Shown: in pieces, positions 1 to 42,061 of the stretch
Layout of the letters: the number at the start of each line of letters is the position of its first letter
Position numbering within the stretch: position 1 is the stretch's first letter
Assembly (NCBI GenBank): GCA_938010765.1
Contig: CALLVX010000026.1
Location: 1 to 42,061, forward strand
Origin: an uncultured Flavobacteriaceae bacterium
GTDB taxonomy: Bacteria; Bacteroidota; Bacteroidia; Flavobacteriales; Flavobacteriaceae
DNA: 42,061 nucleotides
Direction of reading: 5' to 3'
Program-made: the position numbers and the translations under genes
The notes under the pieces: model-generated
What the model was told of the DNA's origin: nothing
Seen by the model: the letters and a program-made list of their open reading frames with translations, nothing else
The model's database searches: none

Positions 1-10
1 TTAATATGTA

Positions 11-1051
11 ATGAAAAAAGTAGTAACCTTCGGTGAGATTATGCTTCGCTTGGCCCCTCCAGGATTTTTAAGATTTTCACAAGCGAATAGTTTTGATGTC
101 GTATACGGGGGAGGCGAATCGAATGTAGCCGTCTCTTTGGCCAATTATGGAGTGCCTGTGGATTTCGTAACTCGTTTGCCTAAAAACGATATCGGGGATT
201 GCGCTCTAATGGAAATGCGCAAAAGAGGTGTGGGAACGGATCAAATTGTTTATGGTGGAGATCGTTTGGGAATTTACTTTCTTGAAACCGGAGCCGTAAG
301 CCGCGGGAGCAAGGTCGTTTATGACCGTGCACATTCCGCTATTGCGGAGATCGAACCGGGAATGGTCGATTGGAAAACTGTTTTTAAAGATGCCGGTTGG
401 TTCCACTGGACAGGCATTACCCCGGCCATTTCCCAAGGCGCCGCTGATGCCTGCTTAGAAGCGGTAAAAGTGGCCAGCGATATGGGAATCACTATTTCAA
501 CCGATTTGAATTATCGCGCCAAATTATGGAACTATGATGGGGATCGAGAAGCTATAATGACCGAACTTACATCCTATTGTGACATCATTCTGGGAAATGA
601 GGAGGATGCCGAAAAACACTTTGAAATTAAACCGGAAGGGTTGGATATTACCACGCAAGGAGAACATGTCAAAGCAGAGGCTTTTTTATCTGTTTGCACA
701 CAGATGATGAAGAAATTTCCAAAGGCGAAAAAAGTGATCACCACCCTACGTGGTTCTATTTCTGCGTCTCATAATACATGGGCAGGCGTGCTGTATGATG
801 GTGAAACCATGTTTAAATCTCCCGAGTATCAAATTACTGACATTGTCGACCGTGTAGGAGGGGGCGATTCATTCATGGGCGGATTGATCTATGGTTTGTT
901 GCAATACCCCGATGACGATCAAAATGCATTGAATTTCGCGGTGGCAGCCTCTTGCTTAAAACATACGATAAAAGGGGATGCCAACTTGGTGACGGTCTCC
1001 GAGGTCGAAAAATTAATGGGCGGTGATGCCTCGGGAAGAGTAGCACGATAA
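11..1051 (+). CDS. kdgK: 2-keto-3-deoxygluconate kinase (PfkB family)
   Basis: A 346-residue cytoplasmic sugar kinase that should phosphorylate 2-keto-3-deoxygluconate (KDG) to KDPG with ATP. The PfkB/ribokinase fold shows in the N-terminal GGGESNVAVSLA motif (residues 33-44), which contacts substrate, and in the C-terminal DRVGGGDSF motif (280-288), whose Asp286 is the expected catalytic base. The length is normal for KDG kinases. The ATG at position 11 is the first start in frame and the protein begins directly with the beta-strand KVVTFGEI, so little is missing. The next gene encodes KDPG aldolase, which uses the product, and this is the main reason to prefer KDG over another sugar. Uronate-degrading marine Bacteroidota use this pair for alginate or pectin monomers. 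An alternative is a fructokinase-like PfkB member, less likely in this context. Confidence 0.9.
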   Translation: MKKVVTFGEIMLRLAPPGFLRFSQANSFDVVYGGGESNVAVSLANYGVPVDFVTRLPKNDIGDCALMEMRKRGVGTDQIVYGGDRLGIYFLETGAVSRGSKVVYDRAHSAIAEIEPGMVDWKTVFKDAGWFHWTGITPAISQGAADACLEAVKVASDMGITISTDLNYRAKLWNYDGDREAIMTELTSYCDIILGNEEDAEKHFEIKPEGLDITTQGEHVKAEAFLSVCTQMMKKFPKAKKVITTLRGSISASHNTWAGVLYDGETMFKSPEYQITDIVDRVGGGDSFMGGLIYGLLQYPDDDQNALNFAVAASCLKHTIKGDANLVTVSEVEKLMGGDASGRVAR

Positions 1052-1068
1052 GCCTATATTTGAGTACA

Positions 1069-1118
1069 GGTTACCAATAGGGAGTCGGCGATGCCTTGCC
1101 TATTGTCTATTGGTAACC
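1069..1118. repeat. Perfect 12-bp inverted repeat between kdgK and eda
   Basis: Left arm GGTTACCAATAG (1069-1080) and right arm CTATTGGTAACC (1107-1118) are exact reverse complements around a 26-nt loop. Part of the left arm plus the next G (CAATAGG) can instead pair with CCTATTG at 1099-1105, giving a shorter competing hairpin. No U-tract follows the right arm, so it is not a plain intrinsic terminator. It lies 22 nt before the chosen eda start and could tune expression or RNA stability between kdgK and eda. Confidence 0.6.
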
Positions 1119-1139
1119 ATAACTAATAATCTATATAGA

Positions 1140-1808
1140 ATGGCGCAATACACTAGAATAGAAGTTGCTACCGTTATGAAAGAAACGGGGATGGTACCGT
1201 TGTTTTATCACCCGGATGTCGATTTAGGAAAAAAGGTGCTAAAGGCCTGCTACGATGGTGGTGCCCGCCTCCTTGAGTTTACGGCCCGTGGGGATTTTTC
1301 CTTTGAAGTATTTTCTGAATTGAGTAAGTATGCATTGGCTGAACTTCCGGGAATGATTATGGGAGTAGGTTCTGTCACCGATGCTGGCTCGGCTTCCCTT
1401 TTTATGCAAATGGGCGCTAACTTTATCGTGACCCCTTCCCTTAGAGAAGACATTGCCATCGTCTGCAATCGCAGAAAAGTACTTTGGTCCCCTGGATGTG
1501 GTACACTTACAGAGATTAACAAAGCCGAAGAGATGGGGTGTGAAATCGTTAAGTTATTTCCAGGTGCTACCTACGGTCCGGGATTTGTCAAAGCGATCAA
1601 GGGCCCTCAACCATGGACCAGTGTAATGCCGACCGGAGGGGTAAGCACTGAAGAATCAAATCTTAAAGGATGGTTCGATGCTGGGGTTACCTGCGTTGGT
1701 ATGGGATCAAAATTGATTAGTAAGGAATTGTTGGCCCAAAAAGATTTTAAGGGCCTGGAGAACAAAGTAAAAATTACTTTGGATATCATCAACAAGCTTA
1801 GAAGCTAG
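1140..1808 (+). CDS. eda: KDPG / 4-hydroxy-2-oxoglutarate aldolase
   Basis: A 222-residue class I aldolase that should split 2-keto-3-deoxy-6-phosphogluconate into pyruvate and glyceraldehyde-3-phosphate. Lys138 in the EIVKLFPG motif is the expected Schiff-base lysine and Glu46 in LLEFTARG the expected catalytic acid/base. The PTGGVS phosphate-binding loop is at about 164-169. The frame stays open ten codons upstream to a GTG-like start, but the ATG at 1140 gives the family's usual N-terminus and lies downstream of an inverted repeat, so I chose it. The gene follows kdgK by 88 nt and precedes a transporter gene by 4 nt, so the three are likely one operon completing uronate catabolism. Confidence 0.9.
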   Translation: MAQYTRIEVATVMKETGMVPLFYHPDVDLGKKVLKACYDGGARLLEFTARGDFSFEVFSELSKYALAELPGMIMGVGSVTDAGSASLFMQMGANFIVTPSLREDIAIVCNRRKVLWSPGCGTLTEINKAEEMGCEIVKLFPGATYGPGFVKAIKGPQPWTSVMPTGGVSTEESNLKGWFDAGVTCVGMGSKLISKELLAQKDFKGLENKVKITLDIINKLRS

Positions 1809-1812
1809 GGCA

Positions 1813-3087
1813 ATGGAAAAGCCTATAGTGAATCGGTCTTTTTTAAAAAGAACGATTGCATTGGTTCTTGCTTTCGGTCCCGGCATTTTTGCCATTGGCT
1901 ACACCATAGGAACGGGTAGTATTACTTCGATGATTGTAGCGGGCAGTACCTACGGTATGCAATTACTTTGGGTGTTGTTGTTGAGTTGTATCTTTTCAGG
2001 AATCTTAATGTTCGCCTATGGTAATTATGCCCTGATAACGGGTGAAACTGCGCTATACGCCTTTAAAAAACACCTCAAGTGGGGTAAGCTGATAGCGATT
2101 CTTATTATTGCCGGTATATCCTTCGGACAATGGAATTCCCTTATGGGTATATTGGGTATTTCTTCCAATATTATCTACGAAATATTTTTAATCTATTTTC
2201 CTGATTTGGCAGGCAACCAGTATGCGGCAGTGCTAACAATCGCTATCGTGGTTATTGTCGTTTTCTATGGCTTCTTGATGGTAGGGAAGTATGCTTTTTT
2301 TGAAAAAATATTGGTCGTATTCGTCACCATTATGGGGCTTTCATTTTTGATTTCCCTTTTTATGGTTTACCCGTTGCCTATTGAAGTTCTCCAGGGGCTG
2401 GTGCCATCTATTCCCCAAGTAGAAGGGGGTAAAATGATGGTCGCCGCTTTTGTAGGGACCACTATGGCCGCAGCGACCTTTTTATCGAGGCCTCTTTTTG
2501 TAAAGGGCAAAGGATGGACTATCAAGAATTTAAAACAACAAAAAAGAGATGCAATTATAGCTGCATGTCTTGTATTTGTTATCAGCGGAGCGGTAATGGC
2601 AGTGGCAAGCGGGGCCTTGTTTCATCAAGGGCAACCGGTTACCAAAGTTTTGGATATGGTAAACACCTTAGAGCCCGTTGCCGGGAAATTTGCCTTAACG
2701 CTTTTCTTTTTTGGAACCTTAAGTGCGGGATTGTCCTCGATTTTCCCCTGCCTCTTAATCGCTCCCATACTATTGGCCGACTACCAGTCGGGAAAGCTGG
2801 ATACAAATTCAAAACAATTTAAAATTGTTACCGCGATTGCCTGTTTGTTCGCACTAATTGTCCCTATATTCGGTGCGAATCCTATTGAGATGCAGATTGT
2901 ATCACAAGTATTCAATGTCTTTGTTTTGCCCTTGGTTATTTTTGGGATAATTCTTTTGATTGCCAATGAAAAAATAATGAAAGAGTATAAAGCTGGCATG
3001 TGGCTGCAACTAGGATTGTGGGCAGCACTCTTTTTTGCATGTGTTATTTCTTATAATGGCGTGGTCGCTTTGTTCGATTATTTTTAA
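1813..3087 (+). CDS. Nramp-fold membrane transporter without canonical metal-site residues
   Basis: A 424-residue inner-membrane protein with about eleven hydrophobic segments. The first helix (GPGIFAIGYTIGTGSITS, about 22-39) and the following AGSTYGMQLLW align by eye with the N-terminus of Nramp/MntH transporters. The DPGN metal-binding motif of helix 1 is replaced by GTGS (33-36), and the helix 6 Met-Pro-His motif by three alanines (219-221, in GTTMAAATFLSRP). Both metal-coordinating elements are therefore missing, so manganese or iron transport is doubtful. It starts 4 nt after eda, in operon with kdgK and eda, so an organic substrate such as a uronate or its derivative is possible, but that is inference. 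Databases would probably label it an Nramp divalent metal transporter. Confidence 0.7.
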   Translation: MEKPIVNRSFLKRTIALVLAFGPGIFAIGYTIGTGSITSMIVAGSTYGMQLLWVLLLSCIFSGILMFAYGNYALITGETALYAFKKHLKWGKLIAILIIAGISFGQWNSLMGILGISSNIIYEIFLIYFPDLAGNQYAAVLTIAIVVIVVFYGFLMVGKYAFFEKILVVFVTIMGLSFLISLFMVYPLPIEVLQGLVPSIPQVEGGKMMVAAFVGTTMAAATFLSRPLFVKGKGWTIKNLKQQKRDAIIAACLVFVISGAVMAVASGALFHQGQPVTKVLDMVNTLEPVAGKFALTLFFFGTLSAGLSSIFPCLLIAPILLADYQSGKLDTNSKQFKIVTAIACLFALIVPIFGANPIEMQIVSQVFNVFVLPLVIFGIILLIANEKIMKEYKAGMWLQLGLWAALFFACVISYNGVVALFDYF

Positions 3088-3156
3088 GCAGGATCCGTAG
3101 GTCATTGTATTAAGCCTTATAAAATTCGTAAAAAACCTAAACAAACGTTTCTCACA

Positions 3157-4038
3157 TCAATGCGCATCGAAAAGCAAGGGGAAAAACTTCCCTTCCATTT
3201 TTTTTCCTTTTGCGATAGGTGGTACCCCCTTTAACAGTTCGTCATCGGTATTACTAACAGTACCGTCGGCGAAAACATTCAGTACAAAAGCCCTGCGGCT
3301 CATTTCTGATTTGTTTTCATAGGAACCATGTACCATTAAAGGATGATGAAACGTGGCAAAGCCCTTTTTTAAGGCTATGGGAACCGGCTTAAATGCGGCT
3401 TGTTGTTCTTTTGTCAGGTATTTCATAAGTCCGTTCATATCTCCTGCCAACGAGGGAGCATCTAACAAGCCCCATTTGTGACTTTTTGGGACATAGTATA
3501 AACAACCGTTTTCTTTGGTGGCATCATCAAGACCTGTCCAGCACGTTAGGTGTTGCATGGCAATGGTGCGTGTCCAATAGGAGTAGTCTTGATGCCAAGC
3601 TACGACCCCACCATGCTTCGCAGGTTTATAGAACAATTGGTCGTGCCAGAACCGAACCGCTTTACCTTCGAGGAGCTGATGTGCCGCCATTACAAAAGCG
3701 GGGTTCCACAATACATCATGAAAACCGTTTGTAATACGCCAATGCCCTAATGAATGAAACAGTACGGCATTGGGATTGTCCGATTCATTGCTGTGATACT
3801 CATAAAAAAGATGGTGTGCAGGGTGCTTCGGGTCTAGTACCTCTTCTAGCTCCTTTCGAAGTTGATCGATCTGGGTATCGTTCAATAATTGAATTCCTGA
3901 TACATATCCGTATTCGTGAAAATGGGCTACCTGCTGATCAGAAAGACGGTATGGATCCCATTCCTTTGCTGATTTTGGCCATTGAAACAAATCGGTCATT
4001 AAACGATGATAATCTGCGAGATCTTGAACTTTCTCCAT
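3157..4038 (-). CDS. Phytanoyl-CoA dioxygenase (PhyH) family protein
   Basis: A 293-residue cytoplasmic protein of the non-haem Fe(II)/2-oxoglutarate oxygenase superfamily. The iron triad is His149 and Asp151 (in AWHQDYSYW) with His237 (in LMVHGS). Arg249 in EMSRRAF is the likely 2-oxoglutarate ligand. The length is typical. The substrate cannot be read from sequence; bacterial PhyH proteins hydroxylate diverse small molecules. It converges with the Nramp-like gene and lies 114 nt downstream of the SCO gene's end on the same strand, with an exact Bacteroidota -7 element 28 nt before its start, suggesting its own promoter. It is clearly different from the second PhyH protein at 18880. Confidence 0.8.
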   Translation of the reverse strand: MEKVQDLADYHRLMTDLFQWPKSAKEWDPYRLSDQQVAHFHEYGYVSGIQLLNDTQIDQLRKELEEVLDPKHPAHHLFYEYHSNESDNPNAVLFHSLGHWRITNGFHDVLWNPAFVMAAHQLLEGKAVRFWHDQLFYKPAKHGGVVAWHQDYSYWTRTIAMQHLTCWTGLDDATKENGCLYYVPKSHKWGLLDAPSLAGDMNGLMKYLTKEQQAAFKPVPIALKKGFATFHHPLMVHGSYENKSEMSRRAFVLNVFADGTVSNTDDELLKGVPPIAKGKKMEGKFFPLLFDAH

Positions 4039-4065
4039 ATGCCCAAATTTTAAGGTTTTCTACCT

Positions 4066-4073
4066 CAAACTTA
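4066..4073 (-). promoter_or_regulatory. Candidate -7 promoter element for the PhyH gene
   Basis: Read on the - strand this is TAAGTTTG, an exact match to the Bacteroidota sigma-ABfrA -7 consensus TAnnTTTG, 28 nt before the ATG at 4038. I could not find a convincing -33 TTG at the usual spacing, so support is only partial. Confidence 0.3.
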
Positions 4074-4152
4074 ATGATTCTAACCGATTTGTGGAGAACC
4101 TATTTATTCAATAAGTCCTTGAAAATATCCGTACGAGGGCAAGTGGAGCAGA

Positions 4153-4845
4153 TTAGGACTCTTCCTGAAGTGCTTTGATGTCAATAATCAACTGATTGAT
4201 CGAGGCACGGTTCAACCCATTGTAGATGCCTCTTATATGCTTGTTCTTGTCTACCAGCAAGAAGTTCTCGGTATGAAGAAAATCATTTGGGTCTTTTGGT
4301 ATTCCCAGATCATTTTCCACGAAATAGTGCTTTCTTCCCAACTCATAGATGGCCATCCTGTCACCAGTGACCAAATGCCATTTATAATCTAATACCCCAT
4401 GATTGTTGGCATAGTTCTTAAGAACGGATACGGAATCTATGGAGGGAGTGACCGAATGTGATAGCAGCATCACCTCCGGGTCATTTTTAAAAGCCGCTTG
4501 TACCTTGCCCATGTTTCCGGTCATTTTTGTGCAAATTCCAGGGCAACTTGTAAAAAAGAAATCAGCAATGTATATTTTGTTATCAAAGGTTTTTTGTGAG
4601 ATGGTATCACCGAGTTGATTGATGAGTTGAAAATCAGGGATTTTATGAAAGTTCTTCTCCTCAATGCTATTGGGGGTCAACCAATGGGGCGTAAATGATT
4701 CCTCGTTATAGTAGGGCAAATAGGTTACTCTACTACTTTCTTCTGGCTCATGTACCTTTTTTGCTTCCTGCTTACAACCGATCAAAACCAGGAATAGGGA
4801 ACCTAAGCCCAAGGCGATTATTTTATTCTCTAGTAACGACTTCAT
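4153..4845 (-). CDS. SCO1/SenC family copper-chaperone-like lipoprotein
   Basis: A 230-residue exported lipoprotein: hydrophobic segment 9-22 then lipobox LIGC with Cys24. The thioredoxin-like core carries the SCO copper site: Cys101 and Cys105 in TSCPGICTKM, and His191 in FLHTENF. Family members deliver copper to, or reduce, the CuA site of cytochrome c oxidase, but many bacterial members serve other copper or redox roles. Its start overlaps the end of the upstream MORN-repeat gene by 23 nt, so the two are probably translationally coupled. The upstream YHYH protein gene belongs to the same run. No cytochrome oxidase gene is in the window, so a dedicated oxidase partner is not supported here. 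Confidence 0.87.
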   Translation of the reverse strand: MKSLLENKIIALGLGSLFLVLIGCKQEAKKVHEPEESSRVTYLPYYNEESFTPHWLTPNSIEEKNFHKIPDFQLINQLGDTISQKTFDNKIYIADFFFTSCPGICTKMTGNMGKVQAAFKNDPEVMLLSHSVTPSIDSVSVLKNYANNHGVLDYKWHLVTGDRMAIYELGRKHYFVENDLGIPKDPNDFLHTENFLLVDKNKHIRGIYNGLNRASINQLIIDIKALQEES

Positions 4846-5428
4846 CTTCTAATTTATAACATGAATTAGCTCTTTTCATTCCAAAAATACGACCGTTTTT
4901 GGCTTCGTAATTAACGTAAAGTTTGCCATTTTGCAACCATGCCTTTTGCAAACCTTCTTCTTCACCATTGACCAGCTGTCGTTCTTTTGCCAGTTGCCCT
5001 GTGGAAAACCACTTTTTTTCAAGACCGTTGAGGAGTCCGTTACGGTAGGTAGCGACGGAGGCCAAGACCCCATTTCCCCACCAGCTCTTGTAGCTGCCCA
5101 CCAGCCGGTTTTGTTTGTAGTGCGATTCGATCCTGAGTTGTCCATTTTTGTGCCACTTTTTGGCAATGCCCTCTCTTTTTCCTTGATAAAAACCCACTCG
5201 CTCGGCCAGGGTGTCATTTCTATGATGTTTGACAGCATACCCATTAAAAGGTTTGTTTTTATAGTACCAGCTACCTTCTATCTGATTCAAGGTCAACCCA
5301 GTCTTAGGCACCTCAAGCGTATCGATTGTGATGACAGCCGCTACCCGAGATTTCTCGACCACCTTGACTTCCTTGCAATTAACAAGACAAAAAAAGACCG
5401 ATAACAGTAGGTGTAATGCTTTCATCAT
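4823..5428 (-). CDS. MORN-repeat (YwqK-like) lipoprotein
   Basis: A 201-residue protein with a short hydrophobic signal and a lipobox-like VNC ending at Cys18, so probably a periplasm-facing lipoprotein. From about residue 55 to 180 it has repeated units of the form G-x-x-x-x-W-x-x-N/T-G-x-L (for example KKWHKNGQLRIES and KKWFSTGQLAKER), the MORN-variant repeats found in proteins annotated as YwqK-family antitoxins. That label comes from homology; no toxin gene is nearby. The start may be either of two adjacent ATGs (5428 or 5425). It begins 3 nt after the YHYH gene and overlaps the SCO gene by 23 nt, so all three are likely co-expressed. Confidence 0.8.
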   Translation of the reverse strand: MMKALHLLLSVFFCLVNCKEVKVVEKSRVAAVITIDTLEVPKTGLTLNQIEGSWYYKNKPFNGYAVKHHRNDTLAERVGFYQGKREGIAKKWHKNGQLRIESHYKQNRLVGSYKSWWGNGVLASVATYRNGLLNGLEKKWFSTGQLAKERQLVNGEEEGLQKAWLQNGKLYVNYEAKNGRIFGMKRANSCYKLEDEVVTRE

Positions 5429-5431
5429 TTT

Positions 5432-6211
5432 TTAATAGCCTTGAAAGGGACCCGCAAAAGCGATGTAGGAGCCCGTCGTAGAATAGATTTCATTAATTAT
5501 GTGATAATGATACTCCTCTTCGCCATTGGTATATTGTGTAATGGAGGTATGACCACCAGAACTGTCTAGGTCGGTAGGGTAGGTGCCTGTAGCATGGCAC
5601 TTTCTTCCATATAGAAAAACCCCGTCCAACAATATGCCTACTAAATTTTCATCGTCATCGGTAAACGCTTTTGGCTCTAAATGATAATGATATACCCCCG
5701 GACCAATATGGGCTCCTGTCCAATCCAAACTACCTGCAGCTTGATCCAGATCTCCACCACCTTCTTGATCATTGAAAATCGCGGAACCGCTAACGGCAAT
5801 ACCAATAGTTCCCAACTGAGTGGCTACGGTACTTCCGGTTAAATCCGGAATGGCATCAACCCGCATGGTCGCCTCGTTATTGTTGCTAGATATAATGCTG
5901 GGGGTACGCCTCACATCGGGCTCGTCTCGATACCCATCATTGCCTTCTCCCCAATAAACCGTTTCATGGTCTGGTAGTCCCGTAGTCTCGATTACTATTT
6001 CCGAACCGTCTAGATAAATAGTGGTAGCCTCCGTATTGAATGCTTCAAATGCTGCATGTAGTTCTGTTAACACGGGGTCGTCATCTGTGCCTCCCGTATT
6101 GTCGGTGATACCTTCGTTATCATCATTACTGCACGCAATGATGGCGAATATCATTAAACATACGCATGCCATGAGCGAAAAATTTGTGGTACTTTTTATG
6201 ATTGTTTTCAT
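5432..6211 (-). CDS. YHYH domain lipoprotein
   Basis: A 259-residue exported lipoprotein: MKTIIKS, a hydrophobic stretch, then lipobox IIAC with Cys27, followed by an acidic, Gly/Asp/Thr-rich linker. The C-terminal half has two YHYH motifs (in GVYHYHLEP and EEYHYHIIN), which define the YHYH domain family, and a single Cys-His pair in RKCHATGTYP. Histidine clusters of this kind suggest metal binding, but the family has no established reaction. The frame is open 19 codons further upstream, but that extension is charged and would bury the signal peptide, so I chose the ATG at 6211. It is the first gene of the YHYH - MORN - SCO run. Confidence 0.8.
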   Translation of the reverse strand: MKTIIKSTTNFSLMACVCLMIFAIIACSNDDNEGITDNTGGTDDDPVLTELHAAFEAFNTEATTIYLDGSEIVIETTGLPDHETVYWGEGNDGYRDEPDVRRTPSIISSNNNEATMRVDAIPDLTGSTVATQLGTIGIAVSGSAIFNDQEGGGDLDQAAGSLDWTGAHIGPGVYHYHLEPKAFTDDDENLVGILLDGVFLYGRKCHATGTYPTDLDSSGGHTSITQYTNGEEEYHYHIINEIYSTTGSYIAFAGPFQGY

Positions 6212-6378
6212 ATTTTTCTTTTTAGCTTTTTTAAAAATTGAACGATTATCCAGCAGGTTGCAAGACACTAATGATAGATCAAGAATCGATACTAAAAACT
6301 ATTTGTACATGGGTTTAGGTTTTCATCGCTGCGTTGCATAAGTATGGGATAGGATATTCGGTTTTCGCAGTAACTTCT

Positions 6379-6678
6379 TTATTCCCTGTTTTTGGATTTT
6401 CGCCGCTTTGGTTTAGGAGCCTCTTCTATTTCTTTCTTGGAAAGAAACCCGTCTTCATCCGTATCTATTTTTGCGAAGTCTCTTTTTAGGGGCCCTTTTA
6501 CTTCTTCTTTGGAAAGAAGGCCATCTTCATTTGCGTCCATTTGTTTGAATAATTCCTCAACGGAAGGGCGTTCCCTGTCCTGGCGTTTGTTGTTATCGTT
6601 CTGGGCGTTCATTTTACAAGCACTAAACAGTGCGAATACCCCAATGACCATTCCTAATTGTATTGTTTTTTTGTTCAT
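6379..6678 (-). CDS. EF-hand calcium-binding lipoprotein
   Basis: A 99-residue exported protein with a signal ending in FSAC (Cys21). It has two EF-hand calcium loops: DANEDGLLSKEE (48-59) and DTDEDGFLSKKE (72-83), each with Asp/Asn at positions 1, 3 and 5, Gly at 6 and Glu at 12. The tail is strongly basic (KPKRRKSKNRE). The small size and complete loops suggest a calcium-binding or buffering role at the membrane; no enzymatic domain is present. It precedes the YHYH gene on the same strand with a 167-nt gap, so co-transcription is uncertain. Confidence 0.82.
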   Translation of the reverse strand: MNKKTIQLGMVIGVFALFSACKMNAQNDNNKRQDRERPSVEELFKQMDANEDGLLSKEEVKGPLKRDFAKIDTDEDGFLSKKEIEEAPKPKRRKSKNRE

Positions 6679-7014
6679 TTTACTTTTGTCTTTATGTTGC
6701 TATTATGACTGCGAATTTGAATAAAAGTTTGACACGAAATAGTAGATTTAAGCAGATATGTTGAAGTTTTAAGCCAATCATGCGATCGATCAAGTAAGGC
6801 TTTAAAGCCTATTTTGTTTAGAAGGGAATGCATTTCCAAGAAACTTGGGCATATACGATGGGTACAAGCCTGGCAAACGAGCAGCGAGGTAATTCAGTGA
6901 ACCGTCAAAAGTTTTAAGTGAATGTCTAGGTTTGGCCTGTCAGTCATCATATAGGGCTATAGTTTTGCAAAGTTTTAGCGGTTGCGACAGTTTTATTTTG
7001 TGTTTATTTGTGTC
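6679..7014. other. 336-nt divergent intergenic region
   Basis: This gap separates the EF-hand gene (leftward) from the LytS kinase gene (rightward), so it should hold promoters for both. It contains a 14-bp palindrome AGGCTTTAAAGCCT (6797-6810) and the candidate -7 element at 6960. I see no convincing small coding sequence or structured RNA. Confidence 0.5.
6960..6967 (+). promoter_or_regulatory. Candidate -7 promoter element for the LytS/LytTR operon
   Basis: TAGTTTTG matches TAnnTTTG exactly and lies 47 nt before the ATG at 7015. The nearest upstream TTG (6932-6934) is 25 nt away, somewhat longer than the usual spacing, so this is a weak call. Confidence 0.3.
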
Positions 7015-8037
7015 ATGAGCCAGACCAAGCGTTTCTTTTTTCAAATCATTTTATGGTTCGGGATATGGACGGTTATATGGATTCTTAATAACTCACACCT
7101 TTCATTCCTTGTAGAAAATGCCCCGGCCTTTATGGCCCAAGTATTCCTCTTGGCAACCTTGGTATACTATACCGCACCTGCTCTCTTATTCAAGAAGCGA
7201 TATATGTATTTTGTGGTTGTTTCTGTATTGGTGATTATTTTGGCGGCCTTCGTTTCCTCCCTCGATTATATGGCGCCAGACATGCATAGAGACCCACCGA
7301 TGCGGTTCAGAAAACCTCCTCAAGGGCGTATACCTTCCAGGCTTTTTATTCACTTCTTAATTCTAGCCCTATCGTATATTCTTGCTACTTTTTTAGAAAC
7401 CTTTGTTTTTGCACAAAAGAAAGAAGAAGAGACCATCAAAAACAAAAATGAAAAGCTACAAACGGAATTAAAGTTTTTAAAGTCGCAGATCAATCCGCAT
7501 TTTTTGTTCAATTCCTTGAACAATATTTACGCCTTATCGGTTATCGATTCTGGTAAAACACAAGAAAGCATTGCCTACCTTTCCGATATGTTGCGTTATG
7601 TATTGTACGAATGTGAACGGCCTTTGGTACCTTTGGAAAAAGAGCTTGCCTACATCGAAAATTATTTAAAGTTGTTTTCCCTGAAAAGCAGTGACCCCTA
7701 TCCCATAACCGTTGCATTGGAGATAGTCAGCAAAACCGTTTTAGTCGCCCCCATGCTATTCATCCCTTTTATAGAAAATGCGTTGAAGCACAGTAATATC
7801 GAAAAAAGGGGGCATTCGTATATAGCCGTCAAAATTAAATCTGATGAAACAAAGATTCATTTTGAAATTGAGAATAGCTTGCCAAAGACAGCATATGTGA
7901 AAGATGCGGTGGGAGGTATCGGCATTGAAAATGTGGAAAGAAGACTTTTGATTCAATACCCCGGTAGGCATAAGTTGGTTATTAACCAAACCGCTAAAAG
8001 CTATAAGGTAAATTTAAACATCGATTTACATGAATAA
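7015..8037 (+). CDS. LytS-type sensor histidine kinase
   Basis: A 340-residue inner-membrane kinase. Four hydrophobic segments (about 8-24, 38-56, 63-80 and 110-133) make a short membrane sensor, followed by a coiled linker and the His_kinase (PF06580-type) domain. QINPHFLFNSLNN at 158-170 carries the phospho-acceptor His162. The ATPase part shows FIENALKHS (N-box) and GGIGIENVERRL (G-box). The frame is open to a TTG at 6982, but the ATG at 7015 begins just before the first membrane helix and is preferred. It overlaps the response-regulator gene by 8 nt, so the two form one operon and a cognate pair. The signal is unknown; the Pro/Arg-rich periplasmic loop has no recognisable ligand domain. 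Confidence 0.88.
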   Translation: MSQTKRFFFQIILWFGIWTVIWILNNSHLSFLVENAPAFMAQVFLLATLVYYTAPALLFKKRYMYFVVVSVLVIILAAFVSSLDYMAPDMHRDPPMRFRKPPQGRIPSRLFIHFLILALSYILATFLETFVFAQKKEEETIKNKNEKLQTELKFLKSQINPHFLFNSLNNIYALSVIDSGKTQESIAYLSDMLRYVLYECERPLVPLEKELAYIENYLKLFSLKSSDPYPITVALEIVSKTVLVAPMLFIPFIENALKHSNIEKRGHSYIAVKIKSDETKIHFEIENSLPKTAYVKDAVGGIGIENVERRLLIQYPGRHKLVINQTAKSYKVNLNIDLHE

Positions 8038-8707
8038 GATAAAGTGTTTGGTGGTCGATGATGAGGAGCTTGCCCGCACCTTGTTGAAAACCTATATTGA
8101 TAAACTTGACTTTTTGGAGCTTGTCGCCAAGGTGGAAAACCCTTTGAAGGCACTCGAAATACTGCAGGAAAAAACGATAGATTTGGTGTTTTTGGATATA
8201 CAAATGCCTGAACTCAAAGGCACGGATTTTGCTCGTTTGATCGACCCGAAAACGCAGTTTATTTTTACGACTGCATATTCAGAATACGCCCTTGAAGGTT
8301 ATGAGTTGAATGCCCTCGATTATCTTTTAAAACCTATCACCTTTGAGCGGTTTTTAACCGCCGTCAAAAAAGTGAAAGAAGGCGGTTTGCCATCAGTTGC
8401 CGATAGTATTACGGTAAAGTCGGGCTATGATCTTCATAAAGTAAAGTATGATGAACTGAAGTATATTGAAAGTGATAGCGAATATGTTACTTTTTATACC
8501 AACGGTAAAAAGATCGTAAGCAACCAACGCCTAAAAGTTTTAGAAGAAACACTACCCAAGGAGCGTTTCATGAGGGTACATAGATCATATATCATTAATA
8601 AGGCCAAGGTTACGGGATTAAAAGATAGGCAATTGGTCATAGGGGATGTGTTGATTCCGGTAAGCAGCACCTATTCAGACTTGGTTCGGAAAGAGTTGTT
8701 CTCCTAA
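8030..8707 (+). CDS. LytTR-family response regulator
   Basis: A 225-residue two-domain regulator. The receiver domain (about 4-118) has the acidic pair at 10-11, phospho-acceptor Asp56 in VFLDIQMP, and the switch lysine in YLLKPI. The C-terminal LytTR DNA-binding domain (about 125-222) has the typical MRVHRSYIINK stretch. It should be phosphorylated by the kinase whose gene overlaps its start by 8 nt and then act on promoters. Its end overlaps the convergent oxidoreductase gene by 4 nt, so both terminate into each other. No target is evident from sequence alone. Confidence 0.9.
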   Translation: MNKIKCLVVDDEELARTLLKTYIDKLDFLELVAKVENPLKALEILQEKTIDLVFLDIQMPELKGTDFARLIDPKTQFIFTTAYSEYALEGYELNALDYLLKPITFERFLTAVKKVKEGGLPSVADSITVKSGYDLHKVKYDELKYIESDSEYVTFYTNGKKIVSNQRLKVLEETLPKERFMRVHRSYIINKAKVTGLKDRQLVIGDVLIPVSSTYSDLVRKELFS

Positions 8708-10080
8708 TGTTTTAAAAACTCTGTCGCAGGGTGAGACCAACCTTCCCTATAGGACCGTTGAAGCAAGGCAGTGGCTACTGGGTCCTTTAAAATAATCCTA
8801 TTTTTCGAATCGTATTGCAGCGTTCTTTTCAGTTCCAATGCCATATTGGCCAGAATACAACTAGCAGTTGATATGTGGCCCTCCGTAAGATTCGAAACGG
8901 GCACCTTTCTTTGATCGATTGCCGATAAAAAATCGAGCATATGCATTCTGGTGGCAGGAGCTGTATGCAGTTCAATGTCCTTTTCGACAAGGTCTGCCGG
9001 GTATTTTTCTTTTTCGTAAGTAACTTTTTTATGAATTTTTTTGCCGGTTTCCAAAGATTCGAAATCATAGCTAAAAACACTACCGGTCAAGGTACCTTTT
9101 TCACCATAAATTTTGAATGCCCAAGGATAATCGGAATCGGGCGGGGTGCCCCAACTGCGATGTTGCCAAATACAATTCAGCTCCTCAAATTCAAAAACGG
9201 CATGTTGGGTATCCGTTGTATTCGCCTTGGCCTCTTTTTGAATGAATATGCCGCCGGTTGAACTCACTTTGGTAGGCCATCCGAGGCCCAACATCCACCG
9301 AACGGCATCGAGCATATGCACGCACATATCGCCTACAATCCCATTGCCATACTCCATAAAAGCCCGCCATCTTCGGTGTGGAATTCCATCGAATTCCCGC
9401 AGCGGGGCGGGGCCTGTCCATTGGTCGTAGTCAAAAAAATTAGGAACTGACACTGCTGGGCGGTTTGCAGTATCTCGCATATGATAATAACACCACATTT
9501 CTACATGGGCGATCTTACCCAGCATACCTGTGTCAACGATATTCTTCTTTGCTTCCATTAAATGGGGAGTGCTTCTTCGTTGCATCCCAATTTGTATTGT
9601 GCTGCCGTATTTTTTGGCAGCCACTAGGAGCGCTTCGCCCTCCAGAACGTCCACACTAATTGGTTTTTGTAAATATACATGGGCACCCGCTTTCATAGCC
9701 TCAATGGCCTGCATAGCATGCCAATGATCGGGAGATCCGATCAGAACAATGTCAAGATCCTTTTCGGCTAACATGGCTTGGTAGTTCGTATACGTTCTGG
9801 GTTTCTTTGCACCGGGTTGTTTCTTCATAACCAATTCGGCGGCTTTTGCGAGTTGCTGTTGATCTACATCACAGAGGGAAACTACCTGAACGGTTGCCAC
9901 CTGCATCAATCGAAACAAGTCGCTTTTTCCGTACCATCCGGTTCCGATGAGCCCTACTCTTAAAACCCTGTCGCGATGGATCAAATCAATGCCATAAACC
10001 CCAAAAGAGGAAAGCGCTAGGGCGGCGGTGGTTCCTTTTAAAAAATGGCGCCTGTTGATATGAAAAACGTTCTTTTTCAT
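8704..10080 (-). CDS. Tat-exported Gfo/Idh/MocA-family oxidoreductase
   Basis: A 458-residue NAD(P)-dependent sugar oxidoreductase. The N-terminus has a twin-arginine signal (INRRHFLKG, Arg10-Arg11, then a hydrophobic run to about 30), so the folded, cofactor-loaded enzyme is expected in the periplasm. The Rossmann fold shows VGLIGTGWYGK (42-52). The family's catalytic motif is QKP at 138-140 (Lys139), and a GDMCVHMLDAVRWM helix supplies the Asp/His usually near the sugar. Exported family members are common in Bacteroidota and Planctomycetes glycan regions and act on glycosides, cyclitols or 3-keto sugars. It is divergent from the esterase gene that follows. Its substrate is unknown; it may supply keto-sugars to the pathway suggested at 20-24 kb. 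Confidence 0.87.
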   Translation of the reverse strand: MKKNVFHINRRHFLKGTTAALALSSFGVYGIDLIHRDRVLRVGLIGTGWYGKSDLFRLMQVATVQVVSLCDVDQQQLAKAAELVMKKQPGAKKPRTYTNYQAMLAEKDLDIVLIGSPDHWHAMQAIEAMKAGAHVYLQKPISVDVLEGEALLVAAKKYGSTIQIGMQRRSTPHLMEAKKNIVDTGMLGKIAHVEMWCYYHMRDTANRPAVSVPNFFDYDQWTGPAPLREFDGIPHRRWRAFMEYGNGIVGDMCVHMLDAVRWMLGLGWPTKVSSTGGIFIQKEAKANTTDTQHAVFEFEELNCIWQHRSWGTPPDSDYPWAFKIYGEKGTLTGSVFSYDFESLETGKKIHKKVTYEKEKYPADLVEKDIELHTAPATRMHMLDFLSAIDQRKVPVSNLTEGHISTASCILANMALELKRTLQYDSKNRIILKDPVATALLQRSYREGWSHPATEFLKH

Positions 10081-10179
10081 GATTGAAAATTTACCGAATA
10101 CTTAAAGATATTGAAAAAAGCGTATAACAGACTGCTCCGCAAAATCACTATATTTAGAGGCATTTATATCCTGATTCAA

Positions 10180-11559
10180 ATGAAATGTAAGTTATTTTTT
10201 CTTTTTACCTCGATACTCTTAGGTATGCAGTCGGTTTTTGCCAAAATCGAACTACCCACAATTTTTTCCAGCAATATGGTATTGCAACGAACGAGTGAGG
10301 TAAAACTATGGGGTTGGGCCTCCCCTAGTGAGGTGTTTCAGCTGGTTACGGGGTGGGATAACAAGACGATCGAAGTAAAAACCGGGAACGATGCGAAATG
10401 GAGTTTAACCATAAAAACTCCGGAAGCGGGAGGTCCGTACAGCATTAAATTTGTGGGGAAGGACAACCAGCTAGAGCTTGAAAATATTTTGATTGGAGAA
10501 GTATGGTTGTGTTCCGGGCAATCAAATATGGAATGGAGTGCGAACAGTGGTATCAACAATGCGAAAGCCGAAATAGCCAGTGCCGATTATCCGAACATTC
10601 GCTTGTTCACAGTACAGAAACGAACCGCAAAGCACCCACAAGAAAACCTTGTTGGACAATGGAAGCTATGCACCCCTAAAAGCATGCCCCATTTTAGTGC
10701 GGTAGCCTATTTCTTTGCCAAAAGAGTACAGGAAGAGATGAACGTACCAATTGGTTTGATAGATGCCTCTTGGGGCGCTTCAAGTGCGGAGGTTTGGACC
10801 CCGTCCGAAGTGTTTGAGACCCGGACCGACTTATTCGAATCAGCAGCGAAAATACGCCCAAACCAATGGGTGACGACGGAACCCTCGTCTCTATACAATG
10901 CAATGATTGCTCCCTTATCGAATTTTAAAATCGCGGGATCGCTGTGGTATCAAGGAGAATCAAATACGGCAAATGCGGAGAGGTATGCAGATTTATTTAC
11001 CACGATGATCAGTTCATGGCGTACGGTCTGGGGGTATGATTTCCCTTTTTATTACGTGCAGATCGCTCCTTATAAATATGGAACACCAGAGGAAGGGGTG
11101 ATTGTGAGAGATCAACAACGGCTGGCATTGGGACTTCAAAATACCGGTATGGCGATGACAAGTGATATTTGTACCATTGATGACATTCATCCTCAAAACA
11201 AACAAGATGTTGGCCTACGTTTGGCCAATATTGCCTTAAAGAGCCACTATAAAAAGATAGGTAACGAAGTAAACGGACCGTTGTTCAGGGAGTTTAAAAT
11301 AGATGGAAAAAAAATAGCCGTTTTCTTTGATCATGCGGCCGGACTATATTCAAAAACAAAGAAAGTTACCCAATTCGAAGTCGCCGGTGCAGACGGAGTC
11401 TTCTATCCTGCCAAGGCAAGAATAAAAGACAATTACGTGCTGGTATCCGCAAAGGAAGTACCGATGCCTTCTAGGGTAAGGTTTGCATGGAAGAATACAG
11501 ACATGGCTACCTTGTTCAATGCGGCCAACTTACCTGCGTCAAGTTTTATGAGCGAGTAG
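10180..11559 (+). CDS. Sialate O-acetylesterase-like carbohydrate esterase (SASA domain)
   Basis: A 459-residue exported esterase. A signal peptide (MKCKLFFLF to about VFA at 21) is followed by a beta-rich N-terminal part and a SASA/SGNH hydrolase core. GEVWLCSGQSNMEWS (107-121) carries the nucleophile Ser115, SLWYQGESN a conserved block, and DIHPQNK the Asp/His pair. Related enzymes remove O-acetyl groups from sialic acid or acetylated plant and algal glycans. Sialic acid genes are absent here, so de-acetylation of a dietary or algal glycan is more likely. A TTG further upstream would add 23 non-signal residues; the ATG at 10180 is preferred. It is followed 46 nt later by the DUF255 gene on the same strand. 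Confidence 0.85.
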   Translation: MKCKLFFLFTSILLGMQSVFAKIELPTIFSSNMVLQRTSEVKLWGWASPSEVFQLVTGWDNKTIEVKTGNDAKWSLTIKTPEAGGPYSIKFVGKDNQLELENILIGEVWLCSGQSNMEWSANSGINNAKAEIASADYPNIRLFTVQKRTAKHPQENLVGQWKLCTPKSMPHFSAVAYFFAKRVQEEMNVPIGLIDASWGASSAEVWTPSEVFETRTDLFESAAKIRPNQWVTTEPSSLYNAMIAPLSNFKIAGSLWYQGESNTANAERYADLFTTMISSWRTVWGYDFPFYYVQIAPYKYGTPEEGVIVRDQQRLALGLQNTGMAMTSDICTIDDIHPQNKQDVGLRLANIALKSHYKKIGNEVNGPLFREFKIDGKKIAVFFDHAAGLYSKTKKVTQFEVAGADGVFYPAKARIKDNYVLVSAKEVPMPSRVRFAWKNTDMATLFNAANLPASSFMSE

Positions 11560-11580
11560 TAGTACTACCTTCGGAATTTG

Positions 11581-11588
11581 TATGTTTG
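11581..11588 (+). promoter_or_regulatory. Candidate -7 promoter element for the DUF255 gene
   Basis: TATGTTTG matches TAnnTTTG exactly and ends 17 nt before the ATG at 11606, just after the esterase stop codon. A short inverted repeat lies immediately upstream. A -33 TTG at normal spacing was not found, so the call is tentative. Confidence 0.33.
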
Positions 11589-11605
11589 CCTTATAAAAAT
11601 TGACG

Positions 11606-13711
11606 ATGTCTGTGTACTCCTCATTCTTTCAAAAGTTATTTGTGTGCTTGCTAGTGCTACTGTTTTTTTCCTGCAAGGAAAAACAAGCGGTGTCGGAAAC
11701 GAACCATAAGTTTACCAACGCACTCGCAACCGAAACCAGTCCCTATTTGTTGCAACATGCGCATAACCCTGTAAATTGGAGGCCTTGGAGCCAAGAAGCG
11801 CTCGACGAGGCAAAGCGGGAGGATAAATTGGTTTTGGTAAGTATTGGTTATTCCTCCTGTCATTGGTGTCACGTGATGGAAGCCGAAACTTTTGAAAATG
11901 AAGAAGTGGCCAAAGTGATGAACGATCACTTTATCAATATCAAGGTAGATCGCGAAGAACGGCCCGATATTGATCAGGTGTATATGACGGCATTGCAATT
12001 AATGACCGGAAATGGTGGATGGCCCTTGAATGTAATCACCTTACCGAATGGGAAACCTTTGTACGGTGGCACCTATCATACCAAAGAACAATGGACCCAG
12101 GTATTGACTAAAATAAGCGAATTATACAAGAACGATCCGGCTAAGGCCGCCGAATATTCAAACATGGTAGCAGATGGGATTGCGCAGGCCAATATAGTGC
12201 AACCTACCAGTAATTTTGAGAACTTGACCAAAGAGACGCTGGGCGAAGGAGTGGTGAATTGGAAACCTTTTTGGGACCTTGAAAAGGGCGGGGACCAAGG
12301 TACTCAAAAATTCATGCTTCCCTCAAATCTCGATTTTTTAATGGACTATGCCGTGTTGGCCGAGGATGAAGGGGCAAAGACCCATATTAAAAATACGCTC
12401 GACCAAATGGCACGAGGAGGTGTATATGATCATGTGGGCGGTGGTTTTTATCGGTATAGTACGGACGGGGAGTGGCGAATACCACATTTCGAAAAAATGC
12501 TCTATGACAATGCCCAGGCAATCAGTCTTTTTTCCAAAGGCTATTTGTTATTTAAAGAGCCGGCCTATAAAGCCTTGGTGCTAGAGACCATCACTTTTTT
12601 AGATCGCGAAATGAAAGCAATGGGCGGAGGCTATCATGCTGCTATAGATGCCGATAGTGAGGGGGAAGAAGGCAAGTTTTACCTTTGGAAAGAACCCGAG
12701 TTGAGATCCGTTTTGGAAAAGGAATTTGATCTTTTTGCAGCCTATTTTAATGTGCTGCCAGAGACCACCTGGGAAGAAGGGAACTACGTTCTCCGCACTC
12801 TAAAGGACGATGTGGTATTTGCAGAAGAACATGATATATCGGTGGCGGAGCTTGATAAGGCAAAAATGGGTTGGAAACAAAGATTGTTAGCGGCACGGGA
12901 CCAACGGATTCGCCCGAGAAGCGACGATAAAATCATTACCTCTTGGAATGCCCTTTTGATCAATGGCCTTGTAGCATCTTATAAAGCGTTCGGTGCCGAG
13001 GAACATTTAGGGAAGGCGGAAGCCATTTTTGATTTTCTGAAATCGAATAGTTATAAAGACCAGGCTTTGGTTCACACCTATAAGGAGGGAAGTAAACAGA
13101 AAGAAGGTTTTTTGGAGGATTATGCCTTCTTGATCGACGCCTGTTTACAATTATATGGTGCTACAGGGAAACAATCGTATCTCGATTTTGCGCAGCAGCT
13201 TACAACTGCGGTACAAGAGCATTTCAGCGATGATTCGGGCATGTTCCGTTACAACAAGAATACGGGCTTGATTGCGACGATCATTAAGACCGATGATGGT
13301 GTACTGCCTTCGCCAAATGCGGTCATGGCAGATAATTTATATCAAATGGGGCATATTCGCTACGATACCGAAATGACCAAGAAGGCGAAAGAAATGGTTT
13401 CTTCGATGACATCTTCCGTAGTTGCCAGTATCCCCAGTTATGCAAGGTGGGCCAAGGTGTTGATGCAGTCTGCCTACCCTTTTTATGAAATTGCCGTCGT
13501 TGGTCCGGGTGCTGAGGTATTGGCGAAAGAGCTTTTTCAAAATCATTTGCCAAACACCCTGCAAGTGGCAAGTGTTACCGAGAGCGACTTACCCCTTTTC
13601 AAAGGTCGTTACCTTGAAGATGATACCTATATTTTTGTTTGTCAGAACCAAACCTGCAAACTCCCCGTAACAACTACAAAAGAAGCCTTGGAACAGCTGA
13701 ATAATTTTTAA
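11606..13711 (+). CDS. DUF255 thioredoxin-like / (alpha/alpha)6-barrel lipoprotein
   Basis: A 701-residue protein of the DUF255 (YyaL / SPATA20) family with an N-terminal lipoprotein signal (LFFSC, Cys23). Residues about 38-195 form a thioredoxin-like domain with SCHWCHVME, giving a CxxC redox pair at Cys85/Cys88. The rest resembles the (alpha/alpha)6 barrel of N-acylglucosamine 2-epimerases (motifs [13 protein letters not shown] and [12 protein letters not shown]). The family is widespread but its reaction is not settled. Most members are cytoplasmic, so the lipoprotein signal here places this copy outside the inner membrane. A TTG two codons earlier is possible; the ATG at 11606 is simpler. 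Confidence 0.85.
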
Positions 13712-13747
13712 GATAGCTGCTTGGGCGAATGCGCCTAGTAATTCTTA

Positions 13748-13779
13748 AAAAAAAAGATACCCCTGCTGCTTCAGGGGTA
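13748..13779 (-). terminator. Intrinsic terminator downstream of GH130
   Basis: An 8-bp GC-rich stem TACCCCTG (13758-13765) and CAGGGGTA (13772-13779) closes a 6-nt loop. Read on the - strand it is followed by a run of T (complement of the A-run 13748-13756). It is placed to stop the SSS-GH130 operon before it runs into the DUF255 gene. Confidence 0.65.
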
Positions 13780-13805
13780 CCATGCTAACTACTCAAAAAA
13801 TTAAC

Positions 13806-13840
13806 CAAACAAAAAGGGAACTCCTCAATAGAGTCCCTTA
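13806..13840. terminator. Hairpin overlapping the GH130 stop codon
   Basis: AAGGGAACTC and GAGTCCCTT pair with one bulged base around a 7-nt loop. A T-run flanks one side and an A-run the other, so it could terminate transcripts from either strand. The GH130 stop codon (13825-13827) lies inside the hairpin. Confidence 0.5.
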
Positions 13841-15021
13841 TTTTTTTCAATGAGATCTAGTACACTTTGAACAGATCCATTTGAATACAATTTATCTTTG
13901 GGAGTGCTCTTACAATAATCGATTAAAACAGGAATGCTTGATGTCGCAACATGCATACGTGTATCGGATGAGGCATAGTAAATAAATACTTTTCCATCTT
14001 CGTCAGCAATCCAACCATTACTGAACAACACGTTCCCTACGTCTCCTACCATTTCCTCATCGATGGGAGCCATAAAATACCCTCCGGGTTGATGAATTAC
14101 TTTTGTAATATCATCCAAAGCGGTCATAAACATGTATAAAACATAGCGCAACCCTGCCGCGGTGTTTCGAACCCCATGTGCCAAGTGCAACCAACCTTCA
14201 TTGGTTTTAATGGGGGAGGGGCCCTGTCCGTTTTTGAGTTCGTACACCGTATGGTATGCTTTTGGATTTAGGATGACCTCGTCTTTTACTTCGGGATGTG
14301 CCATGTCGGTTACAAACCCCAAACCGATTCCACCTCCCGAACCCGTTTCGATAAAACCGTCCTGCGGACGGGTGTAAATAGCGTATTTGCCATTGATAAA
14401 CTCGGGGTGTATCGTAACGTTACGTTGTTGTTGTGATTTGGAAATAAGGTCTGGCAACCGTTCCCAGGTATGCATGTCTCTGGATCGAATGATACCAGCA
14501 TTCGCTATGGCGGCCGAGGTGTCCCCATCTGGGGAATTGGGATCTTTTCTTTCTGTACAGAAAATACCGTACACATATCCGTCTTCATGCAAGGTAAGCC
14601 TCATGTCATAGGCGTTGACATCAGGGTCGTCGGTCTGCGGAACAAGCAAGGGAGTATCCCAGAATTTAAAGTTGTCAACGCCATTATCACTTTCTGCAAA
14701 GGCAAAATACGATTTTCGGTCCCATCCTTCTGTACGAACGGCCAGCACGTATTTGCCATTCCATTTAATGGCCCCGGCATTAAAGGCGGCATTTACCCCG
14801 ATGCGTTCCAAGCCATGCGGATTGGTTTCTTGGTTGAGGTCATAGCGCCAATGAATGGGAATATGGGCCGCCGTCACTATAGGGTATGTATACCTTTGAA
14901 ACAAACCATTCGTGGAATTGGTTGGGGGATTTTTACGTTCTAACAATTGTTTGTGGCTGGCTGCGATCGCATCGAAATTTTTAATCTTTACTGGAGTCAT
15001 ATGTATTGGCATGGTTTGCAT
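13825..15021 (-). CDS. GH130 phosphorylase, probably beta-1,4-mannosylglucose type
   Basis: A 398-residue cytoplasmic enzyme with no signal peptide. GH130 phosphorylases split beta-mannosides with phosphate to give mannose 1-phosphate. The blocks NAAFNAGAIKWNGKYVL (77-93), RTEGWDRKSYFAFAES (96-111) and YTRPQDGFIETGSGGGIG (216-233) resemble 4-O-beta-mannosyl-glucose phosphorylases of subfamily 1. Asp139 in AYDMRLT is the expected catalytic acid; the common form is YDPR, so Met replaces Pro here. Starts at 15021, 15012 or 15000 are all possible. It lies 2 nt after the SSS symporter gene, in the same operon. In the known Bacteroides mannan pathway this enzyme works with a symporter, a mannobiose 2-epimerase and a GH26 mannanase; the epimerase is not in this window. 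Confidence 0.85.
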   Translation of the reverse strand: MQTMPIHMTPVKIKNFDAIAASHKQLLERKNPPTNSTNGLFQRYTYPIVTAAHIPIHWRYDLNQETNPHGLERIGVNAAFNAGAIKWNGKYVLAVRTEGWDRKSYFAFAESDNGVDNFKFWDTPLLVPQTDDPDVNAYDMRLTLHEDGYVYGIFCTERKDPNSPDGDTSAAIANAGIIRSRDMHTWERLPDLISKSQQQRNVTIHPEFINGKYAIYTRPQDGFIETGSGGGIGLGFVTDMAHPEVKDEVILNPKAYHTVYELKNGQGPSPIKTNEGWLHLAHGVRNTAAGLRYVLYMFMTALDDITKVIHQPGGYFMAPIDEEMVGDVGNVLFSNGWIADEDGKVFIYYASSDTRMHVATSSIPVLIDYCKSTPKDKLYSNGSVQSVLDLIEKNKGLY

Positions 15022-15023
15022 TT

Positions 15024-16847
15024 TTACATTTGTTCATCTAAGTTGTCCCACCAGAATTTTTTGAGAAGTACCGCGCAAACTGCGAAAATTCCCAAACAGA
15101 CCAATAAAGGTGTGTATTCTCTTAGCACCAGGTATAGCGGTATGATGACCAAGAGGGTCTGCGCAGTGGTTCCTATTAGAATGTTGAACATATCTTTTTT
15201 GAACATTTTATTCTCTTTGAAATCGGGATTTTCGGCCAATACCTTATCGCGTATCGGTTTCCAAAAACCCCATGGCCTTGTTTTCTTGTAAAAGTCCATT
15301 AGACGTCTTTCATCTGTTGGTCCCGCAGTATAGGTTCCTACGATGCAACCTATGGTGGTGATCAAAAGTAATAGTGGAAATAGATGAAGTTCCAAGGTTT
15401 CTTTGAAGACCAGGGGAAACAGCACCGCTGGAATTAAACCAGAAAGCATGCCCCAAAAGTAGCCTTCACCATTGAAACGCCACCAGTGCCATTTAAGGAT
15501 GTTCGAAACAATATAACCACCCCAGAGGGCCGAAACGATCCATTGGGTGATCGAATTTACATCCTGTACAAAAAAGCCAAGGATAATGCTTACCACTACC
15601 ACTACGATACCGCTCGCATAGTTCATACGGCTTACCTGCTTAGGTTTGGCTTCTTTCTTGTACCGTAGATAGATATCGTTGACCAAGTAAGCCTGCGCGG
15701 CATTGAGGGTCCCGGCGAATGTAGACATGAAAGCTGCGAGAAGCCCTGCCAATAAAAGTCCCATGAGCCCAACAGGTACAAACTGGCTAATGGCCGACGG
15801 CAGTATTTGTTCAAAATCAATTTGTCCCGCCCGTTGCAAATCTAGTTGGTCATAGAACAACAAGCCGAGTACGGCGAAACCACCGATCATCAAATACCTG
15901 GCGGGCATTAATGCCAGGGATACAAAACCGCTCATTTTTGCCGCTTCTTTTGGTGATTTGGTCGAAAGTATTTTTTGCATGTCATAGTTGGGTGCGGGCC
16001 CCGCGATACTTGATAGTAACCCTTTAAAAACACAAAGCATAAAAAAGATGCCGAAAAGGGAGAAACCATCGGATGCGATTTTTTCATTTACTTCTGTAAT
16101 AATTCCGGTCCAATCAATATCAAGGTTCCAACCAAAGAAGGGGTCCATCCATCCCTCGGGCAAGGTAAGTGTGTTTTCACCCATGGCGGTCCATGCAATG
16201 ACGGCAATGGCAAAAGCCGAGACCGTCATAATGGTAAATTGCAACAAGTCCGTCCATACGATCCCCGACATGCCTCCAAGAACAGAATAAAAAACGGCAA
16301 AACAAGTGAAAATGGTTCCGTAGAAATGTGGTACGTATTGCGGTGCTATTTCAAAGGGAACATAGGCGCTAACAACTTCCCATGGGATGAATATTTCCAC
16401 AAATTTCCCAAGACCAATGAAGCCATAGGCAAGGAACCCCAAGCAACTTACGATTGCAAAAATTACCACAACGGTATGGGACCATTTACCACCTTTTCCT
16501 TCACCAAACCGGAAGAAAATCCATTCTGCGCCAGTGGTCACATTGCTTCTTCTTAGCCAGGCCGAGAGGTAGACCATTAAGAATACCTGATTGAATACGG
16601 GCCATAACCACGGAATCCAAATACTTTTAAGGCCGTACACAAAAGTTATGGTCACCAACCACATGGTTCCCGAAATGTCGAACATCCCGGAAGCATTCGA
16701 AAGCCCGAGCATATACCAAGGAATCGACTTACCTCCTAAAAGGTAATCATCTTTGCTACGCTGCGCTCTTTTTCGCAGTACCAGTCCTATGACCATTGTG
16801 GCTAACAGATATGCCAAAATTATTACAATGTCTATAGTTTCTAGCAT
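15024..16847 (-). CDS. Sodium:solute symporter (SSS family)
   Basis: A 607-residue inner-membrane transporter with about 13-14 hydrophobic helices in the LeuT-type SSS arrangement. Helix 2 shows YMLGLSNASGMFDISGT, the usual sodium-site region, and a middle helix has AFMSTFAGTLNAAQAYLVND, typical of sugar-transporting members. The C-terminal extension with extra helices (about 480-607) is common in Bacteroidota homologues. Only 2 nt separate it from GH130, so the two should be one transcript, and the likely cargo is a beta-mannoside disaccharide. That cargo is inferred from the partner, not from the sequence. It is divergent from an AraC regulator gene across a 190-nt gap, which probably controls it. 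Confidence 0.88.
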   Translation of the reverse strand: MLETIDIVIILAYLLATMVIGLVLRKRAQRSKDDYLLGGKSIPWYMLGLSNASGMFDISGTMWLVTITFVYGLKSIWIPWLWPVFNQVFLMVYLSAWLRRSNVTTGAEWIFFRFGEGKGGKWSHTVVVIFAIVSCLGFLAYGFIGLGKFVEIFIPWEVVSAYVPFEIAPQYVPHFYGTIFTCFAVFYSVLGGMSGIVWTDLLQFTIMTVSAFAIAVIAWTAMGENTLTLPEGWMDPFFGWNLDIDWTGIITEVNEKIASDGFSLFGIFFMLCVFKGLLSSIAGPAPNYDMQKILSTKSPKEAAKMSGFVSLALMPARYLMIGGFAVLGLLFYDQLDLQRAGQIDFEQILPSAISQFVPVGLMGLLLAGLLAAFMSTFAGTLNAAQAYLVNDIYLRYKKEAKPKQVSRMNYASGIVVVVVSIILGFFVQDVNSITQWIVSALWGGYIVSNILKWHWWRFNGEGYFWGMLSGLIPAVLFPLVFKETLELHLFPLLLLITTIGCIVGTYTAGPTDERRLMDFYKKTRPWGFWKPIRDKVLAENPDFKENKMFKKDMFNILIGTTAQTLLVIIPLYLVLREYTPLLVCLGIFAVCAVLLKKFWWDNLDEQM

Positions 16848-16954
16848 ACGATTTTGTCTTTGTTGAAAAAAATAAATATAAAAAGTTAAACAAAATAACC
16901 TTCCAAATGGTTTATTATACGTATTAAGAGTTCAATAATACTAATAATATTGTT

Positions 16955-16962
16955 CAAATGTA
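16955..16962 (-). promoter_or_regulatory. Candidate -7 promoter element for SSS-GH130
   Basis: On the - strand this is TACATTTG, an exact TAnnTTTG match in the AT-rich 190-nt gap between the symporter and AraC genes. It would give a leader of about 100 nt. No well-spaced -33 element was found. Confidence 0.25.
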
Positions 16963-17037
16963 AAATATTTGTTAATATTGTCATGACTATATTTTATCAA
17001 AACAAAATCAAAAAAAAGCAATAAAGCGTATAAAAAG

Positions 17038-17916
17038 ATGGATATTTTAAAAAAAATACATCGGGAGATTACCCCATTGTCAAACGAAGACAGCTTTTTG
17101 GTTTTCGATCGTACAAAAGATTTTTTTGATTTTCCCATACATTTTCATCCCGAAATGGAGTTGAATTTCATTACGAATGGCGAAGGCGTTCAGCGTATTG
17201 TCGGGGATAGTATCGAAGAGATATCCAATGTAGAGTTGGTGTTGGTGGGGCCTAGTTTATACCATGGTTGGGAGCAGCATAAGTGTACCAATAAAAGTAT
17301 TCGGGAAGTAACGATTCAGTTTCATGAAGATCTCTTTGATGATGCTTTTTTAAGACGCAGTATCATGAAACCCTTAAAAGATCTTTTTGATCGGTCAGTA
17401 CACGGAATCCTGTTTTCGAAGGAAACTACACTTCAATTACAACCACGCCTTTTTAAGGTATCCAAACTCGATGGTATTGATTATTTTATGGAGTTGTTAT
17501 CCATTCTGTTTGATTTGGCCAACTCCCGCAATCAGCGACTGCTCTCTACCTCGACCATTCATCTTGAAAATTTTGAGAACAGTGAAAAAATAAAAATACT
17601 CTACGAATTTGTACAAGAGAATTATGCCTCCAAGATTACCTTGGGTCAGGTATCCGACTTGTTGAATATGAGCAATGTTTCGTTTAATAGGTTTATAAAA
17701 AAGCGCACTGGAAAGACCTTTGTAGAGTACTTGAACGATGTGAGAATTGGATATGCTTCTCGTTGGCTGATCGAAAAAGATCTTAGTATTTCTGAAATTG
17801 CATTTATCTGTGGCTTTAATAGCATCGCGAATTTTAACCGGGTGTTTCGAAAAAGCAAGGGTCGTACCCCAACCCGTTATAGAGAGGATTTTTCCGGAAT
17901 AAAGCGGGTTTTATAA
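17038..17916 (+). CDS. AraC-family transcriptional regulator with cupin domain
   Basis: A 292-residue regulator. The N-terminal half contains a cupin-like sensor (FDFPIHFHPEMELNFITNGE at 31-50 holds the conserved His pair) expected to bind a sugar. The C-terminal part (about 185-285) is the double helix-turn-helix DNA-binding domain, ending in GFNSIANFNRVFRKSKGRTP. It is transcribed divergently from the SSS-GH130 operon and lies 9 nt before a second AraC gene, so it may control either side. The ATG at 17038 is the first start with a full domain. Confidence 0.9.
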   Translation: MDILKKIHREITPLSNEDSFLVFDRTKDFFDFPIHFHPEMELNFITNGEGVQRIVGDSIEEISNVELVLVGPSLYHGWEQHKCTNKSIREVTIQFHEDLFDDAFLRRSIMKPLKDLFDRSVHGILFSKETTLQLQPRLFKVSKLDGIDYFMELLSILFDLANSRNQRLLSTSTIHLENFENSEKIKILYEFVQENYASKITLGQVSDLLNMSNVSFNRFIKKRTGKTFVEYLNDVRIGYASRWLIEKDLSISEIAFICGFNSIANFNRVFRKSKGRTPTRYREDFSGIKRVL

Positions 17917-17925
17917 TTAGTTGTA

Positions 17926-18774
17926 ATGAAAGGTGAAACGGTATTTCAACTAGAGTCCTATCTCGATTCGGAGGAATATTTTCATCTTTCTAAAAACAAA
18001 ATTTCCCAAAAAACGAAGATTGAATACCACCGTCACAATTATTTTGAGCTTTTTTGGGTGATCGATGGGGCCTGCATTCATTGCTTAAATGGCCAACGCG
18101 TAACTTTAAAGGCGGGAGATCTCGTTTTTATGCGAACGGATGACACGCATTCCTTTGAATTTAAATCGTCCAAGGAGTATCTTTTGATTTATAACCTTGC
18201 TTTTTTTTCCAAAGATATCGCATGGTTGAAACAACGTTATTTCCCCGATATAAATCGTTTTTTTTGGTCCGTAGGTCTGCATCCTACCATACATCGCTTA
18301 AATAAGATACACTTAAAAAACCTTTCCGACCAAGCCGACCAGTTTTTGGATGCACCGCGTACGTTGTTCTTTTTGGATCGCTTATTGCTCTATGTTTTTG
18401 AAATACTATATTTCACCAACATTTCTGAGGACACCGCGCCGTATTGGTTGCAATACGCAGTGAAATTATTCGGTTCGGGAGCGACTGAAAATGGTTATAA
18501 AGAAGGAGCGGCAGGTTTTTTGAAAATTTGTGAAAGATCAAATGCGCATGTCAATCGAACGATTCGAAAACACTATGGGGCGAATCTCACCCAATTCGTA
18601 AATCGTTTGCGCATTACGCGGGCAAAAGAAATTTTGTCAACTACGAATAAGAGTGTAAAAGAGATTTCATATGAACTGGGTTTTAATGATGTAAACTACT
18701 TTCATAAATTGTTCAAAGCTTCTTATGGAATGAGTCCGAATGTATTTCGAAAAAAGAATACCCTGGTTTTTTAG
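17926..18774 (+). CDS. AraC-family transcriptional regulator (second of a pair)
   Basis: A 282-residue regulator with an N-terminal cupin (YHRHNYFELFWVIDG, about 35-49) and a C-terminal AraC double helix-turn-helix ending in GFNDVNYFHKLFKASYGMSPN. It starts 9 nt after the first AraC gene, so the two are co-transcribed. The sequences differ too much for a recent duplication. Its probable targets are the downstream dioxygenase and GMC genes on the same strand; this is an inference from position. Confidence 0.88.
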   Translation: MKGETVFQLESYLDSEEYFHLSKNKISQKTKIEYHRHNYFELFWVIDGACIHCLNGQRVTLKAGDLVFMRTDDTHSFEFKSSKEYLLIYNLAFFSKDIAWLKQRYFPDINRFFWSVGLHPTIHRLNKIHLKNLSDQADQFLDAPRTLFFLDRLLLYVFEILYFTNISEDTAPYWLQYAVKLFGSGATENGYKEGAAGFLKICERSNAHVNRTIRKHYGANLTQFVNRLRITRAKEILSTTNKSVKEISYELGFNDVNYFHKLFKASYGMSPNVFRKKNTLVF

Positions 18775-18846
18775 GAATGTTGCAATAGACCTATAAATGT
18801 GTGCTGTACTACATATATCGGTACGTAGGTGTCATTGAAGGGCCTT

Positions 18847-18854
18847 TATCTTTG
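18847..18854 (+). promoter_or_regulatory. Candidate -7 promoter element for the second PhyH gene
   Basis: TATCTTTG matches TAnnTTTG exactly and lies 25 nt before the ATG at 18880, giving a short leader. The -33 position reads GTA rather than TTG, so an activator, possibly one of the AraC proteins encoded just upstream, might be needed. Confidence 0.4.
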
Positions 18855-18879
18855 TCCAGTATAATTTAAAATCAAGAAT

Positions 18880-19638
18880 ATGGCGACCGCAGCGCAAGAA
18901 CACAAGTTATCTACCCAGGAAAAACAGTTTTATATAGAAAATGGTTATTTGTTGACTGGCCGACCCCTATTTGAAAAGAAAAAGTTTGATACGCTCTACG
19001 ATATCTTTGAAGAGCATTTGAATAATAAGGGTGCGTTGGGAGCGGATCAATTGGATGTGCCCCATTTTAGAGATGAACGTTTGTTCGATTATTTAATGGC
19101 CGATGAAGTACTGGGTGTTGTTGAAAGTTTAATAGGTCCTAATATTGGACTTTGGAGTAGTCATTTCATCTGTAAGGAGCCAAAAATAGGCAAGCGTACT
19201 CCTTGGCACGAAGACAGTGCGTATTGGGAAGGGCGGTTCGATAGTTTTGATAAAGTAGTGACCGTTTGGTTGGCAATAGATCCCTCTTTCAAAGAGAACG
19301 GGTGTATGGGAGTAGTGCCCGGAACCCATAAAAACGGATTCTCGGAATACGGCGACATCGACGGTAGTACCGCAACCTTTGATACGGAAATAAAGACCGA
19401 GGTAAAAGACGAAGATGTGGTTTGGTTCGAATTGGAGCAAGGGCACTATTCATTGCACGATTCACGAATCATTCACGGAGCGAATGCAAACGATAGTATG
19501 CACCGCAGAACGGGTTATACAATGCGTTATTTTAGTACAGACCTTATTTTGAACCAGGACCACCCTGGCAATAAGACGCATAAAATATACCATTGTCGAG
19601 GAGCAAATACCGGTAACAACCCATTAATTTATTTGTAA
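18880..19638 (+). CDS. Phytanoyl-CoA dioxygenase (PhyH) family protein (second copy)
   Basis: A 252-residue Fe(II)/2-oxoglutarate oxygenase. The iron ligands are His110 and Asp112 (in PWHEDSAYW) and His199 (in SRIIHGAN); Arg210 is the likely 2-oxoglutarate ligand. KENGCMGVVPGTHK (138-151) is the conserved block before the distal motif. There is no signal peptide, so it is cytoplasmic. It follows the AraC pair and precedes the GMC dehydrogenase, and a strong terminator ends it, so it is probably its own transcription unit. The substrate is unknown. It is distinct from the PhyH protein at 3157, with only the core motifs clearly shared. Confidence 0.85.
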   Translation: MATAAQEHKLSTQEKQFYIENGYLLTGRPLFEKKKFDTLYDIFEEHLNNKGALGADQLDVPHFRDERLFDYLMADEVLGVVESLIGPNIGLWSSHFICKEPKIGKRTPWHEDSAYWEGRFDSFDKVVTVWLAIDPSFKENGCMGVVPGTHKNGFSEYGDIDGSTATFDTEIKTEVKDEDVVWFELEQGHYSLHDSRIIHGANANDSMHRRTGYTMRYFSTDLILNQDHPGNKTHKIYHCRGANTGNNPLIYL

Positions 19639-19651
19639 GTTCCCCCTATCC

Positions 19652-19677
19652 AAGCCGGTCGTAGATCGGCTTTTTTT
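19652..19677 (+). terminator. Intrinsic terminator after the second PhyH gene
   Basis: AAGCCGGTC and GATCGGCTT form a 9-bp stem with one G-T wobble around a 3-nt loop, followed directly by a T-run. It lies 14 nt after the stop codon. Confidence 0.8.
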
Positions 19678-20026
19678 CTTTTCATATAAGGAGGGAACAA
19701 GATGGCGGTAAACTATTTCTGGTCCGGTTCATGAGGTACTAAAAAAATAAAATTGATTTTATTGAAAGCCTGTCTGGATCTCTTTTGGACAGGTGTCAAT
19801 ACCTCTTCGTCTTGCTTGTGTAGCAAAAATGATAAAAAAATGGTCATTTTTGACAAATTCCGTTTGCTGTGTTTTATATGAAGTATGCTGGGTAAGTCAA
19901 ATATGCTTAAAACCCAATGAACAATAGGGTTGATGATCGTTTGCAAGGGTATATTTCAACAGATTTGTACGTCGCATTTCACATAAAAAATGTAACTTAT
20001 CCTCGCAAACCAATCAAACGCAAACT
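19678..20026. other. Long leader region before the GMC operon
   Basis: The gap between the PhyH gene and the GMC gene is 388 nt, of which this part follows the terminator. It holds an 8-bp inverted repeat AAAAATGA / TCATTTTT (19825-19832 and 19844-19851) and a possible promoter: TTG at 19930-19932, a 17-nt spacer and TATATTTC at 19950-19957, one base off the -7 consensus. No credible coding sequence is visible. Confidence 0.4.
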
Positions 20027-21748
20027 ATGCAAATAAAAGAATCGTCCGAGGTATATGATGTAATAATTGTAGGCTCGGGAGCTGGTGGCGGAATGGCTAC
20101 CAAACAATTGGCAGACGCAGGATTCAATGTTGCGGTTGTTGAGGCAGGGCCTTTCTTTGACCCGGCCGATCCCAAAACCATGACACAATTAAAATGGCCC
20201 TATGAATCTCCTAGAAGAGGTGCTGGTACCACTCGTGTCTTTGGCGAATGGGATATGGCCTATGGAGGATGGGAAATAGAAGGGGAACCTTATACACATG
20301 CAGAAGGCACCAAATTCGATTGGTTTCGTTCCCATATGCTTGGGGGGCGTACCAACCACTGGGGACGCATCTCTTTGCGTTTCGGGCCAAAAGATTTTAA
20401 AGGAAAGACACGGGATGGCCACGGTGACGATTGGCCCATTGGTTATGAAGATGTAAAACCTTATTACGATAAGGTAGATAAGTTATTGGGTGTTTTTGGG
20501 ACTAATGAAGGTCTTGAGAATGATCCAGATGGTTTTTTTCTGCCACCTCCCAAACCTCGATTGCACGAATTATTTTATATTGAAGGGGCAAAGAAAACGG
20601 GTATCCCGGTGATTCCCAGTAGAATGTCGATGTTGACCAAAAAAATCAATAATGACCGAGGCGTTTGTTTTTATTGTGGGCAGTGTTCACGCTCTTGTTC
20701 GGTGTATGCCGATTTTTCCTCAGGGAGCTGTTTGATATTCCCGGCGCAAAAGAGTGGCGGGCAGGTGAAGATATTTGTCAATTCGGTAGTTCGAGAAATT
20801 ACTACAAATGAAGAAGGGAAGGCCACAGGGGTTTCTTATATCAGCAAAGATGATCGTAAAGAATACAAGTTAAAAGGGAAAATAGTGGTATTGGCCGCAT
20901 CTGCCTGTAGTTCGGCTCGAATCTTATTAAATTCCAAAAGCAAACAACACCCGAACGGCCTGGGTAATAGCAGTGATATGGTAGGGAAATATTTGCATGA
21001 CTCTACGGGAAGCAGCAGGGCAGGTTTTATCCCAGGTTTAATGAACCGCGATACATCATATAACGAAGATGGTGTTGGTGGTATGCATGTCTACTCGCCT
21101 TGGTGGGGAGACAACTCTAAACTAGATTTTCCAAGAGGGTACCATATCGAAGTCTGGGGTGGCATGGGAATGCCGAACTATGGTTTTGGTTGGAACCCGA
21201 ACGAGTTCAATAAGTTTTTCAACTTGCCCATAGGTGGCTATGGCGACAGCTTGCGCGATGACGTTAAAAAATATTATGGTTCCGTTGTAGGTTTTGGTGG
21301 TCGTGGTGAAGGAATAGCACGTAAAGAAAATTACTGTGAAATCGATCCTACCACCGTGGATCAGTTTGGTGTACCGGTTCTTAAGTTTAACTACAAATGG
21401 TCCGATTTGGAAAAAAGGCAGGCCAAACACATGCAATCGACTTTTGAAGAGTTGATTTATAATATGGGAGGTACTCCCCTAGGTGATACCCCGACAAAGG
21501 AACAAGACTATGGTCTTTTGGCCCCGGGAAGAATCATTCACGAGGTGGGAACTACGAGAATGGGGAATGACCCAAAGACTTCGGTAACGAATAAATACCA
21601 ACAGCTGCACGACGCCGATAATGTCTTTATCGTAGATGCGGGCCCTTTTGTGTCCCAAGCCGATAAAAACTGTACATGGACCATTTTGGCACTATCCTGG
21701 AGAGCCTCCGACTACATTATCGAACAACTAAAACAGCAAAACATTTAA
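20027..21748 (+). CDS. GMC-family FAD-dependent sugar dehydrogenase, large subunit
   Basis: A 573-residue flavoprotein. VIIVGSGAGGG (12-22) is the FAD-binding Rossmann motif, LGGRTNHWGR (105-114) a GMC signature, and HEVGTTRMG (505-513) carries the catalytic His505; Asn548 in the C-terminal block is the likely partner. A cysteine motif Cys214, Cys217, Cys220, Cys224 with Cys235 nearby resembles the iron-sulfur motif of membrane-linked sugar dehydrogenases. There is no export signal of its own, but the small-subunit gene 4 nt downstream encodes a twin-arginine signal, so the pair is probably carried together to the periplasm. Family members oxidise sugars or glycosides at C1, C2, C3 or C5; which position applies here is not readable from sequence. 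Confidence 0.88.
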   Translation: MQIKESSEVYDVIIVGSGAGGGMATKQLADAGFNVAVVEAGPFFDPADPKTMTQLKWPYESPRRGAGTTRVFGEWDMAYGGWEIEGEPYTHAEGTKFDWFRSHMLGGRTNHWGRISLRFGPKDFKGKTRDGHGDDWPIGYEDVKPYYDKVDKLLGVFGTNEGLENDPDGFFLPPPKPRLHELFYIEGAKKTGIPVIPSRMSMLTKKINNDRGVCFYCGQCSRSCSVYADFSSGSCLIFPAQKSGGQVKIFVNSVVREITTNEEGKATGVSYISKDDRKEYKLKGKIVVLAASACSSARILLNSKSKQHPNGLGNSSDMVGKYLHDSTGSSRAGFIPGLMNRDTSYNEDGVGGMHVYSPWWGDNSKLDFPRGYHIEVWGGMGMPNYGFGWNPNEFNKFFNLPIGGYGDSLRDDVKKYYGSVVGFGGRGEGIARKENYCEIDPTTVDQFGVPVLKFNYKWSDLEKRQAKHMQSTFEELIYNMGGTPLGDTPTKEQDYGLLAPGRIIHEVGTTRMGNDPKTSVTNKYQQLHDADNVFIVDAGPFVSQADKNCTWTILALSWRASDYIIEQLKQQNI

Positions 21749-21752
21749 GAAT

Positions 21753-22469
21753 ATGGACAGAAGAAAGAGTATACAAACGATTATTCTTGGTGCAGGTGCT
21801 GCTGGCCTGGCTTTTCATGGTTGCAAGACAGAAGAAGACTCCAAGGTGGGAGAAGAAATGATGCAGGCCGATGAGAAGTATTTTGGTAGGACACCCGAAG
21901 AATTGGAGTTGATAGAAAAATTGAACGAGGAGGAATTGTTCAACGCCCACGAAATGGAAACCATTGCCGTATTGAGTACGGTGATCCTTCCTCCAAAGGA
22001 ACCGAATGGAGGTCCCATAGAGGCCAATGTTCCGGAGTTTATTGAGTTCATGGGGAAAGATATCCCCGAATTGCAAACGACGCTATTGGGCGGTTTAATG
22101 TGGCTAGACCATAAATGCAATACCGAATATGGGACGGAATTCAAAACAGCGACTTTGGAACAACAAAAAACTATTTTGGATACCATCGCGTTTGATGACC
22201 CGGAAGTTCCGTTAGATGAGCAGGCCCTTGAACTACAATTTTTTAGCCTTATGCGTGGTCTTACGGTTACAGGCTACTATACCTCTAAAATGGGTATTGC
22301 CGATTTGGGGTACAAGGGTAATATGCCCAATGTCTGGGATGGGGTTCCCGAAGCGGTACTTGCAAAACACGGCATGGCCTATGATCCGGAATGGGTGGCG
22401 AAATGTGTGGATCAAAGTAAACGCGGTGTTATTGCCGAGTGGGACGAGAATGGAAATTTACTAACCTAG
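21753..22469 (+). CDS. Gluconate 2-dehydrogenase subunit 3 family protein (GMC small subunit)
   Basis: A 238-residue protein. MDRRKSIQTIILGAGAAG has twin arginines at 3-4 then a hydrophobic stretch, a short Tat-type signal, with a possible lipidation Cys24. The rest matches the gluconate 2-dehydrogenase subunit 3 fold by its TIAVLSTVILPP motif and its length. Such small subunits help assemble and export the GMC flavoprotein. It starts 4 nt after the GMC gene and ends 23 nt before the barrel gene, so the three form one operon. No cytochrome c subunit gene follows, so the electron acceptor is not identified. Confidence 0.87.
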   Translation: MDRRKSIQTIILGAGAAGLAFHGCKTEEDSKVGEEMMQADEKYFGRTPEELELIEKLNEEELFNAHEMETIAVLSTVILPPKEPNGGPIEANVPEFIEFMGKDIPELQTTLLGGLMWLDHKCNTEYGTEFKTATLEQQKTILDTIAFDDPEVPLDEQALELQFFSLMRGLTVTGYYTSKMGIADLGYKGNMPNVWDGVPEAVLAKHGMAYDPEWVAKCVDQSKRGVIAEWDENGNLLT

Positions 22470-22492
22470 TTCAGTATTGAAATACTTGAAAA

Positions 22493-24079
22493 ATGAAGAA
22501 CACTCTTTTAGCGGTATGCGCCATCATGGTAGCCTCCATAACCTTCTCCCAAGAAGTGGGCTTGCAACTGTATAGCCTACGAAACCAATTCGCCGAAGAT
22601 GTACCCGGCACCTTGAAGACCATTAGCGAATGGGGTATAACCAAAATAGAAGGCGGTGGTACCTATGGTCTTCCCATGGCGGAATACCAAAAAATGTTGG
22701 CAGATAACAAGCTCGAGATGGTGAGCGTAGGTGCCAGTTTTGAGGAATTGGAGAAAAACCCCCAAAAAGTAATTGAGAATGCGAAAGCCTTTGGAGCCGA
22801 ATATGTAATGTGTGCCTGGGTACCCCATGAAGACAATATATGGGGATTGGAAGAAACCAAACACGCTACCAAGGTGTTTAACCAAGCGGGGAAACTATTA
22901 AAGGAAAACGGACTCGTACTAGCGTATCATCCGCATGGGTATGAATTCAGGCCCTGGGAAGATGGTACGCTGTTCGATTACATGGTTCAGAATTCGGTAG
23001 ACTTCACCTTTGAACTAGATGTCTATTGGGCGCATCATGGAGGTGCCGATCCATTGGCCTTAATGAAAAAATACCCCACCAAGTTCACCTTGATGCATCT
23101 AAAGGATTTACAACACGGTATCAAAGGAAACGATACCGGACATGAAGATGTTGAGACGAATGTGGTATTGGGGCAAGGGCAAATAGACATTGCGGGTACA
23201 GTCACGGAAGCCGAAAAACTGGGAATTGAATATATGTTTATTGAGGATGAATCCAGTAACGTTGTACAGCAGGTACCGCAGAGCCTGCAGTTTCTGAAGC
23301 AACTTAAGGAACCAAAGATCGGAATACAGCTCTACAGTCTTCGCAACCAATTTCCAAAAGATGTGCCCGGAACCTTTGCTAAAATCAAGGAATGGGGAAT
23401 TAGATATTTAGAAGATGGAAACGATGGCACTTATGGGTATCCGATGGACGAATACAAGGCCATGCTGAAAGCCAATGATTTACAAATGGTGAGTGTGAGC
23501 GCCCCTTTTGAGGAGTTGAGGGACTCTCCCGAAACTGTTTTGGCCCGCGCAAAAAACTACGATGCAAAATATGTGGTTTGTTTCTGGATTCCACACAACG
23601 GAACCGATTTTACCTTAAAAGACACCCGAAAAGCATTGGCGGTGTTTAACAAGGCCGGGGAAGTGCTTAAAAGTGGCGGAGTTGAATTGCTGTATCATCC
23701 GCATGGCTATGAGTTTAAACCACATGAGGATACGACCTTAATGGAGTATATGATCAGGAATTCGGCTAATTTTAATTTTGAAATGGATGTGTATTGGTTT
23801 GCACTGCCCGGTGAGGACCCGGTCGCTTGGTTGCAAAAGTACCCCAATGAGTTTAAACTAATGCATTTGAAAGATTGTGAAAAAGGGGTAGGGGTAAACC
23901 ATACAGGCGCGTCGGATGTAGAAAACAATGTGGTTTTGGGAACGGGACAGGTAAATATTGCCGAGGTGTTTGCCGAAGCCAAAAAAATGGGGCTAGAATT
24001 TCTGTTTATTGAAGATGAATCTTCTAGGGTCGTAGATCAGGTACCCAATAGCCTTCTATTTCTTAAAGGTTTGGAATAA
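22493..24079 (+). CDS. Exported tandem-duplicated sugar isomerase/epimerase-like protein
   Basis: A 528-residue protein, about twice the usual length of this xylose-isomerase-like TIM-barrel family. A signal peptide (1-20, ending TFSQ) implies periplasmic location. Residues 22-271 and 276-527 are two full copies: each begins with the QLYSLRNQF stretch and repeats the YHPHGYEF, MHLKD and FIEDESS motifs. Candidate metal/catalytic ligands are kept in both halves (Glu151, Asp176, His202, Glu251; and Glu407, Asp432, His458, Glu507). Single-domain relatives isomerise sugars or cleave 3-keto-glycosides. It follows the GMC pair in one operon, so action on the oxidised sugar is plausible but inferred. 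Confidence 0.87.
   Translation: MKNTLLAVCAIMVASITFSQEVGLQLYSLRNQFAEDVPGTLKTISEWGITKIEGGGTYGLPMAEYQKMLADNKLEMVSVGASFEELEKNPQKVIENAKAFGAEYVMCAWVPHEDNIWGLEETKHATKVFNQAGKLLKENGLVLAYHPHGYEFRPWEDGTLFDYMVQNSVDFTFELDVYWAHHGGADPLALMKKYPTKFTLMHLKDLQHGIKGNDTGHEDVETNVVLGQGQIDIAGTVTEAEKLGIEYMFIEDESSNVVQQVPQSLQFLKQLKEPKIGIQLYSLRNQFPKDVPGTFAKIKEWGIRYLEDGNDGTYGYPMDEYKAMLKANDLQMVSVSAPFEELRDSPETVLARAKNYDAKYVVCFWIPHNGTDFTLKDTRKALAVFNKAGEVLKSGGVELLYHPHGYEFKPHEDTTLMEYMIRNSANFNFEMDVYWFALPGEDPVAWLQKYPNEFKLMHLKDCEKGVGVNHTGASDVENNVVLGTGQVNIAEVFAEAKKMGLEFLFIEDESSRVVDQVPNSLLFLKGLE
22556..24073 (+). repeat. Tandem gene-internal duplication (two ~750-nt units)
   Basis: Unit 1 is about 22556-23305 and unit 2 about 23318-24073, encoding the two barrels. 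The protein copies align without large gaps, and differ mainly at IEGGGTYG against LEDGNDGTYG and at YWAHHGGADP against YWFALPGEDP. They have diverged clearly, so the duplication is old. Confidence 0.85.
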
Positions 24080-24104
24080 GGTGTTTCTGATCTTAAAAAT
24101 TTTA

Positions 24105-24144
24105 TAAAAGCGCTTCCCGAATCATACGGAAGCGCTTTTAATTT
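24105..24144 (+). terminator. Intrinsic terminator after the GMC/barrel operon
   Basis: A perfect 13-bp stem, TAAAAGCGCTTCC (24105-24117) with GGAAGCGCTTTTA (24128-24140), around a 10-nt loop, followed by ATTTT. It ends the GMC operon before the sulfatase gene. Confidence 0.8.
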
Positions 24145-24171
24145 TAATTGTGTTGCTTAAATCGAGTTCAA

Positions 24172-25803
24172 ATGATTAAAAAAAGTTTCATAGTAGTTTG
24201 TGCCGTACGCTTGCTTACCGGTTGCGGAGCGGAGAACAAGCCGGTCATTAAAAGTAATGAAGAACCATTGCCCAATATCATTTGGCTGGTGGCCGAAGAC
24301 CAATCGCCCGAATGGTTTCCGATGTATGGTGATACTACGATGGCGCTTCCTAATCTTGAAATGCTATCGGCAGATGGGGTTGTTTTTGAAAATGCGTATT
24401 CGCCCGCACCGGTTTGTGCACCTGCCAGAAGTTCAATTATTACCGGGATGTACCCGACCAGTTTGGGCACGCACAATATGCGAACCCATGCCCCTTGGAA
24501 AGAGGGCAAAAATGAACCAAGTATTGGTATAGCCAGTTACTCACCAGTTGTGCCGGAAGGTGTAAAAATGTTTACGGAGTATTTGCGAAAGAAAGGGTAT
24601 TACTGCGCCAATGGCCCCAAAGAGGATTACAATTTTGAAAAAACGGCCGCCGCTTGGGATGAAAGCGGCAAGGAGCGCCACTGGCGAAAACGAGCAGAAG
24701 GTCAGCCTTTTTTTACGGTTTTTAATTTTTCGGTATGTCATGAATCCCAAATATGGAATAGAGGAAAAGATTCCCTTTTTGTAGCTCCTGAAAATGTGAT
24801 GATACCACCATACTTCCCCGACAATGATACCATTCGCCATGATTTGGCAGTAAACTACAGCAATCTAAAACGTCTTGATAACCAATTGGGTACAGTGTTG
24901 AAAGAACTAAAAGAAGACGGGCTCTATGAGAATAGCATTATTTTTTTCTACGGCGATCATGGTGGTCCCTTTCCTCGTTACAAACGGGCGCTTTATGAAA
25001 CTGGTACCAAAGTACCTATGGTTATCAAATTTGCCAACAATGAAAGGGGAGGCCAGCAAGACGATCGTTTGATCAGCTTTATCGATTTGGCTCCCACTGT
25101 GCTCTCATTGGCTTCCATTGAACCTCCAAAGGTAATGCAGGGGGTCGCTCAGTTCGGAAAGTTCGAGGCAGCCAAGAAACCTGTATATACCTTTCACTCG
25201 TCCGATCGTTTTGACGAAGTCTATGACCGTCTACGTGCCGTGCGTGGCAGTCGCTACAAATATATTCGGAGTTTTGATACTACCAAGCCCCATGCACTAC
25301 CAGTTTCGTATCGAGAACAGATGCCTATGATGCGCAATCTTCGTATGTTGTTCAAAGAAGGGAAACTAAACCCAGTGCAGGCAAATTGGTTGCAAGCTCC
25401 AAAACCCCGGGAAGAATTATACGATCTAGCGAAAGATCCGTTCGAATTGGAAAACCTTGCAGAACGACCCGAATTGCAAGATACGTTACAGTCGTATCGA
25501 AATGTACTGAATGATTGGATGAACGAAACAAATGATTTAGGGGGCATCTCAGAAAAGGAACTGATGATCGGTTGGTTGCCGAACGGAGAACAACCAGCGC
25601 TTCCTGCTTTGGAATTGGAGGAAAAAGAGGAAGGAATCAACCTGTATTGCAAAAAAACGGATGCGACCATTGTTTGGAAACAACCGAAAGATTCTATATG
25701 GACTATCTTCCACAAACCGCTTCCCAAAAACATCAGTTTCGAAGCAAAGGCCGAACGAATTGGCTACCGAGATAGTGCCGTCCTGACCTATGGTAGTGAG
25801 TAG
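24172..25803 (+). CDS. Sulfatase (S1 family) lipoprotein
   Basis: A 543-residue exported lipoprotein with lipobox LTGC (Cys18). VCAPARSSIITG (81-92) contains the sulfatase signature C-x-P-x-R: Cys82 should become formylglycine and Arg86 is conserved. The usual N-terminal Asp-Asp calcium pair reads Glu-Asp (AEDQSP, 41-46). YGDHGGPFPRYKRALYETG supplies the second metal-site Asp/His. A small C-terminal beta domain follows residue about 470. It removes sulfate from an algal or host glycan; the position and sugar cannot be told by eye. A TTG 8 codons upstream is possible, but the ATG at 24172 leads straight into the signal peptide. It converges with the GT39 gene 17 nt away. Confidence 0.88.
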   Translation: MIKKSFIVVCAVRLLTGCGAENKPVIKSNEEPLPNIIWLVAEDQSPEWFPMYGDTTMALPNLEMLSADGVVFENAYSPAPVCAPARSSIITGMYPTSLGTHNMRTHAPWKEGKNEPSIGIASYSPVVPEGVKMFTEYLRKKGYYCANGPKEDYNFEKTAAAWDESGKERHWRKRAEGQPFFTVFNFSVCHESQIWNRGKDSLFVAPENVMIPPYFPDNDTIRHDLAVNYSNLKRLDNQLGTVLKELKEDGLYENSIIFFYGDHGGPFPRYKRALYETGTKVPMVIKFANNERGGQQDDRLISFIDLAPTVLSLASIEPPKVMQGVAQFGKFEAAKKPVYTFHSSDRFDEVYDRLRAVRGSRYKYIRSFDTTKPHALPVSYREQMPMMRNLRMLFKEGKLNPVQANWLQAPKPREELYDLAKDPFELENLAERPELQDTLQSYRNVLNDWMNETNDLGGISEKELMIGWLPNGEQPALPALELEEKEEGINLYCKKTDATIVWKQPKDSIWTIFHKPLPKNISFEAKAERIGYRDSAVLTYGSE

Positions 25804-25820
25804 CCGTTAAATTTTGGTTT

Positions 25821-27425
25821 TCAGTCATTGGTTTGCGCAACTCTTTGAAGCACTCCCTTCCAAAATGTATTGAAACTGCTTTTTGGATTCGAACAAAGAT
25901 ATACGGTAGTACCGTACTCGCGAGCGTGTATATTGGTGACTTCTCCAATAATCTCTACCTTCTGAAATAAGGCGGCAACGTCTTCTCCAAGTTCGTCGTT
26001 AATGTATATAAAATGCGTGATTTCTGGTTGAAACTCCCCAGGTACCCAATAGGCAAAACTTTCATTGAAACTTAGGGGCTCGGGTAGTTTGTATTTTTTA
26101 CCAATTACAGCTACTGCACCAGCTTGCCCATAGTTTTCGCAATAAATAGCACCCCTTGTTTTATCAGGAATTCGGGAATAGGCTTTAGCTGTTATCGAGA
26201 CTAATTCTTCCCAACCCAGCTGATCGGCATAGTCTTGTGGCAAGGAGTGGATACTACCATCCTCGAACCTTCTTCCTAGCAGCAAACCATGATTATCTTC
26301 TAGCTTCTTAAAATACTCGATCATCCCGTCTTGGCCATATACCGGAATTCCAAAAGGGAGTATGGGAAACGTCAGCGATACGAACACCACTGGCAGTACC
26401 CAACGAACCCAGTTGTTGGTTAGGTACTTCTCAATTGCAACAGCACCACCCGAAATAAGAACAGGAATGACACCGATGGTATAATAGCTTTTTCCCCTTA
26501 ACAGAAGTAATACTACTACTACGAGCAAAGCACTAATGGCAATGTAGCGATATGTTTTTTGGGTAAACAGATATGCAAGTCCGGCCAGCATCACGATACT
26601 GGCAACAAATGGCATCGTAAGTTGATCGAGAAGAAACAATCCTCGGTCTACATTTACCAACTGCTGCGCTTCCAGTTCTGTCATATGATTAATTATGGGA
26701 AGTCCCCTTTTTAGCTGCCATATAAGGTTGGGGGAGAAAACTAGCAATCCCAGGCCCAAACCTCCATAGAACTCCTTTTTGGAAAAAACAACCCGATGTA
26801 CTGAAAATGAAATGGCTGCGAGGAGGGCAAGTAGGAGCAAGGCGACTAAGTATTTATTCAAGAGTGCTACCCCAAACAGCGCGCCGATGACCAGCAAATA
26901 GTTACTCTTTTGCGAATTCACATATTTAATTACATAATAAAATAGCAATGTCCAAAGGAACAGGTCTATATGCACTGGTTGAAATAAATGAAATGCCCGT
27001 AGGCTTACCGGCATGATGATCAATAGAATTGCGGTAAGTACTTGGGCGTACGCTTTACCTCCTAGTTTCTTGGCGATCAAAGCTCCCAGCCAAACCAACG
27101 CGCCGCTTAATACGGCCGGAAACAGTTTGACCGCAAAAAGCGAAAAACCAAACAATGATTGCATCAGTGCGGCAATCCATCCAATCAAAGGAGGAACGGT
27201 GGCATATCCAAAATCGGGATGCAGTCCTAAGGCAAAATACAGGAGTTCGTCCCTGTGATATTCTAGCTTTCCAAAGAAGAGTAGGTGAAGTGCAACATTG
27301 GCCACGGCAAGAACACCAATAAACAGCGAAGTGGCTCCTATTTTTTTGTTAATGGGCATTGGCGATTTCGTCGTTTCTGAGATTGCACACGGTTTAGGCG
27401 CATCAATCAGACGATTTACGAGCAT
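25821..27425 (-). CDS. GT39/ArnT-like membrane glycosyltransferase
   Basis: A 534-residue inner-membrane protein with about 10-12 hydrophobic helices. The first periplasmic loop carries EYHRDELLYFALGLHPDFGY, with the Asp-Glu typical of polyprenyl-phosphate-dependent GT-C enzymes (PMT/ArnT group), followed by PPLIGWIAALMQ. Such enzymes transfer a sugar from a lipid carrier to protein or lipid in the periplasm. The start is unclear: the ATG at 27425 gives a 22-residue polar leader, and the one at 27359 (MPINKK) also works. It is 33 nt after GH26, so it may be the last gene of the GH1-sulfatase-GH26 operon, an odd partner for degradative enzymes. Confidence 0.8.
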   Translation of the reverse strand: MLVNRLIDAPKPCAISETTKSPMPINKKIGATSLFIGVLAVANVALHLLFFGKLEYHRDELLYFALGLHPDFGYATVPPLIGWIAALMQSLFGFSLFAVKLFPAVLSGALVWLGALIAKKLGGKAYAQVLTAILLIIMPVSLRAFHLFQPVHIDLFLWTLLFYYVIKYVNSQKSNYLLVIGALFGVALLNKYLVALLLLALLAAISFSVHRVVFSKKEFYGGLGLGLLVFSPNLIWQLKRGLPIINHMTELEAQQLVNVDRGLFLLDQLTMPFVASIVMLAGLAYLFTQKTYRYIAISALLVVVVLLLLRGKSYYTIGVIPVLISGGAVAIEKYLTNNWVRWVLPVVFVSLTFPILPFGIPVYGQDGMIEYFKKLEDNHGLLLGRRFEDGSIHSLPQDYADQLGWEELVSITAKAYSRIPDKTRGAIYCENYGQAGAVAVIGKKYKLPEPLSFNESFAYWVPGEFQPEITHFIYINDELGEDVAALFQKVEIIGEVTNIHAREYGTTVYLCSNPKSSFNTFWKGVLQRVAQTND

Positions 27426-27458
27426 TATTGTTACAATGGGAAAAAAATGCGTACATTC

Positions 27459-28499
27459 TTATCTGATTTTGCGAACTTCTTTTAAAAATAGCACATCGTC
27501 ATAAGATGCGTAACGGGTAAAATCGGATACGACCATATGTCCCGGGTACGGTGCATAATGATGTGCCGGACTATCGTTGCGCCATACGAGTGCATAACAG
27601 ATTCCACTCTGGGCGATGGCGGGATGCAATACCTTGGTAAACCAGTTTTTCTTATTTATTTTCTCAAGGCCTGTCTCTGTCAATGCGAAGGGCATGTTTT
27701 TCTCTTTGGCAATATGTTGCAATAGCCGCAAATCTTTTTTTAGGTGTTTTTTAAAAAGGGCCGTTGTAAAATGTTGGTAAATATCGATTCCCAACATATC
27801 TACATAGGCATCCCCTGGGTAGTATTTTAAAAAATCATTTTTTCGAAGCAAAAGATTGGGGGAATAACAGTACATCAGATTGTGCACTTTCAATTTTGTT
27901 GTCAATAGCTGAAAGGTCTCTTGCCAGAGACGAATAAACTCTTGGGGGCTACAATGGCCTTTACCCCACCAGAACCAGCCTCCGTTCATCTCATGAAAGG
28001 GCCTAAAAATAATAGGTATACGTTTTCCTTTCTTGTCTTTTAGACTTCTCAGGAAGTCGGCCAAATTCATAAGCCAATTGCGGTATTCCAAGGAAAGCGA
28101 TCCATTTTTAAAAAGGGCTGAGACGGCCGGGGTGGTATCCCAGGCGTTTTTCTTTGAAACGGGATTATCGGGATGCCAACTAAGGGTAACAATTCCTCCT
28201 TTGGCATGCGTTTTTCGAATCAATTTCCGCATGATTTTAAACGAAACCGAGTCGATACTGTGGCTGCTTCCTTTTTCTATATTTCCAATTTCAAAGCCAA
28301 TTACCGCCGGGTGATCTCCGCAAGTACTTTTTACGTCGCTTTTGCTCTGCCCTCCCTTGTTTTTCCAACCTATACCGTAGGTGAGCGCTTCTTGATGGCC
28401 AAAGGCGTATCCTGTTTTTGCAATTTTGGGCAAACGTTCGAGTAGGGTTTGCACCCTTTTATGGGCTTTTGGGTCAGAGGCAATCTGTTTCTGTTGCAT
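27459..28499 (-). CDS. GH26 glycoside hydrolase (probable beta-mannanase)
   Basis: A 346-residue enzyme with a GH26 barrel. FRPFHEMNGGWFWWG (165-179) holds the acid/base Glu170, and FALTETG (271-277) the nucleophile Glu275. GH26 is mostly beta-1,4-mannanase, with some beta-1,3-xylanase and lichenase members. No signal peptide or lipobox is present and the start is fixed by a TAATG overlap with the upstream sulfatase stop, so the enzyme appears cytoplasmic. It would then act on imported oligosaccharides rather than polymer. The GH130 phosphorylase at 13825 makes mannosides the favoured substrate. Confidence 0.88.
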   Translation of the reverse strand: MQQKQIASDPKAHKRVQTLLERLPKIAKTGYAFGHQEALTYGIGWKNKGGQSKSDVKSTCGDHPAVIGFEIGNIEKGSSHSIDSVSFKIMRKLIRKTHAKGGIVTLSWHPDNPVSKKNAWDTTPAVSALFKNGSLSLEYRNWLMNLADFLRSLKDKKGKRIPIIFRPFHEMNGGWFWWGKGHCSPQEFIRLWQETFQLLTTKLKVHNLMYCYSPNLLLRKNDFLKYYPGDAYVDMLGIDIYQHFTTALFKKHLKKDLRLLQHIAKEKNMPFALTETGLEKINKKNWFTKVLHPAIAQSGICYALVWRNDSPAHHYAPYPGHMVVSDFTRYASYDDVLFLKEVRKIR

Positions 28500-30298
28500 T
28501 AGTCGACTCGTTTGAATTGTAACAAACGTACTTCAATGGCTTCTTTTCCTGAAAATGCCAAGGCTTTCAAGGTCATGGGATGCCTACCTTTATTCAACGG
28601 CATGGTACCCATTGGGAACGCCTTAAACACTTTTACATAGGATTCTATTCTTGGTGCCCGGTCATTTTCCGCCCCGATCAGCGGCGGGTCATGGGGTTCT
28701 CTTAGCCGCGTGCCCAACATGCTTTTTCCATGGGTCAAGAAAATACCCACACCGGCATTTTTAGCTTTACAGGTATAGTACAGTGTTACTTCGAAATTCC
28801 CTTTTTCCAATACTTCAACGTCCCAGCTGATAGAATCTTTTTCGCTTTTCCAATTGGTGAAGTAGCTATCATTTGGCCATCGATTGCTTCGCGTTATGTT
28901 TCCGTAAGGCATACCATCACGTGCTGGCAATTGGGTGTAGATGGCGTCAGCATATCCAAGAGTAAATGCCCTGGTATCCGTTTCTGGGGACAGGGGATCC
29001 ATACCGGCAAGCCAGGCCATTTTTGCCCGCTTCAAAGAATCGGCCATTTGCGGCACCAATTCGGTAACATCGGTTCGTTGGCTACGTTCTTTGAAAATAT
29101 CGTACAAGCGATCATTGTGATCTAACCTATAATTTTGGGAACGCACGCTGGTTTTTCCGTTCCAATGGTTGAAAAGAAGGCGAGAGGGCCACTTTTTAGC
29201 AGTTCCGTTAATTAATGGACGCAGACTTTTCCCGTCTATGGGATTGTTGGTTTCTGGATTCAACTCGGCCAGTTTGGACAAAGTGGGCAATAGATCGATC
29301 GAGGATGCGATTTGAGAAACGCTCTTTCCTGCCGGTATAACGCCTTTCCATTGGATAAAAAACGGACTTCGAACCCCACCTTCATCAGTAGCGCCTTTTT
29401 TACCGCGCATACCACCATTGTATCGCCAGCTGTTAGGACCGTTGTCAGAAAGAAATACAACCATGGTGTTTTCTTCCAAAGCCAACTCTTTTAGTTTGTC
29501 TATGATACGCCCAACATTGGTATCAATGTTTTCTACCATGGCCAGGGCGGCCTTGGTAAAATGGAGATTCTTTTCTTCTTCCCCATGATAAGTATTTTGC
29601 AAGTCGACGTCTTTAAAGCGATTCCAATATTCGTCAGGCACTTGCATAGGACTATGCGGCGTATTGTAAGGCAGGTACAAAAAGAAAGGTTCTTCTTGGT
29701 GCTGGGCAATAAAGGCCAATCCCTTATCCGTCAAGTCATCCGGCAGAAAGCCCTTTCCCTTCACAATGCGACCATTGTGTTCGAGCATTGGGCTAAAATA
29801 ATTGCCCCAATGCCCCGAGGCAAAACCATAAAAATCATCGAAACCTCTTGAATTTGGATGGTATGGAGGTTGCATTCCACTATGCCATTTGCCATAGGCC
29901 GCAGTATGGTATCCTTCCTTTTTAAGAATATCTGCCAAGGTGGTTTCATTAGTATTAATACGCTCTCCGCCCGAGGAAGTTCCATAGACACCCGTGCGAA
30001 GAAAGTAACGCCCTGTCAATAGCTCTGCCCTGGTAGGAGAACAAACGGGTTGCACATAGAAGTTTTCAAAAGAGACCCCGTTTTCCGCAAGTGCATCAAT
30101 ATTGGGGGTTTGTAAATTCTTATTGCCGTTTCTGCTCAGATCTCCCCAGCCCTGGTCGTCGGTAACGATTAAAACGATATTGGGGCGATGCTCTTTTTCA
30201 ATGGTTTCAAGAATAGGTTTTTCTGAATTCTCTTTGCAAGCATACCCCCCTAGTAAAAGCAATAATAGGGCACAAAAAGGAGAATGCAATTTAATCAT
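28499..30298 (-). CDS. Sulfatase (S1 family) lipoprotein with C-terminal extension
   Basis: A 599-residue exported lipoprotein (lipobox GYAC, Cys21). VTDDQGWGD (45-53) gives the N-terminal calcium Asp pair. PVCSPTRAELLTGRY (84-98) holds the formylglycine Cys86 and Arg90. GKWH (136-139) and SDNG (284-287) complete the active site. After residue about 435 there is a C-terminal region of about 165 residues with alternating beta strands, longer than in basic sulfatases and possibly a carbohydrate-binding sandwich. It starts 5 nt after GH1 and ends in a TAATG overlap with GH26, so all three are co-transcribed. The product should be a desulfated oligosaccharide for the two hydrolases. Confidence 0.9.
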   Translation of the reverse strand: MIKLHSPFCALLLLLLGGYACKENSEKPILETIEKEHRPNIVLIVTDDQGWGDLSRNGNKNLQTPNIDALAENGVSFENFYVQPVCSPTRAELLTGRYFLRTGVYGTSSGGERINTNETTLADILKKEGYHTAAYGKWHSGMQPPYHPNSRGFDDFYGFASGHWGNYFSPMLEHNGRIVKGKGFLPDDLTDKGLAFIAQHQEEPFFLYLPYNTPHSPMQVPDEYWNRFKDVDLQNTYHGEEEKNLHFTKAALAMVENIDTNVGRIIDKLKELALEENTMVVFLSDNGPNSWRYNGGMRGKKGATDEGGVRSPFFIQWKGVIPAGKSVSQIASSIDLLPTLSKLAELNPETNNPIDGKSLRPLINGTAKKWPSRLLFNHWNGKTSVRSQNYRLDHNDRLYDIFKERSQRTDVTELVPQMADSLKRAKMAWLAGMDPLSPETDTRAFTLGYADAIYTQLPARDGMPYGNITRSNRWPNDSYFTNWKSEKDSISWDVEVLEKGNFEVTLYYTCKAKNAGVGIFLTHGKSMLGTRLREPHDPPLIGAENDRAPRIESYVKVFKAFPMGTMPLNKGRHPMTLKALAFSGKEAIEVRLLQFKRVD

Positions 30299-30303
30299 GA
30301 AGT

Positions 30304-31713
30304 TTATATTTCAATTTCTTCTTGGGAAAACTCGAAGCCGCCATTTTTGATGAGCTCGGCAAACCAATGTGCCGACCTTTTAGGGGTTCGTTCCAATGTA
30401 TCATAGTCAACATAATGAATTCCAAAACGTTTTGAATACCCCAAGGCCCATTCGAAATTATCCATGAACGACCATACGAAATACCCCTTTAGGTTGACAC
30501 CATTCTTAATTGCCTTGTGGCAGGCGGCCAAATAACTTTCGATGTATTCTTGGCGCACGGTATCGTTCACCTGTCCATTTTCCAATTGATCATTCAAAGC
30601 ACAACCATTCTCTGTGATATAAAGTGGTGGATTATCGTACCGATTGCTGATCCATTCGATCAACTTTCGGCAGCCCCAGGGTAAAATGGCCCAATTCATG
30701 GTAGTTAATTTCCAAGAAGGATCTGCGGTAAGTTGTACATACTGATCCTCGAAAATACCGCCATTGCCATACACTTCATTTTCTACATCGGCATTCGTAT
30801 CTACATCAGAGGCATATAGCCCTGTGTAATGGTTCAAACCGAAGAAATCAGACGAACCTTTGATCATTGCGATATCTTCTTTGGTGAATTTTGGCAAACG
30901 ATCCCCAATGCGATCTTTCATTACCTGCGGATAATCGCCAAAGTAGATGGGGTCTGCAAACCAGCCGATAAAAAACTCTAAGGATCGTTCCGCAGCCTCC
31001 TTATCGGCTTTGGAATCTGTCAAAGGCTCCCGCCAGTCACAGTTGTTGGTAATACCTATTTGCCCATTTTGAGTAGGTTGGTATTCGGATCTGTAGAGTT
31101 GTACCGCCTTTCCATGCGCCCTTAATAACTGGTGGGCGACCAGATAAGGCTCGCTTTTCGACTTTCTTCCAGGGGCGAAGACACCTTGGTTATATCCTAA
31201 AATAGCAACTACCCAGGGCTCATTTAAGGTTATCCAATGTTTAACCCGATTACCGAAATGTTCAAAACAGATACCGGCGTACTTTGTGAACGAATCGGCA
31301 ATTTCCGGGTTTAACCAACCATCTTTTTCTGTATGTAAGGCCAAAGGTAAATCCCAATGATACAAAGTGACCCATGGGGTAATATCATGTTTTAAAAGTT
31401 CATCGATGAGGTTGCTGTAAAATTCGATGCCCCTTAAATTAACCTCCCCTTGACCATCTGGTTGTATACGGCTCCATGAAATGGAAAAACGATAAGCTTT
31501 AAGACCCATGTCGGCCATTAGTTGTACATCTGCCTTATATCTATGGTAATGGTCGCAAGCAATATCGGCATTCTCGTTATTTTCGGTTCTACCGGGGGTA
31601 TGTGCATGCGCATCCCAAATACTCCAAGCACGGCCGTCTTCAAGGGCAGCACCTTCTATTTGATGACTTGAGGTTGCAGAACCCCAGATAAAGTCAGCAG
31701 GGAATTTCAACAT
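30304..31713 (-). CDS. GH1 beta-glycosidase
   Basis: A 469-residue cytoplasmic enzyme without signal peptide, of normal GH1 length. FPADFIWGSATSSHQIEG (4-21) is the GH1 N-terminal signature. TLNEPW (162-167) carries acid/base Glu165 and YITENG (365-370) nucleophile Glu368. GH1 enzymes cleave beta-glucosides, beta-mannosides or beta-galactosides from the non-reducing end. It leads an operon with a sulfatase and GH26, so it may finish the hydrolysis of GH26 products, or it may act on beta-glucans from the GH17 operon. It is divergent from the DUF5060 gene over 164 nt. Confidence 0.92.
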   Translation of the reverse strand: MLKFPADFIWGSATSSHQIEGAALEDGRAWSIWDAHAHTPGRTENNENADIACDHYHRYKADVQLMADMGLKAYRFSISWSRIQPDGQGEVNLRGIEFYSNLIDELLKHDITPWVTLYHWDLPLALHTEKDGWLNPEIADSFTKYAGICFEHFGNRVKHWITLNEPWVVAILGYNQGVFAPGRKSKSEPYLVAHQLLRAHGKAVQLYRSEYQPTQNGQIGITNNCDWREPLTDSKADKEAAERSLEFFIGWFADPIYFGDYPQVMKDRIGDRLPKFTKEDIAMIKGSSDFFGLNHYTGLYASDVDTNADVENEVYGNGGIFEDQYVQLTADPSWKLTTMNWAILPWGCRKLIEWISNRYDNPPLYITENGCALNDQLENGQVNDTVRQEYIESYLAACHKAIKNGVNLKGYFVWSFMDNFEWALGYSKRFGIHYVDYDTLERTPKRSAHWFAELIKNGGFEFSQEEIEI

Positions 31714-31877
31714 GGTCTATGTGCGTTTAGATTTTAATTAAAAAGACATAAAAGTCATTAAAATTATGCACAAAGCCTATCAAAATACTAACAAATTCAA
31801 AGACAAATTTGAAAGGATCGGGATTTACTCAACAAAAAAATATGACTATATTACAGTATTAAATCAAACTAGTACCA

Positions 31878-33734
31878 ATGACAATCTATCGCTGGCTAAA
31901 ACCATTGTGTTTGGTCTATGCAGTGCTATTCTGTATTCTAGCCTGTTCAAAAAAAGAAGACCTTACAAACTATACCCTTGAAGGGAGTTTAAAAAAATGG
32001 CAACCGCTAACGCTTACTTTTGAAGGCCCACAGGCGACTGAGAACGACAGTCTTAATCCGTTTTTAGATTACAGCTTACTAGCGCATTTCTACAACGAAA
32101 ATGACACCATTCCGGTTCATGGGTATTTTGCCGCAGATGGCGATGCAGCCAATACGTCTGCCGTTTCCGGGAATAAATGGCAAGTGAAATTTGCCCCGCC
32201 GGCTATTGGTTCATGGAAATTCGAGGCACAGTTTTTACAAGGAAAAGAGATTGCCGTTAGTGTAGGTAAAGCCTTTACCAAGTCTAATTCTTTGTGGAAA
32301 ACCAGTGGTGATTTTGAAGTGGCTCCTGTTGATTCGTTGGCCCCCGGTTTTTATAGAACCGGGAAGATTGCCTATGTCGGAAAACACTATTTAGAGGAAT
32401 CTGAGACAGGAATCCCGTTTCTAAAGAATGGGGTAGGAAGCCCAGAGAATTTTTTAGGTTATTTTGAATTTGATGGCACATTTGACAATGGGGGAGTACC
32501 AACTCCAACGCTGAACAAAGGGTTGCACGAATATTCTAGCCATAAGAAGGATTGGAAATGGAATGACCCCACTTGGAACAATAGGGAGGGAAAATCATTG
32601 ATAGGCGCACTGAATTATATGGCCAAAAAGAAGATGAACAGCCTGTACTTTTTAGTGATGAATGTGAAGGGCGATGGTGATGATGTTTGGCCTTGGATAG
32701 CTCCCGAAATCCGAACACGATACGATATTAGTAAATTGGCGCAGTGGGAAATAGTTTTTACCCATATGGATCGGCTTGGGATTGCTATGAATATGTTTAC
32801 CCAGGAAACAGAGAACGATACGCTATTGAACAATGGCGAATTGGGGGTTGAAAGAAAGTTGTTTTATAAAGAACTAGTAGCACGTTTTGGACATCACTTA
32901 GGTGTTGTTTGGAACTTGGGAGAGGAAACCAATCGCAGTGCGGAGCAATTAAAACAATATGCTTCCTATATTCGGCAAATAGATCCATATACACATCCGA
33001 TTGCGGTGCATAATCATGTAAGGGTGACTGGAAAACGAATGGAAGGAAGGCCTCTGGATCCTATAAAAGAAACTTTTCGACCTATGTTGGGATATCGCGA
33101 TTTTGAAATACCGTCGCTACAGATGTTCGACACTTCCGAGGTGCATACCGAAATTCAGAAATGGCGCGATCTTTCTGCAAAAAAGAAGCGGCCATGGGTA
33201 GTGTACTTAGATGAAATAGGTCATTGGGATATTGGAGTTACCACAGATACCGTTACCAATAATAATTACGATATGGTGATGAGAAGCAGCCTCTGGGGAA
33301 GTCTTATGAGTGGGGGTGCCGGAACCTCTTGGTATTTTGGTGGGCTCGATACTGCCAACAATGACATGGCTGCTGAAGATTTTAGGACAAGAGATCAATG
33401 GTGGACGATCAGTAATCATGCACGTTCGTTTTTTCATGATCATTTACCCTTTTGGGAAATGCAGGGGCACGATGAATTGTTAAGTAATAAAAAGGCCTTT
33501 TGTTTTGCGAAAAAAAATGAAATCTATGTGGTGTATCTGCCAAAAGGGGAATCAACGGACCTCGAAATAGGGAACGGGGCATTTATCATCGCATTTTTTG
33601 ACCCCAAAGGGGGAGGAAAGTTATACGATATGCTAAACAGCGGATGGGAAGTAAGCAAACCTAATAGTGTTACACTCTCTGCATTAGATGGCAAAGATAC
33701 CATGGATTGGGTTATTGTAATTAAGAAAAAGTAG
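31878..33734 (+). CDS. DUF5060-domain putative glycoside hydrolase, lipoprotein
   Basis: A 618-residue exported lipoprotein (ILAC, Cys23). Residues about 35-145 form a beta-sandwich like DUF5060 (KWQPLTLTFEGP and APPAIGSWKFEAQF blocks). The central part looks like a clan GH-A-type barrel, with WNLGEETN and VVYLDEIGHWDIG as candidate catalytic strands; the Glu residues there could be acid/base and nucleophile, but this is a guess by pattern. A small C-terminal beta domain closes the protein. Relatives are found in Bacteroidota glycan-use regions with no agreed activity. It is divergent from the GH1 operon and alone on its strand for over 1.8 kb. Confidence 0.72.
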   Translation: MTIYRWLKPLCLVYAVLFCILACSKKEDLTNYTLEGSLKKWQPLTLTFEGPQATENDSLNPFLDYSLLAHFYNENDTIPVHGYFAADGDAANTSAVSGNKWQVKFAPPAIGSWKFEAQFLQGKEIAVSVGKAFTKSNSLWKTSGDFEVAPVDSLAPGFYRTGKIAYVGKHYLEESETGIPFLKNGVGSPENFLGYFEFDGTFDNGGVPTPTLNKGLHEYSSHKKDWKWNDPTWNNREGKSLIGALNYMAKKKMNSLYFLVMNVKGDGDDVWPWIAPEIRTRYDISKLAQWEIVFTHMDRLGIAMNMFTQETENDTLLNNGELGVERKLFYKELVARFGHHLGVVWNLGEETNRSAEQLKQYASYIRQIDPYTHPIAVHNHVRVTGKRMEGRPLDPIKETFRPMLGYRDFEIPSLQMFDTSEVHTEIQKWRDLSAKKKRPWVVYLDEIGHWDIGVTTDTVTNNNYDMVMRSSLWGSLMSGGAGTSWYFGGLDTANNDMAAEDFRTRDQWWTISNHARSFFHDHLPFWEMQGHDELLSNKKAFCFAKKNEIYVVYLPKGESTDLEIGNGAFIIAFFDPKGGGKLYDMLNSGWEVSKPNSVTLSALDGKDTMDWVIVIKKK

Positions 33735-33753
33735 TTCACCACGTCTTAATTTG

Positions 33754-33780
33754 AATGGTCTAAGGGCCATTTTTTACTTT
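33754..33780 (+). terminator. Intrinsic terminator after the DUF5060 gene
   Basis: AATGGTC and GGCCATT form a 7-bp stem with one wobble around a 4-nt loop, followed by a T-rich run. It lies 20 nt after the stop codon. Confidence 0.65.
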
Positions 33781-33883
33781 TTTATCCTTCCGTAGCTATG
33801 CTATACAACTCAAAAAAGGTTATAAATGGTCTAAAAAAATGACTAATTTTCGCTTAAACGTAAAAGTTTAAACCACTTCATGG

Positions 33884-33891
33884 TACTTTTG
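33884..33891 (+). promoter_or_regulatory. Candidate -7 promoter element for the VanX-like gene
   Basis: TACTTTTG matches TAnnTTTG exactly, 48 nt before the ATG at 33940. There is no clear TTG at the -33 position. Confidence 0.38.
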
Positions 33892-33939
33892 GATTAAAGG
33901 GTATTTCTGACCTATCAAAAAATAAATTAAAAACATATA

Positions 33940-34665
33940 ATGAGTAAGATTTTCTTTTTTTTAGTGGGTTGTATTGTAATTTCCTGTAAAGAAAACCCCT
34001 CGACAAAAACAAGTTCGCATGCGCCGGGAGAAGAACAGTTAGAAGTCTTGGATACCCTTGAAATTATTTCGAAACCCCCAAAAAAAATCTTTAAGACCTT
34101 TGATAATCTAGCCGATACTACTTTTGTGCGTTTGGCTGACTTCAGTGATGGCTTCTCATACGATCTGCGTTATGCGACGAGCAATAATTTCTTAAAGGAA
34201 CAGGTATATGATTGTGCTGAATGCTATACAAGGGTAAAAACGGCAAAGGTGCTGATAGCGGCAAACAATACGTTTAAAGAAAAGGGGTTTCGAATCAAGT
34301 TTTTTGATTGTTACCGCCCCAATTCGGTGCAGTATAAGATGTGGAAGATCGTTCCCAATCCGCAATATGTGGCGAACCCGAAAAAGGGATCTATCCATAA
34401 CAAAGGGGGAGCGGTAGATATTACTTTGGAGACTTTGGATGGGGAAGAGCTCGACATGGGAACCGATTTTGATTTTTTTGGAAAAAGGGCCTATCATGAT
34501 ATGACCGAACTTCCAAAGGAAATCTTGGACAATCGTATCTTGTTAAAAGAGACGATGGAAAAACATGGATTTTGGTCGGTACGTACCGAATGGTGGCACT
34601 ACAATTATGGAAAAGCCTCTAACGAAAAAGTCGCAAATTTTAAATGGCCTTGTAACGAGGAGTAG
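33940..34665 (+). CDS. D-Ala-D-Ala dipeptidase (VanX/M15D family) lipoprotein
   Basis: A 241-residue exported lipoprotein with a signal ending ISC (Cys16). SIHNKGGAVD (151-160) is the zinc motif SxHxxGxAxD, with His153 and Asp160 as ligands. EWWHY (217-221) supplies the catalytic Glu217 and the third ligand His220. Members cleave D-Ala-D-Ala dipeptides during peptidoglycan turnover; some relate to glycopeptide resistance, but no vanA or vanH partner is here, so housekeeping recycling is more likely. It has its own candidate promoter and precedes the hydrolase gene by 120 nt. Confidence 0.88.
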   Translation: MSKIFFFLVGCIVISCKENPSTKTSSHAPGEEQLEVLDTLEIISKPPKKIFKTFDNLADTTFVRLADFSDGFSYDLRYATSNNFLKEQVYDCAECYTRVKTAKVLIAANNTFKEKGFRIKFFDCYRPNSVQYKMWKIVPNPQYVANPKKGSIHNKGGAVDITLETLDGEELDMGTDFDFFGKRAYHDMTELPKEILDNRILLKETMEKHGFWSVRTEWWHYNYGKASNEKVANFKWPCNEE

Positions 34666-34785
34666 CTTATTTGCTGCGAATTTCCAAGATGTGATGGCAC
34701 ACAAAAATAGATTTTTCCCAAGGCAAGGAAAATTCATGAAGCCACTAGATTGTATACCGTAATGCTAATTTTAAAGAACTGGTAA

Positions 34786-35709
34786 ATGAAGATACCTATA
34801 CTTGTTTCGTTTATTCTTACGCTGGCTGTATCAGGGATTGGCATCTCTCAGGATGCGGTTATTCCGCTGTGGCCCAAAGACAAGATCCCGAATAGAATCA
34901 ACACCAGCGAACAAGAAATTCGGAAAACAGGCGATATCTTGATCGTTTCAAAAGTACAAGAACCCGGTATAGAAGTGTATTTGCCATCGAAATCGAATGC
35001 AACAGGCGAAGCAATGCTTATTTTTCCTGGAGGTGGCTATGGAATTCTGGCATATGACTGGGAAGGCAGTGATATTGCCAAATTTTTAAACGGAAAAGGA
35101 ATTGCCGGTATTGTTGTGAAGTATCGCCTTCCTTCGGATAATTCACAGAAAGAAAAACAATATGTGCCTTTGATAGACGCGCAAAGAGCGCTCCGAGTAG
35201 TGCGGGGAATGGCAAAGGAATTCAATATAAACCCAGATAGAATCGGGATTATTGGTTTTTCGGCGGGGGGGCACCTTGCCGCGTCTTTGGGAACCCATTA
35301 CAACGATACTCTATATGAGGCGCAAGATACCTATGATCGGTTAAGCGCCAAACCCGATTTTATGGCCTTGGGCTATCCCGTAATAACTTTCGGGGAGCCG
35401 AGTACGCATATGGGATCCCAGGTTAATTTGATAGGTGAAGAACCAAACGCGGACCTGGTCACTTATTTTTCGATCGAAAAACAGGTAACCGAAGATACCC
35501 CTCCGACGTTTTTATTTCATGCGACCGATGATGAGGCCGTACCGGTTGAAAATAGCTTACTCTTTTATAAGGCCCTAAAATCGAAAGGTGTTTCAGCTAC
35601 AATGCATATTTATCCTGAAGGTGGCCATGGGTTTTCACTCGCCACCAAAAACACTTACTTAAGAGGATGGACCGAGCGTATGTTCGAGTGGATCAACAGT
35701 TTAAAGTAG
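34786..35709 (+). CDS. Exported alpha/beta-hydrolase (carbohydrate-esterase-like)
   Basis: A 307-residue secreted enzyme (signal peptide 1-21, ending GIS). FPGGGYGILAYDWEG (80-94) forms the oxyanion region, GFSAGGHLAAS (157-167) holds nucleophile Ser159, TDDEAVP (247-253) the likely Asp249, and GGHGFS (279-284) His281. Homologues are often mislabelled as xylanases but act as acetyl- or feruloyl-type esterases on hemicellulose. Deacetylation of algal glycan fits the region, but no substrate is proven. It is monocistronic or follows the dipeptidase. Confidence 0.85.
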   Translation: MKIPILVSFILTLAVSGIGISQDAVIPLWPKDKIPNRINTSEQEIRKTGDILIVSKVQEPGIEVYLPSKSNATGEAMLIFPGGGYGILAYDWEGSDIAKFLNGKGIAGIVVKYRLPSDNSQKEKQYVPLIDAQRALRVVRGMAKEFNINPDRIGIIGFSAGGHLAASLGTHYNDTLYEAQDTYDRLSAKPDFMALGYPVITFGEPSTHMGSQVNLIGEEPNADLVTYFSIEKQVTEDTPPTFLFHATDDEAVPVENSLLFYKALKSKGVSATMHIYPEGGHGFSLATKNTYLRGWTERMFEWINSLK

Positions 35710-35801
35710 TATGGCACAGCCTAAAGGCAAATACGACGGTTTAACATAGAAATTGAGCATGCCATTTAGTTTTTATTTAATTTTAAAGTAAATCTTAGGG
35801 C

Positions 35802-36377
35802 ATGGACGCGTTACAACTTTTTTTTAAAGAATCCCATCATCTCTCGCAGGGGGATTTGAGCTATCTCGTAGACCACTTTGAAGAAGTATCGGTAACTAAG
35901 GGAACGGTGCTTTTTGAACAGGGGTCGATGGTAGATGCCGTTTATTTTGTTGGAGAAGGAGTAATGCATCGCTATAACTATGTCGAAGAAGGTGAGAAAA
36001 TAACGCTTGATTTACATGAAGGACCCTGCTTTTGCACCAATCTTGAAAGTTTTTTGGAAGGGAAAAAATCACAGGATTCCTGTGTAGCCCTTACAGATAC
36101 CACGCTGTATGTACTTCAAAAAGAAAAATACAACACCCTTGTGAATACAAACGTGAAGTGGAGCAATTTTGCAAAAGATATCATCGTAGAGAACTTGATG
36201 AAGATGTTGGATCAGTTAAAAACTATTTCCAACAAATCGATCGAGCAAAGGTATCTTGATCTATTAAAAAACAACCCCTTAATTATCCAAAACGCTTCGA
36301 TTGCGGTTATTGCCTCTTATTTGGGCACTTCTCGGGAAACACTACATCGTATTCGTAGAAAGAATATCCTCGTATAA
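35802..36377 (+). CDS. Crp/Fnr-family transcriptional regulator
   Basis: A 191-residue regulator. Residues about 20-115 form the cyclic-nucleotide-binding-like jelly roll (GTVLFEQGSMVDAVYFVGEG, 34-53), and the C-terminal helix-turn-helix (about 150-188) ends in ASYLGTSRETLHRIRRK. The effector is unknown; the usual cAMP-binding residues are not evident. A 16-bp palindrome resembling a Crp-type operator lies 39 nt after its stop, before the SRPBCC gene, so that gene may be a target. Confidence 0.9.
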   Translation: MDALQLFFKESHHLSQGDLSYLVDHFEEVSVTKGTVLFEQGSMVDAVYFVGEGVMHRYNYVEEGEKITLDLHEGPCFCTNLESFLEGKKSQDSCVALTDTTLYVLQKEKYNTLVNTNVKWSNFAKDIIVENLMKMLDQLKTISNKSIEQRYLDLLKNNPLIIQNASIAVIASYLGTSRETLHRIRRKNILV

Positions 36378-36415
36378 AGGTGCTTCCTATTTTTTATTTC
36401 TTAAAATTTTGTTAG

Positions 36416-36431
36416 TGTGTCATTTGACACA
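36416..36431. promoter_or_regulatory. Crp/Fnr-like 16-bp palindrome
   Basis: TGTGTCATTTGACACA is a perfect inverted repeat of 7-bp arms around TT. Its outer TGTG/CACA resemble Crp-family operators (TGTGA-N6-TCACA). It sits between the Crp/Fnr gene and the SRPBCC gene, 82 nt before the latter's start, a usual place for an activator site. Confidence 0.5.
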
Positions 36432-36512
36432 TTTGTTGGTTATAAAATTCAAGAACTTTCATCTTGAAAAAGACATACAGTCTTTGAGATTTCAACTATT
36501 AAAACCAGCACT

Positions 36513-36995
36513 ATGAGAACAGCATTTTTTGTGGGGAGCTTTTTTTTATCGGTCGTACTAATGGGCCAGATGGCAAGTTCAGAGAAGAATTATACAAAAG
36601 AAATTGAATTGACCGCATCGGTCGAGGATACCTGGAATTTACTCTCAGATGTTTCGAAGTGGAAGCAATGGGACAGTCATATCATAGATGCACGCCTAAA
36701 AGGGGCGTTTATTGATAAAGCACAAGGCAGCTTGGTGACCAACAATGCCAAAGTGGTAAACTTTTATATCATTGATTGGGAAGAAAAGAAGAGCTATACC
36801 CTACGTCACAAACTATCGTCGGGTACCCTTTACTTAAAACGTTCTGTGGAAGCTACCGATACCGGAAGTAAAATCATGGTCGGGGTATGGTGCAGTGGTC
36901 TTTCAAAGAAAAATTTCAAAAAGTATATGGGTACGGATTATGCTGTGGTGCTCGAAAAAGAATTACAAAGTGTAAAAGAACTACTTGAGAACTAG
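36513..36995 (+). CDS. SRPBCC-family (START-like) exported protein
   Basis: A 160-residue protein with a signal peptide (about 1-20, MRTAFFVGSF to MGQMA). The remainder has the SRPBCC/polyketide-cyclase pattern: the first strand KEIELTASVEDTWNLLSDVSKWKQWD is followed by beta strands and a long C-terminal helix. Such domains bind hydrophobic ligands and have no fixed reaction. Export is less common for the family. It lies downstream of a Crp/Fnr gene with a palindromic candidate operator between them. Confidence 0.75.
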   Translation: MRTAFFVGSFFLSVVLMGQMASSEKNYTKEIELTASVEDTWNLLSDVSKWKQWDSHIIDARLKGAFIDKAQGSLVTNNAKVVNFYIIDWEEKKSYTLRHKLSSGTLYLKRSVEATDTGSKIMVGVWCSGLSKKNFKKYMGTDYAVVLEKELQSVKELLEN

Positions 36996-37008
36996 TGGCT
37001 CTTAAAAT

Positions 37009-37045
37009 AAAAAGGCGCTTTGTAGCTACAAAGCGCCTTTTTTTA
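37009..37045. terminator. Bidirectional intrinsic terminator
   Basis: A perfect 30-bp palindrome (37011-37040), two 15-bp arms, AAAGGCGCTTTGTAG and its complement, with an A-rich run on the left and a T-run on the right. It sits between the convergent SRPBCC and GH17 genes and should stop both. Confidence 0.85.
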
Positions 37046-37072
37046 TGATTGGTCTAATAGCTTAAAACCGGC

Positions 37073-37981
37073 TTAAAATTTTATTTTTTCATTTTTATCC
37101 CAAAGCCCCCAATAGGCTCCCACGTCACCCTCATCCCCGGTTTTCCATGATTCGTCGAAAGAGGAAAAGTAAAAGATTTCTACCTTCTCTTTAGCACCCC
37201 ATATTTGGGTGTTGATAAAATATTTCATCGCATTTTCCGCTGATGAAAAGGCACCTTTGAAACCGCCGCCTTCACTTGGCCACCCTGTTTCGGTAATGAT
37301 TACTTTCTTTCCTTTTCCTGCGTCCTTGGCCTGTCCCAACATTGCCTGCATGTGATTGAGGGAATGTTCTATAGGACAGCCTTCCCAATAGGGATAGCAA
37401 TTTGAGAGTACTACATCGCAAGCATCTGTAATTCTAGGGCGTTGAGAGAATTCATAGTACGCATCTACATACCCTACCGTTGTATTTGGCAGTGCCTCTT
37501 TAACTCGGTGAATATAGGCGAGCAATTGCTCTTCGCTTAAATCACCTCGATACATCACCTCGTTACCGACTGCGGCAATATCAACATTCCCTTCTTTCCC
37601 AAGTGTGATCAAACCTTCAATTTCCTGTTCATTTAATTCCAAGTCATCTCCCAACCAGGCACCTACCATGGTCTTTAAGCCATTCGCATTTGCAATTCTA
37701 GGAATATGTTCATTTCCTTCGATACACGAAAATGATCGTACCCATTTCGTAAAGGGCTTTATGATCTTGATTCTTCTTCGTACTTGTTCTTCGGTAATGA
37801 TATCCCCTGGTCCTTGCCCATCTTCGTAGATGCTAAAACAAAGCCCATGCATTCCGTTTTCGAGTGTATCTCTCCACAGTTGTTCTAATTTCTCGTTGGG
37901 GTATTCCTTAAAATCTACTCCGGCATGGGTTGTATAGTTCGTATCCGGCAGTGAAAAATGATAGTCTTTTCGGTATGACAT
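37073..37981 (-). CDS. GH17 beta-1,3-glucanase-like enzyme, cytoplasmic
   Basis: A 302-residue GH17 barrel with no signal peptide. AAVGNEVMY (136-144) carries acid/base Glu141 and ITETGWPS (229-236) nucleophile Glu231. GH17 enzymes act on beta-1,3-glucans such as laminarin. The sequence matches the C-terminal half of the neighbouring MFS-GH17 protein at roughly half of its positions by eye, including MHGLCFS, AAVGNEV, VGYVDAYYEF and FYFSSFDESWK, so the two arose by duplication. It is encoded 39 nt after the fusion gene in the same operon. It should process imported oligosaccharides. Confidence 0.88.
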   Translation of the reverse strand: MSYRKDYHFSLPDTNYTTHAGVDFKEYPNEKLEQLWRDTLENGMHGLCFSIYEDGQGPGDIITEEQVRRRIKIIKPFTKWVRSFSCIEGNEHIPRIANANGLKTMVGAWLGDDLELNEQEIEGLITLGKEGNVDIAAVGNEVMYRGDLSEEQLLAYIHRVKEALPNTTVGYVDAYYEFSQRPRITDACDVVLSNCYPYWEGCPIEHSLNHMQAMLGQAKDAGKGKKVIITETGWPSEGGGFKGAFSSAENAMKYFINTQIWGAKEKVEIFYFSSFDESWKTGDEGDVGAYWGLWDKNEKIKF

Positions 37982-38020
37982 AGTTCGTTGTTCTCTTCTA
38001 TTCCAAAATTGGAAGTTACA

Positions 38021-40393
38021 TTATTCGTATTTGAAGTTTTCATCGGCATCCCATAGTCCCCAAGAGGTACCTGCCCAACCTTCTGAATGTATTTTCCAGG
38101 ACTCGTCAAAGGAAGAGAAGTAAAACAGCTCAACCTTTTCCTTTTCTGCCCATTGTTGTATTTTTATGTAATATTTTTTCATATTCTCGCTTGAAGGTAC
38201 GGCACCCTCCACTGGCTCGCCCTTGCTCGGCCATCCGGTCTCTGTAATCATAACCCTTTTGCCTGCAGCGGCGTCACTGGTTTTACGATACATTTCCTGC
38301 AGATAAAATCCAGCGGTACGGATATCGGAGCCTTCCCAGAAAGGGTAACAGTTTGCGAGAATAATGTCGCATTCGGCCGCTAAGGCGGGCCTGTTGATGA
38401 ATTCATAATATGCATCGACATAACCCACGGGAATATAGTTGGCTTCTTTTTTAACCCGTCGTATGTAGTCGATGATGATAGTTTCGCTCAGTTCATCTCG
38501 GTAGAGCACTTCGTTCCCTACAGCAGCAATATCGACCAACCCTTCCTTGATCAGCTTGATCAGTGCACCGATTTCGAGTTCATTTTCTTCTGTTACGTTG
38601 CTTAGCCAGGCACCTATCATGGTATTGAAGCCCATTTCTTTTGCGATGGCCGGAATTTTTTCATGCCCATTGGTACAGGAGAAAACACGTATCCATTGCG
38701 TATGTGGTTTCAAAACCAATAACCGTTTTCGTATTTGCTCCTCGGTAATGGTATCTCCGGGACCCTGACCGGGTGTATAGGCGCTAAAACATAGGCCATG
38801 CATTCCAGCTTTGAATACAGTCGAAAATTCGTTTTGTAGTGCTTCTTGTGATATGGGAGCAAAATCAACCTTCGAAGTGAAAAATTCAGGATATTTTTCC
38901 TTTAATTCTTGCTCAGATAGGCCATCCATATTTATTTCGGAGAGCAATTTCATTTTTGCATAGCCAGCGGGTTTTTGTCCTTTTCTCTTTTCTAATGCCT
39001 CACGAATTTCACCTGCACGTTGTTCTGTTATATTGTAATCACGCATCACGATCATGGCAATGACAGTTCCTATAATTGGAATTCCTGAAAAAGCCAATCG
39101 TAAGCCTTCAACGGCACCTTCAGGTTGAACGGGGGTACCTGAATCAAAACCTACAGTGGTCATAATAACACCACTCAAGCCTCCCGCTATGGCAAAACCA
39201 AATTTTACCATCAGCCAATAAATAGCTCCAAACGTACCTTCCCTTCTAAGACCTGTATTCAGTTCATCCAAGTCAATAACATCTGCCGTCATAGACATCA
39301 TCAATACGAAAAGACTTCCTATACCAAAGGAGAAAAAGGGCAAGGCAAATATGAACATATACGGCTTGCCTGGAATGAAGAGGAACCAAAGCATAACGTA
39401 CCCAACAATGGATATGCCCTGTGATACAAGAAAAGCCTTCTTTTTACCCATTTTTTTCGACATTCTTGTAACGATAGGAATCACGAAAAAAGTAGTTCCC
39501 AGGGCTCCTAAGCATCCAAAAAGTGTGGGCCAAACTCCTGCGGCACCTGCGTCACCCTCGAATAGATGATACACAATGATAAAGAACGAGAACGATGCAA
39601 TTGTCATAAAGGCATTGTAAACCAAGAAGGTGGCAATGCAGAGCTGTCTAAATGATTTCATAGTAAAGGCACTGGCAAAACCCGCCCCTATTTCTTTCAG
39701 GCTATTTCCGATGTATTTTATTTTTAGCGGCGAATAGTCTTCATTTAACGTTGATTCACTTTTAATGAATATACCGGGTACAATAGCACAGAGGGCAAAA
39801 ATAACGCCTACCCAAACGGCAAGTGTTCGGGTAGCGACTTCTGCAGATTCAAACCACTCCGGATCATACATGATTATCCAAAACCAAGGAGCAATGACCC
39901 AAGCCCACTGACCGATCCACTGGGCAGTTGCCATAATACTGGTTCGCTCATGAAAATCATTGCTCATTTCGTACCCCATGGCTACATAGGGCACACTAAA
40001 AATGGTAATCCCCAAGTAAAATATAAAGGACCAAATCATAAAGTAGGTGAAATTATAATCAACTCCGGCTCCCTTATAAAGTTGCCACATCATAATAAAT
40101 GCACCGCCCAAGACAATACCACCAAGAATCACATAAGGTCGTCGTCGTCCCCATCTAGATTTTGTATTATCCGATATATATCCCATTATAGGGTCGGTAA
40201 ATGAATCGAACAACCTTGGAAAAAAGTAAATTACCCCCCACATCCAGCCCGGAAAACCTAAGTCTTGTACTAAAACTACCATGAAAATCCCCAATGCTGC
40301 AGGAAACATTTGGTTGGCAAGCATACCAATTCCGAAAGCAACTTTTTGGCCAAACGGAACTTTCTCTGTTGCAGCCATTTTTATATCAGACAT
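38021..40393 (-). CDS. Fused GPH/MFS sugar transporter and GH17 glucanase
   Basis: A 790-residue fusion in one uninterrupted frame. Residues 1-455 form a 12-helix GPH-type (MelB-like) sugar:cation symporter: FDSFTDPIMGYISDN (62-76) keeps the two Asp (63, 67) that match MelB's sodium-site pair, RWGRRRPY (80-87) is the loop motif, and TADVIDLDE (369-377) the C-half motif. A linker (about 456-510, charged) leads to a full GH17 domain (about 511-790) with acid/base Glu628 (AAVGNEVLY) and nucleophile Glu718 (MITETGWPS). In a MelB-like topology both ends face the cytoplasm, so the glucanase would meet substrate as it enters. The gene sits between two other GH17 genes in one operon. A 5-bp inverted repeat AGTGG/CCACT lies in its leader. 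Confidence 0.9.
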   Translation of the reverse strand: MSDIKMAATEKVPFGQKVAFGIGMLANQMFPAALGIFMVVLVQDLGFPGWMWGVIYFFPRLFDSFTDPIMGYISDNTKSRWGRRRPYVILGGIVLGGAFIMMWQLYKGAGVDYNFTYFMIWSFIFYLGITIFSVPYVAMGYEMSNDFHERTSIMATAQWIGQWAWVIAPWFWIIMYDPEWFESAEVATRTLAVWVGVIFALCAIVPGIFIKSESTLNEDYSPLKIKYIGNSLKEIGAGFASAFTMKSFRQLCIATFLVYNAFMTIASFSFFIIVYHLFEGDAGAAGVWPTLFGCLGALGTTFFVIPIVTRMSKKMGKKKAFLVSQGISIVGYVMLWFLFIPGKPYMFIFALPFFSFGIGSLFVLMMSMTADVIDLDELNTGLRREGTFGAIYWLMVKFGFAIAGGLSGVIMTTVGFDSGTPVQPEGAVEGLRLAFSGIPIIGTVIAMIVMRDYNITEQRAGEIREALEKRKGQKPAGYAKMKLLSEINMDGLSEQELKEKYPEFFTSKVDFAPISQEALQNEFSTVFKAGMHGLCFSAYTPGQGPGDTITEEQIRKRLLVLKPHTQWIRVFSCTNGHEKIPAIAKEMGFNTMIGAWLSNVTEENELEIGALIKLIKEGLVDIAAVGNEVLYRDELSETIIIDYIRRVKKEANYIPVGYVDAYYEFINRPALAAECDIILANCYPFWEGSDIRTAGFYLQEMYRKTSDAAAGKRVMITETGWPSKGEPVEGAVPSSENMKKYYIKIQQWAEKEKVELFYFSSFDESWKIHSEGWAGTSWGLWDADENFKYE

Positions 40394-40464
40394 AATTTAG
40401 GTTTTTAGTTGGTTACTAGTGGATGTACCACTTATTTCATGTGTATGGTATGCGTTTTCATTGA

Positions 40465-41742
40465 TTATTTTAATGCGGGCGGCGCAAGTACTTCTTTGAT
40501 TAATTGAGTTTGATCACCCTCATAGGTCTTGGTAATTGGATGCCCATTTCTGGTAAGTCCTTTAAAGGCTTCCTGATCTACTAAATCCCATATAGCGTAT
40601 TTGGCCTGTCCATTTAGGGTAAACAGACCAAAATGATTTTCTGATCCTTTTGGGTTTGCAGCATCTTTCCATTGTTCATTGAACGCTTCGAAATAGAAAC
40701 AAGAAATGTTCGCTTCATTTGTCCACTCACGAATTAATTTGTGGTATACCCCTTCTTTGTATTCATCGGTGGCCCTTGAACCTTCCGCTCCATAAAATCC
40801 GTCAGAAACACTTGCCCAGCCTGTTTCTCCAATATGAATGGGCTTATTTACGCCTACACTTTTTACATAGTTGGTAACACTGTCATACTGCGCCTTTGCA
40901 AAATCAAGCGCGCGTAGCATGGCGGCATCCACTTTGCTAAGACTCGAATCTTTTTCTTCTTCTTTTGGACTGATCCAGAAGGCTGGGTTGTAATGCGTAT
41001 TGTGATAGGGGTAGGTGTGCATAGATATATAATCAACGGCCTTGATTAATTTTTCTAAGTTTTCATTGTGGTAGCTAGCTTCACCGCCACCCCAAGAGGC
41101 AAAATCATCGGAACTGGTAATCCAAAGGTTTTTTGGTAATTTTCCCGATTTTTTTAGGGCTTGCAAATGGTTTACCCATTTTAGGATAACTGCAGGTTGC
41201 ACATAGTAGCTTGTAGCCCATTTCACCATAGCTTCGTTCCCTACGGCGATGATTTTTACGATATCGGGATATTGGTTGGCGAGGGCGACAGCCCGATCTA
41301 TTTCGGCAGCGTTCGCTTCACTTTCCACATCATGGTCGGGAGTTTTATCTGTCCAAGCATTTTTACAATCTATCCAGGCGCCCAACATTACGTACATTTC
41401 AAAATTGGAATCTTCGCTTTTTAGCTCCCGTATTGCTTTTAATAGATTAGGTGCATGTTGTAGTTGCACGTTATAGGTGCGTAAAATACCGACACCCATT
41501 GCTGACAACAGTTTCAAATCGTCTTTAAGCTCTTCGATGGTCGGTTGAATGTCTCTTGAATTTTCGCGATATCCGCCATAGGAGATTGCCAAATAGTCCG
41601 GATTGCCTAAAATGTCTTTTGCACTTAGCGTTTTTACTTCTTTCACCGCAGTTGTTTTGTTTTCGGTTTTTGAATCGTCTTTACATGAGAAGGCCAGTAG
41701 CATCATAAAAATATACCCTCCCAATTTTACTAGATTTTTCAT
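40465..41742 (-). CDS. GH17-family lipoprotein
   Basis: A 425-residue exported lipoprotein (LAFSC, Cys20). ILRTYNVQLQ (86-95) and VMLGAWID (118-125) are early GH17 strands, AVGNEAMVKW (166-175) carries acid/base Glu170, and HIGETGWAS (303-311) nucleophile Glu306. It differs clearly from the two intracellular GH17 copies and has longer loops. As a surface or periplasmic enzyme it would trim beta-1,3-glucan to oligosaccharides for the fused transporter. It follows an incomplete gene by 7 nt and precedes the fusion gene by 71 nt, so the operon reads partial gene - GH17 - MFS/GH17 - GH17. Confidence 0.87.
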   Translation of the reverse strand: MKNLVKLGGYIFMMLLAFSCKDDSKTENKTTAVKEVKTLSAKDILGNPDYLAISYGGYRENSRDIQPTIEELKDDLKLLSAMGVGILRTYNVQLQHAPNLLKAIRELKSEDSNFEMYVMLGAWIDCKNAWTDKTPDHDVESEANAAEIDRAVALANQYPDIVKIIAVGNEAMVKWATSYYVQPAVILKWVNHLQALKKSGKLPKNLWITSSDDFASWGGGEASYHNENLEKLIKAVDYISMHTYPYHNTHYNPAFWISPKEEEKDSSLSKVDAAMLRALDFAKAQYDSVTNYVKSVGVNKPIHIGETGWASVSDGFYGAEGSRATDEYKEGVYHKLIREWTNEANISCFYFEAFNEQWKDAANPKGSENHFGLFTLNGQAKYAIWDLVDQEAFKGLTRNGHPITKTYEGDQTQLIKEVLAPPALK

Positions 41743-41749
41743 GTTTGTA

Positions 41750-42061
41750 CTATTTTTCTTGTTCGGTTGACCTGATGGATACGATGATCTGCGCTAGTTC
41801 ACCTGTGCGTTCAAAGAGCTTTTGACTTGTTTCCAAATCTAGTTGCAGGCCTTCTTGCTGAATCGGTGATTCGTTGTTGCACAGTACCGATATGCTTTCC
41901 TTTTCACTCAATTGGTACACAATGGGAACTTGGCAATACGTAAAACAAAGAGATCCCTTTTCCAAGGAAACAGATTTTGTATCACCTGCTATGCTGGTAT
42001 ACGTAAAGGTGGCCGTGCCTTTTAAGAATTCCGCTTTTCGCAATAAATGGGGTTCAAAGAC
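41750..42061 (-). CDS. C-terminal part of an unrecognised protein, cut by the window edge
   Basis: About 103 residues are visible and the frame stays open to the end of the window, reading VFEPHLLRKAEFLKG at the edge, so the start lies outside. The apparent internal start is only a TTG. The fragment alternates hydrophobic strands (GTATFTYTSI, GSLCFTYCQVPIVYQLSE), as in a beta-sandwich domain at the end of a larger enzyme. It is 7 nt upstream of the GH17 lipoprotein gene, so a carbohydrate-active enzyme such as a beta-glucan phosphorylase or another hydrolase is possible; I do not recognise the family. Confidence 0.6.
   Translation of the reverse strand, partial: VFEPHLLRKAEFLKGTATFTYTSIAGDTKSVSLEKGSLCFTYCQVPIVYQLSEKESISVLCNNESPIQQEGLQLDLETSQKLFERTGELAQIIVSIRSTEQEK

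Follow-up and report, generated by a model that had tools for sequence, protein, structure and literature searches.

Introduction

Laminarin is described as a very large marine carbon flux, and proteins in which an MFS transporter is fused to a GH17 domain were described in marine bacteria in 2018. The protein reported then, FbGH17B, is the product of FORMB_24740 (AOR29491.1) in Formosa sp. Hel1_33_131, and it released glucose from the oligosaccharides produced by FbGH17A (Unfried et al., 2018; PMC6246565). According to the same work, marine Flavobacteriia commonly carry the MFS-GH17 fusion, which was proposed to couple hydrolysis with uptake; in the sections dealing with FbGH17B the protein is reported solely as a hydrolase (PMC6246565). 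In 2023, a study of North Sea MAGs found that most expressed variant-1 laminarin PULs carried an MFS-GH17 fusion, which was also present in the gammaproteobacterial SAR92, Luminiphilus and SAR86 (PMC10108472); the passages on the fusions in these two papers give no transport measurement. In Muricauda, GH17B is encoded apart from the MFS transporter, and most of the clusters have GH149 upstream; FbGH17B and MlGH17B have been treated as corresponding in position (PMC13188888). With regard to catalysis, a Tyr is required, together with a Trp and a Glu, for transfer in RmBgt17A, where a Tyr to Ala change abolishes the transfer reaction, and FbGH17B has Met in place of this acceptor Tyr (PMC11005184). 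Within the searches that we made, no statement was found that dealt with repeated gain or loss of the fusion, with fusions of the Tyr type or with a GH17 group confined to transporter tails.

Here we analyzed a stretch of 42,061 nucleotides (the window) for which an initial annotation had proposed a sugar symporter fused to a GH17 glucanase, adding that it knew of no characterized fusion with GH17. FbGH17B is such a fusion, described and assayed in 2018 (PMC6246565), and the window protein belongs with it. What we add to the published picture is a GH149 neighbor, a two-sided split between fused and free GH17 domains, switching between fused and bare carriers, and an active site of the Tyr type.

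Results

The MFS_2-GH17 fusion gene occupies positions 38021..40393 of the window on the minus strand, as defined by its ORF, Pfam, phmmer, AlphaFold2 and Foldseek. Congruently with the single continuous frame claimed by the initial annotation, the minus strand read from 40393 to 38021 is one ORF of 790 codons (790 aa) with an ATG start and no internal stops, and the plus strand contains many stops in the same frame. The Pfam MFS_2 model spans residues 20-457 (225 bits; cut-off 27) and the Glyco_hydro_17 model just residues 713-790 (37 bits; cut-off 28.2). When the protein was compared with solved structures using phmmer, its N-terminal part aligned to MelB and MFSD2A, and residues 546-772 aligned to 4wtp, the glucanosyltransferase RmBgt17A of Rhizomucor miehei (E 8e-30).

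We then modeled the protein with AlphaFold2 from an alignment of 46 fusions out of 56 fused frames, near-copies being omitted. The model (mean pLDDT 86.5, pTM 0.60) places 12 membrane helices at residues 14-450 (39044..40354, minus strand), followed by a helix at 457-472, a low-confidence segment at 472-480 and a whole beta/alpha barrel at residues ~516-790. The barrel (residues 516-790; 38024..38848, minus strand) is delimited by Pfam, phmmer, AlphaFold2 and Foldseek. Foldseek matched the model to 4wtr (TM 0.86) and MelB (TM 0.81), both scores by target length, and MFSD2A was also matched by the transporter part; among the 50 structures listed of 453 (E <= 0.001), the titles are those of transporters or GH17 enzymes and none combines both. 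The model thus supports both predicted folds, in keeping with the complete transporter and the complete GH17 domain of the initial annotation, and does not fix their relative arrangement, the pTM being just 0.60. The linker, outlined from the alignment and the model, covers residues 458-515 (38849..39022, minus strand) and is free of stops and frameshifts. Across the 46 fusions the distance from E457 to G533 is held at 64-77 residues, while the majority residue averages 48-58% of the rows in the linker vs 81% in the transporter.

Next to the fusion lies a set of genes consistent with laminarin utilization. The contig ends at 42061; from there, in minus-strand order, come a truncated GH149 gene, a GH17A-like gene, the fusion and a free GH17 gene. 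The first (41750..42061, minus strand) is the C-terminal end of a GH149 beta-1,3-glucan phosphorylase truncated by the contig end; its 103 aa match positions 1039-1133 of NF058639 with 91 bits (E 2.4e-25), the full-length cut-off of 1150 bits being unreachable for such a piece. The second (40465..41742, minus strand) encodes an FbGH17A-like GH17 of 425 aa whose named relative is the FbGH17A structure (PDB 6fcg) and whose N-terminus, read by eye, is of the lipoprotein type (LLAFSC). The free GH17 gene (37073..37981, minus strand) encodes a protein of 302 aa with no signal sequence visible by eye and 55% identity to the fused GH17 domain. SusCD falls outside the visible stretch, which closes with the contig at 42061. 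No GH30 gene was found between GH17A and the fusion, nor elsewhere in the genome of origin (87% complete, 209 contigs). The GH17A-like gene and the GH149 end support the laminarin context given by the initial annotation, and the GH149 end also points to the import of oligosaccharides.

On the minus strand of the window, at 13825-16847, a GH130 phosphorylase-type gene adjoins a sodium:solute symporter gene, another carrier-plus-phosphorylase pair. The region 24148-33734 encodes two sulfatases and GH26, GH1, PMT_2-type and DUF5060 proteins, and is perhaps a separate polysaccharide locus.

A search for the same architecture, as proposed in the initial annotation, recovered many homologs, from Bacteroidota and from Pseudomonadota MAGs. 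We found 97 relatives, of which the best 80 were kept, corresponding to 79 distinct loci; judged by ORF, 39 of these 79 carry an intact fusion and 40 a bare transporter. Two independent records with 92% and 90% identity to the window fusion are its nearest relatives among these 80. Seven of the 39 fused loci are Pseudomonadota MAGs (Burkholderiales, Rubrivivax, Rhodoferax, Comamonadaceae and Betaproteobacteria) and the others are Bacteroidota, including Flavobacteriaceae, Weeksellaceae, Saprospiraceae, Lewinellaceae, Chitinophagaceae, Microscillaceae and Flammeovirgaceae; many fused relatives are MAG contigs whose taxonomy is possibly wrong. In the same set of the best 80 of 97 relatives, and where more than 6.5 kb of upstream sequence was available, GH149 is present in 25 of the 32 fused loci and in 31 of the 33 bare ones; where the downstream sequence reached 1.2 kb or more, a free GH17 gene is present in 34 of the 36 fused loci and in 17 of the 36 bare ones. 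GH30 is missing from the stretch covered in 8 of those 32 fused loci. The carrier of Maribacter antarcticus is bare and shares 88% identity with the window transporter. The free GH17 gene is usually downstream of the fusion in Bacteroidota; among the seven Pseudomonadota fused loci (L052, L055, L060, L061, L062, L065 and L091), five have it upstream.

In the family of the window organism, at least 16 of 299 genomes (its own included; ~5%) hold an intact fusion by ORF, at least two more (G174 and G069) hold fusions on a second MFS type, and in G124 the contig ends inside the fusion. With these numbers, and with the fusion called common in the Formosa study (PMC6246565), the rarity stated by the initial annotation proved overstated for fusions of the MFS-GH17 kind. 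For the phylum we relied on the match table alone, in which 13 of 395 sampled genomes (own included) gave a full-length match without stops, and G174 and G640 gave a second-type match; the two samples share the genome of origin, G157 and G174. Neither G018 nor G247, the other two sampled genomes of the window's genus, had a fusion match among the matches listed, which hints at a gain or loss of the fusion inside the genus. The genome of origin is a draft in 209 contigs, and one could suspect that the fusion is an artefact of assembly or gene calling; the intact frames in 39 of 79 loci (best 80 of 97 relatives) and in at least 16 of 299 family genomes refute this explanation, to which we give practically no credence.

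The second MFS type, with ~40% identity to that of the window, is fused to GH17 at L124:1827-4394 (855 aa) and L125:2009-4456 (815 aa), in two family genomes, and related carriers of this type are bare. In L114, L115, L118 and L120 a bare MFS gene is flanked on both sides by free GH17 genes, with a second MFS gene (45-46% identity) nearby. A distant third GH17 type of ~310 aa follows the free GH17 gene in L036:11311-12273, L037:11329-12261, L078:10485-11426 and others; the five rows of this type in our tree all have Val at the position of the acceptor Tyr. Two sets of candidate fusions were also considered. Apparent MFS frames of 1025-1142 aa were read in seven loci (L114-L120) and consist of separate MFS and GH17 genes, so that this length seems to be a read-through measure. 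Seven genomes gave matches starting near query residue 334-342: those in G145, G126, G248, G009 and G230 are separate genes and not fusions, and those in G174 and G069 are the real fusions on the second MFS type.

The frames collected from the loci comprised 56 fused, 69 bare-carrier, 106 free GH17 and 83 GH17A-like frames, and 149 distinct GH17 domains were counted after excluding frames cut by a contig end. For the GH17 tree, removing near-copies at 85% and three domains that fell short of 260 aa left 119 rows, five of which were distant free rows that we treated as a far group. When the far group was left out, 44 fused and 70 free rows were split by one change; a tree with 12 rows added and no outgroup again separated 47 fused from 79 free rows by one change (SH-aLRT 95). 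The GH17 domains of G174 and G069 fall with the fused rows, and their carriers sit in a separate 13-row group with a support of 100. When the five-row far group was included, the window's ten-row clade joined the free genes (SH-aLRT 96). Rooting on RmBgt17A gave a support of 0 for the fused group and 41 for the free group, and with this outgroup a tree placing the window clade with the free genes could not be rejected (p-AU 0.717). We considered a second, independent fusion in the window clade, which is backed by the far-group tree (96) vs the fused/free split obtained without an outgroup (95). From these sequence comparisons, one origin of the fused GH17 domain would be the simplest reading, although not a proven one.

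A transporter tree of 84 of 115 rows after 90% thinning, obtained by a quick method and with a long-branch warning, had 21 switches between fused and bare carriers, at least 12 of them forced by supported branches. When the labels were shuffled on this tree the mean was 27 changes, and 3 of 500 shuffles reached as low as 21. Either repeated tail loss or carrier exchange could produce such a pattern, and the counts do not discriminate between them. Among 66 bare carriers with usable downstream DNA, 26 showed no GH17 match within 1.5 kb and the other 40 did. Of the 39 bare carriers with a GH17 gene close behind, 13 had gaps of more than 40 nt; we searched these 13 gaps for remnants of a fused GH17 and accepted none, the best match having an E of 0.002 (behind one second-type carrier) and the rest at least 0.067.

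The switching, together with the bare and closely similar carrier of M. antarcticus and the weak conservation of the linker sequence, would be expected if the fusion merely set the amount and place of two proteins whose transport and catalysis are not functionally coupled. The linker length is nonetheless kept over the 46 fusions, and zero free GH17 rows lie among the fused rows in the trees without the far group; we regard this explanation as somewhat unlikely.

We next studied the cation site and the orientation of the transporter. Residues Asp63 and Asp67 (40193..40207, minus strand) align with the cation-site residues Asp55 and Asp59 of MelB and are invariant in 46/46 aligned fusions; D55C is labeled a cation-site mutant in the title of a MelB PDB entry in the Foldseek list. 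The NCBIfam model TIGR00792 of the GPH subfamily scores 177 bits, below its cut-off of 231. Asp124 and Arg149 of MelB, which we take to be sugar-site residues, align with Ser133 and Gln158 of the fusion and are not conserved, so the MelB alignment does not reveal which sugar is carried. As judged from sequence, the transporter is likely a cation symporter for a sugar other than that of MelB.

Kyte-Doolittle analysis by itself gave 10 membrane segments, as well as an eleventh located in the barrel, compared with the 12 helices of the AlphaFold2 model. The loop at 309-321 carries six K/R and the loop at 413-430 carries zero. Given an even number of helices, an N-terminus inside and this distribution of K/R, the model supports a cytoplasmic C-terminus, as the initial annotation had argued, and we saw no sign of a periplasmic one. 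The GH17 domain could instead be periplasmic and produce sugars for the carrier. Unfried et al. call two enzymes of the cascade likely periplasmic, write that cleavage and transport would be simultaneous with the fusion, and in the part concerned do not make clear the side on which FbGH17B acts (PMC6246565). However, in addition to the 12 helices with the N-terminus inside, neither a signal peptide nor an extra membrane helix precedes the barrel of the window protein and the free homolog lacks a signal sequence, making a periplasmic domain very unlikely.

In the GH17 domain both catalytic residues are present, as the initial annotation had noted: Glu628 (38510..38512, minus strand), the predicted acid/base from the alignment to 4wtp, and Glu718 (38240..38242, minus strand), the predicted nucleophile from the phmmer alignment, are invariant in 46/46 fusions. 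The acceptor-platform residue is Tyr631 (38501..38503, minus strand), equivalent to Tyr136 of MlGH17B and Tyr102 of RmBgt17A; Trp686-Glu687 (38333..38338, minus strand) are equivalent to Trp191-Glu192 of MlGH17B and also invariant in 46/46 fusions. The window domain thus has the full Tyr-Trp-Glu acceptor set of glucanosyltransferases. At the Tyr position, the 51 distinct fused domains have Leu (27), Tyr (11), Met (6), His (3), Phe (2) or Gln (2), and the 98 distinct free GH17 domains Tyr (83), Leu (9), Val (5, the far group) or a gap (1). The window's ten-row fused clade has eight Tyr and two Phe, and both GH17 proteins of the window, fused and free, have Tyr. From these residues we predict that the majority of fused domains, in having no Tyr, are like FbGH17B, a hydrolase, and that most of the window clade resembles the transferases; the window domain may transfer besides hydrolyzing.

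A stronger version of this idea is that the tethered GH17 of the window clade is mainly a glucanosyltransferase that joins or branches entering oligosaccharides, trapping them or lengthening chains for GH149. The complete residue set of the window domain, the loss of transfer in the Tyr to Ala variant of RmBgt17A and the Met of the glucose-releasing FbGH17B (PMC11005184), the Tyr in just 11 of 51 distinct fused domains vs 83 of 98 free ones, and the GH149 neighbor all speak for it. On the other hand, the residue set is no proof of transfer, the passages on FbGH17B report only a hydrolase, and fused and free domains fall in separate groups and need not have a common activity. We consider a mainly transferring enzyme unlikely. 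Also unlikely, and slightly more so, is a broader proposal, of a tethered GH17 subfamily that exists as a transporter tail only and is gained and lost by two deeply different MFS carriers, in which the window clade would be a glucanosyltransferase building longer or branched glucan from entering oligosaccharides, so that polymerization at the symporter exit would trap them and feed the phosphorylase.

Discussion

Our results are best accommodated by a role of the fusion in the inner-membrane step of laminarin utilization, where oligosaccharide symport would be combined with a tethered GH17 acting on arrival, like FbGH17B, and we think that this is probably its function. The lipoprotein GH17A would cut laminarin in the periplasm, and the MFS_2 domain, with its conserved cation site, would import laminari-oligosaccharides to the cytoplasm by cation symport. 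The GH17 domain, held by a ~60-residue tether on what is predicted to be the cytoplasmic face, would act on the arriving oligosaccharides, and the products would then be taken over by the free GH17 and by the phosphorylase GH149, which by the function of its family would yield glucose-1-phosphate. By lowering the free oligosaccharide at the exit, the tether could favor uptake. We counted in support of this sequence of steps the lipoprotein-type start of GH17A and the lack of a signal sequence in the free GH17. The tether is dispensable for the pathway, because GH149 also accompanies bare transporters (31 of 33 bare loci; best 80 of 97 relatives). That sugars are hydrolyzed on arrival, as the initial annotation suggested, is something we infer, and the active-site residues of the window domain would be compatible with transglycosylation.

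The fusion would thus be placed where laminarin sugars enter the cell. Since the enzyme is present on some carriers and absent from their close relatives, and the active site comes in two versions (Tyr vs Leu, Met or others), the comparison offers a natural experiment; since such variants of both carrier and active site exist, transport-coupled catalysis becomes directly testable.

When compared with known transporters, that of the window shares the GPH-type fold and the cation-site aspartates with MelB and MFSD2A, which differ from it in having no enzyme domain; the sugar-site residues of MelB also differ from those of the window protein. LacS-type lactose carriers are GPH transporters with a cytoplasmic C-terminal regulatory IIA domain. 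The fusion resembles them in the cytoplasmic C-terminal domain on a GPH transporter, but the LacS domain is regulatory and not a glycoside hydrolase; our literature search for LacS found no paper.

Among GH17 enzymes, MlGH17B of Muricauda lutaonensis is homologous to the window domain and shares its Tyr-Trp-Glu set (PMC11005184), but its gene is free-standing and neighbors a bare MFS gene. By position and residue set we would place it in the free group, to which the window gene at 37073-37981 belongs. Judged from their descriptions, FbGH17B and MlGH17B are probably in different groups, and hence paralogs, because one is fused and has Met and the other is free and has Tyr. The fusions of the North Sea variant-1 PULs have the same architecture as the window protein, and in a comparison by description we saw no difference in kind (PMC10108472).

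The closest counterpart is FbGH17B, for which G123 (L012/L121) is likely a close stand-in, having GH149, GH17A, GH30, a Met-type fusion and a free GH17 in the gene order of Formosa. Both proteins have an N-terminal 12-helix MFS transporter and a C-terminal GH17 domain, both cluster with an FbGH17A-type gene, and GH149 is found in the laminarin PULs of Formosa too. They differ in that a GH30 gene (FORMB_24730) sits between GH17A and the fusion in Formosa, in contrast to the window locus, which is without GH30 at that place, and in the acceptor position, where the Formosa protein has Met and the window fusion retains Tyr631.
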